Source: Natronococcus sp. A-GB7 (GTDB lineage: Archaea > Halobacteriota > Halobacteria > Halobacteriales > Natrialbaceae). Taken from it: 64,000 bases of DNA. The notes beneath the pieces were generated by a model. That model saw nothing but the letters and a program-made list of their open reading frames with translations. It made no database searches and was not told the origin of the DNA. The stretch spans positions 62,001 to 126,000 of the forward strand of contig NZ_JARUKV010000002.1 of assembly GCF_029688865.1 (NCBI RefSeq), given 5' to 3'. Positions within the stretch are counted from its first letter, which is position 1. The number at the start of each line of letters is the position of its first letter. Positions 1 through 64,000 of this stretch are shown here, piece after piece. A program made the translations under genes and the position numbers.

Positions 1-832
1 CGGCGCTGCCACCCTCGACGACGCCCGCGTTGATCCGCGTGGCGCCGTCGCTGTGTCGGGGGATGCCGTAGCAGTTCTGGACGGCTGTCGCCATCGCCTG
101 GACGGCGTTGCGACCCTGTTCGGGGTGGCCGCCCGCGTGAGCCGGCTCGCCGGTGAACGTCGCCTCGAGGTGTCGCACTGCGAGGAAGCCGTCGATACCG
201 GCGACGATCTCGCCGGTGGGGTGGTCGAGGCCGACGTGGAGCCCGAGCAGGTAGTCGACGTCCGCGATGTGGTCGCTTTTCGCCATTGACTTCCCGCCGC
301 CGACGACCTCCTCGGCGGGCTGGAAGAAGACCTTCAGCGTCCCCTCGAACTCGCTGTCGGCGATTCGCTCGAGGACGCCGATCCCGATCGTCGCGTGGGC
401 GTCGTGGCCGCAGGCGTGCATCGCGTCGTCGTGTTCGGAGCGAAAGCTCTCGGCGACGGGCAGGTGGTCCGAATCCTCCGACTCGGGCTGGGGGAGGCCG
501 TCGATGTCGACTCGGAGTCCGACCGTTGGCCCCTCGCCGCGCTCGAGGACGGCGACGGCGCCCGTGTACCCGCCCTCGAGGGACTCGAGGACCGACTCGT
601 CGGCGCCGTGCTCGCGAGCCTGCTCGTACCACGTCGCGAGGTCGGGCTCGTCGGGAACGCCCATGCGGTGTTCGGCCGCGATGGCGTCGGGGCCGACGTG
701 GAGCTCGTCGAGCTCGAGGCGATCCTCGAGCTCCTCGACGATCCGTGCAGTGGTGTAAAACTCCCGCCAGGCGGGTTCGGGTTTGCGGTGGAGGTCTCGG
801 CGCAGCGAAACGAGGTCCGGATCGGTGGACAT
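1..832 (-). CDS. M20-family amidohydrolase/peptidase, 3' end cut by window edge
   Basis: Translation from the ATG at 832 begins MSTDPDLVSLRRDLHRKPEP and runs off the left edge, so the C-terminus is missing. M20 metal-site motifs are visible: LRVDIDGLP, then HACGHDAH, then QPAEEVVGGG (metal-bridging glutamates). The family hydrolyses amide bonds of N-acyl amino acids, aminobenzoyl-glutamate or small peptides in the cytoplasm with two divalent metals. It is a close paralogue of the complete M20 gene at 52011-53276; motifs and most of the N-terminal half line up without gaps. The substrate cannot be read from the sequence. Confidence 0.9.
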   Translation of the reverse strand, partial: MSTDPDLVSLRRDLHRKPEPAWREFYTTARIVEELEDRLELDELHVGPDAIAAEHRMGVPDEPDLATWYEQAREHGADESVLESLEGGYTGAVAVLERGEGPTVGLRVDIDGLPQPESEDSDHLPVAESFRSEHDDAMHACGHDAHATIGIGVLERIADSEFEGTLKVFFQPAEEVVGGGKSMAKSDHIADVDYLLGLHVGLDHPTGEIVAGIDGFLAVRHLEATFTGEPAHAGGHPEQGRNAVQAMATAVQNCYGIPRHSDGATRINAGVVEGGSA

Positions 833-901
833 AGCGCCGTCTTGGGAGGCGGAGCCCAAAGCAGTGGCGGGTTCGGTTCGTCGGTCCGCGAGACGGCGGC
901 G

Positions 902-1378
902 TCAGTCGTGGTCCGCTTCCGGTTCGGATCCCGTTGTCCGGGCGACTGGAGCGTCCAGCTCGCGAAGCGCCTGCGTGACCACGTGTGCCTGGACGAGGTC
1001 CCGATCCGACGGCGGGTACTCGGTGTCGCCGGCGAGGACCCGTCGGCTCTCCCGCCAGAACCGCTCCTCGATCGGCTGCTGGTCGGGCTCCTCGCGCGTG
1101 CGGCCGGTGAACGCCTCGAAGTCCGCCCGCAGATCGAACGAGGCGCGGGCGACGTTACAGCGGGGCAACGGCGACATTCCGGTCTCGAGGACGAGCTGCC
1201 GGACCGTCTCCCAGTCGGACGCACAGAAGTGGATCGACACCTCGCCGACGACGTCCCGCCAGGCGACGGCCTCGCTGTGTTGCAGCCGTTGGATGAGCCG
1301 CGGCGGCAGATCGATCCGGCGGTGGATCTCGGGATCGTCGCAGAGACAGCACGGTTTCTCGACCTTGCCCGTGTACAT
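902..1378 (-). CDS. Conserved haloarchaeal protein with N-terminal cysteine cluster
   Basis: An acidic protein of about 158 residues starting MYTGKVEKPCCLCDDPEIH. I prefer the ATG at 1378 over the one 27 bases upstream because the cysteine cluster then follows directly. The CCLC pair and a later HFC suggest a metal-binding N-terminus, but I recognise no named family. The C-terminal half is charged and helical. It lies between the M20 gene and the S10-like gene, all on the minus strand with gaps of about 70-90 bases. Function unknown. Confidence 0.6.
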   Translation of the reverse strand: MYTGKVEKPCCLCDDPEIHRRIDLPPRLIQRLQHSEAVAWRDVVGEVSIHFCASDWETVRQLVLETGMSPLPRCNVARASFDLRADFEAFTGRTREEPDQQPIEERFWRESRRVLAGDTEYPPSDRDLVQAHVVTQALRELDAPVARTTGSEPEADHD

Positions 1379-1467
1379 CGCTCGAGCGTTCGACCGAGCG
1401 TACAAAAGTCCCTCGCTCGCGGCGACCCCGTCGAGTCGGGCGTTCCGCCTCGATACCCGGCCGACCG

Positions 1468-1803
1468 TCAGTTGCCCCGGCCCGCGCCGTGGATCTGCTC
1501 GACCTCGGCCTCGATGTGGACCGAGTCCGGGAAGTCGTGCTCGGCGATGTTACGTGCGAGGTCGTCGTGACCGTGGATCTCGAGTTCCCGGGTGAAGACG
1601 GTGTAGTTCCAGGAGTCGAACCGTCGCTCGTCGTCGCCGTGCAGGCGAGCGTGCTGAGGGACGGTCAGCTTCTCGGGCGGGTGGGAGTGGGGTCCCTTCA
1701 GCGCGGCGCCCTTACGCTCGGCGGTGGATTTGATGTCGTCGACGATGCCGTCGAGTGCGACTCGATCGCCGCTCTGAAGCGTGAGGCGGGTAACGAAGGT
1801 CAT
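1468..1803 (-). CDS. Ribosomal protein uS10-like protein
   Basis: A protein of 111 residues starting MTFVTRLTLQSGDRVALDGI. The ferredoxin-like S10 fold is suggested by the early beta strand, the segment KGAALKGPHSHPPEKLTVPQ (S10 proteins have a similar loop ending in P-T/L-P) and the strand TVFTRELEIHGH. Haloarchaea carry the canonical rpsJ beside EF-1alpha plus a second, divergent S10-like gene; this appears to be the second type, as no translation genes flank it. Whether it is in ribosomes is unknown. It is divergent from the Nudix gene, sharing the upstream region 1804-1912. Confidence 0.75.
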   Translation of the reverse strand: MTFVTRLTLQSGDRVALDGIVDDIKSTAERKGAALKGPHSHPPEKLTVPQHARLHGDDERRFDSWNYTVFTRELEIHGHDDLARNIAEHDFPDSVHIEAEVEQIHGAGRGN

Positions 1804-1912
1804 AGCTGGTGTTATCCACTCTGGACGCCCGGCGTGTAAAAACCTGCTGAGATACGGCTCGGGCGGAGCACAGTCCGATATTCTCTTAACGTCGGGCACG
1901 TTACTCGAGGTA

Positions 1913-2353
1913 ATGGCAGTCGAAGCTACGAGCGCAGGCGCGATCCTCTTCCGCGATACGCGGGGCCGGCGCGAGTATCTTCTACTCAAGAGCCGCCCGG
2001 GCGACTGGGAGTTTCCGAAGGGCGGTGTCGAAGGAGATGAAGAGCTACAGCAGACGGCGATCCGCGAAGTAAAGGAAGAGGCAGGTATCGACCAGTTCCG
2101 ACTACTCGACGGCTTTCGGCAGGACTACGACTACGTCTTCGAGGCGAACGGGAAGACGATCCACAAGACCGTTCACCTCTTTATTGCGAAGTCGTTCGAA
2201 GCCAGCGCGGAACTCTCGAACGAACACCGCGACCTCCAGTGGCGCGACTACGAGCAGGCGGTCAACACCGTCACTCAGGACGGGCCGCGCGAGATCTTAG
2301 AGGAGGCCCACGAGTACTTAGACGAGATCCTCGAGGAGGACGACGAGGAGTAA
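1913..2353 (+). CDS. Nudix hydrolase, diadenosine tetraphosphatase-like
   Basis: 146 residues from the ATG at 1913. A complete Nudix box spans residues 37-59 (GGVEGDEE, then REVKEEAGI), matching G-x5-E-x7-REUxEExGU, so the Mg-dependent pyrophosphohydrolase site is intact. Length and the preceding KSRPGDWEFPKG resemble bis(5'-nucleosyl)-tetraphosphatases, which clear Ap4A-type dinucleotides; other nucleoside-diphosphate-linked substrates are possible. The C-terminus is very acidic (DEILEEDDEE). The start was chosen because it lies just after a likely promoter region and the upstream in-frame extension overlaps the divergent S10-like gene. Confidence 0.85.
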   Translation: MAVEATSAGAILFRDTRGRREYLLLKSRPGDWEFPKGGVEGDEELQQTAIREVKEEAGIDQFRLLDGFRQDYDYVFEANGKTIHKTVHLFIAKSFEASAELSNEHRDLQWRDYEQAVNTVTQDGPREILEEAHEYLDEILEEDDEE

Positions 2354-2488
2354 GGCGAGCAACGAGTTTGCCCCCGGAGCGAACCCGGCGTCGACAGCTC
2401 TGGCTTCGGCTCCGCCTATTTCGGTTCCCGACCTCGGAGCCGACGACGGACCGCAGCGCACTTGTCTCCGATCTCCGTACGGACGGCA

Positions 2489-3541
2489 GTGACGCGAGCG
2501 ACCGACAGCGAGTTCGCCTTCGAGCTGCGGAGCTGCCGGTGGGCCGAGCGGGAGTGGCCGCCGGTCGAGCCCCTCGCGGACGATCGGGCGGTCCTCGTCG
2601 CCCGCCAGCTCGGCACGAAGCGGCGACGCTGGGACACGATCGTCCTCGAGTGCGACCGCGACGCCCTCGAGACCCGTGCGAACTTCGGCCCGAAGCGACT
2701 CGATAGCGACCTTCTGCACGTCGTCCGGAACGCGCCCGCCGACTGGGCTTACTACCGCGACGCGCTCCCGGATCCGGGCTACCCCTGGCGGTACGTCCGC
2801 GAGGCGATCCACGAGGCCGACGACCGCGGGATCCTCGAGACCCGAAAGTCGGGCAACCGTATCGAGATCCGCCGGAAGTGGACCTATCCGGAGTGGGTCG
2901 ACCGAATCGTCGCGATCGAGAACAAACCCGACCTCGACGCGAGCGCCGCCCGGACCCTCGCCGCCCAACTCGAGTACGACGTCGCCGTGGGGCTCGCCGA
3001 CGAGGTCTGGGTCGCAACCAGGGAAACGGGCGAACGCGTCGAACCCGTGCTGTTCGAGGGTCTGCCCGTCGAGGCGGGCGTGCTCGCGCTCGAGCCCGAG
3101 TCGCTGTCGGCCGAGGTCGCGTGGTACCCCCGCTCGCTTTCGGTCGACGAGCCGGGAACCCGGATCCTCGAGCGACCCGACGGCGGCGCGCGGGACGGAT
3201 CCGCAGCCCGATTCGAGTACGTCGACCCCGAGCGGAAGGCCGAGAAGCGCACCGCGATCGCGGAGCGAGCCTACGAACGTGGCTGGCGGTCGTTCGCCGA
3301 GACGATGCGCCCCGACTGTCGGCACTTCGCGCTGCGCGGAACGGACGGGACCCAGCTGCGTCCCTACTGCGAGGCCAAGGGGCGCTGTCAGACGGCCGCG
3401 GAGTGTTCGGGCTCCTGTCCCGAGTTCGAACCGGAGCCCCCGATCTGGCGAACTCGAGGGTGGCCGATCGAGGGCGGGCCGGGAACGCGGCTCTCGGCGC
3501 TGCTCGAGGAACGACGGCAGCGTCGGCGCCCCGGACTGTAG
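2489..3541 (+). CDS. DUF5787-family protein, possible PD-(D/E)XK nuclease-like
   Basis: About 350 residues. I place the start at the GTG at 2489 (MTRATDSEFAFELRSC); a TTG at 2462 is also open. The protein resembles the haloarchaeal DUF5787 family as I remember it. Around residues 141-150 the sequence VAIENKPDLDA has the E-x-K arrangement of restriction-endonuclease-like folds, followed by a helix (RTLAAQLEYDVAVGLADE) and a strand as in that fold. The C-terminal region has several cysteines (CRHF, YCEAKGRCQ, ECSGSC), which could bind metal or an Fe-S cluster as in Cas4-type nucleases. Nuclease activity is only inferred. It is convergent with the DUF5797 gene. Confidence 0.7.
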   Translation: MTRATDSEFAFELRSCRWAEREWPPVEPLADDRAVLVARQLGTKRRRWDTIVLECDRDALETRANFGPKRLDSDLLHVVRNAPADWAYYRDALPDPGYPWRYVREAIHEADDRGILETRKSGNRIEIRRKWTYPEWVDRIVAIENKPDLDASAARTLAAQLEYDVAVGLADEVWVATRETGERVEPVLFEGLPVEAGVLALEPESLSAEVAWYPRSLSVDEPGTRILERPDGGARDGSAARFEYVDPERKAEKRTAIAERAYERGWRSFAETMRPDCRHFALRGTDGTQLRPYCEAKGRCQTAAECSGSCPEFEPEPPIWRTRGWPIEGGPGTRLSALLEERRQRRRPGL

Positions 3542-3559
3542 GACACACTCGATGCCGAG

Positions 3560-4060
3560 TCAATCTGTCGTCGAGACCTCGAGTTCGTCGCGCTCGACGG
3601 CCAGCCGGAACGTCGGAACGGTTCGGTACTCGATCTCGACGACGCCCTTCCGGCGCAGGCTCTGGAGACCCGAGCGGACGTCCTCGGAGTCGGGATCGAC
3701 GTCGTAGGAGTCTCGAAGCTTGTGTAGCACCGAAACGACGCTCTCCGATTCCTCGTCGGGACCGGCGAGCACCTCGACGATCCGGGCCTGGAGCTCGGGC
3801 ACCCGGATCTTGGAGGGGGTGCCGTCGTCGGGATCGCTCTCGACGCCCGGTTCGACGTCGACGAGGTCCGCAGCCTCCGCGGTCGCCCGGATCAGGCTGT
3901 TGTCGTCGCGAAAGTAGTAGTCGCCGAGCTCGTTCTCGAGGTACTGGTGGACCTCGCTGCCGCTTTCCAGTCCCCACCGATCCTGCAGCTCCGAGTTCTT
4001 CGTCGGCTGTAGTTCCACCACGTCGGCCAACCGTTCCGTGGCCTCGTCCGAGAGCGTCAT
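3560..4060 (-). CDS. DUF5797-family haloarchaeal protein
   Basis: 166 residues starting MTLSDEATERLADVVELQPT. The N-terminus looks like a winged-helix module (LQPTKNSELQDRWGLESGSEVHQYLENEL), followed by a linker and a second helical segment around residues 100-150 that ends in the strand pair KGVVEIEYRTVPTFRLAV, also wing-like. This suggests a two-wHTH nucleic-acid-binding protein, but no target can be read from the sequence. The family assignment is from memory of haloarchaeal proteins with this opening. It ends 18 bases from the DUF5787 gene in a convergent arrangement. Confidence 0.7.
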   Translation of the reverse strand: MTLSDEATERLADVVELQPTKNSELQDRWGLESGSEVHQYLENELGDYYFRDDNSLIRATAEAADLVDVEPGVESDPDDGTPSKIRVPELQARIVEVLAGPDEESESVVSVLHKLRDSYDVDPDSEDVRSGLQSLRRKGVVEIEYRTVPTFRLAVERDELEVSTTD

Positions 4061-4114
4061 CGTCGGGAGATATGCGGATCCGGTACTTTTGCGTTGTGTC
4101 CCGACGCGGACGGG

Positions 4115-5401
4115 TCAGTCCCCGAGTATCGGAACCGGAGCGGTCGTCTCGAGGGTTTCCTCGACCTGCGTGTAGACGAGGATCGCCCCCAGGGCCGCCA
4201 GCACGGTGCCGAAGGCGAAGGGCACCCAGAACCCGTAGCCGATCAGCGCACCCGAGGAGAACGGACCGATCGCGATCCCGAAGCCGAACGCCATCGTCAG
4301 CACCGAGAGCTTCGATCCCGACTCGCCGTCGCCGGCGAGGTCGCCGGCCAGCGCCAGCGCGGGCGCGAACACCATCGCGCCGGCGATCCCCTGGACGAGG
4401 CGGGCCAGGAACATGGTCTCGGAGGTCGTGACCAGCCCCTGGGCCATCGTCGCGGGGACGAGGACGACCATCCCGGCGAGGATGAACGGCCGCCGACCGT
4501 ACTGGTCGCAGGCCCGGCCGATCGGCGTCTGCAGGAGGATCTGGGCGAGGATGAACGCCGCGAACTGGAGGCCGAACCAGGTCGATCCCTGATCCAGGTG
4601 GTCGTTGACCTGTGGCTGGATCGTCGCGAACAGGGCGATGGCGGCCGCCATGAACAGCGAGACGACCCCCAGCGTGAAGATCGGATCGAGCAGGTTCCTC
4701 CCCGACGAATCGAAGACGTCGATCGAGAGATCCGCACCCGCGGTCGCACCCGTCGACTCGGGGTCCGTAATCAGGACCGTCACCAGCAGGTAGCTCAACG
4801 TGGCCGTGATCGCGGCGACGTAGAAGGCGGCGTCGAAGCCGCTGATCGCCAGCCCGCCGGGAAGCGGGTAGGGGCCGGCGCTGACGACCGCGCCGGCGGC
4901 GACGGGACCCGCGCCGAAGCCGACCAGCCGGAACGTGTTGTAGACGCCCATGTTCCCGCCCCGATCGCCCGTCGTCGCGAGTTCGTTGACCAGTGCGACC
5001 GATGCGGGGATGATGAAGGCGACGCTGATCCCCTGGAGGCCGCGAATCACGAGCAGGGAGACGTAGGTCTCGGCGAAGACGTACGCCAGGTTCGTCAGCG
5101 CGAGCCCGCCGAGTCCGACCAGGATGAACGTCTTTCGTCGCCTCGTTCGGTCGGAGAGGCGGCCGGTGAGGGGCTGGAAGGAGCTGTTGAGAAAGCCAAA
5201 CAGCGAGAGGATGACGCCGATGATCATCGCCTCGCTGAGGCCGAACGTCGGCCCACCGACGACGTCGTCGGCGACGTACAGCGGGATCACGATGATCAGA
5301 AAGGAGTTGCCGACCCCGTCTGCCATCCGGGCGAACGCCAGCGCGAGTACCCGCCTGTCGACGGCGAACTGCGCGAGAACCCAGTGAACGAGACGCCGCA
5401 T
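4115..5401 (-). CDS. MFS transporter
   Basis: 428 residues with about twelve hydrophobic segments in two six-helix halves and a hydrophilic central loop near residues 185-220. The A-like motif between helices 2 and 3 is seen as GRLSDRTRRRKTF, and its second-half counterpart as GRACDQYGRRPF. It resembles the drug/sugar efflux branch (tetracycline/MdtG-like) of the major facilitator superfamily, an integral membrane proton-coupled exporter. The substrate is unknown. It stands alone, with only about 55 bases to the DUF5797 start and a short divergent region before the small DUF5789 gene. Confidence 0.9.
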   Translation of the reverse strand: MRRLVHWVLAQFAVDRRVLALAFARMADGVGNSFLIIVIPLYVADDVVGGPTFGLSEAMIIGVILSLFGFLNSSFQPLTGRLSDRTRRRKTFILVGLGGLALTNLAYVFAETYVSLLVIRGLQGISVAFIIPASVALVNELATTGDRGGNMGVYNTFRLVGFGAGPVAAGAVVSAGPYPLPGGLAISGFDAAFYVAAITATLSYLLVTVLITDPESTGATAGADLSIDVFDSSGRNLLDPIFTLGVVSLFMAAAIALFATIQPQVNDHLDQGSTWFGLQFAAFILAQILLQTPIGRACDQYGRRPFILAGMVVLVPATMAQGLVTTSETMFLARLVQGIAGAMVFAPALALAGDLAGDGESGSKLSVLTMAFGFGIAIGPFSSGALIGYGFWVPFAFGTVLAALGAILVYTQVEETLETTAPVPILGD

Positions 5402-5515
5402 CGCCTCGAACTGCGTAACCCATCCCGATTATCGTTTCGAATCGAAATGGCGATCGGGTTGACAGTCAGGACCGGTTGCATCGCTCTACAAGACCCTGGC
5501 GAGCGTCTCCCTCGT

Positions 5516-5770
5516 ATGGAGGAGATCAAACTCAGTCGAATCGACGACGCGTTCCAGACCCTCGAGTATCCGATCGACGCCGACGCGGCGGCAGCCGAAC
5601 TCGAGGGTATCACCCTGTTGCTGGCCGACGGCGAACGCGACCTGGGCGAACTCGTCGGCCGAACCGACAGGGATCGGTTCGAGTCGGTCGACGACCTCGA
5701 GACCGAGCTGCACAACGTTCTACCGCGGGAAGCCGTCGGCGAGCCGTACCAGTCGGAGGGTGAGGGCTAA
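5516..5770 (+). CDS. Small DUF5789-like haloarchaeal protein
   Basis: 84 residues from the ATG at 5516 (MEEIKLSRIDDAFQTLEYPI). The pattern FQTLEYPIDADAAAAELEGITLLLADGERDLGEL resembles the short haloarchaeal DUF5789/DUF2795-type proteins, where a small helical fold follows a Y-P motif. It is very acidic with no membrane segment. The in-frame extension upstream overlaps the antisense MFS gene, so the internal ATG is preferred. Function unknown. Confidence 0.65.
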   Translation: MEEIKLSRIDDAFQTLEYPIDADAAAAELEGITLLLADGERDLGELVGRTDRDRFESVDDLETELHNVLPREAVGEPYQSEGEG

Positions 5771-5819
5771 CACCCAAACGGGTCGTTTAAGTCGCTCCAC
5801 CGACGTATGCCGGACAACG

Positions 5820-6128
5820 ATGGAATTCTGCGACGAATGCGGTTCGATGATGAAAGCCGAGGACGGGATCTGGGAGTGCGGTAGCTGCGGGTTTACGAAG
5901 CCGAAAGGCGACGCCGCCGAGTACACACTGACCGAGGATCAGGAGGCGAGCGAGGTCATCGAGTCCTCCGAGGAGACGTCGCTGCCCGAGACCGACGCGC
6001 ACTGTCCCGAGTGTGGCCACGACCGCGCGTACTGGTACATGCAACAGATCCGCGCGGCCGACGAGTCCGAGACGCGGTTTTTCATCTGTAGCGAGTGCGA
6101 GTACAAGTGGCGCGAGGACGACAACTAA
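5820..6128 (+). CDS. tfs: Transcription factor S (TFS), RNA polymerase cleavage factor
   Basis: 102 residues, ATG at 5820. The N-terminal zinc ribbon CDECG...CGSCG is followed by an acidic linker and a TFIIS-type C-terminal ribbon CPECGHDRAYWYMQQIRAADESET...CSECEYKW. The ADESET turn is the counterpart of the acidic hairpin that TFS inserts into the polymerase active site to stimulate cleavage of backtracked transcripts. Length fits archaeal TFS. A TTTAAG element around 5786-5791 is correctly placed for a near-leaderless mRNA. Confidence 0.92.
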   Translation: MEFCDECGSMMKAEDGIWECGSCGFTKPKGDAAEYTLTEDQEASEVIESSEETSLPETDAHCPECGHDRAYWYMQQIRAADESETRFFICSECEYKWREDDN

Positions 6129-6293
6129 CGCTGCGGCTCGCGAAGGAGGCTCGAACGGGCGGGGAGGACGGGAACGTCGAACGGCGGTCGCGCCTCTGAC
6201 ACCTGCATCGTCCGCTCGGGCGGTCTGCCCGATTCGGCGTCTCGAATCTGTTCTTCCAGCGACAAAAGGTCGGCCCCAACGTCGTTTGGGTGC

Positions 6294-7028
6294 CTACTCG
6301 TTTCGAGCGAGCACCAGGTATCCCGTGTGGCCAACTGGGGCCGTCGAGGGTCGGGACCCCCGGTCGTCGAACTGCATCTCGCGCTGGATCGTCTCCCGGG
6401 TACGGACGTCCGACAGCTCGGCCGCTCGAGCGGCCTCGACGACCTCTCGGGTCGACTCGACGAACGGGCTGTACACCGCGAGGAACCCGCCCTCGACGAG
6501 CAGCTCCGGAACGGCCTCGACGACGTCGGGCGCATCGCCCGTATCGAGGGTAACGACGTCGAACGACGACGGCTCGAGACGGTCGAGTTCCTCGGTCAGA
6601 TCGCCGGTTCGGACGTCGACGTCCTCGGCGACCCCGCCCAGTCGCATGTTCTTCCGGGCGACGTCGGCGAACTCCGGATCGCGCTCGTAGGTGACGACCG
6701 ACGCGCCCGCACGGGCCAACAGCGCCGCGAGCACGCCCGTACCGGTGCCGGCGTCGAGCACCCGATCGCCCTGCGCGACGCCGGTCTCGCCGATCACCAA
6801 TCCGACGTCTCGCGGAACCATCGGCGCGCCCGTTCGCTCGAAGTGGTGGAAGAGATCCGGACCCCGAAGCCGGCGCACCCGGAACTCGTCGCCGAGATGC
6901 GTCTCGAGGGTCTCGCCGGGCTCGACGGCCTCGGGAACCTCGAGCACGCCGAGATCGGTCCCCTTCTCCTCGCCGGGTTCGACGAGGTACTCGCGGTCGC
7001 CCCGAACCAGTAATACCGGGACAGTCAC
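6294..7028 (-). CDS. trmI: tRNA (adenine-N1)-methyltransferase TrmI
   Basis: 244 residues. An N-terminal beta domain is followed by a Rossmann methyltransferase with SAM motif I LDAGTGTGVLAALLARAG and motif II VVTYERDPEFADVA. The segment RRLRGPDLFHHFERTGAPMVPRDVG is characteristic of the TrmI/Gcd14 family, which makes m1A57/58 in the T-loop of tRNA. It sits 3 bases downstream of the NAC gene and behind the PUA protein, so all three are probably co-transcribed, linking tRNA modification to translation functions. Confidence 0.9.
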   Translation of the reverse strand: MTVPVLLVRGDREYLVEPGEEKGTDLGVLEVPEAVEPGETLETHLGDEFRVRRLRGPDLFHHFERTGAPMVPRDVGLVIGETGVAQGDRVLDAGTGTGVLAALLARAGASVVTYERDPEFADVARKNMRLGGVAEDVDVRTGDLTEELDRLEPSSFDVVTLDTGDAPDVVEAVPELLVEGGFLAVYSPFVESTREVVEAARAAELSDVRTRETIQREMQFDDRGSRPSTAPVGHTGYLVLARNE

Positions 7029-7031
7029 GCG

Positions 7032-7421
7032 TTACTCGAGGGCCTCGACCGCCGCGGCGAGGTCGCCGTCGTGTTCCTCGAGGGCCTCGCGGGCCTCGCT
7101 CTCGCTGACGCCCGTGCGGGTGGCGACGATCTCGACGTCGTCGTCGGGGATCGCGCTCCCGGCGTCCTCGTCGGCACCGGCGTCGGCGCCTTCCACGGCG
7201 CCCGCCGCGCCGGACTCGACCTCCTCGGGCGAGCCGATGACCTGGTAGGTCTCCTGGCCGCGGGCGTCCATCTTCGTGACCTCGGCGTCGTCGAAGACGA
7301 GGTCGTACTCCGAGGTCCGAATGATGACCTCCTCGGCGTCGACGTCCTCGACGTCGATTCCCATCTGTTCCATCATCTGTTCCATCTTGCGCGGGTTCAT
7401 GCCGCCGCCTCCTCCGAACAT
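7032..7421 (-). CDS. nac: Nascent polypeptide-associated complex protein (archaeal NAC)
   Basis: 129 residues: a short Gly/Met-rich start ([20 protein letters not shown]), the NAC beta-barrel ([34 protein letters not shown]), an acidic Ala-rich linker, and a C-terminal UBA domain ([30 protein letters not shown]). This order is that of archaeal NAC, a ribosome-bound homodimer that shields nascent chains. It shares a transcription unit with trmI downstream and probably the PUA-domain gene upstream. Confidence 0.93.
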
Positions 7422-7605
7422 ACCCGGTACGTCGCCGCCAGCCGTCTTTTACTCTGCGGTCTCTTCCGAACGTCACCGGTGGCCCGGAATCGGAACGGAG
7501 CGGACGCAGCGGCTTCCACGCCGGTCGATGGTCTACTCGAGCAGGCTAAGGCGTCTTCTCGCGGCAAGAAGGCAGATGTGCCGGGAGACGGGGACGACGA
7601 TCCGA

Positions 7606-8094
7606 TCAGTGCTCCGCGGGCACGCCCTCGCGAACGGAGACGGCCATCCCCGTCTCGAAGTCGCCCATCGCCGCGCCGTCGAGTTCGGCCGTCCCGACCG
7701 CGAGCACCTCGCCGCGCTCGTGAACGACGACCACCTCGTCGCCCGGACGGATCTCGGAACCGGCCTCGAGGACGAACTTCGCGAAGACGTTCTTCTCCTC
7801 GCGGACGAACGGCTCGCTCTCGTCGTCGACGACGACCCGGTAGGACGGCAGCTCGAGGGCGGTGTCGAGCCGTCTCCCGCCCTCGATGCCCAGCGTGAAC
7901 CGGCCGTCGATCCCGAAGGAGACGAGGCGGCCGTCCTCGCAGTGGATCTGCTGGGGTCGCCCCGAGGAGGTGCGTTTGACCGTCAACGACTCCGTCGGCG
8001 GGAAGAGGCTCGCGCCCGCGTCGGCGCCGAACTGGTAGTCGGCGATCGTCCGCAGCGCCGGCAGGCCCGCGTTTCCGTCGGCTGGATCGCTCAT
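7606..8094 (-). CDS. PUA-domain RNA-binding protein
   Basis: 162 residues with a C-terminal PUA domain: FAKFVLEAGSEIRPGDEVVVVHERGEVLAVGTAELD has the typical PUA strands and the G-D-E-V turn. The N-terminal 80 residues (LRTIADYQFGADAGASLFP) form the pre-PUA domain seen in archaeal stand-alone PUA proteins. It likely binds structured RNA such as tRNA or rRNA; no catalytic domain is present. It is upstream of nac-trmI on the same strand with a 184-base gap, a pairing that fits a translation-related role. Confidence 0.85.
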   Translation of the reverse strand: MSDPADGNAGLPALRTIADYQFGADAGASLFPPTESLTVKRTSSGRPQQIHCEDGRLVSFGIDGRFTLGIEGGRRLDTALELPSYRVVVDDESEPFVREEKNVFAKFVLEAGSEIRPGDEVVVVHERGEVLAVGTAELDGAAMGDFETGMAVSVREGVPAEH

Positions 8095-8225
8095 AGCCCG
8101 CGTTCGGCGCGGGCGGTCGAAAGCCCTTCGACCTGTCGGCGACGACGTTCGCGATCCGGTGACAACCAGCGAGCCGCAACTGTCATCAGGATCATTATAT
8201 AGGTCGACGCCGATTCGACGATCGA

Positions 8226-8399
8226 ATGGATTTCACGCAGATCGTTCTCGGACTGGCATTGCTCGCGGTGAGCAGCCTGACGTTCGCCGGCCCGTCCGCG
8301 CTCGAGTCGCACGTCCTCGTCTACGCGCTCACGGGATCGGCGCTGGTGATCGGCGCGGGCGCGCTGTGTGCCGACCTCGCCCGCGACGCTCGCGTCTAG
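8226..8399 (+). CDS. Small two-helix membrane protein
   Basis: 57 residues, MDFTQIVLGLALLAVSSLTF onward, with two hydrophobic helices (residues about 5-22 and 29-50) and a short charged tail ADLARDARV. Codon usage is of haloarchaeal type. A TTATATAGG element at about 8195-8203 lies 25-30 bases upstream. The stop overlaps the convergent NYN gene by 4 bases. Family not recognised. Confidence 0.65.
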   Translation: MDFTQIVLGLALLAVSSLTFAGPSALESHVLVYALTGSALVIGAGALCADLARDARV

Positions 8400-8893
8400 A
8401 GCAGGAACGTCTCGCGGCGCGAGTCGAGGTCCAGAAACGAGTCGGCCTCGGCGATGAGCTCCTCGGCGGTCGAGGCCTCGAACGCCATCACTTCGACGCG
8501 GACGCCCTCGTGACGCAGGTGTGAGCAGAGCCGCGAGAAGTCGCCGTCGCCCGTACAGAGCACGAGCGTATCGATGTGGTTCGCCAGCGTCACCGCGTCC
8601 AGACTCATTCCGACGTCCCAGTCGGCCTTCTTCGAGCCGTCGGCGAACGTCTTGATGTCCTTGATCTTCGTCTCGAACCCGATGTCGATCAGCGCCTCGA
8701 AGAAACTCTCCTCCTCGGGCGAGTCCGCGCGGATGACGTAGGCGATAGCGCGAGTGAGCTGGCGGCCCTGTACCGCCTTCTCGAGCAGCGAGGAGTAGTC
8801 GATGTTTCGGCTGTGGAGGCTCTGTGCGGTGTGATAGAGGTTCTGCGCGTCGACGAGAACCGCGACGCGTTGCCCCGAGTGGATCTCCGTCAT
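8396..8893 (-). CDS. NYN-domain (LabA/PIN-like) protein
   Basis: 165 residues from the ATG at 8893. NYN-fold acidic residues are visible: VAVLVDAQNLYHT at the N-terminus, KADWDVGMSLDAV in the middle and LVLCTGDGDFSRLCSHLR in the C-terminal half. This is the LabA/DUF88 pattern of Mg-dependent PIN-like nucleases that process or degrade RNA. All core Asp positions appear intact, so activity is plausible but the substrate is unknown. A second upstream ATG at 8914 is possible, but the later one follows an element TTTTTATGG with better spacing. Confidence 0.85.
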   Translation of the reverse strand: MTEIHSGQRVAVLVDAQNLYHTAQSLHSRNIDYSSLLEKAVQGRQLTRAIAYVIRADSPEEESFFEALIDIGFETKIKDIKTFADGSKKADWDVGMSLDAVTLANHIDTLVLCTGDGDFSRLCSHLRHEGVRVEVMAFEASTAEELIAEADSFLDLDSRRETFLL

Positions 8894-9047
8894 ACGGTCA
8901 CTTGGGTCGACCACCCATAAAAAGTCGCGTCGTTTGTGCCGTCGGAACGCCCGCCCCGTCGGTCGGGTTCGAATCGGGCGGTCGGTTGACCCTGTGCTCC
9001 GGCAGGAGGACGTTCACGACAGCTGAAGCACAGAACCAAGTATAGGT

Positions 9048-9063
9048 GTAAAGTATACTTTAC
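9048..9063. promoter_or_regulatory. Perfect 16-bp palindrome, likely operator of the XRE regulator
   Basis: GTAAAGTATACTTTAC is a perfect palindrome 41 bases upstream of the membrane-protein/XRE operon. A third half-site follows at once (TTTAC-T-GTAAA), so the region holds GTAAA, TTTAC, GTAAA in register. Its position over the AT-rich promoter suggests autorepression by the downstream helix-turn-helix protein. The palindrome is seen; its use is inferred. Confidence 0.7.
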
Positions 9064-9103
9064 TGTAAAAGGGGGCTTTCCACACGTCTCCTCGTCACCA
9101 GCT

Positions 9104-9547
9104 ATGACCGAACCGACCACCGCAGAACGGGAAACCGTAGCGCGACGGAACCAGTACAGGGAGTGGATGGGACGCTCGATAGGCGTCGGGCTCGCGGGAC
9201 TCTTCGCCGCGATCGGGGCCTGGCTCTTCGTCGTCCGAAGCGACGTCGTCCTGCTCGCGGGGCTCGCACTCTACTACCTGGGGTTCGTCGGCTACCTCCT
9301 CGTCTGGGGACTGACGTCGGTCGCACTGTTCGACGAGCGCGAGCGACGGATCGAGAACGAGGCAGGTGGGATCGTGGCAACCGCCACTACGATCGTCGTC
9401 GTCTTCGGCGTTCCGGGAGACGTCGTCCTCGAGACGACCGGTCTGGTGGCGGTTCCGGACGCCGTCCACGGCGCTATCTACGGCTACTTCCTGCTCGTCG
9501 TCGGCTACCTAGTGGTGTACGGCTACGTGAGCCGACGCTACTCATGA
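9104..9547 (+). CDS. DUF2178-like membrane protein
   Basis: 147 residues with four hydrophobic helices arranged as two pairs around a charged loop (FDERERRIENEAG). Archaeal DUF2178 membrane proteins have this layout, with the conserved DERE segment between helices 2 and 3, and are usually coupled to a small XRE regulator, as here (ATGA overlap at 9544-9547). The role of the family is unknown; tight coupling suggests the regulator senses something linked to the membrane protein. Confidence 0.7.
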   Translation: MTEPTTAERETVARRNQYREWMGRSIGVGLAGLFAAIGAWLFVVRSDVVLLAGLALYYLGFVGYLLVWGLTSVALFDERERRIENEAGGIVATATTIVVVFGVPGDVVLETTGLVAVPDAVHGAIYGYFLLVVGYLVVYGYVSRRYS

Positions 9548-9798
9548 AAAACGACCTTCGGCAGTACCGGGAGGCCCGCGATCTGAGCCAGGCCGATCTC
9601 GCGGCGGCCGTCGGCGTCTCCCGACAGACGATCAACGCCATCGAACGCGAACGGTACGATCCCTCGCTCGAGCGTGCGTTCAAGTTGGCCGCGTACCTCG
9701 ACTGCCGGGTCGAGGAGCTGTTCGATCCGAGGTTGAACGGGACAGGGCAAGCGCCTGAGTCGTTCGAAACGACCGCAAGAACGAGTCGACGGCGTTAG
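9544..9798 (+). CDS. XRE-family helix-turn-helix regulator
   Basis: 84 residues. The whole N-terminal 65 residues form an HTH_3 domain: LRQYREARDLSQADLAAAVG, then VSRQTINAIERERYDPSLERAFKLA, then CRVEELFDPR. This is the short YozG/Cro-type repressor that accompanies DUF2178-type proteins. Translation is coupled to the upstream gene by a 4-base overlap, and the stop overlaps the convergent htpX by 4 bases. The palindrome at 9048-9063 is the obvious candidate operator. Confidence 0.9.
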   Translation: MKNDLRQYREARDLSQADLAAAVGVSRQTINAIERERYDPSLERAFKLAAYLDCRVEELFDPRLNGTGQAPESFETTARTSRRR

Positions 9799-10619
9799 CT
9801 GCGGAGCTTCTCGATGCGCTTCTCGGTCGGCGGGTGGGTCGCGAACACGGTCGCGAGCAGTCCGCGCTCGGAGTTGAAGATACAGAGCGCGGCCTGGCCC
9901 TCGTCGACGGTGGACTCGCGGTTCTCGGCTCCCTTCGAGATCTTCTCGAGAGCGCGGGCGAGCGGGTCGCCGCTGCCGATGTACTGTCGCGCGTCGTCGT
10001 CGGCGACATACTCGCGGTACCGCGAGATGGCCATCACGAGGATCGTGACGAGCATCTGGGCGAAGATCGAGAGGATCCAGCCGACGATGAATCCGCCGGG
10101 GTTGTCCTCGCCGCCGAAGACGTAGACGAAGTAGACGGCGTAGCCGACCATCATCCCGATGGAGCTGCCGACGGTCATCATCAGGACGTCGCGGTTCTTG
10201 ATGTGGGCCAGCTCGTGGGCGACGACGCCCTCGAGCTCGTCGCGGTCGAGCAGCCGGATGAGCTCCTCGCTGACGACGACGACGCCGTTGCCCTTGCGGC
10301 CGGTCGCGAAGGCGTTCGGGACGCCCATCTGCTGGACCATCAGCTTGGGCTTTTTGATCCCCATGTCGCGGGAGAGCGACTCGGTCATGCGGTGGATATC
10401 CGCGTACTGTCCCTCCTCGGGCATCTCTTCGGCTTTCCTGGTCGCCATCCACGTCCCGAGCTTGTACTGGAGGAACGGAAACGTCACCAGCAACAGCAGG
10501 ACGATCGGCCAGGCACCCGTCCCAAGGAACGCGAGGCCGACGGCCCCCACGAACAGGTACAGCGCCGCCAGCATCGAGCCGACGACGAACATTCGTACTT
10601 TCAGTCCGAAGTCTGTCAT
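9795..10619 (-). CDS. htpX: HtpX-type M48 zinc metalloprotease
   Basis: 274 residues. Two N-terminal membrane helices (about 8-30 and 35-50) are followed by the cytosolic protease domain with the zinc motif HELAH at residues 135-139, then two more hydrophobic segments and the third-ligand region SRYREYVADDDA. This is the order of HtpX, a membrane-anchored endopeptidase for misfolded membrane proteins. The promoter side (10620-10660) contains TATAAATTTCGCGGG close to the start. Confidence 0.92.
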   Translation of the reverse strand: MTDFGLKVRMFVVGSMLAALYLFVGAVGLAFLGTGAWPIVLLLLVTFPFLQYKLGTWMATRKAEEMPEEGQYADIHRMTESLSRDMGIKKPKLMVQQMGVPNAFATGRKGNGVVVVSEELIRLLDRDELEGVVAHELAHIKNRDVLMMTVGSSIGMMVGYAVYFVYVFGGEDNPGGFIVGWILSIFAQMLVTILVMAISRYREYVADDDARQYIGSGDPLARALEKISKGAENRESTVDEGQAALCIFNSERGLLATVFATHPPTEKRIEKLRS

Positions 10620-11038
10620 AGGAGTGGGTAGGGAGTCGCGATGTATAAATTTCGCGGGATAATTCGACCGAGGGCGCGGAGTCGTCGATCCCCCGACCGT
10701 CGAGAACGGAGCGCCCTCGGAACTCGGCGAGAGCTACCCGGGGCGAACGGGATCGACTACGAACACTCGGTGTGGAAGAAAGCCGCGGGCGTCCGCAAAT
10801 ACGAGAGAGAGCGAAATCCATAAGTCCGTCCCCGTCGCTGTTCCGCGTATGCCACGCACCGCTCGCGTCACCGACTCGGTTTCCGTGAGCGGAGCGAGTG
10901 CGGTTCCTTTCTCGAAAAAACGCGTCTGAACGGTGTGCTCGTGGCGAGCGTAGCGACCTCGTCTCGGGTACGATTCGGGCGCGGACCGTTTCCACGGGAT
11001 CGTTCGACCGACTACCGACCACTACCCAACCCATCACA
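10620..11038. other. Intergenic region between htpX and dapA
   Basis: A 419-base divergent region. It holds the htpX promoter near 10640-10655 and presumably the dap promoter. A stretch at 10737-10823 reads DYEHSVWKKAAGVRKYERERNP then stop with coding-like third positions, but it has no credible start. A 26-codon frame at 10849-10929 also exists. The G-A-G-C-G-rich runs (GTGAGCGGAGCGAG) are low-complexity DNA common in haloarchaea. I see no RNA gene. Confidence 0.5.
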
Positions 11039-11962
11039 ATGACAGACACCATCGACCTTTCGGGCGTCTTTCCGGCCATGTGTACGCCCTTCGACGAGGA
11101 CGAACAGATCGACTTCGAAACGCTGCAGACCGACGCCCAACGGCTCGAGGAGGCGGGCGTCGACGGGCTCGTTCCCGTCGGCTCGACGGGCGAATCCGCG
11201 ACGCTGACCCACGACGAACACGTCGAGGTCGTCGAGGCCGTCATCGACGCCGTCGACGACGTCCCCGTCATCGCGGGCTCGGGCTCGAACAACACCCGCG
11301 AGGCACTCGAACTCTCCGAGCGCTCGGCCGACGCCGGCGCCGACGGCCTCCTGCTCATTTCGCCGTACTACAACAAGCCCGAACAGCAGGGCTTCGTCGA
11401 CCACTACGAGACGATCGCCGACGCCGTCGACCTGCCCCAGATCGTCTACAACGTCCCCTCGCGGACCGGCCAGAACATCGAGCCAGACACCGCCGTCGAG
11501 CTCGCCGCCCACGAGAACATCGCGGGCTACAAGGCCGCCAGCGGCGACCTGGGCCAGATCGGCGAGGTCGTCGAACGCACGCGCGACGAGGACTTTGCGG
11601 TCCTCTCGGGCGACGACGCGCTCACCCTGCCCGTCCTGTCGGTCGGCGGCACCGGAACCATCAGCGTCTCGGCGAACGTCGAACCCGAGCGAACGTGTGC
11701 GATGGTCGGCGCTGCCCTCGAGGGCGACTACGAGCGCGCTCGCAAGCTCCACCACGAGCTCGGCCCGCTGTTCCGGACGCTGTTTATCGAAACGAACCCG
11801 ATCCCGGTCAAGGAGGCCATGGAGATCCGCGGCTACGGCCCCGCTCGGATGCGCTCGCCGATGACCCGCCTCACCGACGAGAACCGAGCGCTGCTCGAGG
11901 ACGTCCTCGCCGACCTCGAGGACGAGCCGACGGCGGTCGCCGACGCAGAGGCCAGTCCATGA
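11039..11962 (+). CDS. dapA: 4-hydroxy-tetrahydrodipicolinate synthase
   Basis: 307 residues, ATG at 11039. TIM-barrel aldolase that condenses pyruvate with aspartate semialdehyde, first committed step of diaminopimelate/lysine synthesis. Visible motifs: GSTGESATLTHDEH (pyruvate-binding Thr pair), ISPYYNKP (catalytic Tyr), YNVPSRTGQNI and the Schiff-base lysine in IAGYKAASGD. Length is normal. It heads an operon, overlapping dapB by ATGA. An in-frame extension upstream has non-coding composition, so the later ATG is used. Confidence 0.95.
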   Translation: MTDTIDLSGVFPAMCTPFDEDEQIDFETLQTDAQRLEEAGVDGLVPVGSTGESATLTHDEHVEVVEAVIDAVDDVPVIAGSGSNNTREALELSERSADAGADGLLLISPYYNKPEQQGFVDHYETIADAVDLPQIVYNVPSRTGQNIEPDTAVELAAHENIAGYKAASGDLGQIGEVVERTRDEDFAVLSGDDALTLPVLSVGGTGTISVSANVEPERTCAMVGAALEGDYERARKLHHELGPLFRTLFIETNPIPVKEAMEIRGYGPARMRSPMTRLTDENRALLEDVLADLEDEPTAVADAEASP

Positions 11963-12726
11963 CGGTCGGGATCGGCGTCACCGGAGCGACGGGGCGGATG
12001 GGCCGCGAGGTCGTCGCCGCCGTCGCCGATCACGAGAACTGCGAGGTCGCCTTCGCCGTCAACCGCGACCCCGCCGACGAGAGCGTCGAGGGCGTCGAAC
12101 TCGAGGCCGCCGACCGGTTCGATGCGCTGCTCGCGGAGCGCGAGCCCGACGCCGTCATCGATTTCACCGGGCCCGAGTCGGCCGCCGACTACGCCCGGGC
12201 CTGCGCCGAGACCGGCGTCGCCTTCGTCACGGGCACGACCGGGTTCGACGACGAGGGGCTCGCGGCCCTCGAGGACGCCGGCGACGAGGTTCCCGTGCTC
12301 CACGCGCCGAACTTCGCCCGCGGCGTTCAGGCGCTGGTCAACGTCGTCGGGCAGGCGGTTCGAAACCTCCCGGGGTACGACGTCGAACTCGTCGAGACCC
12401 ATCACAACGGAAAGCGGGACGCTCCCAGCGGCACCGCGAACCGACTACTTGATGAGATCGAGGACAACGGCGACTTCGCCGGGCGCACGCACGGCCGTGA
12501 GGGCGAGGCCCCCCGCGAGGACGGCGAGATCGGCGTCCACGCGCTTCGGGCGGGCAACATCACCGGCGAACACGAGGTCGTCCTCGCGGGCAACGACGAG
12601 GAGGTTCGGCTCACTCACCGCGCCGAGGACCGCGGCGTGTTCGCAGCGGGCGCGGTCGACGCCGCGGTCTGGATCGCAGGACGGAAGGCGGGGAACTACG
12701 ACTTTGCGGACGTGATCGACGAATGA
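11959..12726 (+). CDS. dapB: 4-hydroxy-tetrahydrodipicolinate reductase
   Basis: 255 residues. The N-terminal dinucleotide-binding motif GVTGATGRMGREV and the tetrahydrodipicolinate-binding signature ETHHNGKRDAPSGTA are both intact. It reduces the DapA product with NAD(P)H. GTTGFDDEG and HAPNFARGVQAL follow the family pattern. ATGA overlaps at both ends (11959-11962 with dapA, 12723-12726 with dapD) imply translational coupling. Confidence 0.95.
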   Translation: MTVGIGVTGATGRMGREVVAAVADHENCEVAFAVNRDPADESVEGVELEAADRFDALLAEREPDAVIDFTGPESAADYARACAETGVAFVTGTTGFDDEGLAALEDAGDEVPVLHAPNFARGVQALVNVVGQAVRNLPGYDVELVETHHNGKRDAPSGTANRLLDEIEDNGDFAGRTHGREGEAPREDGEIGVHALRAGNITGEHEVVLAGNDEEVRLTHRAEDRGVFAAGAVDAAVWIAGRKAGNYDFADVIDE

Positions 12727-13559
12727 GCACGCTCGAGAGCGAAATCGGCGAGCTGTGGGATCGCAAGCAAAACGGCGAGGTCGACTCGGAGTCGGCCGGC
12801 GAGGACGAACACGCGACCCTGGAGGCCTTTCTCGAGGCCCTCGAGGACGGCGAGGTCCGCGCCGCCGAGAAGTCGGGCGGCGAGTGGGAGGCAAACGAGT
12901 GGGTCAAGCAGGGGATCCTGCTGAACTTCGGCCTGCGCGAGAACGAGGCCTACGACTACGGCGGCGTCGACCACTACGACGTCCTCCCGCTGCGCGAGAC
13001 CGACGACCTCGGCGAGCGCGGGACGCGAAACACGCCCGACGGAACGACGATCAGGCGGGGCGCCTACCTCGGTTCGGACTGCATCATGATGAGCCCGAGC
13101 TTCGTCAACGTCGGCGCCTACGTCGACGACGGCACCCTCGTCGACTCCTGTGACACAGTCGGCTCCTGCGCCCAGATCGGCGCGGACGTCAAGCTCGGCG
13201 CGAACACGCTGATCGGCGGCGTCTTAGAGCCAGTCGAGTCGGCGCCCGTTGTCGTCGAGGACAACGTCTCGCTCGGTGCCGGCTGCCGAGTGACCTCCGG
13301 GTTCGTCGTCGGCGAGAACAGCGTCGTCGGCGAGAACACCCTCCTGACGCCGCGCATTCCCGTCTACGACCTCGTGGAGGAGGAGGTCGTCTACGGCGAA
13401 CTGCCCGCCGACCGCCGGGCCTTTACGCGATTCGTCGAGTCCTCCGTCAGCGACCACGACCTCTTCGAAGGCGGGGCCTACAAGCCGGCCGTCGTCGCCA
13501 CCGACCTCGAGACCGAGACCCTCGAGGCCACGGAACGCGAGGACGCGCTGCGGGAGTAG
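12723..13559 (+). CDS. dapD: Tetrahydrodipicolinate N-succinyltransferase
   Basis: 278 residues. An N-terminal helical domain is followed by a left-handed beta-helix of hexapeptide repeats (about residues 100-215: RRGAYLGSDCIMMSPSFVNVGAYV, then VDSCDTVGSCAQIGADVKLG). The VDSCDTVGSCAQIG signature fits DapD, which transfers succinyl from succinyl-CoA, so this organism seems to use the succinylase branch. The next expected genes (lysA, dapF, dapE, normally in the same haloarchaeal operon) do not follow; an AT-rich gap begins right after the stop. Confidence 0.93.
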   Translation: MSTLESEIGELWDRKQNGEVDSESAGEDEHATLEAFLEALEDGEVRAAEKSGGEWEANEWVKQGILLNFGLRENEAYDYGGVDHYDVLPLRETDDLGERGTRNTPDGTTIRRGAYLGSDCIMMSPSFVNVGAYVDDGTLVDSCDTVGSCAQIGADVKLGANTLIGGVLEPVESAPVVVEDNVSLGAGCRVTSGFVVGENSVVGENTLLTPRIPVYDLVEEEVVYGELPADRRAFTRFVESSVSDHDLFEGGAYKPAVVATDLETETLEATEREDALRE

Positions 13560-14041
13560 AACCCGACCACCCCTTTCGATCGCGGACGTTCTTTGATCTT
13601 CGAGTCGAGCCTGTCGGGCCTTATATTTCTTCCTATCAATTCAGCAGCTATGTTTGAAATTGTATACTTCCTAAACGCATTGCTCTGACGACTCAGTGCG
13701 CCGGAATCACTAACCAGTCCAAAAGAGAGTTCCTGAACTCGATATCGAAAGATTAGCGATATATTCAGATATCATCTCCGGGTACCGTGGCAAACGATTC
13801 GGTGGAAAACGAACCCCTTGTAATATCGCCGATTCTGTTCCACAGAGGCCTGCTGCGCGTCTTTCAGTGTCCACTCACTTCCAATGGTGTCGACACAGAC
13901 CTACGTTCTCTCAATCGGAACTATTTTAAGATATATCAGAAAGGCTAGTATAGGGCCACTCGAGGGATGTGTGCCGCGGCGAGTGCAGTTATTCGGACGA
14001 AACATGAGAATCGTTATTGTACTCGACGCTGTCGCCAGCGT
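13560..14041. other. AT-rich intergenic region where the lysine operon stops
   Basis: 482 bases, clearly richer in A+T than the flanks (for example TTATATTTCTTCCTATCAATTC near 13620). The longest open frame is 53 codons from a GTG at 13787 to 13948 with no recognisable domain. I see no inverted repeats or transposase motif. A TTATTGTA element at 14014-14021 sits 26 bases before the next gene. It may mark an old insertion or deletion, but that is inference. Confidence 0.5.
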
Positions 14042-14791
14042 ATGCGCATCGACGACGAGAACGGAGTCCGAACGATCACCTTCGATCGGCCCGAACAGCT
14101 GAACTCGTTTACGGCCGACGAAGCCAGCGCGCTGGCGGCGGCCATCGAGGACGTCGACGAGGACGAGTACGACGCGGTGGTGCTCACTGGCGAGGGTGAG
14201 GCGTTCAGCGCCGGCGGCGACCTCGAGGCGATGGCCGAACGCGAGGAGACGCCCAAGGAGTCGTACGAACGGACGACCGAGACGCTGGGGCGGGTCGTCG
14301 AGACCGCACTCACTTCGCCCGTTCCGATCGTCGCGAAGGTAAACGGCGACGCCGTCGGCGCCGGACTGGCGGTCACCGCCGTCAGCGACTTCGCCTACGC
14401 CGCGGAATCGGCCGCGTTTAGCTGCGCGTTCGTCCGCGTCGGGCTCGTCCCCGACACCGGCGGAACCTTCCTGCTGCCGCAACTGATCGGGCTTCGGGAC
14501 GCCAAGCGACTGGCGCTGACCGCCGAGTTCGTCTCCGCCGAGGAGGCCGCGGAGCTGGGGCTCGTCAACGAGACCGTCCCGGACGAGGAACTCGACGACG
14601 CGGTCGACGACCTCCTCGAGACGCTTCGGAAGCGACCGACGGCAACCCTCGGGCTCACCAAGCGGGCGATCCACGAGAACATGGGCCGGTACTGGCAGGA
14701 GGCGCTGGATCACGAGTTGCTCACCCAGTCGCTGGCGTACGGGACGCCCGAACACGAGGACGGCGTTCGGGCGTTCCTGGAGCGGCGCTGA
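14042..14791 (+). CDS. paaG: Crotonase-fold isomerase, PaaG-like (1,2-epoxyphenylacetyl-CoA isomerase)
   Basis: 249 residues. Crotonase fold with oxyanion motif FSAGGDLEAM. The two hydratase glutamates are absent: the E144 position reads GAGLAVT and the E164 region FSCAFVRVGL. Instead it carries VGLVPDTGGTFLLPQLIG, matching PaaG, whose Asp in this segment is the base. PaaG turns ring-1,2-epoxyphenylacetyl-CoA into oxepin-CoA. The paa epoxidase genes lie about 7 kb away. A general cis-trans enoyl-CoA isomerase remains possible. Probably leaderless (TTATTGTA at 14014-14021). Confidence 0.7.
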   Translation: MRIDDENGVRTITFDRPEQLNSFTADEASALAAAIEDVDEDEYDAVVLTGEGEAFSAGGDLEAMAEREETPKESYERTTETLGRVVETALTSPVPIVAKVNGDAVGAGLAVTAVSDFAYAAESAAFSCAFVRVGLVPDTGGTFLLPQLIGLRDAKRLALTAEFVSAEEAAELGLVNETVPDEELDDAVDDLLETLRKRPTATLGLTKRAIHENMGRYWQEALDHELLTQSLAYGTPEHEDGVRAFLERR

Positions 14792-14866
14792 ACGGCGGCG
14801 CGAACAGCCGTTCGACGGGTGAGACCGATCACCTAGCTATTTGACGCTCCGCGAGTATGATTCGGT

Positions 14867-15277
14867 ATGCCGACCGTACTGCTCGCCATCGACGACGACG
14901 AGTCACACGTCGAGCGCCAGATCCGGACGATCGCCGACCTCCCGTTCTCCGGCGAAGAACTCACCGTAACCATCCTGCATGTGTTCTCGGAGAATCCCTC
15001 GGGAGCGTCCGTCAACCAGCTCAAGACCGCGCGGCTCGCGAGAGACCGGCTCGAGGAGGCCGGCCTCGAGACGAGCTTCGCCGAACGGAGCGGGGATCCC
15101 GCCGCGGAGGTCCTCGAGCACGCCGAGGAAGCGGATGTCGAACTGATCTGTGTCGCCGGGCGGAAACGATCACCCACGGGGAAGGCCCTGTTCGGGAGCG
15201 TCACCCAGGACGTGATCCTCAACGCCGAACGGCCGGTACTCGTCGCGGGCGACCTCGAGGACGAGTTCGAGACGTAG
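14867..15277 (+). CDS. Universal stress protein, UspA family
   Basis: 136 residues with the UspA alpha/beta fold: VLLAIDDDESHVERQ at the N-terminus and the ATP-binding loop GRKRSPTGKALFGSVTQDVI near the C-terminus, matching G-2x-G-9x-G(S/T). Strands VTILHVF and VELICVAG are typical. An ATP-binding Usp is likely, function in stress or regulation unknown. The element CTATTTG at about 14837-14843 predicts a leaderless start. Confidence 0.9.
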   Translation: MPTVLLAIDDDESHVERQIRTIADLPFSGEELTVTILHVFSENPSGASVNQLKTARLARDRLEEAGLETSFAERSGDPAAEVLEHAEEADVELICVAGRKRSPTGKALFGSVTQDVILNAERPVLVAGDLEDEFET

Positions 15278-15300
15278 CCGTCCGGAACCGACGAAAACAG

Positions 15301-15765
15301 TTAGCGCGGGCGACGCTCGAGCAGTTCGTGGTTCTCCAGGCTCAGCACCTCGACGCCGTCCTGGTTCGTCACCGAGATCGACTCGCGAACGACGCCCGTC
15401 CCGGGATCGCTCTCGGAGACGCGCGTCTCGGTGATCGTGGTCGTTACCGAGAGCGTGTCGCCCGGTCGAACGGGTTCGTGCCATCGGACGTCGTCGATCC
15501 CGAGTCCCGCGACGACCGCCCGGTCCCGTCGCACCTCTTCGACGAGTAGCCGCACCGAGAGCGAGAGCGTGTGATACCCGCTCGCGATGAGTCCGTCGTA
15601 CCGGCTTTCGGCGGCCGCAGACGGATCCGTGTGGATCGCCAGCGGATCGAACTGCTCCCCGAACTCGGTGATCTCGTCTTCCGTGACCGTGACCGACCCG
15701 CACTCGATCGTTTCGCCGACCGGGACGTCCTCGAGATAGACGACGTCCGCATCGCTGTCAAACAT
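15301..15765 (-). CDS. MaoC-like dehydratase (hot-dog fold)
   Basis: 154 residues from the ATG at 15765. The (R)-hydratase motif is visible as FDPLAIHTDPSAAAESRYDGLIASGYHT, containing the D-x4-H catalytic dyad pattern and the downstream glycine-rich turn. MaoC proteins hydrate 2-enoyl-CoAs; in phenylacetate breakdown the MaoC part of PaaZ hydrolyses the oxepin-CoA ring. With PaaG-like and Paa epoxidase genes nearby, a stand-alone oxepin-CoA hydrolase role is an attractive but unproven idea. Confidence 0.8.
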   Translation of the reverse strand: MFDSDADVVYLEDVPVGETIECGSVTVTEDEITEFGEQFDPLAIHTDPSAAAESRYDGLIASGYHTLSLSVRLLVEEVRRDRAVVAGLGIDDVRWHEPVRPGDTLSVTTTITETRVSESDPGTGVVRESISVTNQDGVEVLSLENHELLERRPR

Positions 15766-15951
15766 ACTCCGTTGTATCACGCCGCAACGGATGTGTGTTA
15801 CTACTTCGTCAGGAAGATCGAATCCGATCGGCTCGACCCGTAATTCGGGTGATTACCGTTTTCGCCCTTCGGACTCGACGTACTGCACGAAACTGTACGA
15901 TCTATTGAATAGAGTTTTTGTGATAGAACCCCCTACTCACTGATAGCAAGT

Positions 15952-16449
15952 ATGACAGGGAAATACATGACGTCCGAGAGCAACTTACCGGACGAGCCGG
16001 AGGGGGAGGAGATCCAGCTGCAGGTCAGCGACGAGCGGACCAAGGAAATCTTCAACATCCGCGCTCGTATCGACCGGAATCCGGACGAGCTGACCGATCC
16101 CGACCGGCTGACCGTTGTCAAGGGCCCACACGAGAACACCGAAGAGGAGTGGTACATCGACGTCCTCGAGACGGACCCGGACGACGGCATCGACAGGGAG
16201 CTGCTCGAGGCGACGATGTCCGCGATGGAAGACCAGTCGACGGTCATCAACACCCGTTCGAAGGAGGTCAAGACGCTGCTCCGATACCTTACCGAAACGG
16301 ACGAGTACGAGTCGGTCTCCGAGGCGAGCCGGACGATCATGCTGGAGTACCTTTCGGACAACTACGGCGAACTCGTCGAGGAGTATATCGACCTGAAGGT
16401 TCGATCCGAGCGAAGCGAGTTGGCCGACGAGCTGTACGAGTACAAATGA
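15952..16449 (+). CDS. Hypothetical acidic protein at head of UbiD operon
   Basis: 165 residues starting MTGKYMTSESNLPDEPEG; a second ATG 15 bases on is equally possible. No named domain recognised. The C-terminal part (YESVSEASRTIMLEYLSDNYGELVEEYIDLKVRSERSELADEL, residues about 120-162) resembles a ribbon-helix-helix tail or oligomerisation helix. The stop overlaps the UbiD start by ATGA, so it is translationally coupled to two UbiD-family genes and may regulate or scaffold them. Promoter candidate: T-rich segment around 15914-15920. Confidence 0.65.
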   Translation: MTGKYMTSESNLPDEPEGEEIQLQVSDERTKEIFNIRARIDRNPDELTDPDRLTVVKGPHENTEEEWYIDVLETDPDDGIDRELLEATMSAMEDQSTVINTRSKEVKTLLRYLTETDEYESVSEASRTIMLEYLSDNYGELVEEYIDLKVRSERSELADELYEYK

Positions 16450-17936
16450 CCGCGGACAGCCTCCGGCAATACCTCCAGACGCTGGAGACGAGGGGAGAGA
16501 TCCACCGGATCTCCGAGCCCGTCTCCTGGAACCTCGAGGCAAGCGCCGTTACGATGCTCGCGAACACGGAGGATAGCCGGATCCCGCTGTTCGAGGACGT
16601 CGACGGCGCCCGACTCGTCGGGGATCCGTACCGGGGCAGCCAGCGGCGGCCGTGGGATCGGATCGCGCTCGGACTGGGACTGCCGCCGGATCTCTCCTAC
16701 GAGGAGTACTACGAGGCAGTGATCGAACGGTTGAACGACCCGAAGTCGCCGACGACCGTCGAGGCCGACGATGCACCGTGCAAGGACGTCGTCGAGACCG
16801 GCGACGACGTGGATCTACTGGACTTTCCCTGGCCGTACATCCACGCGGGCGACGGCGGACGCTACTCGAACCTCCACACGCTGATCGCACCCGATATCGA
16901 CTCCGAGTGGGTCGACTGGTCGTACCACCGATCGATGATTCACGACGACGAGACGGCGAGCGTGCTGTTACTCGCCGGCGAGCAGACGCCGAACCTCTAC
17001 TACTACAAGTACGAACGGCGCGACGAGCCGATGCCGGTCGCGATCGCCGTCGGCGCCGAGCCCGCCGTACAGTACACCTCCGTCATGTGGATCCCGACCG
17101 GACGGGACGAGGCAGAGTTCGCGGGCGGGCTGAAAGGGGAGCCGATCGAACTCGTCGAGTGCGAAACGAACGATCTGCGGGTTCCGGCGACGGCCGAACT
17201 CGTCATCGAGGGTGAGATCGTCCCGAACGAGCGCCGCGACGAGGGGCCGTTCGGCGACTACTTCGGCTACGTCCACGGCCCGCGGCGGTCGATGCCGCTC
17301 TTGCGAGTGACGGGGATCACTCATCAGCAGGATCCGATCATCCCCTTCTGCGTCGAGGGAACCGGCGTCGGCTACTCCGAAAACTCGACCAGCTCCATGG
17401 AGGCCGGTTGTGTCGGTCCGGACGCGACGCTCGGCCTTCGCACCGCCGGGTTCGACGTCGAGTGCTGTGCACCTTGGAAGTCGACCCCGCGGACGGTATA
17501 CACGATCGCGACACCGTCGGACGAAAACGGCTACCTCCACGAGCTTGCGAACTTCATCTTTACTACCTGGGGAATGCTCCACGTCGACTTCTTCATCTTC
17601 GTCGACGCCGACGTCGATCCGCTCGACCAACGCCAGGTGCTCGAGGCGCTCACACTGCACGCGGATCCGGACGAAGACTTCCACCAGTTCGGGGTCGAAA
17701 CGATGCCGAAGGTGCCGCTGAACATCTACCAGACGCCGACCGAGAAGGGAGACGTCCAGACGGGAACGTCGAAAGCGAAGACGGCGAAAGCCTACATCGA
17801 CGCAACCAGCGACGGTAGCGCGACGCGAGATTCCGCCGATACCGAGCTCGAGTACCGTGCTCAGGAGATCCTCGAATCCGCAGGGGTCGACTCCGAGAAG
17901 CTCCCGTTCGTCGATCCCGGGGAGGGAGAGCGATGA
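16446..17936 (+). CDS. UbiD-family prenylated-FMN decarboxylase
   Basis: 496 residues. UbiD enzymes reversibly (de)carboxylate aromatic or alpha,beta-unsaturated acids using prenylated FMN made by UbiX. Seen here: the cofactor-side segment DWSYHRSMIHDDET with Arg162, and the catalytic acidic pair in RRDEGPFGDYFGYVHG (Glu266 and Asp271, the second acid being Asp as in E. coli UbiD). Length and the C-terminal segment MPKVPLNIYQTPTEKGDVQTGTSKAK are normal. ATGA overlaps on both sides tie it to the hypothetical gene upstream and the UbiD-like gene downstream. No UbiX is in the window. The substrate is unknown; an aromatic acid is likely from context. Confidence 0.88.
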   Translation: MTADSLRQYLQTLETRGEIHRISEPVSWNLEASAVTMLANTEDSRIPLFEDVDGARLVGDPYRGSQRRPWDRIALGLGLPPDLSYEEYYEAVIERLNDPKSPTTVEADDAPCKDVVETGDDVDLLDFPWPYIHAGDGGRYSNLHTLIAPDIDSEWVDWSYHRSMIHDDETASVLLLAGEQTPNLYYYKYERRDEPMPVAIAVGAEPAVQYTSVMWIPTGRDEAEFAGGLKGEPIELVECETNDLRVPATAELVIEGEIVPNERRDEGPFGDYFGYVHGPRRSMPLLRVTGITHQQDPIIPFCVEGTGVGYSENSTSSMEAGCVGPDATLGLRTAGFDVECCAPWKSTPRTVYTIATPSDENGYLHELANFIFTTWGMLHVDFFIFVDADVDPLDQRQVLEALTLHADPDEDFHQFGVETMPKVPLNIYQTPTEKGDVQTGTSKAKTAKAYIDATSDGSATRDSADTELEYRAQEILESAGVDSEKLPFVDPGEGER

Positions 17937-19339
17937 CGACCCTCGACGGGCAACTCGAGAACCTCCGAGAGACCGACGACCTAGTCTCGGTTGCCCAGCG
18001 GGTCCACTGGGACGCGACGGCCGCGTCGGTCGCCGCCGAAGCGACGCGACACAACTGTCCGGCGACCGTATTCGAGAACACGCCCGGCGAGGTACGACTC
18101 GCGAGCGGGGTCTTCGGCGGACCCGACCAGTTCACGAGCCTCGACCGACAGCCCTGGCAGCGAACCGCACAGGCACTCGGGTTCGATTCGGACTGTTCGT
18201 ACGAGACGATGATCGAACGGCTAGCTCGGCGAACGACCGATTCGGTCGACGATTCGTCGGACAGAGAGCCGGACGCGACATCTCTCGAGGACGTCGATCT
18301 CTACGGGTTGGGGTTGCCGACGACCGACGACGGCGAGCCGCTGATCGACCTCGGAATCCTGGTCGCAACGCGGGACGGCGCTACGACCTGGACGCCGATT
18401 CGGGGAGTCGCACAACGAAGCACGACGCTCCGGCTGACGATTCCGGAGGCGGCAGCCGACTGGATCGGACCACAAACCGACGCAAGCATCGTGCTCGGCG
18501 TCGGGGCCGCACCGCTCGTGGCGGCCATTCAAGGGTGGACACAAGACCGAATTACTCCCGACGTTCCCGGTCTGGCTTCGGGAATCAGCGACGTCTCGAT
18601 GGCGACCGTCGACTCCCGAGTCGTGCCGTCGGCTGCGGACGTCCGAATCGACGGTGAAATAACGATCGATCGAACGGCTCCCGATCCGAACGGATCGAAA
18701 TCGGCGTGGGAACGGACCTGCGAGACGACTGTAGTGGACGTACACGTCGATCGGATCGCGACTCGCGAGGACCCGGTCGTCGCGTTTACACCCCTCGGAG
18801 AACCCCTGACCGACGACCTCCATCTCGTGAGTCTCGTCGAGGCCGCACAGCTGTTCCGGCGCGTCAACGGCTACTGGGGCGTCTCGCCCGTCGAGTGGAT
18901 CCGCCTTCCCGTCGAGGCACGTCTCGGCCTCTGTCTCGTCTCGAGCGAGATCCTCTATGCGGGATTCGAGTGGCAGCTCGCGAACACGCTGTTTTCGTTC
19001 TCGAAGCTGTTCGACAAGGTGTTGGTTCTGGACGAGAACGCCGACCCAACGAACCTCGCCCGGTCGATCGACGACATGTGGGTGAAGGCCCACCCCGGAA
19101 ACGACTGGATCTTTAGCGAGCCGAACGCGCCGAGCGCGACCGCGCCACGGTACCGACAGGACGGCGAGACCGGTTCCAGACTCTACATCAACGCGACGTG
19201 GGACCCTCACTGGGACGAGGAGTACATCGCACCGCAGGTCACGTTCGAGACGTCGTTCTCGGAGAACGTCAAGGAGGCCCTCGAGGAGCGATGGGAAGAG
19301 TTAGGGCTCGACGAACTCGTCGGATCAAACAACCGATGA
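17933..19339 (+). CDS. UbiD-like protein lacking the catalytic acidic pair
   Basis: 468 residues, collinear with UbiD over most of its length: N-terminal LENLRETDDLVSVAQRVHWD, a region TTWTPIRGVAQR matching the Arg-containing cofactor segment, and C-terminal FSFSKLFDKVLVLDENADP. Where UbiD has EGPFG(D/E) this protein has TAPDPNGSKSAWE (residues about 248-260), so the catalytic glutamates are gone. It is well preserved otherwise, with no stop or frameshift, and is coupled by ATGA to both neighbours. I infer a non-catalytic partner or regulatory subunit of the upstream UbiD rather than a decaying copy. Confidence 0.8.
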   Translation: MTTLDGQLENLRETDDLVSVAQRVHWDATAASVAAEATRHNCPATVFENTPGEVRLASGVFGGPDQFTSLDRQPWQRTAQALGFDSDCSYETMIERLARRTTDSVDDSSDREPDATSLEDVDLYGLGLPTTDDGEPLIDLGILVATRDGATTWTPIRGVAQRSTTLRLTIPEAAADWIGPQTDASIVLGVGAAPLVAAIQGWTQDRITPDVPGLASGISDVSMATVDSRVVPSAADVRIDGEITIDRTAPDPNGSKSAWERTCETTVVDVHVDRIATREDPVVAFTPLGEPLTDDLHLVSLVEAAQLFRRVNGYWGVSPVEWIRLPVEARLGLCLVSSEILYAGFEWQLANTLFSFSKLFDKVLVLDENADPTNLARSIDDMWVKAHPGNDWIFSEPNAPSATAPRYRQDGETGSRLYINATWDPHWDEEYIAPQVTFETSFSENVKEALEERWEELGLDELVGSNNR

Positions 19340-20292
19340 CAGCAATCGTTCGCATTCCGATCGGCGGCGGAACGCCTGAAGGAACGAACAGCGCGTATCT
19401 CCTGCCCGATCGGGGCGTCCTCGTCGATCCCGGCCCGCCCTCCGAGCGAGCGTGGGACGATCTCCGGGAGGGAATTAGCGCGCACGCGACCCTCGAGGAC
19501 CTCGAGCACGTTCTCGTCACGCACTGGCACATCGATCACGCCGGGCTGGCCCACCGGCTCGCGGATCGGGCCGGGGCGTCGATTCATATCCACCGATCGG
19601 ACGCACCCCTGGTCGGTGACTACGCTGACGCGCGAACCAGCCGGCTCCGCCGGGACGAACGAACCCTCGAGCGATGGGGCGTTCCGAAGTCGGTTCGCGA
19701 GTCGGTGATCGATCGCGACGAGCCGTCCCCGCTTCCCGACGCGGCGCCGGTGAACCGACCCGACGACGGCGACGTCGTCGCTGGCGTCGAGTTCGTCCAC
19801 ACGCCGGGCCATACGAAGGGACACGCGTCCTTGCGGATCGACGGGACAATCCTCCTCGGCGATCTACTGTTGCCCACGTACACGCCGAACGTCGGCGGGA
19901 GCGACACGCGGCTCGACGACCCCCTCGGTGCGTATCTCTCCTCGCTCGAGCGTGTCGCGACCCACGAGGACGGGGAGCCGGGTCACGGAACGACGATGTC
20001 GATCGAGGAGAGCATCGAGGAGGTGCGGCGACACCATCGTAATCGGGCGGCGGAGTCCCTCCAAGCGCTCGTCGCGACAGACGAAGTATCGGCGACGCCG
20101 TGGACGGTCGCCCGTCGGCTGTTCGGCGAGATGGAGGGCGTTCACGCGAAGTTCGGCGCGGGCGAGGCGGCCGCACATCTGGTCCGCCTCGCCGAACTGG
20201 GAGTCGTCGAGCTGAGTACGGACGACGAGGGACGGATTCGGTTCCGACCCGCTGTCGACGCGTATCCGTCCGAGCTGTCGCTCGCGCCGTAA
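19336..20292 (+). CDS. MBL-fold metallo-hydrolase
   Basis: 318 residues. The metallo-beta-lactamase signature is THWHIDHAG (H-x-H-x-D-H), followed by FVHTPGHTKGHASL with the next His ligand and LLGDLLLP with the bridging Asp. The C-terminal 90 residues (TPWTVARRLFGEMEGVHAKFGAGEAAAHLVRLAELGVVEL) form a winged-helix-like domain, as in LACTB2-type hydrolases. Last gene of the UbiD operon, coupled by ATGA. It may hydrolyse a thioester or lactone intermediate of the same pathway; substrate unknown. Confidence 0.87.
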   Translation: MTAIVRIPIGGGTPEGTNSAYLLPDRGVLVDPGPPSERAWDDLREGISAHATLEDLEHVLVTHWHIDHAGLAHRLADRAGASIHIHRSDAPLVGDYADARTSRLRRDERTLERWGVPKSVRESVIDRDEPSPLPDAAPVNRPDDGDVVAGVEFVHTPGHTKGHASLRIDGTILLGDLLLPTYTPNVGGSDTRLDDPLGAYLSSLERVATHEDGEPGHGTTMSIEESIEEVRRHHRNRAAESLQALVATDEVSATPWTVARRLFGEMEGVHAKFGAGEAAAHLVRLAELGVVELSTDDEGRIRFRPAVDAYPSELSLAP

Positions 20293-20426
20293 CCATCCGG
20301 CGACATCGCTCGTTCTCGGAAACCGTCCGCAAAAAACCGCTACCGATGAGCTATGGGAGGGGTACTCGACAGCCTCGCAACGGCCGTCTCGATCCGCGCC
20401 ACGGTAGTCCCAGTCTCGAGGGTTCC

Positions 20427-21266
20427 TTACTCGTCGCCGGGCTCCTTGTCGCCGAGTTCGACGCCGAGGAAGTCCGGTTCGCGGTCGTTGAGGAAGGCGT
20501 CGACACCCTCCTCGGCGACGTCCGAACCGAGCAGGCGGTTCTGCAGTTCGCGCTCGTGAGCGAGCGCGTCCGAGAGCGGCATCTCGAGGCCCTCGTTGAC
20601 GGCCAGCTTGTTGTTGCCGACCGCGACGCTCGGCTTTTGGACGATCTCCGCGGCGAACTCCGTGGCCTTCTCCTCGACCTCCTCGGGCGGGTGGATCTCG
20701 TCGAAGATGCCGCGACCGGTCGCCTCCTGGGGCGTGAGCGTGTCGCCGGTGATCATCATGCGAAGCGCCTCCGAGCGGTCGATGTAGCGCGGAAGCAGCT
20801 GCGTGCCGGCCTCGCCCGCGATCATGCCCAGGTGGATCTCGGGCATACCGACGTTGTAGCTCTCGTCGTCGCCGACGTACCGGAAGTCACAGGCGAGTGC
20901 GAGCTCGAGGCCGCCACCCATGCAGTGGCCGTTGACGACGGCGATGAAGATGGTGTCGGTCGTCCGCATCTTCATGATGATCTCCTTGCTCGTCTGGCTC
21001 GCGTAGCCGACCTGCCGGCCCGACTTGTCCTGAAGCTCCTGGATGTCGAATCCGGTCGAGAAGAACTTCTCGTTCGAACTCCCGAAGATGACGGCGCGGA
21101 CGCCCTCGTCGAAGCGGACTGCTTCGACCGCGCGCTGAAGATCTAGCAGGACTTCGATGTCGTGTGCGTTTGCTGGCGGGCGGTCGAGACGCAGTTCGCC
21201 GATGTGGTCGTTGACCTCCGTCGTGAAGTACTCCAAGTCCAACTCGTCGAACGCTTTGAGTTCCAT
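20427..21266 (-). CDS. Enoyl-CoA hydratase (PaaF-like)
   Basis: 279 residues from the ATG at 21266. Crotonase fold: the oxyanion-hole strand FFSTGFDIQEL, first catalytic Glu in NGHCMGGGLELALACD and second Glu in YNVGMPEIHLGMI, so true hydratase chemistry is expected. It ends DREPDFLG like many beta-oxidation crotonases. It follows the paaA-D-B-C-zinc-ribbon cluster on the same strand after a 117-base gap and has its own TATA, so a PaaF-like role in phenylacetate beta-oxidation is plausible. Confidence 0.82.
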   Translation of the reverse strand: MELKAFDELDLEYFTTEVNDHIGELRLDRPPANAHDIEVLLDLQRAVEAVRFDEGVRAVIFGSSNEKFFSTGFDIQELQDKSGRQVGYASQTSKEIIMKMRTTDTIFIAVVNGHCMGGGLELALACDFRYVGDDESYNVGMPEIHLGMIAGEAGTQLLPRYIDRSEALRMMITGDTLTPQEATGRGIFDEIHPPEEVEEKATEFAAEIVQKPSVAVGNNKLAVNEGLEMPLSDALAHERELQNRLLGSDVAEEGVDAFLNDREPDFLGVELGDKEPGDE

Positions 21267-21288
21267 ACAGTGTCCCAATCACGCCCAC

Positions 21289-21298
21289 TATATATTAA
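21289..21298 (-). promoter_or_regulatory. TATA box of the PaaF-like gene
   Basis: On the minus strand TTAATATATA, centred about 27 bases before the ATG at 21266. This spacing predicts transcription starting at or next to the start codon, a leaderless mRNA. Confidence 0.6.
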
Positions 21299-21382
21299 TG
21301 TTTGGTTTTGTCCACTAATACGCAAAATATTTCGACATAATTCCATCTAAGCAGGGGAAAGCGACCACTCGGATCCGATTAT

Positions 21383-21562
21383 CTATCTTCCGGTGTCCGG
21401 ATTTTCACCGTCGTACTTGATGCGTTCGAACACGGTGTTGCAGTCGTTGCAGTAGTACTGGGTCTTCGAGATCTCGCTCCCGAACGCCGACTCCCGTTCC
21501 GTGTCGGTCGACTCACAGAACGGACACGACACCTGTGGCTCCGAAGCGTGGTCGGCCATCAT
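21383..21562 (-). CDS. Stand-alone zinc-ribbon part of PaaD
   Basis: 59 residues, MMADHASEPQVSCPFCESTD onward, with CPFC and CNDC pairs (YYCNDCNTVFERIKYDG). This matches the C-terminal zinc ribbon that ends bacterial PaaD, including the conserved SAFGS-x-x-SKTQYYC stretch. Here the DUF59 half of PaaD is a separate gene (22528-22923), so paaD is split and its parts flank paaB and paaC. Start and paaC stop overlap as TGATG. It probably helps assemble or stabilise the diiron epoxidase. Confidence 0.85.
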   Translation of the reverse strand: MMADHASEPQVSCPFCESTDTERESAFGSEISKTQYYCNDCNTVFERIKYDGENPDTGR

Positions 21563-22326
21563 CAGCTCAGAGCGAACTCCGCGTTGCGCTCACCGCGGAG
21601 CTGTTCGACGTCGTCCGCCGCGATCGCGTCCGCTCCGGTTCGACGCCGAGTCTCGTTCCAGTCGCCGAGTGCGGGGCCGTCCCAGTCGACGTCCTCGAGC
21701 GAAACGGCCGTATCGGCGAACAGCTCACGGTAGTGGTCGGCGAACGATCTCCGGATTTCCGAGATCGGTCGATCCGTGAACCCGGCCTCGTACAGCGGAT
21801 CCTCGCTCTCGTCGTAGGCCGCCGGTCCGATGAACGCAAGCGCCTGCGGGAGCGTCCGTTCTAGCGTGGCCTGGACGGTCTCGGGATCCTCCTCTGCGAG
21901 CGTCTCGAGGCGGGCGTCGTGGTACTCGAGGTGGAAGTACTCGTCCTCGCCCATCTTCGTGATCAGTCCCTCGAGTTCGTCCCGATCGATCGCGTCGAGC
22001 AGGTACCACGCGGCCCGGTCCGCGGGCGCGACCGAAGCGACGTACTCGGTCCAGTCGCCCTCGATCCGATCGAGGCAGGCGGCGTTAGCGAACTCGTCGG
22101 GATCGCGCTGGCCCTTGGTCCACTCGAGATCCCGCCCCTGCCCCTCGAGCTTGCTCGCGAGCTGTCGGACGTGGCCGATCTCCTCTTGAGCCGCGCTGGC
22201 GCCGCCGATGTCGTCCTCGAGCGAGGGCCCCGAGAGCGCCCACTGTGCGTACCGGTGTCCCAGGACGAGCTTGGTGTCCGTTATCGCTTGGACGTAGTCG
22301 ACTGCCGGCTCGGGCCAGTCACTCAC
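21562..22326 (-). CDS. paaC: Phenylacetyl-CoA epoxidase structural subunit PaaC
   Basis: 254 residues, helical ferritin-like. Segments VLGHRYAQWALSGPSLEDDIGGASAAQEEIGHVRQL and KMGEDEYFHLEYHDARLETLA are typical of PaaC. In bacteria PaaC pairs with PaaA as a structural subunit in the multicomponent monooxygenase that forms ring-1,2-epoxyphenylacetyl-CoA. Start overlaps the paaB end by 8 bases and the stop overlaps the zinc-ribbon gene, so translation is coupled through the cluster. Confidence 0.92.
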   Translation of the reverse strand: MSDWPEPAVDYVQAITDTKLVLGHRYAQWALSGPSLEDDIGGASAAQEEIGHVRQLASKLEGQGRDLEWTKGQRDPDEFANAACLDRIEGDWTEYVASVAPADRAAWYLLDAIDRDELEGLITKMGEDEYFHLEYHDARLETLAEEDPETVQATLERTLPQALAFIGPAAYDESEDPLYEAGFTDRPISEIRRSFADHYRELFADTAVSLEDVDWDGPALGDWNETRRRTGADAIAADDVEQLRGERNAEFALS

Positions 22327-22531
22327 CGGCGCTCACCCCGACGGTCGGTTTCGGGTCGTTGCTCACTCGCAGGTAGTCGTCCGCCCGGACGACCGCGAGC
22401 ATGTCCCAGTCTTCCTCGTCGAACGTGTTGTACGCGTACATTTTTGCCAGTTTATCGCTCTTTGCGGTGACGTTGCCGATGTGTTTGGTTTCGTCACCTT
22501 GGTTGATTCGTGCGAACACTTCGTACTTCAT
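22319..22531 (-). CDS. paaB: Phenylacetyl-CoA epoxidase subunit PaaB (short form)
   Basis: 70 residues: MKYEVFARINQGDETKHIGN, then KLAKMYAYNTFDEEDWDMLAVVRADDY. It matches the N-terminal three-quarters of bacterial PaaB (about 95 residues: YEVFVRGKQG..HVGS); the C-terminal tail is missing. PaaB bridges PaaAC heterodimers in the complex. The ATG overlaps the paaD stop (ATGA, 22528-22531). Confidence 0.9.
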   Translation of the reverse strand: MKYEVFARINQGDETKHIGNVTAKSDKLAKMYAYNTFDEEDWDMLAVVRADDYLRVSNDPKPTVGVSAGE

Positions 22532-22923
22532 AGGCTGATTCCTGCCTCGCGGATCTTGTTGCGAACCGATTCCGTGAGCATCTCCTTCGACCAGACGGGA
22601 TCCCAGACGACGTCGATCTCGACATCGTCGACGCCGTCGACGAGGGTGAGACAGCTCCGAACGTCGTTGTGGATCATGTCGTAGGCCGGACACCCCATAC
22701 AGGGGAACGACATCTCGACGGTAACGCGACCGTCGTCGTTGTCGACCCCGTAGATCATCGCTATCTCGACCAGACTCACCGGAATGTGCGGGTCCGGAAT
22801 CTCGTCGAGAACGTCCCACAGTTCCCGTTCGAACGGCGTCGCGTCGGCACGACGGCGTTCGACGAACTCGCTGGTCCGGGAGATATCGGTCGGTCCGCCA
22901 CCGTTTCGCTGTGCGCTGGACAT
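22528..22923 (-). CDS. paaD: PaaD DUF59 (MIP18-like) domain protein
   Basis: 131 residues. The DUF59 core is visible: LWDVLDEIPDPHIPVSLVEIAMIYGVDNDDGRVTVEMSFPCMGCPAYDMI, with the CMGCP motif of Fe-S/metal assembly proteins, then VEIDVVWDPVWSKEMLTESVR. It lacks the C-terminal zinc ribbon of bacterial PaaD, which is encoded separately at 21383-21562. PaaD is needed for maturation of the epoxidase. Lies 1 base after paaA and overlaps paaB. Confidence 0.9.
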   Translation of the reverse strand: MSSAQRNGGGPTDISRTSEFVERRRADATPFERELWDVLDEIPDPHIPVSLVEIAMIYGVDNDDGRVTVEMSFPCMGCPAYDMIHNDVRSCLTLVDGVDDVEIDVVWDPVWSKEMLTESVRNKIREAGISL

Positions 22924-22924
22924 G

Positions 22925-23845
22925 TTAGACCTCGACCTCGACGGTACCGGACTGGATCAGGTTGACGTACTTCTCGTTGGCCGGGCCGCGCGAGCGCCAG
23001 CGGTCCATCACGTCGGACCACGAGATCGACTCGTCGTAGCGCCACTCCTTGTTCTCCGCGTCGAACGCGATCGGCATGTCGTACTCGAGGACGTACTCGT
23101 CGGCGTCCGCGTCGTAGTGTGCCGGGACGTCGAGGTCCAGCTCGTTCATCAGCGGCAGGGTCCGCGAGAGCCAGTCCTGGCGGAGTTCGTCGTTGGACTT
23201 ACCCTTGATGCGGTACTCGAGCTGGTCGTCGTGTTTCTTCTTGTCGTCGGGCATCCCGAACCACTCGACGCCGATCGGGAACATCCAGTCGATCGCCTCC
23301 TGAAGCTGCTGTTTGGTCTTCTCGCTGTTGTTCGCGAGCCGGCGCATCCACGTCTCGCCGTGGCGAAGGTGGAACTGCTCTTCCTTGCTGACCTTCGTCA
23401 GCGCGCGCTTCCAGGGCGCGTAGGAGGTGTTCTCGTGGATGTCGCCCAGGAGAACGATCCCCGCGCGGTCGAAGATGCCGTGGGCCGTCACGAGCTCGGC
23501 GAAGTTATCGATATGCTGGTCGAACCCGTACGTGTTTCGGAACTCGTGGGGTTCGCGCTCGTAGATGAGCTCCTCGCGATCCTCTCCGAGGTCCTCGAGC
23601 AGCCGGTAGGCGATGTGTCCGTGGCCGAGTTCGTCCTGGATCACGCTGATACACGACGCGCGGGCGTCCAGCGACGGCGCGTTGAGCGACTGGTCGTAGT
23701 ACGCCGGCGCGCTCATCAGCTCGGTGTCGCCCGAGACCAGCAGGATCTGCTTGAGCGCCTTCTTGTAGCCGTCGGTCATCTCTTCGGTCGATTCGATCAT
23801 CCGCCCGTTCTGTAGTTCTTCCTTGAACTGCGCTTCTGAGGGCAT
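22925..23845 (-). CDS. paaA: Phenylacetyl-CoA epoxidase catalytic subunit PaaA
   Basis: 306 residues. Diiron ligands appear as ExxH pairs: DELGHGH (Glu72, His75) and KEEQFHLRHGE (Glu156, His159). PaaA inserts one oxygen into the aromatic ring of phenylacetyl-CoA. Length and the end VNLIQSGTVEVEV fit the family. First gene of a tight minus-strand operon paaA-paaD-paaB-paaC-zinc ribbon. Promoter with TATA at 23883-23890 and a GTATACGC element just upstream. Confidence 0.94.
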   Translation of the reverse strand: MPSEAQFKEELQNGRMIESTEEMTDGYKKALKQILLVSGDTELMSAPAYYDQSLNAPSLDARASCISVIQDELGHGHIAYRLLEDLGEDREELIYEREPHEFRNTYGFDQHIDNFAELVTAHGIFDRAGIVLLGDIHENTSYAPWKRALTKVSKEEQFHLRHGETWMRRLANNSEKTKQQLQEAIDWMFPIGVEWFGMPDDKKKHDDQLEYRIKGKSNDELRQDWLSRTLPLMNELDLDVPAHYDADADEYVLEYDMPIAFDAENKEWRYDESISWSDVMDRWRSRGPANEKYVNLIQSGTVEVEV

Positions 23846-23882
23846 AGTGGTAATCGTCCATCTACCCCTTCCTCGTCCAGGG

Positions 23883-23890
23883 TTATAATT
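23883..23890 (-). promoter_or_regulatory. TATA box of the paaA operon
   Basis: AATTATAA on the minus strand, predicting a start near 23860 and a leader of about 15 bases before paaA. A GTATACGC motif (23898-23905) lies directly upstream where the BRE and activator sites would be. Confidence 0.6.
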
Positions 23891-23897
23891 GTTTTCT

Positions 23898-23905
23898 GTA
23901 TACGC
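23898..23905. promoter_or_regulatory. GTATACGC operator-like element upstream of paaA
   Basis: The half-palindrome TGTATACGC occurs 8 bases beyond the paaA TATA and is followed by a degenerate second copy, GTGTATC. Another copy, CCGTATACGCC, is at 24008-24015 in the same divergent region. The same motif recurs at 25012-25034, 25170-25218 and 54968-54977. Confidence 0.5.
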
Positions 23906-24152
23906 TCAGTGTATCTATCGGCCGTTTCGCGGGGGTTTCGGCGTAGCGACTTCGCCTGTAGTCGACGGAGCGGCCCGCTGACGGTGGCTCTGGTTACCGG
24001 GTGGACCGTATACGCCTCTGAGCGGTGTTCGCAGCGACGCCTCGAACTGCACCCGTTCCGAGCGAAGCATCGTGTCCCGCGCGCCCCGACAGATAAGCTA
24101 TCCGACCGATACAACAGTGCCTTTTTTGGTAATCCGATCCAGATGGTAAGCT

Positions 24153-24650
24153 ATGACGTACGACGTCCGACAGGCGATCAGCGATGACGGCGAGGAGTTA
24201 CTAGAGCTATGGCACGGATTTACCGACCACCTCTCGGAGCACGACGACCGCTACCGACACAAGGAAAGCGCCGACGACCGGTGGCTCCAGTACTTCGAGA
24301 ATCAGCTCGTCGACTCGAAGTACGGGACGGTGTTCGTCGCCGAAGTGGAGGAGAGCGGCGAACTCGTCGGCGTCCTCGAGGCGCGGATCATGGGTAACCA
24401 CCCGATCTTCCGCCTGCAGGATCACGGCTACATCAACGGTCACTTCGTCAGAGAGGACCACCGTAGCGAGGGTGTCGGGACCGCGTTGCTCGAGGCCGTC
24501 CACGAGTGGTTCGACGAGTCCGATCGAGAGATCGACTTCTATCGCGTCGACGTGATCCAGGGCGACGATGACTCGGCCGGGTTCTACGAGTCCAACGAGT
24601 TCGAACCAGTCGAGCACGTTTTCGAAAAATCGATCGGATCGAACGGGTGA
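24153..24650 (+). CDS. GNAT-family N-acetyltransferase
   Basis: 165 residues. GNAT acetyl-CoA-binding motif A is VREDHRSEGVGTALLEAVHEWF (Q/R-x-x-G-x-G/A region) with a following beta strand IDFYRVDVIQGDDDSAGFYESNEFEPVEH. Substrate unknown. It diverges from the paaA operon and reads into the ferredoxin gene 4 bases later, so it is probably co-regulated with phenylacetate catabolism. Confidence 0.87.
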   Translation: MTYDVRQAISDDGEELLELWHGFTDHLSEHDDRYRHKESADDRWLQYFENQLVDSKYGTVFVAEVEESGELVGVLEARIMGNHPIFRLQDHGYINGHFVREDHRSEGVGTALLEAVHEWFDESDREIDFYRVDVIQGDDDSAGFYESNEFEPVEHVFEKSIGSNG

Positions 24651-24654
24651 CCCC

Positions 24655-24939
24655 ATGGTCGAAACCTACACAGTCGAGTTCGTCGACGAGGGGCGAACGC
24701 TCGAGATCCCGGAGAACCAGCCGATCCTGGAGGCGGCGGAGGAAGCGGGCCTCACACCGCCGTACCAGTGTCGGATGGGCGTCTGTGGCGTCTGCTGCGG
24801 GATGATCGTCGAGGACGGAGCGGTCGAACAGATGGAGGGAATGTTCCTCTCCGATAGCGAGAAAGAAGAGGGGTACGCTCTGACGTGTGTAGCGAAACCC
24901 CGGTCGGATCTTCGGATTCGAACCGACGAAAGCCCCTGA
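24655..24939 (+). CDS. Plant-type 2Fe-2S ferredoxin (PaaE-like electron donor)
   Basis: 94 residues. The cluster motif CRMGVCGVCCG (C-x4-C-x2-C) plus the distal Cys in YALTCVAKP ligates one 2Fe-2S cluster. In bacteria the epoxidase reductase PaaE is a flavin reductase fused to such a domain; here only the ferredoxin is present beside the paa genes, so the reductase must come from elsewhere. The start at 24655 lies 4 bases after the GNAT stop. Confidence 0.88.
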   Translation: MVETYTVEFVDEGRTLEIPENQPILEAAEEAGLTPPYQCRMGVCGVCCGMIVEDGAVEQMEGMFLSDSEKEEGYALTCVAKPRSDLRIRTDESP

Positions 24940-25011
24940 TCGAACGGGGTCGAACTGCGGTACGAATTTTTGTGTAACCCGATAGCTGAGGGACTCGGTC
25001 GTTCTCGGATA

Positions 25012-25034
25012 GCGTATACGCCTATCGTATACGC
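25012..25034. repeat. Paired GCGTATACGC palindromes
   Basis: GCGTATACG-CCTAT-CGTATACGC: two copies of a 10-base palindrome (25012-25021, and 25025-25034 with one mismatch) that also form a perfect 9-base inverted repeat about a 5-base centre. Confidence 0.75.
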
Positions 25035-25087
25035 AGACGGGATCGTCCTTTTCGGTCGGACAGGGAAGAAATTACTACCGTACTGCT

Positions 25088-25103
25088 GTAAAGTGCTGTT
25101 TAC
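25088..25103. promoter_or_regulatory. GTAAA-N6-TTTAC dyad
   Basis: GTAAAGTGCTGTTTAC has the same half-sites and the same 6-base spacing as the perfect palindrome at 9048-9063 upstream of the XRE operon. It may be a second binding site of that regulator, or chance (ten matching bases). Confidence 0.35.
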
Positions 25104-25169
25104 GAAAGTACCGGTGTAACGGCTCGGATCGAACGACGGGCGGTTTCGAGCCGAAAAGGGGGATGCGAG

Positions 25170-25218
25170 GCGTATACAACACCCGTATTTGGAGGGCGAT
25201 TACGGGAGTCGTATACGC
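25170..25218. repeat. 49-base compound dyad
   Basis: GCGTATAC-N4-CCCGTA-N13-TACGGG-N4-GTATACGC. Both arm segments (8 and 6 bases) are perfect reverse complements and the spacers are equal on the two sides, so the whole element is symmetric. It could fold as a hairpin or present four protein half-sites. Confidence 0.75.
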
Positions 25219-25254
25219 GTCGTCGGCTGTCGATTCGAGCGTCCGCTTTGCGTC

Positions 25255-25866
25255 TCAGTCGCGTTCCGCGGGCGGTCGCCGCACTCGCCGCGTGAGCGGC
25301 CGCCGCAGTTTCAGCGTCATCGACAGCTCGGAGAGTCCGCGCTCGACCACTTCGAACCCGATGTTCTTGTACACCGTGATCGCACGTTCGTTCCCGGTCG
25401 ACACCTCCAGCGCCAGTTCGTTCCCGTCTCTCTCGTCGGCGTAGGCGACGAGCTGTTTGATCATCTCGGAGCCAACGCCCTCGTTTTGGTACTCCTGGTG
25501 GATGTAAATGAGAAACTTCCATCTGTAGTCGACCGAGTCGGACGGGACGACAGCGACGTGGCCGATGGCCCGGTTGCCGTCGAACGCGACGAGGTTCCAC
25601 CCTCTCTCGGTCAGTCGATCCAACCAGTTTTCGATCTTCGAAACGCCGTTCGGTGGCAACCCCATACTCCGGCTGTACTGATCGAAATCGTCGTACATCC
25701 GGACGAGTGTATCCATATCGTCCGCTTCGTAGGGTCGAACGAGAAGCACAGTACCGCTTTTGCTCTCGAACCGAGGACACCGCGGCGGACAGTACGGCGT
25801 TCCGCGACACTCGGAGTTATCCCACGCGGTACAGGCGGCAGTCGCTCGGCTGTCGCTTGAGGACAT
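25255..25866 (-). CDS. GNAT-family N-acetyltransferase with N-terminal cysteine motif
   Basis: 203 residues from the ATG at 25866. The N-terminus carries a cysteine cluster CRGTPYCPPRCPRF before the GNAT domain; motif A is IHQEYQNEGVGSEMIKQLVAYA and motif B ALEVSTGNERAITVYKNIGFEVVERG. The cysteine prefix suggests metal binding or redox sensing. Substrate unknown. It lies downstream of the CoA-ligase start region but is transcribed separately, with its own promoter region 25867-25981. Confidence 0.8.
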   Translation of the reverse strand: MSSSDSRATAACTAWDNSECRGTPYCPPRCPRFESKSGTVLLVRPYEADDMDTLVRMYDDFDQYSRSMGLPPNGVSKIENWLDRLTERGWNLVAFDGNRAIGHVAVVPSDSVDYRWKFLIYIHQEYQNEGVGSEMIKQLVAYADERDGNELALEVSTGNERAITVYKNIGFEVVERGLSELSMTLKLRRPLTRRVRRPPAERD

Positions 25867-25981
25867 ATCGAGCTCTTCCGTTGGACGCGCAATAACTACT
25901 GCGCCGAACATGTTTCGACGCGACGGAAAACGGATGGCGGGGTATCGTCAGCGAAACGATGGTCGTTCGCGGATCGACCGA

Positions 25982-27640
25982 TCAGCTACCGTGCTCCTGT
26001 TCTCGGAGCTCGGTTCGGCGGATCTTTCCGGTCTCCGTTCGCGGGAGCGTCTCCGTAAACTCGACCTCACGAGGATACTTGTACGGAGCGAGCGTGTTCT
26101 TGACGTGGTTCTGAATCTCGGCGACGAGATCGTCGTCAGGAGTAGTGCCGTTCGATAGTACGGTAAACGCCTTCACGACCTCGCCACGTTCTTCGTTGGG
26201 ACTTCCAACGACGGCAACCTCCGAAACGGCTTCGTGTTCCTCGATAACCGCCTCGACCTCCGGACCGGGGATGTTGTACCCGCTCGAGATAATGAGATCG
26301 TCGCTCCGGGACTTGTACTCGAGACGTCCGTCCTCGCGCTGGACGAAGATGTCGCCGGGGATCGACCAGCCGTCCTCGGTCGTCGAACCCTCCTGTTTGT
26401 CGGGACGGTCCCAGTACTCGACACCGGTCGGGCCGCGAACCGCGAGGAGGCCGGCCTCGCCGCGCTCGAGTTCCTCGCCGGTGTCGGGATCGATGATCTT
26501 GCACTCGTATCCGGGGACGGGGAAGCCGGTGGCGCTCGGGTCGATCTCGCCGTCGTGGCAGTGACTGATGAAGATGTGAAGCATCTCCGTCGTCCCGATC
26601 CCGTCGAGCAGATTGATCCCGTACTCCTCTTTGAAGTTTTCGAACGTCGTCGGCGTGAGCGGCTCGCCCGCGCTGAGTCCGAGCCGAAGCGAGGAGACGT
26701 CGTACTTTTCGGGCCCCTCGGGGTAGTTCGAGAGGATCTGGTTGAACCCGGTCGGGATCGAACACAGCACCGAGACGCCGTGGTTTTCGACGGCCTCGAG
26801 CAGGTCACCCGGGCTCGCGTCCTCGACGAGGCTCGTGCTCGCGCCGAATCGGAGCGGGAACGTGACCAGATCGCCGTAGCCGTACGCGAACGGAAGCGGC
26901 GGGTTCCCGCCGAAGACGTCCTCCTCGGTCGGCTCGATGCAGTATCTGGCGTAGGTGTCCGCGGTCGCGAGCACGCTCTGATGACTGTGGATCGCACCCT
27001 TCGGACGACCGGTCGTCCCGCTGGTGTACAGCATCAACGCCAGATCCTCGCGCTCGGTCTCGTAGGCCTCGAGCTCGTCATCGGCTTCCTCGAGGAGCTC
27101 GTCGTAGCTGTGATGATCGTGATCGACGCCGTTGCGTTCGGCCACGATGACGTCCTCGACGGTCTCGAGGTTCGGCAGCGCGTTCTCGACCTCGTCGAGC
27201 AGGTCGTCGTAGACGACGACGGTCGTCGCCTCGGCGTTGTTGATAATGTAGTCGAGCTCCTTGGCCCGCAGCAGCTTCATCGACGGGAGCGCGACGCCGC
27301 CGATCTTCTGGACGGCGAGACACGTTACGATCGCCTCCGGACGGTTCGGGAACCGGACGACGACTCGATCGCCGGCCTCGACGCCGAGATCTCGGAGTGC
27401 GTTCCCCATCCGATCGACCTGTTCCTGGAGCTGCTCGTAGGTGATCGTTCGATCCTCGAAGTAGATCGCGACGTTGTCGCCGCGTCCCTCCTGGACGTGG
27501 CGATCGACGAGTTCCTCCGCGACGTTGATCCGTTGTGGGTAGTGGGCTTCCGGGGTCGGGTGGATGTAATCCGGAGCGTTCGATTCGTCCGGTAGATACT
27601 GCTCTGGGACGTTCGGCTGCATGTACGAGTAGTTCATCAT
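25982..27640 (-). CDS. Aryl/acyl-CoA ligase, benzoate-CoA ligase-like
   Basis: 552 residues of the ANL superfamily. Motifs: P-loop-like LMLYTSGTTGRPKGAIHSH, A5 DGIGTTEMLHIFISH, A8 DGWSIPGDIFVQREDGRLEYKSRSDDLIISSGYNIPGPEVE and the C-terminal catalytic Lys in PRTETGKIRRTEL. Length and motif style resemble benzoate/2-aminobenzoate-CoA ligases rather than PaaK. It activates a carboxylic acid with ATP and CoA. The TATA at 27651-27656 is so close that translation may begin at the internal ATG at 27622 instead of 27640. Neighbouring CoA-transferase and Liv importer fit uptake and activation of an aromatic acid. Confidence 0.87.
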   Translation of the reverse strand: MMNYSYMQPNVPEQYLPDESNAPDYIHPTPEAHYPQRINVAEELVDRHVQEGRGDNVAIYFEDRTITYEQLQEQVDRMGNALRDLGVEAGDRVVVRFPNRPEAIVTCLAVQKIGGVALPSMKLLRAKELDYIINNAEATTVVVYDDLLDEVENALPNLETVEDVIVAERNGVDHDHHSYDELLEEADDELEAYETEREDLALMLYTSGTTGRPKGAIHSHQSVLATADTYARYCIEPTEEDVFGGNPPLPFAYGYGDLVTFPLRFGASTSLVEDASPGDLLEAVENHGVSVLCSIPTGFNQILSNYPEGPEKYDVSSLRLGLSAGEPLTPTTFENFKEEYGINLLDGIGTTEMLHIFISHCHDGEIDPSATGFPVPGYECKIIDPDTGEELERGEAGLLAVRGPTGVEYWDRPDKQEGSTTEDGWSIPGDIFVQREDGRLEYKSRSDDLIISSGYNIPGPEVEAVIEEHEAVSEVAVVGSPNEERGEVVKAFTVLSNGTTPDDDLVAEIQNHVKNTLAPYKYPREVEFTETLPRTETGKIRRTELREQEHGS

Positions 27641-27650
27641 AGCTTTAAAT

Positions 27651-27656
27651 TATATA
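27651..27656 (-). promoter_or_regulatory. TATA box of the CoA-ligase gene
   Basis: TATATA within GGTATATAATTTAAAG on the minus strand. A start about 26 bases downstream would fall near 27627, between the annotated ATG (27640) and an in-frame ATG at 27622, supporting the shorter protein as a leaderless product. Confidence 0.5.
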
Positions 27657-27716
27657 CCTACCGGTTCGTGTCCTCGAGGACTGATTGGGAAAAAATTGTT
27701 TCCGGGTGGCTCCGAG

Positions 27717-28490
27717 CTACGTCCAGAACCCGTCCGGATCGAACGTTCGGACCAGTTCGAGTTCCTCGGGCGTCGGTTCGGGCGTCGTCGTGACCGATCC
27801 CGCGCCGACGTCTTCGGCGGTGTTCAGCTGCCACGGGAAATCGTCGGTCACGTCCGCGACCTCGACGCCAGGATGGACGCTCCGGAGGTAGAGCTCGCCG
27901 GCGTCGTCGAAACCGAACGCGGCCTTCGAGGTGACGAGCGCGCTCGGTCCGCCGCCCGGCGCAGGGTGATTCCCGCGACCGGAGCCGTCGGTGGCGTAGC
28001 CCGGACTCGTCGCGTAGGTGACTTCCTCGGCGAACCGTCGCGGTTCGTGGGGCATGAGAAGCACCGTTCGGTCGGCCATACAGGCGATATCGCAGGCGCC
28101 GCCGCTCCCGGTAAGGCGGATATCGCGGTCACCGGCCTCGACCCAGGTCGTGTTCAGGTTGCCGTAGCGGTCGATTTCGGCGCCGCCGAGGAAGCCGACG
28201 TCGACCTCACCGCGCTGGAGGCGGGACATAATATCGATCATATCGGTCGTCGCGACGGCCCGGTTCAGGTTCGGGAGGTCGCACATCGTGTGGATGAATC
28301 CCTCGGCGGGAGCGTCGCGAACGACGCCGCTCTCGTAGACCGCCATCGCGTTCGGGGCGTGCGTGCTGACCGCAACCTGGAACGCGATCAGTGGCAAGCG
28401 CATCCCGACGAAGGCCGTGTCTCCGTCCTCGATCTCGCTCGCAGCGGCGGTGACCATCAGTTCCCGGTCCGTGTAGCTCTCACTGCCCAT
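27717..28490 (-). CDS. CoA-transferase subunit B (GctB/IpdB-like)
   Basis: 257 residues. Family I CoA-transferase beta fold: GDTAFVGMRLPLIAFQVAVS, VDVGFLGGAEIDRYGNLNTT with the conserved E-I-D-x-x-G-N-x-N block, and GSGGACDIA. Such pairs move CoA between acids or, in IpdAB, hydrolyse a ring ketone CoA ester. Overlaps the subunit A stop by 11 bases on the same strand. Downstream of it comes the CoA-ligase, so an alternative route of CoA activation for the same acids is likely. Confidence 0.85.
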   Translation of the reverse strand: MGSESYTDRELMVTAAASEIEDGDTAFVGMRLPLIAFQVAVSTHAPNAMAVYESGVVRDAPAEGFIHTMCDLPNLNRAVATTDMIDIMSRLQRGEVDVGFLGGAEIDRYGNLNTTWVEAGDRDIRLTGSGGACDIACMADRTVLLMPHEPRRFAEEVTYATSPGYATDGSGRGNHPAPGGGPSALVTSKAAFGFDDAGELYLRSVHPGVEVADVTDDFPWQLNTAEDVGAGSVTTTPEPTPEELELVRTFDPDGFWT

Positions 28491-29373
28491 ACTCCACCTC
28501 CGCGGCGACGGTCGGGTCGGTGATCGAAAGCTCCCGTTCGACGAGAGCGGCGTACTCCTCGCGGTCGTCGACGCCGTACACCCACTCGTCGGCCCACTCC
28601 TCGAAGGCCTCCCGCGTGTCGGTCCGTCGAGCGTACTCGAGGAAGTACTCGTTGTCCCTGTTGTAGCGGCCGGCGACCGGCGAGGGATGGGCGCCGAACG
28701 GACACTCGACGACGCTCGTCACCTGATCCCGCGTGATCGCGACGCGACTCGGGTCGCTCTTGATGACTTCGGGATCGACGACCTCCTCGGCGGTAACCAG
28801 AACGTTCTCGGCGGCGCCGACCGCGGGGTCGATGATTCCGGAGTTCCCCCAGAAATGGGCGTCCCCGTCCGGACTCGCGCGTTGGACGTGGACGATCGCC
28901 CAGTCCGGTTCGATCGCGGGAACGAGGACGATCCGTTCGTCGGTGAACGGATCCGTCGTCGTGACGAACAGATCGCTGTGCTCGAGGATATCGCTCCCGA
29001 GAAGCGATTTCGTTGGAAGGTAGGGAACGCCCATCGAACCGGCCTGTAAGGCGAGTGCGATACTGAAGTTCGAGTGGTCCTCGATCTCGACGGTTCCGTC
29101 TTCAACGGCCTTCCGGAATCGGTACCCCGTCCCCGCGCTGACGTTGCCGGCCCACGCCGCACGAACGCCGGACACCGCATTCCCGCCGATCAACTGATCG
29201 AAGAGCAGGTCGCTTATCGGGCCGATCAGGGTCAGACCGGAGCGACCCTGTCGAAGCAGTTCGTGTCCAGCGGCGAACGGGATCGCGTGCTCGAGGGCGA
29301 GACCGGTCGCGATCGAACTTCCGTCGTCGATCCGCGCTACGGCGTCGTCCAGACTCTCGGTACGTGCTGACAT
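28480..29373 (-). CDS. CoA-transferase subunit A (GctA/IpdA-like)
   Basis: 297 residues from the ATG at 29373. Segments IDDGSSIATGLALEHAIPFAAGHELLRQG, LTLIGPISDLLFDQLI and DWAIVHVQRASPDGDAHFWGN are typical of the alpha subunit of the glutaconate/IpdAB-type CoA-transferases. It lies head-to-head with the Liv importer operon and shares the 114-base promoter region 29374-29487. Confidence 0.85.
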   Translation of the reverse strand: MSARTESLDDAVARIDDGSSIATGLALEHAIPFAAGHELLRQGRSGLTLIGPISDLLFDQLIGGNAVSGVRAAWAGNVSAGTGYRFRKAVEDGTVEIEDHSNFSIALALQAGSMGVPYLPTKSLLGSDILEHSDLFVTTTDPFTDERIVLVPAIEPDWAIVHVQRASPDGDAHFWGNSGIIDPAVGAAENVLVTAEEVVDPEVIKSDPSRVAITRDQVTSVVECPFGAHPSPVAGRYNRDNEYFLEYARRTDTREAFEEWADEWVYGVDDREEYAALVERELSITDPTVAAEVEYGQ

Positions 29374-29396
29374 CCACCGCAACTATCCGGTACCAG

Positions 29397-29405
29397 TAAA
29401 TAAAA
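29397..29405 (-). promoter_or_regulatory. TATA box of the CoA-transferase operon
   Basis: TTTTATTTA on the minus strand, centred 28 bases before the ATG at 29373; the mRNA would be leaderless. Confidence 0.55.
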
Positions 29406-29455
29406 CTAGCTGTCGACCCGTCGAACTGCCGTCCATATTCGCCTTCCAACATAAA

Positions 29456-29464
29456 TTATAAATA
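29456..29464 (+). promoter_or_regulatory. TATA box of the Liv-type importer operon
   Basis: TTATAAATA centred 28 bases before the ATG at 29488, supporting that start over the in-frame TTG at 29482. Confidence 0.6.
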
Positions 29465-29487
29465 GGCATAGAGCGCACTGGTTGGAT

Positions 29488-30732
29488 ATGTCTGGCAAAG
29501 ACGTGGGTAGCCCCCACAGTCATACGACCAGCAGGAGCTCCATCTCGAGGCGTACGCTCCTTGCGAGTGGCGCCGCCGTCGGGGCGACGACGGCACTCGG
29601 GGGGTGTCTCGGCAGCGAGGATAACAGACTGACCGTCGGGTTCGCCCTCCCGTTTACCGGTACGTACGCGCTGCTCGGCGAGAGCATCGTTGCCGGGTTC
29701 GAACTGTTCATCGAGCAACAGGGTGGAGAGATAAACGGGCGGGAAGTCGAGTTCGTCCGACGGGACACCGAGGCCGAGACGAGCCGAGGCGTCGACGTCA
29801 CCCGAGAGCTGTTGCTCGAGGCCCGGGCCGACGCCATCGTCGGTCCCGTCTCGAGTGCCGTCGCGATGGCGATGATCCAGCCGATTCAGACCGAATCGAG
29901 CGCGATCTGGTTCAACGCGAACGCGGGCGACTATCGGGTGACCGCGGAGGGGTGTCCGGAGTACCACTTTCGAACGTCGTTCAACGACTGGCAGACGAGT
30001 GCGCCGTTGGCGGAGTTCGTCTACGAAGAGGTCGCCGACAACGTCTGCCTGGCGTACGCCGACTACGCGTTCGGACAGAACTCGAAGGAGTTCTTCAAGG
30101 AGGCGTTCGAGGACCTCGGCGGCGAGGTCGTCGAGGAGGTGGGTGCGCCGCTCGGCACCGACGATTTCTCGCCGTACCTCGGCGACATTCAGGGGTCGGG
30201 TGCGGACGCCGTCTACTCCTTTTTCGCCGGGGACGACGCCGTCAACTACGTCAACGCGTTCAGCGACTTCGGGCTCAACGAGGAGATGGTACAGACCGGG
30301 AGCGGGTTCATGCTCGCGAACGACACGCTTCCAGCGCAGGGGGAGTCGGCGCTTGGAATGTACTCGCTGCTCCACTACACGACCACACATGATACCGAAC
30401 GCAATCGAGAGTTCGTCGAAAACTACGTCGAAATGTACGACGAGACGCCGAACGTCTACGCCTGCCAGGGGTACGACTCCGCGCAGGCGTTCGCCGGCGC
30501 CGTCGAAGAAACGGGGGGGACCGACCCCGACGAGATGGCCGAGAGTCTCGTCGAGATGGAGTTCGACAGTCCGCGCGGAGAGTTCGAGTTCGATCCCGAG
30601 ACCCACGAGGCGATCCAGAACCTGTACGTCCGGGAGGTCGTCGAGGCCGACGACGGCGAATCCGTCGAAAACGAGGTCGTCGAGACGCTCGAGGACGTCG
30701 AGGGGCCCGACTGGGGGTGTAGCCACCGGTAA
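29488..30732 (+). CDS. ABC transporter substrate-binding lipoprotein (Liv/HAAT family)
   Basis: 414 residues. N-terminal twin-arginine lipoprotein signal: SISRRTLLASGAAVGATTALGGCLG, with the lipobox Cys after GG, so it is exported folded and anchored outside the membrane. The rest is a Peripla_BP_6 fold (VGFALPFTGTYALLGESIVAGFELF, then YDSAQAFAGAVEETGG). First gene of a five-part importer operon. In aromatic-degrading bacteria this family also imports benzoate-type acids, which suits the context; amino acids remain possible. Confidence 0.88.
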   Translation: MSGKDVGSPHSHTTSRSSISRRTLLASGAAVGATTALGGCLGSEDNRLTVGFALPFTGTYALLGESIVAGFELFIEQQGGEINGREVEFVRRDTEAETSRGVDVTRELLLEARADAIVGPVSSAVAMAMIQPIQTESSAIWFNANAGDYRVTAEGCPEYHFRTSFNDWQTSAPLAEFVYEEVADNVCLAYADYAFGQNSKEFFKEAFEDLGGEVVEEVGAPLGTDDFSPYLGDIQGSGADAVYSFFAGDDAVNYVNAFSDFGLNEEMVQTGSGFMLANDTLPAQGESALGMYSLLHYTTTHDTERNREFVENYVEMYDETPNVYACQGYDSAQAFAGAVEETGGTDPDEMAESLVEMEFDSPRGEFEFDPETHEAIQNLYVREVVEADDGESVENEVVETLEDVEGPDWGCSHR

Positions 30733-30818
30733 CATGTCGTCGTTCGACCGTTTCACTCCGGCAGCGGTCCGACTCGCATCGCCAGCCGAACACCGATCCG
30801 AAGGGAGGTGCCCGCACC

Positions 30819-31688
30819 ATGGTTGAGTCGGTGCTCCGCGCGACGCTTCTTGGACTTCAGCTCGGGATGACGCTGGCGCTGATCGCCGCCGGACTGACGC
30901 TCATCTTCGGGATGCTCGACGTGATCAACTTCGCTCACGGCGCGTTGTACATGCTCGGGGCGTACTTCGGGACGGTGATCGCGGGCCAGTTCGGGAGCTT
31001 CTGGCTCGCGTTGCTATTGGCGCCGCTGATGGTCGGCCTCGTGGGTGCAGCGATCGAGATTCTCTCGCTGCGTCCGCTGTACGATCGGAATCCGCTGTAC
31101 CACATTTTGCTCACGTTCGGGATCGCGATCATGATTCAGGGAGCGATCATCCAGATCTGGGGCGCACAGTCGAGACAGATCCCGATCCCTGATCTGCTCT
31201 CTGGAACGGTCGCGGTCGGTCCGGTCAACTACCCCGTCTACTGGCTGTTCGTCCTCGGCGTTAGTACGGTCCTGATCGGAATCGTCTGGCTGGCGATCGA
31301 ACGGAGCGATCTGGGCATCTTGATGCAGGCGAGCGCTCACGACACCGAGATGGTCAGCGCGCTCGGGATCGACGTCTCGAAGGTGTTCACCGGCGTGTTC
31401 GTCTTCGGTGCGATCCTGGCCGGCATCGCGGGCGTGTTGCTCGGCGGATCGCGATCGGTGCACCCTGGAATGGGTTTCGGCATTATCATCGAGGCGTTCA
31501 TCATCGTCGTCATCGGTGGCCTGGGCAGCTTCCGGGGCGCCGTCTACGCGGCGCTGTTGATCGGTCTCGTCACCGCCTACGGAGCGTTGATCGCACCGAC
31601 GCTGACTGAACTGTTCCTGTTCATCATGATGGCAATCGTACTCATGGCAAAGCCGAGCGGACTGTTCGGCGCAACGGAGGCAGCATAG
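30819..31688 (+). CDS. livH: Branched-chain-type ABC permease LivH
   Basis: 289 residues, eight or so membrane helices. LivH signatures: GLTLIFGMLDVINFAHGALYMLGAYFG near the N-terminus and EAFIIVVIGGLGSFRGAVYAALLIGL near the C-terminus (EAA loop contacting the ATPase). Follows the binding protein after 86 bases and abuts livM directly. Confidence 0.93.
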   Translation: MVESVLRATLLGLQLGMTLALIAAGLTLIFGMLDVINFAHGALYMLGAYFGTVIAGQFGSFWLALLLAPLMVGLVGAAIEILSLRPLYDRNPLYHILLTFGIAIMIQGAIIQIWGAQSRQIPIPDLLSGTVAVGPVNYPVYWLFVLGVSTVLIGIVWLAIERSDLGILMQASAHDTEMVSALGIDVSKVFTGVFVFGAILAGIAGVLLGGSRSVHPGMGFGIIIEAFIIVVIGGLGSFRGAVYAALLIGLVTAYGALIAPTLTELFLFIMMAIVLMAKPSGLFGATEAA

Positions 31689-32768
31689 ATGAAATCCGTA
31701 GTCGAGTTCTTCGACCGGAGCCAGGCGTCACCGACCGGAAACGAACTGCTCTCGGGCCAGGGACGGCTCGCGGTACTCGTCTCGATCGTCGTCCTCGCGT
31801 TGTTCGCCCCGATCGCGAACGCCTACGAGCCGTTCTGGCTGAACATGCTCGTCCGGATGATGATCTTCGCGTTGCTGGCGCTGAGCCTCGATTTCATCTT
31901 CGGCTACGCCGGTTTGCTCTCGTTCGGCCACGCGGCGATGTTTGGCGCGGGCGGCTACGCCGCGGCGATGCTCATCACCGACGTTACCGCGAACGCGTTG
32001 ATCGTGCTCCCGATCGCGATGGTCGTCGGCGCGGTCGTCGCCGGTATCATCGGCTGGTTTAGCGTTCGGGCTCACGGAATCTACTTCGCGATGCTGACGC
32101 TGGCGTTCGCACAGATGTTCTACGTTATCGCCTTCACTGATCTGCCAGCAACGGTGCTTGGCCTGGAGTCGTTCACTGGTGGTGATAACGGCCTGTTCGG
32201 AATCCAACGCTACGAGACGTTCGGAGTCGACTTCACGTCGACGCTCCTGTACTTCTATCTGACGCTGGCGACGGTCGCGCTCTCGTTCGTGGCCTTGCTT
32301 CGGCTCTCGAACTCCCCGTTCGGACGCGTCCTCCAGGGGATCCGAGAGAACGAGGAGCGGATCCAGTTCCTCGGATACAACGTCCAGCGGTACAAGGTGC
32401 TCGGCTTCGCGCTCAGCGGTGCGTTCGCCGGACTGGCCGGGGGGCTGTACGTCCCGTTCCAGAGCGTTTCCCACCCCGGACTGCTTCACTGGATGATCAG
32501 TGGCGAACTCGTCGTCATGCTCCTGCTCGGGGGACTCGGTACGCTCTGGGGACCGATGCTGGGCGCTGGCCTCGTCATCTTCCTCGAGGAGCAACTCGCC
32601 GGCTTCGCGAGCTGGGAGATCATCCTCGGCGGCATCTTCGTCGTCGTGGTGATCTTCGCACCCCAGGGGCTGGCCGGCGCGATCACCTCCGTTCGGAACG
32701 ATCCGAAAAACGTCGTGACGAACGCGAAACGTGCGATCCGCAACTACGTCGACAAGGTGAGGAAATAG
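31689..32768 (+). CDS. livM: Branched-chain-type ABC permease LivM
   Basis: 359 residues with about ten membrane helices. LivM landmarks: LSLDFIFGYAGLLSFGHAAMFGAGGYAAA, FGRVLQGIRENEERIQFLGYNVQRYKVLGF and LLGGLGTLWGPMLGAG. The C-terminus extends as a charged tail. Starts immediately after the livH stop and forms the second half of the translocation pore. Confidence 0.93.
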   Translation: MKSVVEFFDRSQASPTGNELLSGQGRLAVLVSIVVLALFAPIANAYEPFWLNMLVRMMIFALLALSLDFIFGYAGLLSFGHAAMFGAGGYAAAMLITDVTANALIVLPIAMVVGAVVAGIIGWFSVRAHGIYFAMLTLAFAQMFYVIAFTDLPATVLGLESFTGGDNGLFGIQRYETFGVDFTSTLLYFYLTLATVALSFVALLRLSNSPFGRVLQGIRENEERIQFLGYNVQRYKVLGFALSGAFAGLAGGLYVPFQSVSHPGLLHWMISGELVVMLLLGGLGTLWGPMLGAGLVIFLEEQLAGFASWEIILGGIFVVVVIFAPQGLAGAITSVRNDPKNVVTNAKRAIRNYVDKVRK

Positions 32769-32769
32769 T

Positions 32770-33570
32770 ATGAGCGAAACCGTAACTGCGACTTCGAGCG
32801 ACATATCGAAAAACGACGCGATCCTCCGGACCGAGGGCGTCACCAAGAAGTTCGGCACGCTGACCGCGATCGACGACGTCTCGATCGAGATTCCCGCCGG
32901 CGAGATCACCTCGATCATCGGTCCGAACGGCGCCGGCAAGACGACGCTGTTCAACCTCCTGACCGGAAAGCACGAGCCGACCGAGGGGCGTATCGAGTTC
33001 CGGAACGAGTCGATCGGCGGGCTCGCCCCACACGCGATCGTCGACAGGGGGATCGTCCGCTCGTTCCAGATCACGAACTTCTTCGCCGACCTCAGCGCGC
33101 TCGAGAACGTTCGGATCGCGACCCAGGCCCACTACACGGGGTTCAGCCCGGGCGATTTCACCAGACACCACGCCTCGCTGGAGGAACCGATCGAGGACGC
33201 TCGGGAGGTTCTCGAGCGCGTCCACCTGACCGACGTCGCCCACCAGTCCGCGGCGAACCTCTCGTACGGCCAGCGGCGCCACCTCGAAATCGGGATCGCG
33301 CTCGCGGCCGATCCGGAGCTGCTGTTGATGGACGAACCGACCGCCGGAATGAGCCCCGAGGAGACCCACGAAGTGGTCGATCTCATCGAGGCGATCGCCG
33401 AGGACGTCACGCTGGTCCTGATCGAACACAACACCGATATCGTAATGGAGCTCTCGGACCAGATCGCGGTGCTCAACGAGGGCGAACTGCTCTCGTGGGG
33501 GAATCCGGAGGAGATCAAGGCCGACGAGCGCGTCCAGGAGGCGTACCTCGGAGGTGGTGGCCGTGAGTGA
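32770..33570 (+). CDS. livG: ABC transporter ATP-binding protein LivG
   Basis: 266 residues. Walker A GPNGAGKTT, Q-loop SFQITNFF, signature NLSYGQRRHLEIGIALA, Walker B LLLMDEPTAGM and the switch His in VLIEHNTD. The BCA-type C-terminal extension is present. Ends overlapping livF. Confidence 0.94.
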   Translation: MSETVTATSSDISKNDAILRTEGVTKKFGTLTAIDDVSIEIPAGEITSIIGPNGAGKTTLFNLLTGKHEPTEGRIEFRNESIGGLAPHAIVDRGIVRSFQITNFFADLSALENVRIATQAHYTGFSPGDFTRHHASLEEPIEDAREVLERVHLTDVAHQSAANLSYGQRRHLEIGIALAADPELLLMDEPTAGMSPEETHEVVDLIEAIAEDVTLVLIEHNTDIVMELSDQIAVLNEGELLSWGNPEEIKADERVQEAYLGGGGRE

Positions 33571-34315
33571 GACCCCGACGGCCGGCCAGCAGGCGGCCGT
33601 CGAGGAGCTGATCGCGGTCGACTCAATAAACACCTACTACGGACAGAGTCACATCCTGTTCGACCTCTCGCTGTCGATCGATCGCGGCGAGATCGTCGCT
33701 CTCGTCGGTCGGAACGGGGCAGGGAAGACCACGACGCTACGGAGCATCATGGGACTCACCGCTCCGGCCGACGGCACGATCACGAAAAGCGGTGATCCGA
33801 TCCAGGGGCTCGAACCGTACGAGATCCGCAAGCGCGGAATCTCGTGGGTACCGGAGGAGCGCCGGGTGTTCGGCGGTCTCACCGTCGAGGAGAACCTCCG
33901 GCTGGCGGCCAACACCGGCGAGGGAGATCAGTCCGACGAGTTCGGGGAGATCTACGACCGGTTCCCCCGCCTCGACGAGCGACGCGGCCAGAAGTCGGGG
34001 ACGATGAGCGGCGGCGAACAACAGATGCTGGCGATCGCTCGCGCCCTGCTCGGGCCGGAGACCGACATCCTCCTGCTCGACGAGCCCAGCGAGGGGCTCG
34101 CGCCACAGATCGTCGACGACGTCGCCGAGATCATCCGAGACCTCAACGAGGAATCGGACGTGACGATCCTGCTCGTCGAACAGAACGCCGAGATGGCCCT
34201 CGAGCTCGCCGACCACGCCTACGTCCTCGAGAACGGCCGAATCGTTCACGATTCACCAGCGACGGACCTGCTCGAGGACCGCGAGGCGATGGAAAGTTAC
34301 CTGGGGGTCAAATAA
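33563..34315 (+). CDS. livF: ABC transporter ATP-binding protein LivF
   Basis: 250 residues from a GTG at 33563, chosen because GGAGGTGG lies just upstream; it overlaps livG by 8 bases. Walker A GRNGAGKTT, signature MSGGEQQMLAIARALL, Walker B ILLLDEPSEGLAPQI, switch region LLVEQNAEMAL. LivF and LivG power the importer. Confidence 0.93.
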   Translation: MSETPTAGQQAAVEELIAVDSINTYYGQSHILFDLSLSIDRGEIVALVGRNGAGKTTTLRSIMGLTAPADGTITKSGDPIQGLEPYEIRKRGISWVPEERRVFGGLTVEENLRLAANTGEGDQSDEFGEIYDRFPRLDERRGQKSGTMSGGEQQMLAIARALLGPETDILLLDEPSEGLAPQIVDDVAEIIRDLNEESDVTILLVEQNAEMALELADHAYVLENGRIVHDSPATDLLEDREAMESYLGVK

Positions 34316-34342
34316 TAACTTGCCGGCGCACACAGCTGACGT

Positions 34343-34870
34343 ATGCAACGCGCATTCGAAGGCACGAGACCGTCGATCGCCGACTCGGCGTTCGTCTCGG
34401 AGATGGCCTACCTGATCGGGGACGTTACCCTGGAGGAGAACGCGAGCGTCTGGCCGTTTACCTGCTTGCGGGGGGATTACGGCCCGATCTCGGTCGGCAC
34501 GGACTCGAACGTACAGGACTTTACGATGCTCCACGAGGCGACGGTCGGCTCCGGGGTCACGATCGGTCACAACGTCGTCGTCGATCGGGCGACCGTCGGC
34601 GACGACGTCCTCGTTGGGATCTCGAGTACGATCCTTCCGGGTGCGACGATCGAGGACGATTGCATCGTCGCCGCCGGCTCACTGATCCGCGAGGATCGAA
34701 CGGTGCCGAGCGGTCACATGGCCTACGGCGCTCCGGCGGAGATCCGGCCGCTTTCGGAGGACCACGTCGACGAGATTCGATGGTACTGCGAGGAGTATCT
34801 GACCCTCGCCGAGCGATATCGTAATGACGGTTCGATCCGTCACGACGAGTACGAGGACGATACCCAATGA
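34343..34870 (+). CDS. Gamma-carbonic-anhydrase-like hexapeptide protein
   Basis: 175 residues, left-handed beta-helix (repeats IGDVTLEENASVWPF, VGSGVTIGHNVVVDRATVGDDV). Two of the three zinc His of gamma-carbonic anhydrases are present (His64 in MLHEA, His76 in IGHN), but the third, five residues later, is Asp81. PaaY, a thioesterase-like protein of phenylacetate operons, is in the same family. It follows the Liv operon and overlaps a crotonase by ATGA, so a housekeeping role in the acyl-CoA pathway is more likely than CO2 hydration. Confidence 0.82.
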   Translation: MQRAFEGTRPSIADSAFVSEMAYLIGDVTLEENASVWPFTCLRGDYGPISVGTDSNVQDFTMLHEATVGSGVTIGHNVVVDRATVGDDVLVGISSTILPGATIEDDCIVAAGSLIREDRTVPSGHMAYGAPAEIRPLSEDHVDEIRWYCEEYLTLAERYRNDGSIRHDEYEDDTQ

Positions 34871-35682
34871 TAGCGAACACCGAACGCGTACACGACGAGG
34901 TGCGGATCGAACACCTCGAGGATCGGGAAATCGCCCGTCTCGTCATGGAGAGCGGGGATTCGTCGCTGAACACGTTTCGCCCGTCGAAGGTCGAAGCGAT
35001 GGCGACGGCAGTCGAAGCGCTCGCCGGCGAAATCGACTGTCTGATCGTCTACGGCGAGCCGGTGTTTTCCGCCGGGGCGGATCTGCGCGCGATCGAACAG
35101 CGGCCACAGGAGATGCGTTCGGCGAAGATCGACGCCATCGCGGCGGCGTCGAACCGGTTCATTCGAACCGTACGGACGTTTCCGGCGCCGGTGATCGCGG
35201 CGGTAACCGAGGTCGCTGCCGGCGGCGGGCTCGGGTTTGCGCTGGCGTCCGACCTGATCTACATGCACGAGGACGCCGTCTTCGACACCGCCTACGCGCG
35301 GATCGGGCTGACGCCGGACAACGCGACGCCGTTTTTCCTCGTCAAGACGATCGGGCCGTACAAGGCCCGCGAGCTGCTGTTCGACCCCCAGCCGATCACC
35401 GCGGCCGAGGCGGTCGAACTCGGCCTCGCCAACGAGTGCTACGAGACGCCAGGAGCGGAGTTCGTCGACGAAGTGACGAGGGATGCGACGAAGTACGCCG
35501 AGGGGCCGACCGAAACCCACGCCCGGACCAAGGAGCTCGTCGACACGGTGTTCGCGGGTCGGCTCGACGAACACCTCGAGCGCGAACGAACCGCGATCAA
35601 GCAGATGAGCGACTCGAACCTCTTCGACGAGGGACTGGCGGCGTTCTTCGCGGACCGCGAGCCCGAGTGGGCGAGTCAGTAG
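34867..35682 (+). CDS. Crotonase-family protein, isomerase type
   Basis: 271 residues. Oxyanion motif FSAGADLRAI; neither hydratase glutamate is found (AAGGGLGFALASD, FDTAYARIGL). It has RIGLTPDNATPFFLV, like the Asp-containing segment of PaaG-type isomerases. So it probably moves a double bond or opens a ring rather than adding water. Coupled by ATGA to the hexapeptide gene. Confidence 0.8.
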   Translation: MIANTERVHDEVRIEHLEDREIARLVMESGDSSLNTFRPSKVEAMATAVEALAGEIDCLIVYGEPVFSAGADLRAIEQRPQEMRSAKIDAIAAASNRFIRTVRTFPAPVIAAVTEVAAGGGLGFALASDLIYMHEDAVFDTAYARIGLTPDNATPFFLVKTIGPYKARELLFDPQPITAAEAVELGLANECYETPGAEFVDEVTRDATKYAEGPTETHARTKELVDTVFAGRLDEHLERERTAIKQMSDSNLFDEGLAAFFADREPEWASQ

Positions 35683-35713
35683 AATCAAGACGGTTCCACT
35701 CGTCTACCGACGC

Positions 35714-36490
35714 ATGACGTTCGACACGCTCGATGTTACCGTCGACGACGGCATCGCGACCGTCAGAATCGACAACGATCCCGTTAACGCGATCGACCAG
35801 GAGATGCGCCACGAACTCGCCGAGGCCGTCGACGTGCTCCGGGAGGATCGGGTTCGGGTCGGCGTGTTCGCCGGGACCGCCGACGTCTTCTCGGTCGGCG
35901 CCGACGTCGGTCTCTTCGAGACGGCACAGGACTGGACGACCGCCGAGTTCCGCTCGAACTCGCGAGTCCTCGGTCGCGCGTTCGACGGGCTGGAGACGAT
36001 GGAGAAGCCGGTGCTAGCGGCGATCGAGGGGACCTGCGTCGGCGGCGGACTCGAACTCGCGCTCGCCTGCGACGTCCGGATCGCCAGTCCCGACGCGACG
36101 CTCGGCTTTCCGGAGCACAACATCGGCCTCATTCCCGGACTCGGCGGCTGCTCGCGCTTCGTCCAGCTCGTCGGCCCGGGGACCGCCAAGGATCTGATCT
36201 TCAGCGGCGAGCTGATCGACGGCGAGCGCGCTCGCGAGATCGGACTCGTCGAACGCGTCGCGGACGACCCCGACGCCGCGGCACAGTCCTACGCGGAGTC
36301 GCTGCTCGACCAACCCCCGCAGGCGCTCGGCCTGGCCAAACGGGTCGTCAACGCCGCCCGCGACACCGATACCCAGACGGCGGGCGTCCTCGAGTCGCTC
36401 GCACAGAGCACGCTCATCGAAACCGAGGACCACCGCGAGGGGCTCGAGGCGTTCCGCGAGAACCGCGACCCCGAGTTCACCGGCGAGTAG
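35714..36490 (+). CDS. Enoyl-CoA hydratase
   Basis: 258 residues. Both catalytic glutamates are present: CVGGGLELALACD and LGFPEHNIGLIPGLGG. Ends FRENRDPEFTGE. Follows the isomerase-type crotonase by 31 bases in the same orientation, so the two probably act in sequence on a CoA-linked ring-cleavage product. Confidence 0.87.
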   Translation: MTFDTLDVTVDDGIATVRIDNDPVNAIDQEMRHELAEAVDVLREDRVRVGVFAGTADVFSVGADVGLFETAQDWTTAEFRSNSRVLGRAFDGLETMEKPVLAAIEGTCVGGGLELALACDVRIASPDATLGFPEHNIGLIPGLGGCSRFVQLVGPGTAKDLIFSGELIDGERAREIGLVERVADDPDAAAQSYAESLLDQPPQALGLAKRVVNAARDTDTQTAGVLESLAQSTLIETEDHREGLEAFRENRDPEFTGE

Positions 36491-36572
36491 CCGGGCAGAC
36501 CACCCGACTGCAGCCGCGTGCGCTCGGCGCGGAAAACAACACTTACAGCGGACCGCTCGAGAGACGCAATCG

Positions 36573-38117
36573 ATGGAGCGAAAGAGCGCGTTCGACGCCC
36601 GGGCAGTCCTTCGCGTACCCGCGAGTTCGCGATCGATCGGGACGGACGCCGTGCGTGCAACCGTGAGCGAGAACCGTACCCAATCGCCGTCGATCGTCGC
36701 TGTCGGTCCGACCGGGATTGCAGCGCTCGATCCCTGCCTCGCGGCGACGCTCGGTGAGCGAACGGCGTTTTTCGCCGATCCCGACCAGGCGTGCACCGAG
36801 GACGTCGCCGAGTCGCTGGCACGGAACGAACTCCCGACGGCCGATGCGACGGCCGTCGTCGAACACGATCCCGGAGCGACGACGCTTCCGGGGGGCGAGG
36901 ACGCCCCGTTCGCCGTCGACCGGGGACGGGTACTGGGCGCCTGCGGATGGACCCGTCCGACCGCGATCGCCGACTACACCGCCAGGGGACCCGTCCTTGC
37001 CGACGGCGACGGGGGGGTGCTCGAGCGGGCCGTCGCGAGCGGCCTCCGGGGGCGCGGCCGAGGCGACATCGCGTCGGACGAACCGATCGGCGACTGCTGG
37101 CAAACGACCGCGAGCGCCGACGGCGAGCCCGTCGTCGTCGTCCACGCCAACGAAGCCGACCCGCGCGTGAACGTCGATTCGCTGTTGCTCGCTGCGGATC
37201 CGCTGGCCGTCCTCGATCCCGCGGTCGCGGTCGCCGACCGCGTCGGCGCCTCGGAGCTGGTCGTCTACTGTAACGAGGACGACGAGCGCGTCCACCGAAC
37301 TGCGGCCGACGCGGCCGCGCGTCTCGAGGAGGTCGTCGACGTCGATGTCTCGATCGACGTCGTCGCCGGCCCCGACGAGTACGCGGCCGGCGAGCCGACG
37401 ATGGCCCTCGAGGCCCTCGAGGGTGCGGAGCGGCTCGAGGCGCGACGCCGTCCGCCTGGCCCGGCCGAGTACGGACTGCATGGGCGTCCGACCGTGATCC
37501 ACACGCCGCGAACGCTCGCGCAGCTTCGGGCGATCGCGCTCGACGATGGCGTCGGTGGCGCCGACGACGACCCCGGAACGCGACTGTTCGAGGTCGGTGG
37601 CGACCTCGCCGACTCGACCGTCTTCGAGGTGTCGACCGACGGGGCCCTCGCGACGGCGATCGAACCGCTGGGAATCGACGAACCCGCGCTGGCGTGTGTC
37701 GGCGGCGTCTTCGGCGGGCTAACCGAGACGCTCGACGTCTCCGCGAACGCCACCGAGCTCGCGGCTGCGGGCCTCGGAACGAACGGCGCGATCGAACTGT
37801 TCAGCGAGGATCGCTGTCCCGTCGCGCTCGCGGGACGGCGCGCGGCCTTCGCCCGCGAGACGAACTGCGGTCGCTGCGTGCCCTGCCGCGAGGGAGCGAC
37901 GCAGCTGACCGAGCTGCTCCGGTCGACCTACGAGCGCGAGGACGCGATCGACGAGGCCCGAGAGCTGGCCCGCGTGATGGAGCGCTCGAGCCTCTGTGGG
38001 TTCGGTCGGGATGCCGCTCGGCCGACGACGACGGCGCTCGAGGCGTTCGAACCCGAGTTCGTCGCCCACGCGAACGGACGCTGTCCCGCCGGCGAGTGTA
38101 ACGGAGGGAACCCATGA
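36573..38117 (+). CDS. NuoF/FdhB-like subunit with degenerate NADH/FMN site
   Basis: 514 residues. The C-terminal NuoF 4Fe-4S module is intact (NCGRCVPCREG, Cys432/435/438, then SLCGFG, Cys475). The N-terminal part is collinear with NuoF, but the FMN/NADH glycine loop reads SGLRGRGRGDIASD (usual GRGGAGFPTG) and the acidic NADEGEPG segment reads NEADPRVN. It is coupled to the FDH catalytic gene by ATGA. I infer an electron-transfer subunit that may no longer bind NADH. Confidence 0.78.
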   Translation: MERKSAFDARAVLRVPASSRSIGTDAVRATVSENRTQSPSIVAVGPTGIAALDPCLAATLGERTAFFADPDQACTEDVAESLARNELPTADATAVVEHDPGATTLPGGEDAPFAVDRGRVLGACGWTRPTAIADYTARGPVLADGDGGVLERAVASGLRGRGRGDIASDEPIGDCWQTTASADGEPVVVVHANEADPRVNVDSLLLAADPLAVLDPAVAVADRVGASELVVYCNEDDERVHRTAADAAARLEEVVDVDVSIDVVAGPDEYAAGEPTMALEALEGAERLEARRRPPGPAEYGLHGRPTVIHTPRTLAQLRAIALDDGVGGADDDPGTRLFEVGGDLADSTVFEVSTDGALATAIEPLGIDEPALACVGGVFGGLTETLDVSANATELAAAGLGTNGAIELFSEDRCPVALAGRRAAFARETNCGRCVPCREGATQLTELLRSTYEREDAIDEARELARVMERSSLCGFGRDAARPTTTALEAFEPEFVAHANGRCPAGECNGGNP

Positions 38118-41100
38118 GTTTACAGGATCACCGACAGAGCCACCGCGACCGACCCGAGGTATCGGACGAGCAACCGCTGCCGAGCGTGCCGGACGTCGAC
38201 GATCCGCAGCCGAGCACCCCGCTGACCGAGGAGTTTACGACGGGAACGGCGAACGATCCCGAGCCCGCGGGCGCCGACGGCCGAACCACGCTCACCGTCG
38301 ACGGGCGAACGGTCACCGTCGACGACGGCGCGACGATCCTCGAGGCCGTCGAGGCCGCCGGGGCCGACGACGACGTGCCCGCGCTGTGTCACTACGAGGG
38401 GAGCGAGGAGATCGGGCCCCGGAGCACCTGCCGGACCTGCGTCGTCGACACCGACGAACACGGGATCGTCCCCGCGTGTAGCCACCCCGCCGAGGAGGGT
38501 CTCGAGATCCGAACCGACGACGAGGAAGCCGCGGAGGCCCGGGACGTCAACCTCGATCTGGTGCTCTCGAACCACAACCTCCGGTGTACGACCTGCGGCC
38601 AGAACGGGCGTTGCGAGCTCCAAGACACCGCGATCGAGAACGAGGTCGAGGAACCGCGCTACGGCGTCTTCGACGACCGCGAGGAGTACGAACCGCTCGA
38701 CGACACCTCGCCGTTCATCCAGATCGACCGGAACAAGTGCATCCTCTGTAACCGCTGCGTCGAGGCCTGTAACGACGTCCAGGTCGAGGGCGTGCTCCGG
38801 ATCGAGGGGACCGGCGAAGACACTCGGATCGCCTTTCAGAACGACGCCGAGGCGATGGTCGACTCGGCCTGTGTCTCCTGTGGCCACTGCGCGACGGTCT
38901 GTCCGACGGGATCGATCACGGAGAAGGGGCTCGCCGACAGCGCGACGCTGCCGATTCCCGGCTTCACCCAGAAGAACTCCATCGGAAAGACCGTCGAACC
39001 CGAAGGTGCGGGCGAGGCCCACGGCTCGAGCGGGTCCGCCGAGGCCGAAGACGACACCGAACTGTCGGGCGTCGCGGGCGTCATGGAGCGGGCGAAGCGA
39101 CAAGCGACGGAGACGGTTCGGGAGGCCGGCGAGCGCGCACTTCTCGAGGCCGAACACGCCGGCGAGAGCGTCGCGACGAAGGTTCTCTCGGAGGGACGGA
39201 TGTTCGACATCGCCGAGTTCGTCGCCGACCGTCGGCTCGACGATCTCGACGTTACCGAGACGACCTGCGGTTACTGCAGCGTCGGCTGCCGGTTCGACGT
39301 CTACACCGACGACGAGGAGGTGCTGGGGGTTCGACCGACAGACGCCGACCACGCCCCCGCCAACGACGGGTTCTCGACCTGCGTGAAGGGGAAGTTCGGC
39401 TACGACTTCGTCGACAGCGAGGACCGCCTCGAGCGACCGCTCGTCCGCGACCGTGTGAGCGGCGAGCTCCGCGAGGCGAGCTGGGAGGAGGCCCTCGAAC
39501 GGGTCGTCGACGGACTGACTGGGATCCGTGAGAAACACGGCGCCGACGCGCTGGCCTGCTTCGCGTCCTCGAAGTGTACCAACGAGGAGAACTACCTGCT
39601 ACAGAAGTTCGCCCGCCAGGTTCTGGGGACGAAAAACGTCGACAACTGTGCGCGGCTCTGTCACTCCTCGACGGTCGCGGCGCTGAAACAGACGGTGGGC
39701 TACGGCGCGATGACCAACCGCATCGAGGACGTCGCCAACGCAGACTGCTACCTGATCACCGGTTCGAACACGACCGAGAGCCACCCCGTGCTCGCGACCA
39801 GGATCAAGCAGAACGTCCGCGACGGCGCGGACCTGTTCGTCTTCGATCCGCGACGGGTCGGCATCGCCGAACACGCCGACCAGTACACCCGGGTCGAGCC
39901 GGGCTACGACGTCGCCTGGATCAACGGGTTGATCCGGTACGTCCTCAAGCACGACCTCCACGACGAGGCGTTCGTCGCCGAGCGAACGAAGAACCTCGAG
40001 GAACTCCGGGAGAAGGTCGAGCCGTTCACGCCCGAGGAGGTACGGCGTCTCTGCGGCGTCGAACCCGACGAGCTCGCGACCGCGGCCGAGACGATCGCGA
40101 CCGCCGACAGCTGCGTGTTCGGCTGGGCGATGGGGATGACCCAACACTCCCACGGCACCCAGAACGTGCTGGCGCTGGCGAACCTCGCGCTCGTCACGGG
40201 CCATATCGGCAAACCGAACTCGGGACTCTCGCCGTTCCGCGGCCACAACAACGTCCAGGGCGGGGGTGGCGACATGGGCACGCTGCCCAACAGCCTGCCG
40301 GGCTACCAGCCCGTCGACGACCCCGACGTCCTCGAGGTCTTCGAGGAGGCCTGGGGCGACCGACCGCCGAGCGAGCCCGGGCTGACCGTTCCCGAGGTCT
40401 TCGATGAGGCCCACCAGGGCGTCGTCCGCGGGATGTACGTGATGGGCGAGAACCCCGCGCTCTCCGAGCCCGACATCGACCACGCCGAGGCCGCCCTCGA
40501 GGAGCTGGACTTCCTCGTCGTCCAGGATATCTTCCCGACCGAGACCGCCGAACACGCCGACGTCGTCCTGCCGGCCGCGAGCTTCGCCGAGAAGGACGGC
40601 ACGTTCACGAACACCGAGCGTCGGGTCCAGCTGGTCCGCCAGGCGCTGTCCCCGCCCGGGGAGGCCCGCCAGGACTGGCAGATCCTCCAGACGATCGCGA
40701 ACCGACTGGGCTACGACTGGAGCTACGACGCGCCCGCCGAGGTCATGGACGAGATCAGCGATCTCGCGCCGATCTACGGCGGAATCAGCCACGAGCGCCT
40801 CGAGCGCGAGGGCGGACTGCAGTGGCCCTGCCGGGACGAGTCCGATCCGGGAACGCCGTACCTCTACGACGAGGCGTTCAACTTCGAGGACGGGAAGGCC
40901 CGGTTCGTTCCCGCCGACCTCGGTGAGCCCGGCGAGCTGCCCGACGAGGAGTATCCGCTGACGCTGACGACCGGGCGCGTCCTCTATCACTTCCACACGG
41001 GGACGCTCACCCGCCGCGTCGAGGGGATCATGTCCCACGTCGGCGAGAGCTTCGTCGAGGTCCACCCCGAGACGGCCGCCCAGCTCGGCGTCGCCGACGG

Positions 41101-41326
41101 CGAGGACGTCCGCCTCGAGTCCCGGCGCGGCTCGATCGAGGTGACCGCGCAGGTAACCGACCGTCCCGATCGGGGCGTCGTCTTCATGCCGATGCACTTC
41201 GCCGACGGCGCGGTCAACGAGCTCACCCAGGAGACGTTCGACCCGATCAGCGGGATTCCGGAGTTCAAGGTCTCGAGCGTCCGACTCGAGGCCGCAAGCT
41301 GGAGACCGACTCCCGCGGACGACTGA
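38114..41326 (+). CDS. fdhF: Formate dehydrogenase alpha subunit (molybdopterin enzyme)
   Basis: 1,070 residues. Order: acidic N-terminal tail; 2Fe-2S domain (Cys92, 106, 109, 122); NuoG-type Cys segment RCTTCGQNGRCELQ; two 4Fe-4S motifs CILCNRCVEAC and CVSCGHCATVCP; an extra charged helical insert at residues about 318-360; 4Fe-4S CGYCSVGC; and the Mo-pterin domain with the active-site CARLCHSSTV (Cys516-His517), the C-H pair of formate dehydrogenases. No Tat signal, so cytoplasmic. It oxidises formate, passing electrons through the NuoF-like partner. Its relation to the surrounding acid catabolism is unclear. Confidence 0.88.
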   Translation: MSLQDHRQSHRDRPEVSDEQPLPSVPDVDDPQPSTPLTEEFTTGTANDPEPAGADGRTTLTVDGRTVTVDDGATILEAVEAAGADDDVPALCHYEGSEEIGPRSTCRTCVVDTDEHGIVPACSHPAEEGLEIRTDDEEAAEARDVNLDLVLSNHNLRCTTCGQNGRCELQDTAIENEVEEPRYGVFDDREEYEPLDDTSPFIQIDRNKCILCNRCVEACNDVQVEGVLRIEGTGEDTRIAFQNDAEAMVDSACVSCGHCATVCPTGSITEKGLADSATLPIPGFTQKNSIGKTVEPEGAGEAHGSSGSAEAEDDTELSGVAGVMERAKRQATETVREAGERALLEAEHAGESVATKVLSEGRMFDIAEFVADRRLDDLDVTETTCGYCSVGCRFDVYTDDEEVLGVRPTDADHAPANDGFSTCVKGKFGYDFVDSEDRLERPLVRDRVSGELREASWEEALERVVDGLTGIREKHGADALACFASSKCTNEENYLLQKFARQVLGTKNVDNCARLCHSSTVAALKQTVGYGAMTNRIEDVANADCYLITGSNTTESHPVLATRIKQNVRDGADLFVFDPRRVGIAEHADQYTRVEPGYDVAWINGLIRYVLKHDLHDEAFVAERTKNLEELREKVEPFTPEEVRRLCGVEPDELATAAETIATADSCVFGWAMGMTQHSHGTQNVLALANLALVTGHIGKPNSGLSPFRGHNNVQGGGGDMGTLPNSLPGYQPVDDPDVLEVFEEAWGDRPPSEPGLTVPEVFDEAHQGVVRGMYVMGENPALSEPDIDHAEAALEELDFLVVQDIFPTETAEHADVVLPAASFAEKDGTFTNTERRVQLVRQALSPPGEARQDWQILQTIANRLGYDWSYDAPAEVMDEISDLAPIYGGISHERLEREGGLQWPCRDESDPGTPYLYDEAFNFEDGKARFVPADLGEPGELPDEEYPLTLTTGRVLYHFHTGTLTRRVEGIMSHVGESFVEVHPETAAQLGVADGEDVRLESRRGSIEVTAQVTDRPDRGVVFMPMHFADGAVNELTQETFDPISGIPEFKVSSVRLEAASWRPTPADD

Positions 41327-41410
41327 CGCGGATCGACGGCCTCGATCCCACACGGGTGACCCTCGAACGGCGAAAAGCGGAACGGATGGGAGAAGAGACG
41401 TCGACGCCAG

Positions 41411-42217
41411 CTACTCGCCGGTGAACTCGGGGTCGCGCCCCTCGAGGAACGCCTCGATCCCCTCGTCTTTGTCCTCGGTGGCGAACAGCTGAACGAACAG
41501 TTCCGCCTCGTAGTCGAGCCCCTCCTCGAGGCCGGTCCGGGAGCTGGCCTTGATCGCCTGCTTGGCGAACTCCAGCGCGATCGGGCTCTTCGCGGCCATT
41601 TTCCCGGCGAGTTCGTAGACGCGGTCGTCGAGGGCCTCGGCGTCGTGGACCTCGTCGACCAGGCCGATCTCCTTCGCCTCGGCGGCGTCGATCAGCTCGC
41701 CCGAGAGCACGAGCTTCATCGCCTGGCCCTCGCCGACCAGGCGGGTGAGCCGCTGGGTGCCGCCGCCGCCGGGCATGATCCCGAGGTTGATCTCGGGCTG
41801 GCCGAGCTTCGCGTCCTCCTGGGCAATCCGGACGTCGCAGGCCTGTGCGAGCTCGCAGCCCCCGCCCAGCGCGTGGCCGTTGACGCGGGCGATCACCGGG
41901 ATCGAGGCGTCGTCGACGGTCTCGTACACGCGGGGTCGCTCGCTGGCCTCGCGCTGCTCGACGACGCCGCGATCGGCGAACTCGGTGACGTCGGCGCCGG
42001 CGACGAACGCGCCCGACCCCTCGCCTCCCGTAAGCACGAGGACGCGAACGCGGTCGTCGTCGTCGGCTGAACGGACGGCGTCCTTGAGCTCCGTGCGAAC
42101 CTGGCCGTTGAGCGCGTTGCGCGCGTCGGGGCGCTCGATGGCGACCGTCGCGACCCGGTCGGCGCGCTCGCCGACCTCGACCGACAGCAGCTCGTACTTG
42201 TCTTCGAGCTCAGTCAT
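41411..42217 (-). CDS. Enoyl-CoA hydratase
   Basis: 268 residues from the ATG at 42217. Both catalytic glutamates present (ALGGGCELAQACD, LGQPEINLGIMPGGGG), and the oxyanion motif FVAGADVTEF. It resembles short-chain FadB/PaaF-type crotonases. Start overlaps the end of the 3-hydroxyacyl-CoA dehydrogenase gene by 8 bases, so the two consecutive beta-oxidation steps are translated together. Confidence 0.88.
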   Translation of the reverse strand: MTELEDKYELLSVEVGERADRVATVAIERPDARNALNGQVRTELKDAVRSADDDDRVRVLVLTGGEGSGAFVAGADVTEFADRGVVEQREASERPRVYETVDDASIPVIARVNGHALGGGCELAQACDVRIAQEDAKLGQPEINLGIMPGGGGTQRLTRLVGEGQAMKLVLSGELIDAAEAKEIGLVDEVHDAEALDDRVYELAGKMAAKSPIALEFAKQAIKASSRTGLEEGLDYEAELFVQLFATEDKDEGIEAFLEGRDPEFTGE

Positions 42218-43100
42218 CGTCCTCACCCCAGTCGCCGCTCGTGCCGACGCGCTCGCCGTCCTCCCAGAGGTAAAAGCCCTCCCCGGACTTCTTGCCGAGA
42301 TTGCCCGCCCGAACCTTCCGGCGAAGCGTCTGTGGCGGTTTGAACCGCTCACCTAGCTCCTCGCGAAGGTGCTCGGCGATGTGCAGGCGAACGTCGAGCC
42401 CGACGAGGTCGGTCAGCTCGAGGGGGCCCATCGGGTAGCCGTAACCGATCTTCATCGCCTCGTCGATATCGGCGGGACTGGCGACGCCCTCCTCGACCAT
42501 CCGGATCGCCTCCAGCCCCGTCGCGACCCCGAGCCGCGAGCTGGCGAAGCCGGCCGTGTCTCGGACCACGACGTCTTCCTTCTCGAGCCCGCGGACGTAC
42601 TCGATCGCCGTCTCTTCGGTTCGGTCGTCGGTCTGCTCGGCGATCACGATCTCGACTAAGTCCATGATGTGGGGCGGGTTGAAGAAGTGCAGCCCGACGG
42701 CGCGCTCGGGCCGCTCGAGCGCGCTTGCCATCTCGGTCACCGACAGCGAGGACGTGTTCGAGGCGATGATCGTCTCCACACCCGTCGCGTCCTCGACGTC
42801 CGAGAAGACCTCCTTCTTGAGATCCATGTCCTCGGGAACCGCCTCGACCACCAGGTCGGCGTCGGCGACGGCCCCGGCGAGGTCGGTCATCCCCTCGATC
42901 CGCTCGAGGGCGTCCTCCATCTCCGCCTCGGTGACCTTGTCCCGGTCGACTCCACCCTGGAGGTTCTCGCGAATCCCCTCGAGGCCGTCCTCGACGAGGT
43001 CCGCCTCGATATCCCGAAGAACGACCTCGTGGCCCGCCATCGCGGACACCTGCGCGATTCCGTGTCCCATGCTTCCGGCTCCGAGTACCGTGACGTGCAT
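42210..43100 (-). CDS. hbd: 3-hydroxyacyl-CoA dehydrogenase
   Basis: 296 residues. N-terminal NAD motif VTVLGAGSMGHGIAQVSAMAGHEV, catalytic His in GLHFFNPPHIMDLVEI, and the C-terminal dimerisation domain ending KKSGEGFYLWEDG. Start at the ATG at 43100 so that the Rossmann strand begins at once. Single-domain PaaH/Hbd type. Probably followed in the operon by the hydratase gene. Confidence 0.92.
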   Translation of the reverse strand: MHVTVLGAGSMGHGIAQVSAMAGHEVVLRDIEADLVEDGLEGIRENLQGGVDRDKVTEAEMEDALERIEGMTDLAGAVADADLVVEAVPEDMDLKKEVFSDVEDATGVETIIASNTSSLSVTEMASALERPERAVGLHFFNPPHIMDLVEIVIAEQTDDRTEETAIEYVRGLEKEDVVVRDTAGFASSRLGVATGLEAIRMVEEGVASPADIDEAMKIGYGYPMGPLELTDLVGLDVRLHIAEHLREELGERFKPPQTLRRKVRAGNLGKKSGEGFYLWEDGERVGTSGDWGEDDD

Positions 43101-43178
43101 ACGCGAACCCACTCGCGAGACAATGAAAAGTGTTCCCATCCCACCTCCCGCCCGTTCGGAATGGGCCGGCGAGGGCGA

Positions 43179-44710
43179 TCAGGCGTTCCAGTCGACGCGT
43201 CGCTCGACGGCCCGACCCGCTCGCAGCACGGTCCTATCGTCGAACGCCTCGCCGACGAGCATCAACCCGACCGGGAGCCCGTCGCTCGAGCCCGCGGGTA
43301 CCGAGAGCGCGGGGTGGCCGGTGGCGTCGAACGGCGCGGTGTTTTCGAGCATGTTCACCGCTCGCTCGAGGACCTGGAGCCGCGAGGGGTTCTCGAGACG
43401 CTCGTGGGCCGTCTGGGGCGTCGTCGGCATCGCGAGGACGTCGACGTCGGCGAGGGCCTCGTCGTAGGCGGCCGCGAGGTCGAGCGCGAGGTTCCGGGCT
43501 CTGGCGTAGAACCGACCGTGATACTCCTCGGCGAGGTACTCCCCGAGCGCGATTACGAGCTTGACCGTCGGCGGGAACTCGTCGGCCCGCTCCCGACGCG
43601 CCCGGCCGAACGCCGCCATCAGCTCGGTGTCGTAGTAGCCGTTCCCGAAGGAGCCGATCCCCTCGCCCGCGATCGTCGCGGTCGTCTCCTCGATGGCGAT
43701 CCCGTTCCAGATCGCGAGCCCGTCGCGGTGCATCGGCACCGACACCTCGTGCAGCTCGGCGCCCGCATCGGCGAGCTCCTCGAGCGCGCCGGTGACGGTC
43801 TCGTCGACGCCAGGTTCGCTCTCCTCGCGGTCGAACCCTTCCTCGAGGACGCCGATCGTGAGATCGGCGGGATCGGTTTCGAGGTCCTCGGCGTACGGCT
43901 CCGTCGGGACGGCACCTTGGCGCGGGTCCAGTCCGTCCGCGCCGGCGATGGCCTCGAGCGTGCGGGCGCAGTCCTCGACCGACCGAGCGAGGGGGCCGGC
44001 GTGGTCGAACGACCGACCGAGCCCGACGATCCCGGTGTAGGGGACGAGCCCGTAGGTCGGCTTGTGTCCGACGCAACCACACCACGCGGCCGGAATGCGG
44101 ATCGAGCCGGCCTGATCGGTACCGATCGCGACGTCGACGTCGCCGTTGACGACCGCGGCGCCCGACCCACTCGAGGAACCGCCAGCGAGGTGGTCGGGAT
44201 CTCTCGGGTTCGGGACGGGACCGTGGGCCGACAGCTCGCCGCTGCCCGAGAACGCCATGTCTTCCATGTTGAGCTTCCCGGTGATCGTCGCACCCGCCTC
44301 GAGCAGCCGCGTCGCGACCGTCGCGTCCGTCGATGGAACGTACTCCGAGAGCATCGCGGAGCCACAGGTCAGCCCGATCCCGGCGAGGGAGACGCTGTCC
44401 TTCAGTCCGACGTCGTACCCCTCGAGGAGTCCGTCGCCGTTTGCGGTGCCAGATACCGAGCAGCGCCTGACGAAGGCATTACACGGGTTCTCGTCGTCGT
44501 CCGGGACGGATCCGGACCGATCGGGATCGGCAGGTGCCGTCGGCTCCGACGGCGAGAGCGCCGCGAGTCGCTCGTAGGCGTCCAGCAGTCCGGCAGCGGC
44601 GGCCGCGAGGTCCTCGCGTTCGGCGTCGGAGAGATCGACGTGGTGGACCGCGGCGTACCGCTCGAGTTCGTCCGGGGTCGGCGTTCGAAGGTCGCGTATA
44701 TGTCACCCAT
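43179..44710 (-). pseudogene. Amidase-signature hydrolase with frameshifted 5' end
   Basis: The amidase-signature core is intact: GGSSSGSGAAV with the Ser-cisSer nucleophile region, DQAGSIRIPAAWCG and the catalytic Lys in VGLKDS (codon 44400-44402). The first ATG in this frame is at 44354, downstream of the Lys codon. The open frame continues upstream to a stop at 44703-44705 as IRDLRTPTPDELERYAAVHH, without ATG, GTG or TTG at its beginning. An ATG in another frame at 44710 reads MGDI and would join perfectly if two bases of CATATACGC (around 44699-44701) were removed. I infer a 2-base AT duplication or a sequencing error. Confidence 0.65.
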
Positions 44711-44758
44711 TCACACGATACCGATAAGCATATCGGTGAGCCACGGTCAAACCGGACC

Positions 44759-45136
44759 TCACGTCTCCTCGAGCGGTCGGATTCGCTCGTACAGCCGTTC
44801 CAGGCGCTCGTGTCCGTAGACCCGTACCGTTCGGCTCCGAGAGTCGTACTCGAGGACCCCGACGTCGGCCAGTCGCGGCAGGTGTCGGTGACGGAGGTCC
44901 GTGGCGAGCACCTCCCGCTCGGGCCGTCTGCGCTGTCGCCGCTCTAGCTCGGCGAGGACGCCGTCCATGACCGCCTCGAACGACGCGGCGGTCGTATCCT
45001 GATCGAACAGGTACGCGAGCAGGCACCGTCGGCGCTCGTCGGCCAGTACCTCGAGGAGTTCGTCGAGCGATCGCGCCTCCGTTCCATACGGGCTCCCCGA
45101 ACCCGTTCCCCCACGTTCGTCACAGTCGTCCGTCAT
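44759..45136 (-). CDS. DUF7344-type winged-helix protein
   Basis: 125 residues. A charged start is followed by LDELLEVLADERRRCLLAYLFDQD (helix-turn of haloarchaeal ArsR-like DUF7344), then DLRHRHLPRLADVGVLEYDSRSRTVRVYG, the recognition helix and beta wing. Likely a DNA-binding regulator. It lies between the amidase and the synthase/DUF35 gene on the same strand but with gaps of about 50 and 95 bases. Confidence 0.75.
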   Translation of the reverse strand: MTDDCDERGGTGSGSPYGTEARSLDELLEVLADERRRCLLAYLFDQDTTAASFEAVMDGVLAELERRQRRRPEREVLATDLRHRHLPRLADVGVLEYDSRSRTVRVYGHERLERLYERIRPLEET

Positions 45137-45231
45137 TTTTCTGCGTGTATCTCGTACATTGTTATCGCACTAAAGGCAGCGGTTCCGTCGGTTCTTGCAG
45201 TCGACGCCGACGACCGAGCGCGTTCGGGACG

Positions 45232-46638
45232 CTACTCGGCCGGTTCGAACTTCGCGCCGTACCGGGGCACCCCCTCCTGGGTGTAGATCTTCCGAATCGT
45301 CGGTCGAACCGCGTCGCCGACCGCGACCGACTCCGGATCGACGTCGGTGAGCTGGGCCGGGAGCGTCACCGTCCCGTCGCCGGCCTCGAGCTCGACGATC
45401 GCGACCGCGTAGGCGCCGTCCCGTTGCTGCAACTCGGCGAACTCCGGGGGTGCACCGCCCTGGCCGATAACCGTCACCGCGCGTGTCGTCCCGGTCCGGG
45501 ACGCCTCGACGGGCTCGAACTCGACGCGGGCGTGACACTCCTGACAGGCGCCCTTCGGCGGGAAGGTGACGCCGCCACACTCCGGACACTCGCCGGCGAC
45601 CAGACGGTAGCGCTGCTCGAGCGAGCGCCGCCAGTTCGGCAGGCTGACGTTCGCGCCGCCGCCGGCGACCTCGCCGTCGACGACGTACCCCCGCTCGCGG
45701 AGGTACGTCGCGTACTCGAGGGACTTGCCGTCCTCGAGGTCCTCGAGACCCGAGACCGGAAGGGATCCCTCGCAGGCGAGCGCGGCCGCGGTGCCGCCGC
45801 CGAGGAAGACGCCGAGCGTCGCGTCGTCCTCGGCTTCGGCCAGCGCCGCGAGCAGCCCGATCGGCACCGTCGCCGCGCCGGCGTCGCCGATGCGGTCGGC
45901 GACGGTGCCGGCCGCCACCGCCTCGCCGGAGACGGGGATATCGCCCGTGATGCGGTAGGGGAGCCCGCCGTCTGGCTGGTGAACCGCCGCGGCGCCGACG
46001 CCCTCGAGGTCGACCTCGAGGGCCGATGCGGTCTCGGTGACGGCCTCGCGAAGCGCCGTCCGCTCGTAGGTCGTGATGTCGAGGGAGCCGACGTCGCGCT
46101 CGCCGCGCTCGCGAAACCGGACGCCGGGCGTGTGGTCGTTGTGCCACGCCACGTCGCGGATCGTGACCGCGGGATCGTCGTCGATCACGAACGCCGCCGC
46201 ACCGGCGCCCATCGCGTGGTCGGCGTCGGCGGGCTCGCCTTCCGGACAGTCCGCGGCGACGACCAGCACGGGACCGTCGGCGTCGAGCGCGCTCGAGAGC
46301 GCCTCGGCGCCGGCCGCGGCGTGCTGGGTGGCCGTCACGCTCGCGACGTCGGCCGGGAGGTCGAGCGCCCGGACCAGCTGCGGGACGAGATCGCCCTCCT
46401 CGAGCGGAGGCGTCGTCGTCGCGACCGCGACGGTCTCCAGCGTCGCGCGGTCGAGCGCGGCGTCCTCGAGGACTCGCCGGGCCGCCGCGATCGCCATCGT
46501 CAGCGCGTCTTCGTCGGCCGCCGGGACGGCTTTCTCTTCGACGCCCGAGGCGTGGTTCGTCCCCCACGCGGCCTCGACTTTCTCGCTCTCGAGTCTAAAT
46601 CGGGGAACGTAGGCGCTACCCGCGACGATCCCCCTCAT
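45232..46638 (-). CDS. HMG-CoA-synthase-like protein fused to DUF35 zinc-ribbon/OB domain
   Basis: 468 residues. Residues 1-330 are a thiolase-fold synthase like archaeal HMG-CoA synthase (VHQPDGGLPYRITG holds the His), but the nucleophile Cys position reads QHAAAG (Ala107). Residues about 355-468 are a DUF35 module with zinc ribbon CPECGGVTFPPKGACQEC and an OB fold. In archaea, thiolase, DUF35 and HMG-CoA synthase form a complex with DUF35 bridging; here bridge and synthase are one chain. It overlaps the thiolase stop by ATGA. Without the Cys it is more likely a scaffold than an HMG-CoA synthase. Confidence 0.82.
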   Translation of the reverse strand: MRGIVAGSAYVPRFRLESEKVEAAWGTNHASGVEEKAVPAADEDALTMAIAAARRVLEDAALDRATLETVAVATTTPPLEEGDLVPQLVRALDLPADVASVTATQHAAAGAEALSSALDADGPVLVVAADCPEGEPADADHAMGAGAAAFVIDDDPAVTIRDVAWHNDHTPGVRFRERGERDVGSLDITTYERTALREAVTETASALEVDLEGVGAAAVHQPDGGLPYRITGDIPVSGEAVAAGTVADRIGDAGAATVPIGLLAALAEAEDDATLGVFLGGGTAAALACEGSLPVSGLEDLEDGKSLEYATYLRERGYVVDGEVAGGGANVSLPNWRRSLEQRYRLVAGECPECGGVTFPPKGACQECHARVEFEPVEASRTGTTRAVTVIGQGGAPPEFAELQQRDGAYAVAIVELEAGDGTVTLPAQLTDVDPESVAVGDAVRPTIRKIYTQEGVPRYGAKFEPAE

Positions 46639-47807
46639 GCTTCCACCTCCTCGCGCTCGAAGACGTGAACGGTGACCCCGCCCCCGCTGCCGCCGACGTT
46701 GTGGGTGAGTCCGTACCGGGGATCGTCGACCTGGACGTAGGCCTCGCCGCGGAGCTGCTTGAAGGCCTCGACGACCTGCCCGGTTCCGGTGGCGCCGATC
46801 GGGTGGCCCTTCGATTTGAGCCCGCCGCTGGTGTTGGTCGGCAACTCGCCGTCGGGATCGGTGACGCCCTCCCGCAGGAGTCGGCCGGCCTCGCCGCGCT
46901 CGCAGAAGCCCAGATCCTCGTAGGCCAGCAGCTCGGCGATGGCGAAACAGTCGTGGACTTCGGCGAAGTCGAGCTCCTCGGGGCCGATGCCGGCCTCCTC
47001 GTAGGCGTCTTCGCCCGCGCGGACGCTCGCCGGGATCGAGGTCAGCGACTCGCGCTGGAAGAGGCCGACCCGCCCGCTCGAGGCCCCGGCGCCGGCGACC
47101 CGGACGAGCGCGTCGCCGTACTCGCGGGCGACGTCCTCGCTGACCACGAGGACGGCGCTTGCGCCGTCGGTCGTCGGACAGCAGTGATAGAGGTTCAGCG
47201 GGTCCGCGACCGCCGGCGCGGAGACGGCGTCCTCGAGCGAGCACTCGAAGCCGAGGTGGGCCTTCGGGTTCTGTGCGCCGTTGCCGTGGTTCTTGACCGC
47301 GACGCGGCTCAAGTCCTCGGTGGTCGTCTCGTACGCCTCCATGTGGGCGCTCGCCATCTGGGCGTAGACGCCCGCGAAGGTGGTCCCGCTCATGCGCTCC
47401 CACTCGGTCTCGCCGCTGACGCCGAGCCACCAGCGCGTGTGGTCGGAGCTGGCGTCGGTCATCACCTCGTAGCCGCCGGCCAGCGCGACGTCCGCCATCC
47501 CGGATCGGACGGCGGTGACGGCCTGGCGGAACGCGTAGCCGCTGGCTGCGCAGGCGTTTTCGACCCGCGTGGTCGGGACGCCGTGGAGGCCGAGGTGTTC
47601 GGTCACGGCCGGCCCCGAGAGGCCGATCTGGCGCCCGCCGACGCCGAGCGTGCCGAGGAACGCTTCGTCGATTTCGTCGGGCGAGAGCTCGCCGTCGACG
47701 CTGTCCATCGTCGCGTCGAACGCGTCGTCGAACAGCGAGAGGTACGTTCGTTCGGGGAAGGAGCCGAACGCCGACTGTCCGGCTCCGAGTATGTATGCGT
47801 CTCGCAT
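46635..47807 (-). CDS. SCP2-type thiolase
   Basis: 390 residues. Nucleophile Cys in VENACAASGYAF, HDCFAIAELLAYEDLG motif, and GGLKSKGHPIGATGTGQ with the second active His. This is the non-specific lipid-transfer-protein/SCP2 thiolase class that partners DUF35 proteins. It could be the thiolytic or retro-aldol step of the island's beta-oxidation. Divergent from the aldehyde dehydrogenase, with promoter TATAAG near 47830. Confidence 0.88.
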   Translation of the reverse strand: MRDAYILGAGQSAFGSFPERTYLSLFDDAFDATMDSVDGELSPDEIDEAFLGTLGVGGRQIGLSGPAVTEHLGLHGVPTTRVENACAASGYAFRQAVTAVRSGMADVALAGGYEVMTDASSDHTRWWLGVSGETEWERMSGTTFAGVYAQMASAHMEAYETTTEDLSRVAVKNHGNGAQNPKAHLGFECSLEDAVSAPAVADPLNLYHCCPTTDGASAVLVVSEDVAREYGDALVRVAGAGASSGRVGLFQRESLTSIPASVRAGEDAYEEAGIGPEELDFAEVHDCFAIAELLAYEDLGFCERGEAGRLLREGVTDPDGELPTNTSGGLKSKGHPIGATGTGQVVEAFKQLRGEAYVQVDDPRYGLTHNVGGSGGGVTVHVFEREEVEA

Positions 47808-47915
47808 GGATCGAACTATCTGCCGGGGTAACTTATAGCTACCCACCGCCGCTCGAGCGGCGACCCCTGACGGTTCCGTACGTTTTTTATCGGGGTGTCT
47901 ACTATCCACGTCCGC

Positions 47916-49367
47916 ATGAGCTACGACGGCCCGACAGACCTGTATATCGATGGCGAGTGGACCGCAGCCGAGGCGGGCGAAACGTTCGAGACCGAGGATC
48001 CGGCGACCGAGGAGCCCTACGCGACCGTCGCCGAGGGTGCGGAAGCGGACGTCGATCGCGCGGTCGACGCCGCGGCTGCAGCCGCCGAGCGCGACGCCGA
48101 GTGGCGCTCGCTGGCCCCCAAGGAGCGAGCCGCACACGTCCGCGCGATGGCTGACGCGATCGAGGAACGCAAGGACGAAATCGTCCTGGTCGAGTCCCAC
48201 GACAACGGGAAGACCCCCTTCGAGGCGACGCTTGACGTCGACATGGTGATCGACACGTTCCGGTACTACGCGGGCTGGGCCGACAAGGTCGAGGGCGACG
48301 AGGTACCCGTCCCCGGCGATCGGCTGAACTACACCGTCCGCGAACCCGTCGGCGTCACCGGCCACGTGATCCCCTGGAACTACCCCTTCCAGCTCGCGGG
48401 TCGCAGCCTCGCGCCGGCGCTGGCCTGCGGGAACACGGCGGTACTGAAACCCTCGAGCACGACGCCGCTGTCGGCGCTGTACTACGCCGTCGCCGCCGAG
48501 GAGGCGGGGATTCCGGACGGCGTCGTCAACGTCGTTCCGGGTCGGGGGAGCACCGCCGGCAACCGGCTGGCCGAACATCCCGACGTCGACCACATCGCCT
48601 TCACCGGCAGCACCGGGATCGGCAAGGGCGTCATGGAGCGAGCCGCTCAGAACGTCACCGGCGTCACCCTCGAACTCGGCGGAAAGGGGCCGAACATCGT
48701 CTTCCCCGACGCCGACCTCGAGGACGCCGCCGCGGGCTGTCACTACGGCATATTCATGAACGCGGGCCAGATGTGCTGGGCGGGATCGCGGCTGCTCGTC
48801 CACGAGTCGGTCCACGACGAGGTCGTCGAGAAGGTCGTCGAGCGCGCCGAGGGGACGCCGCTCGGCAGCGGGATCGACGACGACGGCCGAATGGGGCCGA
48901 CGGTCAGCGAGGACCAGCAACAGGAGGTCCTCGACTACATCGAGACCGGGAAAGCAGAGGGCGCCACCGTCGCTACCGGTGGAGGCGTTCCGGAGAACCC
49001 GGATGTCGGCCACTTCGTCGAGCCGACGGTCTTCACCGACGTCACCAACGACATGACGATCGCTCGGGAGGAGATCTTCGGACCCGTTCTCTCGGTCATC
49101 GAGTTCTCGGACCGCGAGGAGGCGATCGAGATCGCCAACGACTCGCCGTACGGACTGATGGCGGGAATCTGGACCTCGGATCTCGAGACCGCACACGGCG
49201 TCGCCGACTACCTCGATTACGGGATGGTGAGCATTAACGAGTTCCCGGTCACCCAGCCTCAGACGCCGTTCGGCGGCTTCAAGCAGAGCGGCTACGGCCG
49301 CGAGCAGGGCACCGAGGCGATCCACGAGTACACCCAGACGAAAAACGTCAACGTCAACCTCGAGTAG
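47916..49367 (+). CDS. NAD(P)-dependent aldehyde dehydrogenase
   Basis: 483 residues from the ATG at 47916. Landmarks: VIPWNYPFQL, FTGSTGIGKGVM, catalytic Glu in LELGGKGPN, nucleophile Cys in NAGQMCWAGSRLL, EEIFGPVLSV and PFGGFKQSGYGRE. Betaine-aldehyde/ALDH-family type. In the phenylacetate route an ALDH (PaaZ N-domain) oxidises the ring-opened semialdehyde; this stand-alone enzyme could do that, or act on another aldehyde. Confidence 0.92.
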   Translation: MSYDGPTDLYIDGEWTAAEAGETFETEDPATEEPYATVAEGAEADVDRAVDAAAAAAERDAEWRSLAPKERAAHVRAMADAIEERKDEIVLVESHDNGKTPFEATLDVDMVIDTFRYYAGWADKVEGDEVPVPGDRLNYTVREPVGVTGHVIPWNYPFQLAGRSLAPALACGNTAVLKPSSTTPLSALYYAVAAEEAGIPDGVVNVVPGRGSTAGNRLAEHPDVDHIAFTGSTGIGKGVMERAAQNVTGVTLELGGKGPNIVFPDADLEDAAAGCHYGIFMNAGQMCWAGSRLLVHESVHDEVVEKVVERAEGTPLGSGIDDDGRMGPTVSEDQQQEVLDYIETGKAEGATVATGGGVPENPDVGHFVEPTVFTDVTNDMTIAREEIFGPVLSVIEFSDREEAIEIANDSPYGLMAGIWTSDLETAHGVADYLDYGMVSINEFPVTQPQTPFGGFKQSGYGREQGTEAIHEYTQTKNVNVNLE

Positions 49368-49429
49368 CGGACCGCGGCTCCGACCGCCTCGAGAACTTTT
49401 ATAGTGGTGTGTGCCGCGTGTAGGGGTGT

Positions 49430-50587
49430 ATGACGCTTATCGAGAACGCCCTCTCCGAGGAGCACCGGGAGTTTCGCGACCGGGCCGCGACCTTCGCCGA
49501 GGAGGTCGTCGAACCCGAGGCCGAACGCATCGAGAACGAGGACGAGTTCCCCCGAGAGGTGATCGAAGCCGCGGGCGAGCGCGGTTTGCTCGGCATCCTG
49601 CTGCCCGAGGAGTACGGCGGCGAGGGATCGGACTTCCTCTCGTACTGCCTCGCGGTCGAGGAGATCGCCAAAGCGAGCGGTGCGGTCGCCGAGACGATCC
49701 AGGGCCACACGTTCGCCGCGCTGCCGATCGCGAACTTCGGCACCGAGGCCCAGAAGGAGGAGTGGCTCGAGCCGATGGCCAGCGGTGAGTCGGTCGGTGC
49801 GATGTTGCTGACCGAACCAGACGCGGGAAGCTCGCCGACCGAGCTGTCGACGGTCGCACGGGACGACGACGACGGCGGCTACCTCATCAGCGGCGAGAAG
49901 TCCTTCGGCACGAACGCGGGCGTCGCGGACGTCCACCTCGTCGTCGCTCGCAAGCGGCCCGCTCCCGAGGAGAGCCACGGCGTGAGCGTGTTTCTGGCAC
50001 CGAGCGCCGACGAAGCCGACGGGTTCGAGTTCGACCGAACGGAGTTCATGGGGATGCGCGGCCACGTCACCGGTGATTCGACGTTCGAGGACGTTCGCGT
50101 CGGTGAGGGCGCGCTCCTGGGCGAGGTCGGACACGGCTTCCGCATCGCCATGGGGACGATCGACATGGCCCGGACGGGACTGGGCGCTATCGGGACGGGG
50201 ATCGCCCGGGCGGCCTTCGAGGAAGCCCTCGACTACGCCGGCGACCGCGAGCAGGGCGGCCAGGCGGTCGGCGAGTACCAGGCGGTGCAGGTGCTGGTCG
50301 CCGACATGGACGCCCAGCTCGATTCGGCCCGCCACCTCGTCTACGACTCTGCGACGGCGATCGCCGACGGCGAGGGGAACACGCGCAAGTCGAGCAAGGC
50401 GAAGTACGTCGCCAGCGAGGCCGCGGAGTTCGTCACGCGGAACGCGATTCAGATCCACGGTGGGAAGGGGTATCGGACCGACCTTCCCCTCGAGCGCTAC
50501 TACCGCGACGCGAAGATTCTGAGCATCATCGGCGGCACGACCGAGATCCAGAAGACGACCGTCGCGGGCGAGGCGCTAGGACTGTAA
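49430..50587 (+). CDS. Acyl-CoA dehydrogenase
   Basis: 385 residues, full ACAD length and domain order: helical N-terminus, beta barrel (MLLTEPDAGSSPTELST, then FGTNAGVADV), C-terminal helices with IQIHGGKGYRTDLPLERYYRDAK. The usual catalytic Glu in Y-E-G-T is replaced: it reads SIIGGTTEIQ. The alternative Glu of isovaleryl-type enzymes is also not seen (TIDMARTGLGAIG). FAD binding looks intact. Substrate unknown. TATAGTGG at about 49401 precedes the start. Confidence 0.88.
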   Translation: MTLIENALSEEHREFRDRAATFAEEVVEPEAERIENEDEFPREVIEAAGERGLLGILLPEEYGGEGSDFLSYCLAVEEIAKASGAVAETIQGHTFAALPIANFGTEAQKEEWLEPMASGESVGAMLLTEPDAGSSPTELSTVARDDDDGGYLISGEKSFGTNAGVADVHLVVARKRPAPEESHGVSVFLAPSADEADGFEFDRTEFMGMRGHVTGDSTFEDVRVGEGALLGEVGHGFRIAMGTIDMARTGLGAIGTGIARAAFEEALDYAGDREQGGQAVGEYQAVQVLVADMDAQLDSARHLVYDSATAIADGEGNTRKSSKAKYVASEAAEFVTRNAIQIHGGKGYRTDLPLERYYRDAKILSIIGGTTEIQKTTVAGEALGL

Positions 50588-50630
50588 CCTCGCCGCGAAA
50601 CTTTTGTACCGAAGCGCCGACGTCCGGAGT

Positions 50631-51053
50631 GTGAGCGAGATACGGACCGAGCGGGACGTCGTCGATGTCCACGTCTACATGAACCCGTTCTGGCGGATGA
50701 CCGACGACGCCAGAGCGACGTTTCGGGAACACGCCGCGGCGTTCGATCGAACACTCGAGCTCGCCCGGAACCCCGAGGCGTTCGTCGACTACCTCGACGA
50801 CCAGGGCATCGCGACCGCGGCGATCATCAACTACGTGAGCCCGATCCTGGGGTACACCCACGACACCAACGAGTGGGCTGCGTCGTTTCGCGACGCGGCA
50901 CCCGACCGCGTCCTCGCCTTCGGCGGCTTCGATCCGCGGGTTGCCGACGACCCCGACGCCGAGATCGAAACCGCGCTCGAGGAGCTGCCGCTTTCGGACA
51001 CCACGCTCGATCGCCTGCTTCGAACGAACGCCCGATCGCTGTTCGGACTGTAG
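50631..51053 (+). CDS. Internally deleted amidohydrolase remnant
   Basis: 140 residues from a GTG at 50631. The N-terminus is that of a TIM-barrel amidohydrolase (ERDVVDVHVYMNPFW, IATAAIINYVSPILGYTHDTNEW, VLAFGGFDPRVADDP), but residues jump directly from PDAEIETALEEL to a normal family C-terminus PLSDTTLDRLLRTNARSLFGL. About half the barrel, including later metal ligands, is missing although the frame is open, and the N-terminal H-x-H metal motif reads HVY. Likely a decayed gene; a new small protein cannot be excluded. Confidence 0.65.
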   Translation: MSEIRTERDVVDVHVYMNPFWRMTDDARATFREHAAAFDRTLELARNPEAFVDYLDDQGIATAAIINYVSPILGYTHDTNEWAASFRDAAPDRVLAFGGFDPRVADDPDAEIETALEELPLSDTTLDRLLRTNARSLFGL

Positions 51054-51080
51054 GTGGTTGCCGAGGTCCCGTTCCGCTCG

Positions 51081-51092
51081 ATCGTATACGAT
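51081..51092. repeat. 12-base palindrome ATCGTATACGAT
   Basis: A perfect palindrome in the 143-base gap between convergent genes, sharing the CGTATACG core of the elements at 25012-25034 and 54968-54977. Confidence 0.45.
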
Positions 51093-51196
51093 CGGTGCAA
51101 ACGCTACCCGTCGCTGCGATGCGAGGCAATCGGAGGGCCGAACGGATCCTCGTGAACGCCGGCAGGACAACCGATGCGGTACGACCGCGAGGGAGC

Positions 51197-51706
51197 TCAG
51201 TCGTTCGACTCGCTTCCTCGCTCGTACCGAACGTCGACCCACGCTTCACTGCCGGATTCCGGACCGGTAGCCAGCGGAACTTCGTCGACGAGGCTCGTCC
51301 GGACGCACTGTTTCCAGGCATCCATCGCCGTCGCGTGGTACTCTTCGACCGTTTCCTCGTCGACGTCGTCCCCGCGGTCGCTGCGGGCGATCGATCGCGA
51401 CTCCCGTCGCGTCGGAACCGAAACGCGCGTTCGATCCCGGTCGTAGTCGCCGTGGACGTGAACGAACGCCTCGGGAGCCAGCTCGATCGGGAGGGCAGTT
51501 CCATCCGACGGAGTGCTCGGCCGATCGTCCGAAACGGAGCGTGTCGCTCGCACCTCGTCCTCGAGTGGCGCCGAAACGCGGAGCACGTGATCGCGACGTT
51601 CGGGTCCGTCACGTCGGTTTCGCTCGAACGCTTCGACGATATCCGCGGGGTCGACGACGACGGTTTCGATTCGGTCGACCGTCGTCCGGGGTGTGGATGA
51701 CGCCAT
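51197..51706 (-). CDS. Conserved haloarchaeal protein, possibly DUF8009 family
   Basis: 169 residues starting MASSTPRTTVDRIETVVVDP. The layout is an N-terminal DIVEAFERNRRDG helix, HVLRVSAPLEDEVRAT strand, ELAPEAFVH segment and a late YHATAMDAWKQCVRTSLVDEV helix. I associate this with a haloarchaeal DUF family from memory, not firmly. No catalytic motif or membrane segment. Stands alone, convergent with the amidohydrolase remnant. Confidence 0.6.
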   Translation of the reverse strand: MASSTPRTTVDRIETVVVDPADIVEAFERNRRDGPERRDHVLRVSAPLEDEVRATRSVSDDRPSTPSDGTALPIELAPEAFVHVHGDYDRDRTRVSVPTRRESRSIARSDRGDDVDEETVEEYHATAMDAWKQCVRTSLVDEVPLATGPESGSEAWVDVRYERGSESND

Positions 51707-52010
51707 TCCGATCGTACCTGTGTTCCGGAAGCGCTTATATTCACTGCCGAGCAGCGACGGATCCCTCCGACTCGACGGTGTCGATCGATTCTGGACTCGA
51801 GGACCGCAAATCGAACTCTCGGCTCGTACCCCGCTACGGAGTCGAAGGCGGCGTCCACCGACAGCCCTCCGTCGCGAACGAGGCGGCCGCTTGCCCGATC
51901 CGTGAGACCGCGGTTCCCGCTCCCCCTCGAGGAAGCGAGCGGACGGTCGCTCCGAGCGAACGGGACGGGTGGACGGGGGCGCACTGACGCCCTCGGGCGC
52001 GGTCGTACCG
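51707..52010. other. Intergenic region, nothing recognised
   Basis: 304 bases. A promoter-like CTTATATTC lies at 51734-51742 for the leftward gene. Open frames here have no start or domain. No repeats noted. Confidence 0.5.
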
Positions 52011-53276
52011 TCAGTTTAGCAAAGAGAGCGCCGTCCGTGAGAGAACGGAGACGCCGATCGGAAGACAGTCTTCATCGATATCGAACGTGGGCGTGTGATG
52101 GCCGCTGGGATTGCTCGCACCGATACCGATGTACGTCGCTTTCCCGCCGCTCTCGGCGACGGCTTTCATCAGGTAGGTCGCATCTTCGCTCGCTCCGAGT
52201 GCGTCCCTTCGGCTGGGCGACGTAACCGCGTCGATCTCCACTGCAGTTTCATAGACGACGTCGACCATCTCCTCGTCGCAGTCCTGCCGTATCGATTCGC
52301 CGATGACCGTAACGTCCAGTTCGCAACCGTGCATCCCTGCAGCGTGCTCTAACCGCTCGTATACGGCTTCTTTCATGTACTCCATCAACTGCGTCGAGCC
52401 ACCTCTCACCTCCGCTTTCGCGGTCGCCGAATCGGCAATTACGTTCGCCGCGTTCTCCGATCGGATCTCGCCGACGTTCACTCGAGTCACACCGTCCTCG
52501 TGACGGGGGATCGAATACATGTTGTCTGCCGCAGTGACTAGGGCCTGAACGGCGTTCTGACCGTCGTTCGGGGCGAGGCCGGCGTGTGCGGACTCTCCCT
52601 CGAATGCGATGTCGAACCGAGAGAGGGCAAGTGCTTCGTCGAGACCGGCGACGACGGCTCCGGTTTGCCTACCGAGTCCGACGTGTACCCCCATCAGACG
52701 ATCGAGGTCGGCGACGTGTTCGGTGTTCGCCATCGCCTTCCCGCCGCCGAGCAACTCTTCGGACGGCTGGAAGAAGACCTTGAACGTTCCGCTGAAATCC
52801 CGGTTCGACAACTCCTCGAGCGCGCCTAGCCCGAAAGTGATGTGAGCGTCGTGACCGCAGGCGTGCATGAACCCATCATTCGTCGAGCGGAACCCCTCGG
52901 CGGCCGGCGCGTGATCCGAGTCGGTCGATTCGTCGATCGGGAGCGCATCGATATCGACGCGCAGGCCGACGCAGGGCCCCTCTCCGTTATCGATGACTGC
53001 GACGACGCCGGTGTTACCTCCGGCTACTTCGTCGAGAACAGCGTGGTCGTCGAGCTCGTCTTTGGCCCTTTCCATCCAGGATGACAGTTCTTGCTCGTCC
53101 GGAACGCCGAGTCGCTGCTCGCTGTCGATCGCATCGGGTCCGACGTGTATCTCGTCTACGCCGATCCGCTCGATTTCTTCGACGATCTTTGCCGTCGTCC
53201 AGAACTCACACCAGCCCGGCTCGGGGTTTCGGTGAAACAGCCGCCGCAACTCTCTCAGGTCTCCGTTCTCTGGCAT
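52011..53276 (-). CDS. M20-family amidohydrolase/peptidase
   Basis: 421 residues from the ATG at 53276. M20 motifs LRVDIDALP, HACGHDAH and QPSEELLGGG are intact, and the C-terminal metal ligand region GASNPSGHHTPTFDID is present. Dimerisation domain around SAHAGLAPNDGQNAVQAL. Likely an N-acyl-amino-acid or aminobenzoyl-glutamate type hydrolase. It sits behind two membrane genes (DUF5058 and partner) on the same strand, a grouping also known in bacteria, suggesting that they import its substrate. A paralogue is at the left window edge. Confidence 0.92.
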   Translation of the reverse strand: MPENGDLRELRRLFHRNPEPGWCEFWTTAKIVEEIERIGVDEIHVGPDAIDSEQRLGVPDEQELSSWMERAKDELDDHAVLDEVAGGNTGVVAVIDNGEGPCVGLRVDIDALPIDESTDSDHAPAAEGFRSTNDGFMHACGHDAHITFGLGALEELSNRDFSGTFKVFFQPSEELLGGGKAMANTEHVADLDRLMGVHVGLGRQTGAVVAGLDEALALSRFDIAFEGESAHAGLAPNDGQNAVQALVTAADNMYSIPRHEDGVTRVNVGEIRSENAANVIADSATAKAEVRGGSTQLMEYMKEAVYERLEHAAGMHGCELDVTVIGESIRQDCDEEMVDVVYETAVEIDAVTSPSRRDALGASEDATYLMKAVAESGGKATYIGIGASNPSGHHTPTFDIDEDCLPIGVSVLSRTALSLLN

Positions 53277-53371
53277 ACGATAACAGGGTTTCAGCACACA
53301 TTTATATGTTATTTAAATATTCCTACCACTATTCGGTAGTACACTGACGACTGAAAACGGGTGGCGACGTA

Positions 53372-54091
53372 TTACGAGTCCGTCTCGATCATACCGTTCT
53401 GCCACATGAGTTTTGCAACGTATATCGTACCGAACACCGAGACGAGGATCACGGCATAGAGCGGAAGACCCGGCAGGAAGGCGAGGAATCCGAACTCCAT
53501 CAACAGCGTCATCGACAGCGCGATACAGAGCCCGACGGCGGCTACCTTCGGGTAGTCCCTGCCGAACTGGGCGAAGATCGCACCGAAGATCGCCGGAACG
53601 AGGTACGACTCGAGCGCGTTCCGGCCGAACTCGGGCATCGCCTCGAACACTGGAACGAGCGCAAAAACGCCGACGGTCAGTATCGTGATATTGACGAAAA
53701 TCGATCCGGCGATCGCAATAGTAGAGATGATACTCCCCCGTGGCGTTCCCGCTTCGACGTCTGCACTCTCCTGTGCTGCAGCGGCACAGGGCAGACGAAG
53801 GTTCGAGATGTTCCCCGAGAGGAACGCCATGTACGTCCCCGGAATACCGAGTACGGGATAGTAGGAGATCGGCTCGATGAACCAAATGAGTCCAAAGGTG
53901 ACCGCGACGGACAGGAATCCGCCGACTACCGCCCCTGTCGGGGGAACGATCTCGAAGACGGTGAGCAAGGCGAGTGCCGGCCCGAACGAAAGCGCCACCG
54001 CGAGCAGACTCGTCGCCCTACCCCATCTGTTGATGTATGGAATGAAGTTAGATTCGTACACGGTGTCGCCCGAACCGGAGGACGAAGACAC
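53372..54091 (-). CDS. Membrane permease partner of DUF5058
   Basis: 239 residues from a GTG at 54091 (GGAGGGGG lies 8 bases upstream, inside the DUF5058 end); a GTG at 54100 is possible. Six or so hydrophobic segments. The segments FIEPISYYPVLGIPGTYMAFLSGNISNLRLPC and TPRGSIISTIAIAGSIFVN match the small permease that accompanies DUF5058 and an M20 hydrolase in Firmicutes, as I remember it. Transport function is inferred from context. Confidence 0.72.
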   Translation of the reverse strand: MSSSSGSGDTVYESNFIPYINRWGRATSLLAVALSFGPALALLTVFEIVPPTGAVVGGFLSVAVTFGLIWFIEPISYYPVLGIPGTYMAFLSGNISNLRLPCAAAAQESADVEAGTPRGSIISTIAIAGSIFVNITILTVGVFALVPVFEAMPEFGRNALESYLVPAIFGAIFAQFGRDYPKVAAVGLCIALSMTLLMEFGFLAFLPGLPLYAVILVSVFGTIYVAKLMWQNGMIETDS

Positions 54092-54093
54092 GG

Positions 54094-54843
54094 CTACCAC
54101 CCCCCTCCGGCTACCGTGTGAAGGGCCATTCCAACGACGAGCCCGACGGCCATTGCAGTACCCAGTGCCCACTCACGGATCCACTGGATTTCTTTCTCGT
54201 CAGCTACTTTCAGTAGCGAAAGCATGACCAACCCGCCGACCGCAGCGGATCCCATTTCGGGCGCCCCGGAGGTGAACTCTCCGGATACGAAGTACGCGAA
54301 CGCTCCGAGCATCGCGCCCGAGGTGACGACAGGAAGGAGTTTGTTTCTCCCGCCGACGATCCGTTTTCTCGCCTTTTCCATGTGCGGCGTTCCGAGGGCC
54401 GCGACGAGTAGCCACCCGATGCCACCGAGCGTCATCGTCCACACTGCGGTTGCAAACGCTGTTTCAGTGATTCCGTCATCACCGAAGCCGTATCCCAACT
54501 GAGAGATACCGAGCTCCGCAGCCGGCAGCTCGAACGCGACTGACCCGATAACCGTGAGCCGCATCCAGGCGACCGGCCCCCCGATGGTGGCGATCAGTGC
54601 TAACATCGCTGCAAGTACTGCTATCGCAGGACCGATAGCCGAAATAATACCCGTCCTCAGCCCGGTCTCGAGCTGCTCGTCGGAGAGACCCATTTCCTTT
54701 CCGTTTTTCCACGCTCGACGAAGGAACAATCCCGCTTGCAACAACACCACGAAAACCACCGGTGCCGCCGAAATCCATAGCCAGGTGCTGTTTGCTACGT
54801 CCATATACGCTGGCGCAACAGCTGTATTGAGGGCCCATTCCAT
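54094..54843 (-). CDS. DUF5058-family membrane protein
   Basis: 249 residues, about seven hydrophobic helices. Diagnostic segments: LLQAGLFLRRAWKNGKEMGLS, then AIGPAIAVLAAMLALIATIGGPVAWMRLTVIGSVAFELPAAELG and ATAVWTMTLGGIGWLLVAAL. First gene of a three-gene unit with the permease partner (stop 2 bases before the GTG) and M20. Divergent from the IclR regulator with a 179-base shared promoter region that holds three GTATAC elements. Confidence 0.78.
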   Translation of the reverse strand: MEWALNTAVAPAYMDVANSTWLWISAAPVVFVVLLQAGLFLRRAWKNGKEMGLSDEQLETGLRTGIISAIGPAIAVLAAMLALIATIGGPVAWMRLTVIGSVAFELPAAELGISQLGYGFGDDGITETAFATAVWTMTLGGIGWLLVAALGTPHMEKARKRIVGGRNKLLPVVTSGAMLGAFAYFVSGEFTSGAPEMGSAAVGGLVMLSLLKVADEKEIQWIREWALGTAMAVGLVVGMALHTVAGGGW

Positions 54844-54967
54844 GACAGGCGTTACCTCATAGTGGTGCTTGATAAAGGTACTGGTACGGGGAGATTGGTA
54901 TACGGAAAAACGGACCGGAGCGAGGGCGAACGCTCCGACGCGCCTTTCGATGAGCAGTATACAGCAA

Positions 54968-54977
54968 GCGTATACGC
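54968..54977. promoter_or_regulatory. GCGTATACGC palindrome in the DUF5058/IclR promoter region
   Basis: A perfect 10-base palindrome 45 bases before the iclR-type start. Related cores GTATAC occur at 54957-54962 and 54898-54903 in the same gap. It is the same word as in the paa region. The rightward TATA-like TTTTAAGTA is at about 54992-55000. Confidence 0.55.
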
Positions 54978-55022
54978 CCCCGGGAGAGCCGGTTTTAAGT
55001 AGATTATGAGATAACACGGAGT

Positions 55023-55787
55023 ATGGAACCGAACGATGGCGGGGATCGAAGGAAAACCACGGCAACGTCGCTCCGGGTGGTTGATGCCGTCGACGAGTTG
55101 GACGGAGCGCGACTGACGGAGGTCGCCGAGGAAGTCGGTCTGTCGACGAGTACGGTGTACACACACCTCAAGACGCTAACCGAGTACGGATACGTTACAA
55201 AGATGAACGATCGGTACGAGCTCGGACTGAAGCTTTTCCATCTTGGGGAAGAGGCGCGACGGAGGGACGGTCGGTACGAACTCGCGAGAGAGAGCGCACT
55301 CGAGCTGGCCAACACGACGGGCGAGGAGGTGAGCTTCGCCGTCGAGGAGAACGGAAGAAGCACTATCCTCTTCGACGAGGTCAGTAACCCGTCGGTAGAG
55401 GGGTTTCAGGTCGGACACCAGTTCTACATGCACAACTCAGCCAGCGGGAAGGCGATGCTTGCCGAGTTTCCGGACGAGTACATCGACGACGTGATCGACA
55501 AGTGGGGATTGCCGGAGGAAACGCAGAACACGATCACGGATCGGAACCGGCTGTTCGAGGAGATCGAGACGGTTCGGTCTCAGGGGTACGCGGTGAACGA
55601 TCAGGAGGCCCTGGAGGGGCTGCGTGCCGTAGCAATCGCCGTAGAGTGCCCAGACGGAACCGTTTTTGGATCGCTGGATATCTCCGGCCCTCCCTACCGG
55701 CTTCCCTCCGATGCGGAACTGGTCGAACTTCTTCGCCCGGTCGTTTCCGATCTCGAGCAGGAGTTGGCGTCCAACGAATCGAGCTGA
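55023..55787 (+). CDS. IclR-family transcriptional regulator
   Basis: 254 residues. N-terminal winged helix (LRVVDAVDELDGARLTEVAEEVGLSTSTVYTHLKTLTEYGYV) and C-terminal IclR effector domain (EEVSFAVEENGRSTILFDEVSN, HNSASGKAMLAEFPDEYIDDVI, YAVNDQEALEGLRAVAIAVECPDGTVFGSLDISGP). Such regulators control catabolic genes in response to small organic acids. Divergent from DUF5058/permease/M20, which are its likely targets. The GCGTATACGC palindrome upstream is a candidate binding site shared with the paa region. Confidence 0.92.
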   Translation: MEPNDGGDRRKTTATSLRVVDAVDELDGARLTEVAEEVGLSTSTVYTHLKTLTEYGYVTKMNDRYELGLKLFHLGEEARRRDGRYELARESALELANTTGEEVSFAVEENGRSTILFDEVSNPSVEGFQVGHQFYMHNSASGKAMLAEFPDEYIDDVIDKWGLPEETQNTITDRNRLFEEIETVRSQGYAVNDQEALEGLRAVAIAVECPDGTVFGSLDISGPPYRLPSDAELVELLRPVVSDLEQELASNESS

Positions 55788-56332
55788 GAGATGTCTACGG
55801 CACTCCTGCTCGAGAGGGAGTCTATTACACTCGTACATCTGTAATCACTGTGGTGCCCGCAATCGCCGGAAGGGAGGACCGAACGGCGTACGGATTACAA
55901 ATGTACTGCCGTACACCACACCTGCTTCGGCGAGAAGAGGTGTTAATTCCTGGTATAGCTACAGGAAAGTTTCCCCACGCTGGAAAGTGAGATCGTCGGT
56001 ATCGGCGAACCTGGTTCGAGACCGCTTCGATCGACACACGATCGTTGGTCTCGGGCCAGTCGCAGCTCTCGGCGCGTCGAGTCGATGACCCGGCTCCTGT
56101 GCAGTGCAATGGACCGGTTTATTCGTGGCCCGCCCTCCCGAGGCCGTTCAACTGCACGGCCAGAGCCGTCCACTCCACACGGCACACGATCGATTGTTGG
56201 CGCGGTTCGAAGTAGCCAGCATCGTTCCCCAGTGTGCGGAACGGACTGTGGCGCCTCCACTCGGAATCCCCTCCCGACCTAGCGCTACCGTTATTACGGG
56301 TTAGTAACGGATATCGTACGAGGACACCGCAT
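55788..56332. other. Long intergenic region with a spaced inverted repeat
   Basis: 545 bases. It holds the inverted repeat at 55833-55906 and, near 56310, ATATCGTACG before ilvA. Open frames overlap each other and lack domains. A GGTTCGAGACC string at about 56005-56015 looks tRNA-like, but no acceptor or anticodon stem surrounds it. No gene is supported. Confidence 0.5.
55833..55906. repeat. 14-base inverted repeat with 46-base spacer
   Basis: GTACATCTGTAATC (55833-55846) and GATTACAAATGTAC (55893-55906) pair with one mismatch. It starts 45 bases after the iclR stop. No T-run follows, so a simple terminator is not obvious; a regulatory dyad is equally possible. Confidence 0.5.
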
Positions 56333-57568
56333 ATGACCCGCGACAAGCGAGCGACGAACGTATCAGTTTCCGAGATAGAGCGCGCACGCGGGCGCCTGGA
56401 CGACTCGGTTGTTCAGCAAACGCCGATCGAAACGAGTCGATCACTCCGAGAGGAAACGGGAGCAGCGGTTCTGCTCAAAATGGAGCATCTCCAGCGAACC
56501 GGCTCGTTCAAAACGCGCGGAGCGTACAACAAGCTCGTCCAGGTAACGGAATCGGATCCCGAACTCTCTCGAGTCGTTGCCGCGAGCGCCGGCAATCACG
56601 CGCAGGGAGTCGCACTCGCCGCGACGAAAACCGGGCTGGATTCGACCATCGTTATGCCTCAGAACGCGCCGCAGGCGAAGATCGACGCGACAGCGGGGTA
56701 CGGCGCCGACGTCGAACTACACGGGCACGACTTCCAGGCGGCGATGGAACACGCACGATCGTTAGTCGGAGAGGGATCGCTCTTCGTTCACGCGTACGAC
56801 GATCCGGATATCGTCGCCGGACAGGGGACCCTCGGTTTGGAGCTTCTCGAACAGGTCCCCGACGTCGATACGGTGATCGTTCCGGTCGGTGGTGGCGGAC
56901 TACTGAGTGGAATCGCGACCGTCATCGGCGAGCGGGCACCTGAAACACGGATCGTCGGTGTCCAGGCGACCGGTGCGGCAACGCTCCCCGACAGTCTTCA
57001 AAAGGGCAACCCACAGGAAAGAGAGTCGGTCCAGACCATTGCAGATGGAATCGCGACCGGCGGGATCTCCCAGCTCACGTACGACTGCATCGAACCCTAC
57101 GTCGACGAGGTCGTCACCGTCTCGGATACGGAGATCGCCGAGAGCCTCCTGTTTACGCTCGAGCGCACGAAGCAGATGGTCGAGGGTGCGGGTGCAACGA
57201 CGATCGCGGCTCTCCGCAGCAATCGGCTGGACGTCGACGGCGAGACCGTCGTTCCGGTGCTGTCCGGTGGGAACCTCAGTATGACCGATCTGCAGACGAT
57301 CCTCACCCACGGGCTCACGGCCCGCGGTCAACTCGTCCGGTTCAGAGTTCACATCGTCGACGAGCCGGGGCGGCTCGAACGGATCTCGGAGATCGTCGCG
57401 GATCACGGCGCAAACGTCCGCAACGTTCGACACGAGCGATCGGTCGAAAACCTGGACGTCGGCGAGGCGTACCTCTACTTTCGAATCGAGACGAGCGGGA
57501 CCGAGCAGACGGATCGGATCATGAACGCCGTTCGCGACGCGGATTTCTCAGTTACGCGCATCAATTAG
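56333..57568 (+). CDS. ilvA: Threonine ammonia-lyase
   Basis: 411 residues from the ATG at 56333. Fold-type II PLP enzyme: the Schiff-base Lys in GSFKTRGAYN, ASAGNHAQGVA, the PLP-phosphate loop VPVGGGGLLSG and a C-terminal ACT-like regulatory domain (residues about 335-411, FRVHIVDEPGRLERISEIVADHGANV). Converts threonine to 2-oxobutyrate and ammonia; the ACT domain suggests amino-acid control. It lies 61 bases before the gcv operon, hinting at a shared role in threonine/glycine/serine breakdown. Confidence 0.92.
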   Translation: MTRDKRATNVSVSEIERARGRLDDSVVQQTPIETSRSLREETGAAVLLKMEHLQRTGSFKTRGAYNKLVQVTESDPELSRVVAASAGNHAQGVALAATKTGLDSTIVMPQNAPQAKIDATAGYGADVELHGHDFQAAMEHARSLVGEGSLFVHAYDDPDIVAGQGTLGLELLEQVPDVDTVIVPVGGGGLLSGIATVIGERAPETRIVGVQATGAATLPDSLQKGNPQERESVQTIADGIATGGISQLTYDCIEPYVDEVVTVSDTEIAESLLFTLERTKQMVEGAGATTIAALRSNRLDVDGETVVPVLSGGNLSMTDLQTILTHGLTARGQLVRFRVHIVDEPGRLERISEIVADHGANVRNVRHERSVENLDVGEAYLYFRIETSGTEQTDRIMNAVRDADFSVTRIN

Positions 57569-57598
57569 TACCGGCCACGGCCGTCTCGAACAGGGGAA

Positions 57599-57609
57599 TT
57601 TATATAATC
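57599..57609 (+). promoter_or_regulatory. TATA box of the gcv operon
   Basis: TTTATATAATC centred 26 bases before the GTG at 57630, so the gcvT mRNA is predicted to be leaderless. Confidence 0.65.
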
Positions 57610-57629
57610 GCTCGCTGATTGTATCAGAC

Positions 57630-58733
57630 GTGACGTCGCGCAAGCCACCACTATACCAGATTCATCAACGTGCGGGGGCGGACTTCACCGACTTCGGCGG
57701 CTGGGAGATGCCGGTCACGTTCGATTCGATCAGTACCGAACACGATGCAGTACGGGAAACGGCCGGCTGCTTCGATATCAGCCACATGAGCGAAGTCGTC
57801 GTTCGCGGACCCGACGCGGCCGCGCTAACGAATCGGCTGACCACGAACGACGTGAACAAGCTGGATCCCGGTGACGCCCAGTACTCGTGCGTGCTGAACG
57901 ACGAGGGCGTGATACTGGACGATATTGTCGTCTATCGCTACCCGGATCGGGACGGGTACCTCTTCGTCCCGAACGCGGGCCACGGAGCGCAGATGGCCGC
58001 CCGGTGGGAGGATCGGGCGTCAGCGCTCGATCTCGATGTAACCGTCGAAGACCAGAGTGAAGGAACGGGAATGATCGCAGTTCAGGGACCCGACGCCGTC
58101 GAGGCGGTCGAGTCCGCTACGGCGGACGCTGTCGGGGACCTCTCCCGATTCACGGCTCAGCGAACGGAAATCGACGACGTGAGCTGTCTGGTCGCCAGAA
58201 CCGGATACACCGGCGAGGACGGATACGAAATCGTCCTTCCGGCGGCCGATTCCGAGACCGTCTGGGCTGCGTTCGACGGGATCCAACCCTGCGGTCTCGG
58301 TGCCCGAGATACGCTCCGGTTGGAGGCGGGACTCCTCCTCTCGGGCCAGGACTTCGATCTCGACACCGAGCCTCGAACGCCGCTCGAAGCCGGATTGGGG
58401 TTCGTCGTCGACTTCGAGAAACCGTCGTTCGTCGGCAAGGACGCGCTCCTCGAACTCCGGGAAAACGGCGTCGACGAACGGATCGTCGGGCTCCGAATCG
58501 AGGAGAGAGCGATCGCACGACAGGGATACTCGATAACGGACGGCGACGACGAGATCGGACACGTGACCAGCGGCACGATGAGCCCGACGTTCGAGGTGCC
58601 CCTCGCACTCGGATACGTCGATACGGAGTACGCGGCGGAGGGAACGCAACTCGGTATCGAAGTCCGCAACCGGGTCGTGGATGCGACGGTCGTCGACCAG
58701 CGCTTCCTGAACACACTCGAGGCTGATGCCTGA
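57630..58733 (+). CDS. gcvT: Aminomethyltransferase (glycine cleavage T protein)
   Basis: 367 residues starting at GTG 57630, supported by the TATA spacing. GcvT landmarks: [42 protein letters not shown] (folate-binding Asp region) and [21 protein letters not shown]. Transfers the methylene carbon from the lipoylated H protein to tetrahydrofolate with release of ammonia. The pterin carrier in haloarchaea is tetrahydrofolate-like. First of four tightly packed gcv genes. Confidence 0.94.
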
Positions 58734-58737
58734 TACT

Positions 58738-59112
58738 ATGGAATTCGAAATACCATCCGAACTACGGTACGCTGAATCACACGAATGGGCGGACGATCGC
58801 TCGGAGACGGTGCGAGTCGGTATTAGCGACTTCGCACAGGACGAACTCGGCGACATCGTTTTCGTCGATCTCCCGTCCGAAGGCGAGGGGGTCGGTGAAG
58901 GTGAGGAGTTCGGCGTTCTCGAGAGCATCAAGGCGGTGTCCGATATCTACACGCCCGTCGCCGGAACGATCGTCGCCACCAACGAGGACGTCATCGACAA
59001 CCCCGAACTCGTCAACGAGGATCCGTACGGCAGCGGGTGGCTGGTCGAGGTAGAGCCCGAGGGCGAACTCGATCATCTACTCGACGCCTCGGAGTACCAG
59101 GAGATGATCTAA
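58738..59112 (+). CDS. gcvH: Glycine cleavage system H protein
   Basis: 124 residues from the ATG at 58738; an ATG 12 bases upstream, overlapping gcvT, is also possible. Lipoyl domain with the modified Lys65 in [13 protein letters not shown], and the usual [20 protein letters not shown] strand region. Shuttles the aminomethyl group between P, T and L proteins. Confidence 0.94.
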
Positions 59113-59116
59113 CCCG

Positions 59117-60487
59117 ATGAGTCATCACACCCAACTGTCGCGGGCGACCCGGACTACCGGGGAGTCGACCGGCAGCCCGTTCGCACCACACTCCGAAGCC
59201 GACGTCGAGACGATGCTACAGGCGATCGATGCGGAGTCCGTAGAGGAGCTCTTCGATATACCGAGTTCGGTTCGGTTCGATGGCGAGTTCGGTATCGACG
59301 CCGCATCGGAGCAAGAAGTCGTACGGCAGGTAGCGGAGGTGCTCGGTCGGAACGACTCGGCCACCGAGTTTCTCGGACGAGGACGTTACGATCACTACGT
59401 CCCGTCGTTAGTCGACCACCTGGCCGACCGATCGGAGTTTCTTACGTCCTACACGCAGTACCAGCCCGAGATTACCCAGGGCTTTCTGCAGGCGCTGTTC
59501 GAGTACCAGTCGCTGCTCGTAGAGCTGACCGGTCTGGAGGTCGCGAACTGCTCGATGTACGACGCTGCAACCGCACTCGGGGAGGTGGCGACGCTCTCTC
59601 AGCGTGTCCGAAGCGTCACCGGCGACCGTGTACTCGTTCCCGACGTGCTTCGCGACGAACGACGAGCCGTCCTCGAGAACTACGTCAGTGGCGCCTCCCT
59701 CGCCGTCGAGGAGTATCCGACCACCGACGGTGTCGTCGAACCCGACGCGCTCGAGGACGTCCTCGACGGCGACGTCGCGCTGGTCTACGTGGAGAATCCG
59801 ACGACGACGGGGCTCATACAGGAACACCTCGAGGAGATCGGAGAGCATCTGGCTGAGGCCGACGCGATGTTTTGCCTCGGCTCGGACCCGGTTGCCCTCT
59901 CCTTGCTTCGGACGCCCGCATCCATCGGCGCCGACGCAGTGATCGGCGACGCGAGCGTCCTCGGGCTGGGCACGGCGTACGGAACGAGCCTGGGGCTGTT
60001 CGCGTGCAAGGAGGAGTACCTCCGGCAGGTCCCCGGTCGGCTCGTCGGTGCTAGCCAGGACGAGAGCGGTCACCGGGCATACACGCTGACGCTCCAGACG
60101 CGAGAGCAACACATTCGCCGCGAGCGAGCCACCTCGAACATCTGTACGAATCAGGCGTGGGTTGCGCTCCGAACGGCGATTCACGCAGCCGTTCTCGGGC
60201 CGGACGGACTCGTCGATCTCGCGAAGAACTGCCACCGGCTGCCGGAAGCTCTGGCGAGAGAGCTAGACGAGATCGAGGGAATCGCTGCGCCCGTTCGGGA
60301 CGGATACCACTTCCGCGAGTTCAGGGCATCCGTCGAACCCGACGTGGCGGATCTCGTTTCGGAGCTGTACGCGGAGGGATTCGCCGTCCACGCTACTGAC
60401 GCCGATACGATCCAGATCTGCGTGACCGACGCGAACGAGAATCAAGCCGAGGAGCTCGTTGCAGCGATCGAGGAGGTGGTAGCGTAA
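59117..60487 (+). CDS. gcvPA: Glycine dehydrogenase (decarboxylating) subunit 1
   Basis: 456 residues. N-terminal half of the split P protein typical of archaea and many bacteria: [60 protein letters not shown]. It lacks the PLP Lys, which is in subunit 2. Starts 4 bases after gcvH and its stop overlaps gcvPB as TAATG. Confidence 0.94.
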
Positions 60488-61920
60488 TGCAACGACACGA
60501 GCAAGCGGTCTGGGACGAGACCGGTTCGGAAGGGTACGAACCGCTCCTCTCAGAAAAGGATCGGACGACGGTCGACGTAGACTACGAGGAGTTGCCCGAC
60601 GACCTCACCAGGGAGACGCTGGAGTTGCCGGCGCTCTCGGAGCCCGAGATCGCCCGCCACTACACGCGACTCTCGCAGATGAACTACGGGATCGACAGCG
60701 GTCCCTATCCGCTGGGGTCGTGTACGATGAAGTACAACCCCAAGTTCACCGAGGACGTCGCCGCTCGCACCGAGGCCGCGGTACACCCCGATCGGCCCGA
60801 GGAGTCGGTTCAGGGGACACTACAGCTCTATCACGAGCTACAGGAGTCCCTCGGACGTATCGGCGGAATGGATGCGGTGACGCTGCAGCCACCGGCCGGT
60901 GCTGCGGGTGAGTTTACGGGAATTCTGGTGGCCAAAGCGTATCACGAGCGGAACGGCGAAGGGGAACGACGGTCGGAGGTGATCGTCCCCTCGAGCGCCC
61001 ACGGGACGAACTTCGCCAGCGCCGCGATGGCCGGGTACGACGTCGTCGAGCTCCCGGGTGACGACGACGGCCGCATCGACCTGGAGGCGCTACGATCCGC
61101 CGTCGGCGAGGAGACTGCGGCGCTGATGTTGACGAATCCGAACACGCTCGGCCTCTTCGAACGTGACATCGAAGAAATCGCGACCGTCGTTCACGATGCA
61201 GGTGGACTGTTGTACTACGACGGAGCGAACCTCAACGCGCTCCTCGGTCGTGCCCGACCCGGCGACATGGGCTTCGACATCATGCACTACAACGTTCACA
61301 AGACCTTCGCGACGCCACACGGCGGCGGCGGTCCGGGGGCCGGTCCGATCGGCGTCACGGAGGAACTGAGACCGTTCCTCCCCAGTCCGCAGGTCGAAGC
61401 CAGAGACGGGAGGTACGAACTGGTCGAACCGGAACACTCGATCGGGAAGGTCCACGGTGCGATGGGGAACTGGCTGGTGCTGATCAAGACCCACGCGTAC
61501 ATCCGCCGGTTGGGCGATTCGGGGTTGAGGGACACCAGCGCCAAAGCGGTCCTCAACGCGAACTATCTCGCTTCGCAGATCGACCTCGAGATCCCGTTCG
61601 GTCCGTTCCATCACGAGTTCGTCGCGAGTGCGGGAGAGCGAGACGCGGCGGACTTCGCAAAGCGGATGCTCGACTACGGCGTCCATCCGCCGACCACGAA
61701 GTGGCCCGAGATCGTCTCCGAGGCGCTGATGACGGAGCCGACCGAAGCGGAGAGCAAAACGACGCTTGACCAGTTAGCCGGCGCGTTCAACGCCGTCGCC
61801 AGCGAAGACGAAGAGACCGTCGCGGCTGCACCCGAAAAGACCAGCGCTCGCTACATCGATCAGACGAGCGCCGCCCGAAATCCACACCTCTCCTGGCACG
61901 CGCTGTCCGACGACGCGTAG
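60487..61920 (+). CDS. gcvPB: Glycine dehydrogenase (decarboxylating) subunit 2
   Basis: 477 residues. PLP-binding Lys in HYNVHKTFATPHGGGGPGAGP, and the segment YPLGSCTMKYNPK at the N-terminus. With gcvPA it decarboxylates glycine and loads the aminomethyl group on GcvH. Translation coupled to gcvPA by a one-base overlap. Followed by a 227-base gap before lpdA. Confidence 0.95.
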   Translation: MQRHEQAVWDETGSEGYEPLLSEKDRTTVDVDYEELPDDLTRETLELPALSEPEIARHYTRLSQMNYGIDSGPYPLGSCTMKYNPKFTEDVAARTEAAVHPDRPEESVQGTLQLYHELQESLGRIGGMDAVTLQPPAGAAGEFTGILVAKAYHERNGEGERRSEVIVPSSAHGTNFASAAMAGYDVVELPGDDDGRIDLEALRSAVGEETAALMLTNPNTLGLFERDIEEIATVVHDAGGLLYYDGANLNALLGRARPGDMGFDIMHYNVHKTFATPHGGGGPGAGPIGVTEELRPFLPSPQVEARDGRYELVEPEHSIGKVHGAMGNWLVLIKTHAYIRRLGDSGLRDTSAKAVLNANYLASQIDLEIPFGPFHHEFVASAGERDAADFAKRMLDYGVHPPTTKWPEIVSEALMTEPTEAESKTTLDQLAGAFNAVASEDEETVAAAPEKTSARYIDQTSAARNPHLSWHALSDDA

Positions 61921-62147
61921 GTGCAACTCCGTCTTTCTCGGCCGTGCCACACCTGACTTCTCGAGGGGGTCCAGACGAACCACGGTAGCAACTGATCTTC
62001 AGCACGCGCCTGATTTCGATAGCCGTACGATCGATGTGCAAATCGCTTCAGTCGTTCCTCCGGACCGGGTGCCGAACGCACGGCCGCTCGAGGGGCAAAT
62101 TCTCCTCGATCGTAATCGTCAACTCCCTCGAGGGCAGTTACCACGAT

Positions 62148-63566
62148 ATGAGTGTCCGCGATACACCCACCAGTACAGACGTCGTCGTCATCGGTGCCGG
62201 TCCGGGCGGCTACACCGCCGCTATTCGCGCCGCACAACTCGATCTCGACGTCACGCTCGTCGAGAAGGACGCCTACGGCGGTACCTGCCTCAACCACGGC
62301 TGCATCCCATCGAAGGCACTTATTTCGGCGACGGACCTCGCCCACCGTGCCGATGAGGCAGAGAACATGGGGATCCACGCGGAGCTCTCCATCGAGATGT
62401 CGGAGTTGGTGGACTGGAAGGATCAGGTCGTCGAGCAGCTCACCTCCGGCGTAGAGAAGCTCTGTAAGGGGAACGGAGTTACCCTCGTCGAAGGAACGGC
62501 CGAGTTCACCGGTGAGAATACGGTTCGTATCAGCAACGGTGAAGAGGACGGCGCGGACGCGCTCGAGTTCGAACACGCTATCGTTGCGACGGGGAGCCGA
62601 TCTGTCGAACTCCCCGGCTTCGAGTTCGACGGAGAGCAAATCCTTTCCTCTCGAGGTGCGCTGGCACTGGAATCGATACCGGAACGGCTGGTCGTCGTCG
62701 GTGCCGGCTACATCGGCATGGAGCTGGCGACGGTGTTCGCCAAGGCGGGAACGGACGTCACCGTCGTGGAAATGCTCGACGAGGCACTGCCCGGATTCGA
62801 CGCCGACGTCACTCGCGTGGTCAAACGACGAGCGGCGGAGCTGGGGATCGACTTCCACTTCGGAAAGGCCGCGAACGACTGGGAGCGTACCGACGATGGA
62901 ATTCTCGTCACGACTACGTCCGAGGACGGATCGGTCTCGGAGTTCGCCGCGGAGAAAGCCCTCGTCGCGGTCGGCCGCGAACCGGTTACGGGAACCGTTT
63001 CGCTGGAGGCTGCCGGTATCGAGACCGACGAAGACGGGTTCGTTCCGACCGACGAGTACGGTCGAACTGACCGAGAGCACATCTTCGCCGTCGGTGACGT
63101 CGCCGGCGAGCCGATGCTCGCACACAAGGGGATGTACGAGGGCGAAGCCGCTGCAGAGTACATCGCAGGCGGGTCGACGACGATCGATCCACGGGCCGTA
63201 CCCGCCGTCGTATTCACCGATCCCGAAATCGCCACGGTCGGGATGTCCGAGAGCGAAGCCACGGAGGCGGGCTTCGATCCGATCGTCGGCGAAACGCATC
63301 TCCGCGGAAGCGGTCGTGCGCTCACGATGGACGAGACCAGCGGTTTCGTCAGGATCGTCGCTACAGAATCCGGCACCGTTCTGGGAGCGCAGGTCGTTGC
63401 ACCCGAGGCCTCGGAGCTCGTTGCTGAACTGGGTCTCGCTCGCGAGGCCGAACTCTCTCTGGACGACATCGTCGAAGCGATCCACGCTCATCCGACGCTC
63501 TCGGAGACGGTTCGGGAAGCTGCCGCAAACGCGAAGGGACAAGCGATCCACACCCTCAATCGATAA
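62148..63566 (+). CDS. lpdA: Dihydrolipoyl dehydrogenase (L protein)
   Basis: 472 residues from the ATG at 62148. FAD motif VVVIGAGPGGYTAA, redox disulfide GGTCLNHGCIPS (Cys47/Cys52), NAD motif VVVGAGYIGMELATVFAKAG, FAD motif IFAVGDVAGEP and the catalytic His-Glu HAHPTLSE near the C-terminus. Reoxidises the lipoyl arm of GcvH. Position behind gcv genes suggests it serves this system, though E3 is shared with 2-oxoacid dehydrogenases. Confidence 0.94.
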   Translation: MSVRDTPTSTDVVVIGAGPGGYTAAIRAAQLDLDVTLVEKDAYGGTCLNHGCIPSKALISATDLAHRADEAENMGIHAELSIEMSELVDWKDQVVEQLTSGVEKLCKGNGVTLVEGTAEFTGENTVRISNGEEDGADALEFEHAIVATGSRSVELPGFEFDGEQILSSRGALALESIPERLVVVGAGYIGMELATVFAKAGTDVTVVEMLDEALPGFDADVTRVVKRRAAELGIDFHFGKAANDWERTDDGILVTTTSEDGSVSEFAAEKALVAVGREPVTGTVSLEAAGIETDEDGFVPTDEYGRTDREHIFAVGDVAGEPMLAHKGMYEGEAAAEYIAGGSTTIDPRAVPAVVFTDPEIATVGMSESEATEAGFDPIVGETHLRGSGRALTMDETSGFVRIVATESGTVLGAQVVAPEASELVAELGLAREAELSLDDIVEAIHAHPTLSETVREAAANAKGQAIHTLNR

Positions 63567-64000
63567 CACTGACCGCTCCGTTCACGCTACCGGTCGATCG
63601 ACTACCACTCGTCTCTCGGGGAAACGCCGTTCCAGCGGCGATCGGTGACGCCGCGGCGACTTTCGTTCGAGTCTCATCGACCCTCACAGATCGGCCGCTC
63701 CCGGTATGCCGAGTAGTATCGGAAAAATTACCTTTTCTGAGTCGTATCGATCATCATATGTATGATATCGGGGCGGGCCAATAGACACCACGACGCTCTC
63801 TCGAGCACAGTGAAATACCCTGAAACCGAATATGAGCCGCCATATCGACGATTCCCGCTCGAGTAGCGAGAGATCCGAACGGCGGTGATCGGGAGAGTTC
63901 GAACGTGGCTCGAATCACGCCTCGATCCCGTATAACTCCCTTTGAGAGATCCAATCCAGACTTTTCGGAGAAAACGTTCACAAATTCCGTTTCGAGCGCT
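63567..64000. other. Right-edge intergenic region
   Basis: 434 bases. A TATA-like CATATGTATGATATC lies at about 63757-63771. One minus-strand frame of 75 codons (63754-63981) has no domain and poor codon composition. Nothing else supported before the window ends. Confidence 0.45.

Follow-up and report, generated by a model that had tools for sequence, protein, structure and literature searches.

In the phenylphosphate carboxylase of Thauera aromatica and the phenylphosphoamidate carboxylase of D. anilini, both UbiD-like subunits are needed together, and in the case of D. anilini FMN was reported to be sufficient for activity despite a ubiX-like gene (PMC7500099). The T. aromatica enzyme possesses small extra subunits in addition, and the phenylphosphate-type pathways are anaerobic. 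The clusters of AbcDA (anaerobic benzene) and of the naphthalene carboxylase each contain more than one carboxylase subunit gene; the naphthalene carboxylase subunits are UbiD-like, and a CoA ligase lies near AbcDA (PMC13101534, PMC12016498), the cluster of which also includes a ubiX-like gene. For the naphthalene carboxylase, the use of prenyl-FMN (prFMN) has been proposed, and further ATPase-like and linker proteins take part (PMC10570749). In VdcCD and LpdD, a UbiD is accompanied by a small protein unrelated to it (PMC8379154, PMC10865409); they have no second UbiD-like subunit, and their prFMN is supplied by UbiX, described as the single flavin prenyltransferase, highly conserved, that accompanies UbiD enzymes (PMC10865409). 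No paper joining "UbiD" and "pseudoenzyme" was found in the literature search, and the papers found on haloarchaea and UbiD, judged by titles and abstracts, do not treat the gene pair described below.

The operon and its described counterparts

The window, a stretch of 64,000 nucleotides, derives from the 4.88 Mb genome of a haloarchaeon, Natronococcus sp. A-GB7. On its forward strand, four genes (g1, u1, u2 and mbl) occupy positions 15952-20292, and consecutive genes overlap in ATGA at 16446, 17933 and 19336, in agreement with the original prediction of four ATGA-coupled genes. The features are as follows.

15952..16449, + strand: g1, 165 aa, no family match; candidate small subunit or accessory protein
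16446..17936, + strand: u1, 496 aa, UbiD-family protein; predicted catalytic subunit
16914..16916, + strand: D157 of u1, aligned with Asn168 of Fdc1
17241..17258, + strand: EGPFGD motif of u1 (E266-D271), from the phmmer alignment to Fdc1; acids invariant
17933..19339, + strand: u2, 468 aa, UbiD twin that lacks the catalytic residues; predicted structural subunit
18683..18697, + strand: D251-P-N-G-S255 of u2, remnant of EGPFG(D/E), from the alignment of u1, u2 and relatives
18818..19336, + strand: C-terminal oligomerisation domain of u2 (residues 296-468), its most constrained region
19336..20292, + strand: mbl, 318 aa, MBL-fold hydrolase (PF00753)
20427..27640, - strand: enoyl-CoA hydratase, PaaC-, PaaD- and PaaA-like epoxidase parts and a benzoate-CoA-ligase-like enzyme, from NCBIfam matches below cut-off

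The catabolic cluster at 20427..27640 is divergent from the operon, with some + strand genes interspersed. Across the salt-loving archaea the operon comprises three or four genes, and the host genome encodes no UbiD besides u1 and u2.

Like the phenylphosphate-type carboxylases, the operon encodes two UbiD-like proteins, the complex of which we infer from the genes, and g1 may be compared with the small extra subunits of the T. aromatica enzyme. However, the alpha and beta equivalog models of phenylphosphate carboxylase do not recognise the pair: TIGR02723 (cut-off 565) gives u1 158 bits, and TIGR02724 (cut-off 469) gives u2 only 23 bits. Unlike in the phenylphosphate carboxylase system, moreover, a phosphatase-type gene is absent from the operon, and the surrounding cluster carries oxygenase-like genes. 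The u1-u2 genomes also differ from AbcDA in the ubiX-like gene and from the naphthalene carboxylase in the ATPase-like and linker proteins.

The pairing of u1 with g1 recalls VdcCD and LpdD, but g1 has no detectable relation to their small partners. Searches of Pfam and NCBIfam with E values up to 1 return nothing for it. Its AF2 model (pLDDT 77) begins with five beta strands (residues 4-74) and continues in helices (residues 82-163), and no PDB fold matches this model with E < 0.1; an assignment of g1 as a VdcCD/LpdD-type accessory protein was consequently abandoned. The gene lies upstream of u1-u2 at nearly all loci. It is not universal, since in genome G213, which holds two u1-u2 pairs (loci L059 and L066), only a 135-aa relic of g1 (50.7 bits) exists at L059 and no match at L066; from these loci, g1 may be dispensable or shared. 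As a whole, the probable role of g1 is that of an accessory small subunit in the u1-u2 enzyme.

The predicted catalytic protein u1 and its degenerate twin u2

All three UbiD domains are recognised in u1 above their curated cut-offs (PF01977, 228 bits; UbiD_N, 53.4 bits; UbiD_C, 44.5 bits). In the phmmer alignment, R162, E266 and D271 of u1 correspond to R173, E277 and E282 of Fdc1, and E222 occupies the position of Fdc1 E233. These four residues are invariant in 46 of 46 u1 sequences, so that the Glu-Arg-Glu/Asp catalytic triad is present throughout and the predicted UbiD with Glu266 and Asp271 is confirmed. The pairwise omega of u1 is 0.07-0.22, and its conservation reaches a maximum in the cofactor domain, where 61 of 202 residues are invariant. 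Within the operon, u1 would thus be the protein supplying the catalytic Glu-Arg-Asp site.

The cofactor site of u1 has nevertheless changed. In Fdc1, Asn168 helps to coordinate the metal by which the prFMN phosphate is held. At this position the 46 u1 sequences contain Asp (29), Arg (10), Ser (3), Thr (2), Asn (1) and His (1); the Asn is accordingly replaced in 45 of 46, versus Asn in 21 of 23 other UbiDs (22 from UbiX-bearing haloarchaea and the E. coli UbiD), the remaining 2 of which likewise lack it. Of the two residues of the metal site, Asn168 and Glu233 in Fdc1, u1 has therefore kept the Glu and retained the Asn in a single sequence. This is no proof that prFMN has been lost, as an Asp could still hold the metal and E222 remains. 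The loss of His191 in u1 was dropped as an argument, because that column varies among other UbiDs and shifts with the alignment.

In the case of u2, the UbiD fold is recognised by UbiD_N (48 bits) and UbiD_C (46 bits), both over cut-off, and the best phmmer and Foldseek matches are UbiD-family structures; the cofactor domain PF01977 reaches 19.4 bits, under its cut-off of 23.3. The AF2 model built from 14 sequences is poor (pLDDT 47.8), which accounts for the low TM score of 0.24 in Foldseek, where UbiD structures match with E values down to 5.6e-14. Among 33 u2 sequences, the positions of E277, E282, E233 and N168 are unconserved, no conserved acid exists at the E277 or E282 position, and the R173 position contains Arg in 20 and His in 9. 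The alignment verifies that in this 468-residue protein EGPFG(D/E) has become DPNGS, at D251 to S255, and after the former motif W259-E260 is invariant. A check for another acid filling the site found the invariant E260 close by in the sequence and the Arg partner not kept, the model being poor as given above.

The reading frame of u2 is open in 67 of 67 genomes, as expected from the earlier observation of a gene without stops; the sole stop flagged in a u2 match, in genome G075, falls outside the gene, which is a 457-aa ORF. Simultaneously, u2 is under purifying selection, with a pairwise omega of 0.11-0.31, and the constraint is concentrated at the C-terminus: omega is 0.06-0.14 in the oligomerisation domain versus 0.32-0.33 in the central domain, and 40 of the 53 invariant residues lie within the 173 residues of the former (296-468). 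If u2 were a decaying duplicate of u1, its lack of any catalytic residue and its greater variability (mean pairwise difference of 0.52 versus 0.33 for u1) would be accounted for, but not the open frames, the omega well below 1 or the 40 invariant residues in one domain; furthermore, the tree makes u2 older than the haloarchaea. Selection and distribution together refute decay, which is left with a negligible probability.

Of 292 haloarchaeal genomes, 67 carry u1 and u2 as an intact, linked pair, which, together with omega, bears out the claim that u2 is selected and not decaying. Genomes G218, G245 and G286 are excluded from the 67, because their weak u2 matches are ordinary UbiDs. In the 67 genomes u2 always occurs with u1, adjacent wherever inspected, and in a first scan of named genomes all 13 haloarchaea with u2 had it beside u1 and g1, with mbl in 11. 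Two genomes of the same genus, G248 and G264, have lost u1 and u2 jointly; an absent twin in close relatives was looked for as a possible refutation, which was rejected here, as u1 goes together with u2. The distance matrices of u1, u2 and g1 correlate with r of 0.88-0.94, in part because of common host history. At locus L084 (G195:C16), u1 is situated at one contig end and u2 near the opposite end of the same contig, which may well be a circular plasmid opened within the operon.

The two proteins thus concentrate their invariant residues in different domains, u1 in the cofactor domain and u2 in the oligomerisation domain, a pattern that fits a catalytic and a structural subunit. In such an enzyme, u2 would be a UbiD fold turned into a non-catalytic partner and retained in the complex via its oligomerisation domain, and the pair would be a clear example of co-evolution between a UbiD subunit with an active site and a degenerate one. 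Alternatively, u2 may stand outside any u1 complex and be merely co-transcribed, with a separate role such as that of a substrate or metabolite sensor. The fast-evolving central domain (omega as given above) and the invariance of W259-E260 despite the lost catalytic site would suit such a role. However, the strict linkage, the ATGA coupling and the focus of constraint on the oligomerisation domain argue against it, as does the same adjacency outside the haloarchaea, in genome G494 and probably, with a small gene between, in G466; a separate role for u2 is accordingly considered improbable.

Absence of UbiX and the cofactor of u1

To our knowledge, UbiX alone makes the prenylated flavin cofactor of UbiD enzymes. 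It is found over cut-off in 0 of the 67 genomes with the pair, and among the 292 haloarchaeal genomes it occurs in 23, precisely those 23 that possess a UbiD but not the pair. In the other Halobacteriota, outside the haloarchaea, UbiX is present in 104 of 104 genomes with UbiD, giving 127 of 127 for all Halobacteriota with other UbiDs. The association of the pair with UbiX absence has a Fisher p of 6e-22, which overstates the evidence because the genomes are related; both states, the pair without UbiX and the presence of UbiX, also exist inside the single genera g27 and g40. The host genome itself has no UbiX match, and Haloferax volcanii, a control genome, yielded neither a UbiX nor a UbiD match. 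A search with the flavoprotein superfamily yielded one strong match there, a 408-aa frame of CoaBC size, and one strong match in each of 31 pair genomes, with a CoaBC-size frame of about 400 aa and few length exceptions. In 4 control genomes with UbiX, a second strong superfamily match was present.

These results divide the original prediction of a hetero-oligomeric prenyl-FMN (de)carboxylase. The linkage and conservation pattern of u1 and u2 fit a structural subunit, and a u1-u2 hetero-oligomer is plausible by inference from the sequences. The prenyl-FMN part, on the other hand, is left without support by the absence of UbiX from every pair genome, versus its presence in every genome with other UbiDs, and by the replaced Asn168 position. 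The reading that we prefer, with moderate confidence, is that the operon encodes a heteromeric UbiD-fold enzyme with u1 as its catalytic and u2 as its structural subunit, which would not use UbiX-made prFMN and would act in a CoA-dependent acid route. As the cofactor site of u1 has changed, its cofactor would most likely be another one (plain FMN, another flavin or a metal), or none.

The main competing explanation takes u1-u2 for an ordinary heteromeric (de)carboxylase that depends on prFMN, which the haloarchaea would make with a flavin prenyltransferase not homologous to UbiX or acquire by salvage. In every u1, E222 and the Glu-Arg-Asp site are invariant, as such an enzyme would have them, and the UbiD family is described as prFMN-dependent (PMC10865409, PMC12016498). 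Against this, the conserved metal-ligand Asn has been lost from u1, salvage is unlikely across 67 genomes of many genera, and no gene besides g1, u1 and u2 is common to all neighbourhoods. As the missing prenyltransferase, g1 found no support, since a flavin-enzyme signature is absent from it. A prFMN-dependent u1-u2 enzyme is therefore regarded as rather unlikely, though the strongest of the competing explanations.

In either case, UbiDs that keep the triad in 67 genomes without UbiX break the rule of UbiX-UbiD association. Such a u1 implies UbiD chemistry that dispenses with prenyl-FMN, or else another way of making this cofactor; either is testable in cultured haloarchaea. It appears fairly probable that the haloarchaea harbour the first naturally UbiX-independent branch of UbiD, with live and dead subunits and with a non-prFMN cofactor or an undiscovered prFMN synthase; within the literature searched, the UbiX-free cofactor and the unrecognised prenyltransferase would both be new. 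In addition, the annotation "UbiD family decarboxylase", which such genes carry in Haloarcula and on pHTUR01, may be misleading for u1 and u2 alike.

Relatives outside the haloarchaea and genomic neighbourhoods

In G494, a genome of the Halobacteriota with UbiX, a u1-like protein, a u2-like protein and a small protein are encoded in a row, followed by a CoA ligase. The tree places the u1-like protein with u1 (99/92) and the adjacent u2-like protein with u2 (100/96), a placement to be taken with some caution because of the long branches. The u1-like protein retains Asn168; the u2-like protein has lost three site residues and kept the equivalents of R173 and E277. In G466, where UbiX is also present, a u1-like UbiD that retains Asn168 is followed by a small protein and then by a degenerate UbiD, which is incomplete because the contig ends within it. 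With the small protein of the G494 set g1 shares marginal similarity (E 0.06-0.07), and with that of G466 none was found.

Both gene sets thus resemble the haloarchaeal operon in a u1-like, a u2-like and a small protein, and differ from it by UbiX and Asn168. Since UbiX exists in these genomes beside a degenerate twin, the pairing of a live with a dead UbiD predates the loss of UbiX, and UbiX-bearing intermediates of the pairing exist in other archaea. With such relatives, the haloarchaeal operon has the appearance of an ancient heteromeric UbiD enzyme in which UbiX-made prenyl-FMN was given up or its source replaced. Under the preferred reading, the system would be derived from a UbiX-dependent archaeal two-UbiD enzyme, of which the haloarchaeal version works without UbiX-made prenyl-FMN.

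Further tandem UbiD genes with a divergent second copy were observed in G466 (L126, 7842-10704) and G474 (L124, 6356-9203), possibly another pairing of a live and a degenerate UbiD. At loci L129, L130, L132 and L133, UbiD genes are followed by a conserved protein of about 235 aa with the motif KW(I/V/A)GFD(Y/F)GQC, which is reminiscent of a phosphatase subunit.

Around u1-u2, two types of neighbourhood recur. Type A, found in the host and on pHTUR01 of Haloterrigena turkmenica, contains mbl, divergent PaaA/B/C/D-like parts, enoyl-CoA hydratases and a benzoate-CoA-ligase-like enzyme, and a formate dehydrogenase is nearby at both of these loci. Type B, as in Haloarcula, contains an AMP ligase, an acyl-CoA dehydrogenase, a biotin-dependent carboxylase and a MaoC hydratase. 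The neighbours of both types point to CoA-dependent acid catabolism, the route in which the u1-u2 enzyme would act. The predicted MBL hydrolase is recovered as such in mbl (PF00753, 66.5 bits, residues 15-208), with 92 bits against NF053820, under the cut-off of 525; its proposed winged-helix tail has no Pfam match. The gene adjoins u1-u2 in one haloarchaeal group only, and no mbl match was found at the loci of the biotin-carboxylase type.

In the window, the genes at 21562-23845 score below the curated NCBIfam cut-offs as PaaA-like (136 versus 280 bits), PaaC-like (42 versus 133) and PaaD-like (113 versus 180), which leaves the epoxidase substrate unsure; they perhaps encode a divergent haloarchaeal epoxidase with a substrate other than phenylacetyl-CoA. 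At 27717-29382, two overlapping genes of the CoA-transferase fold match Pfam CoA_trans and no NCBIfam model; ring-opening hydrolases with this fold exist. Farther downstream, at 36573-41326, lies a pair of a NuoF-like and a molybdopterin formate-dehydrogenase-like gene. Release of formate would be consistent with a Box-like route that cleaves the ring of an aryl-CoA epoxide within this cluster.
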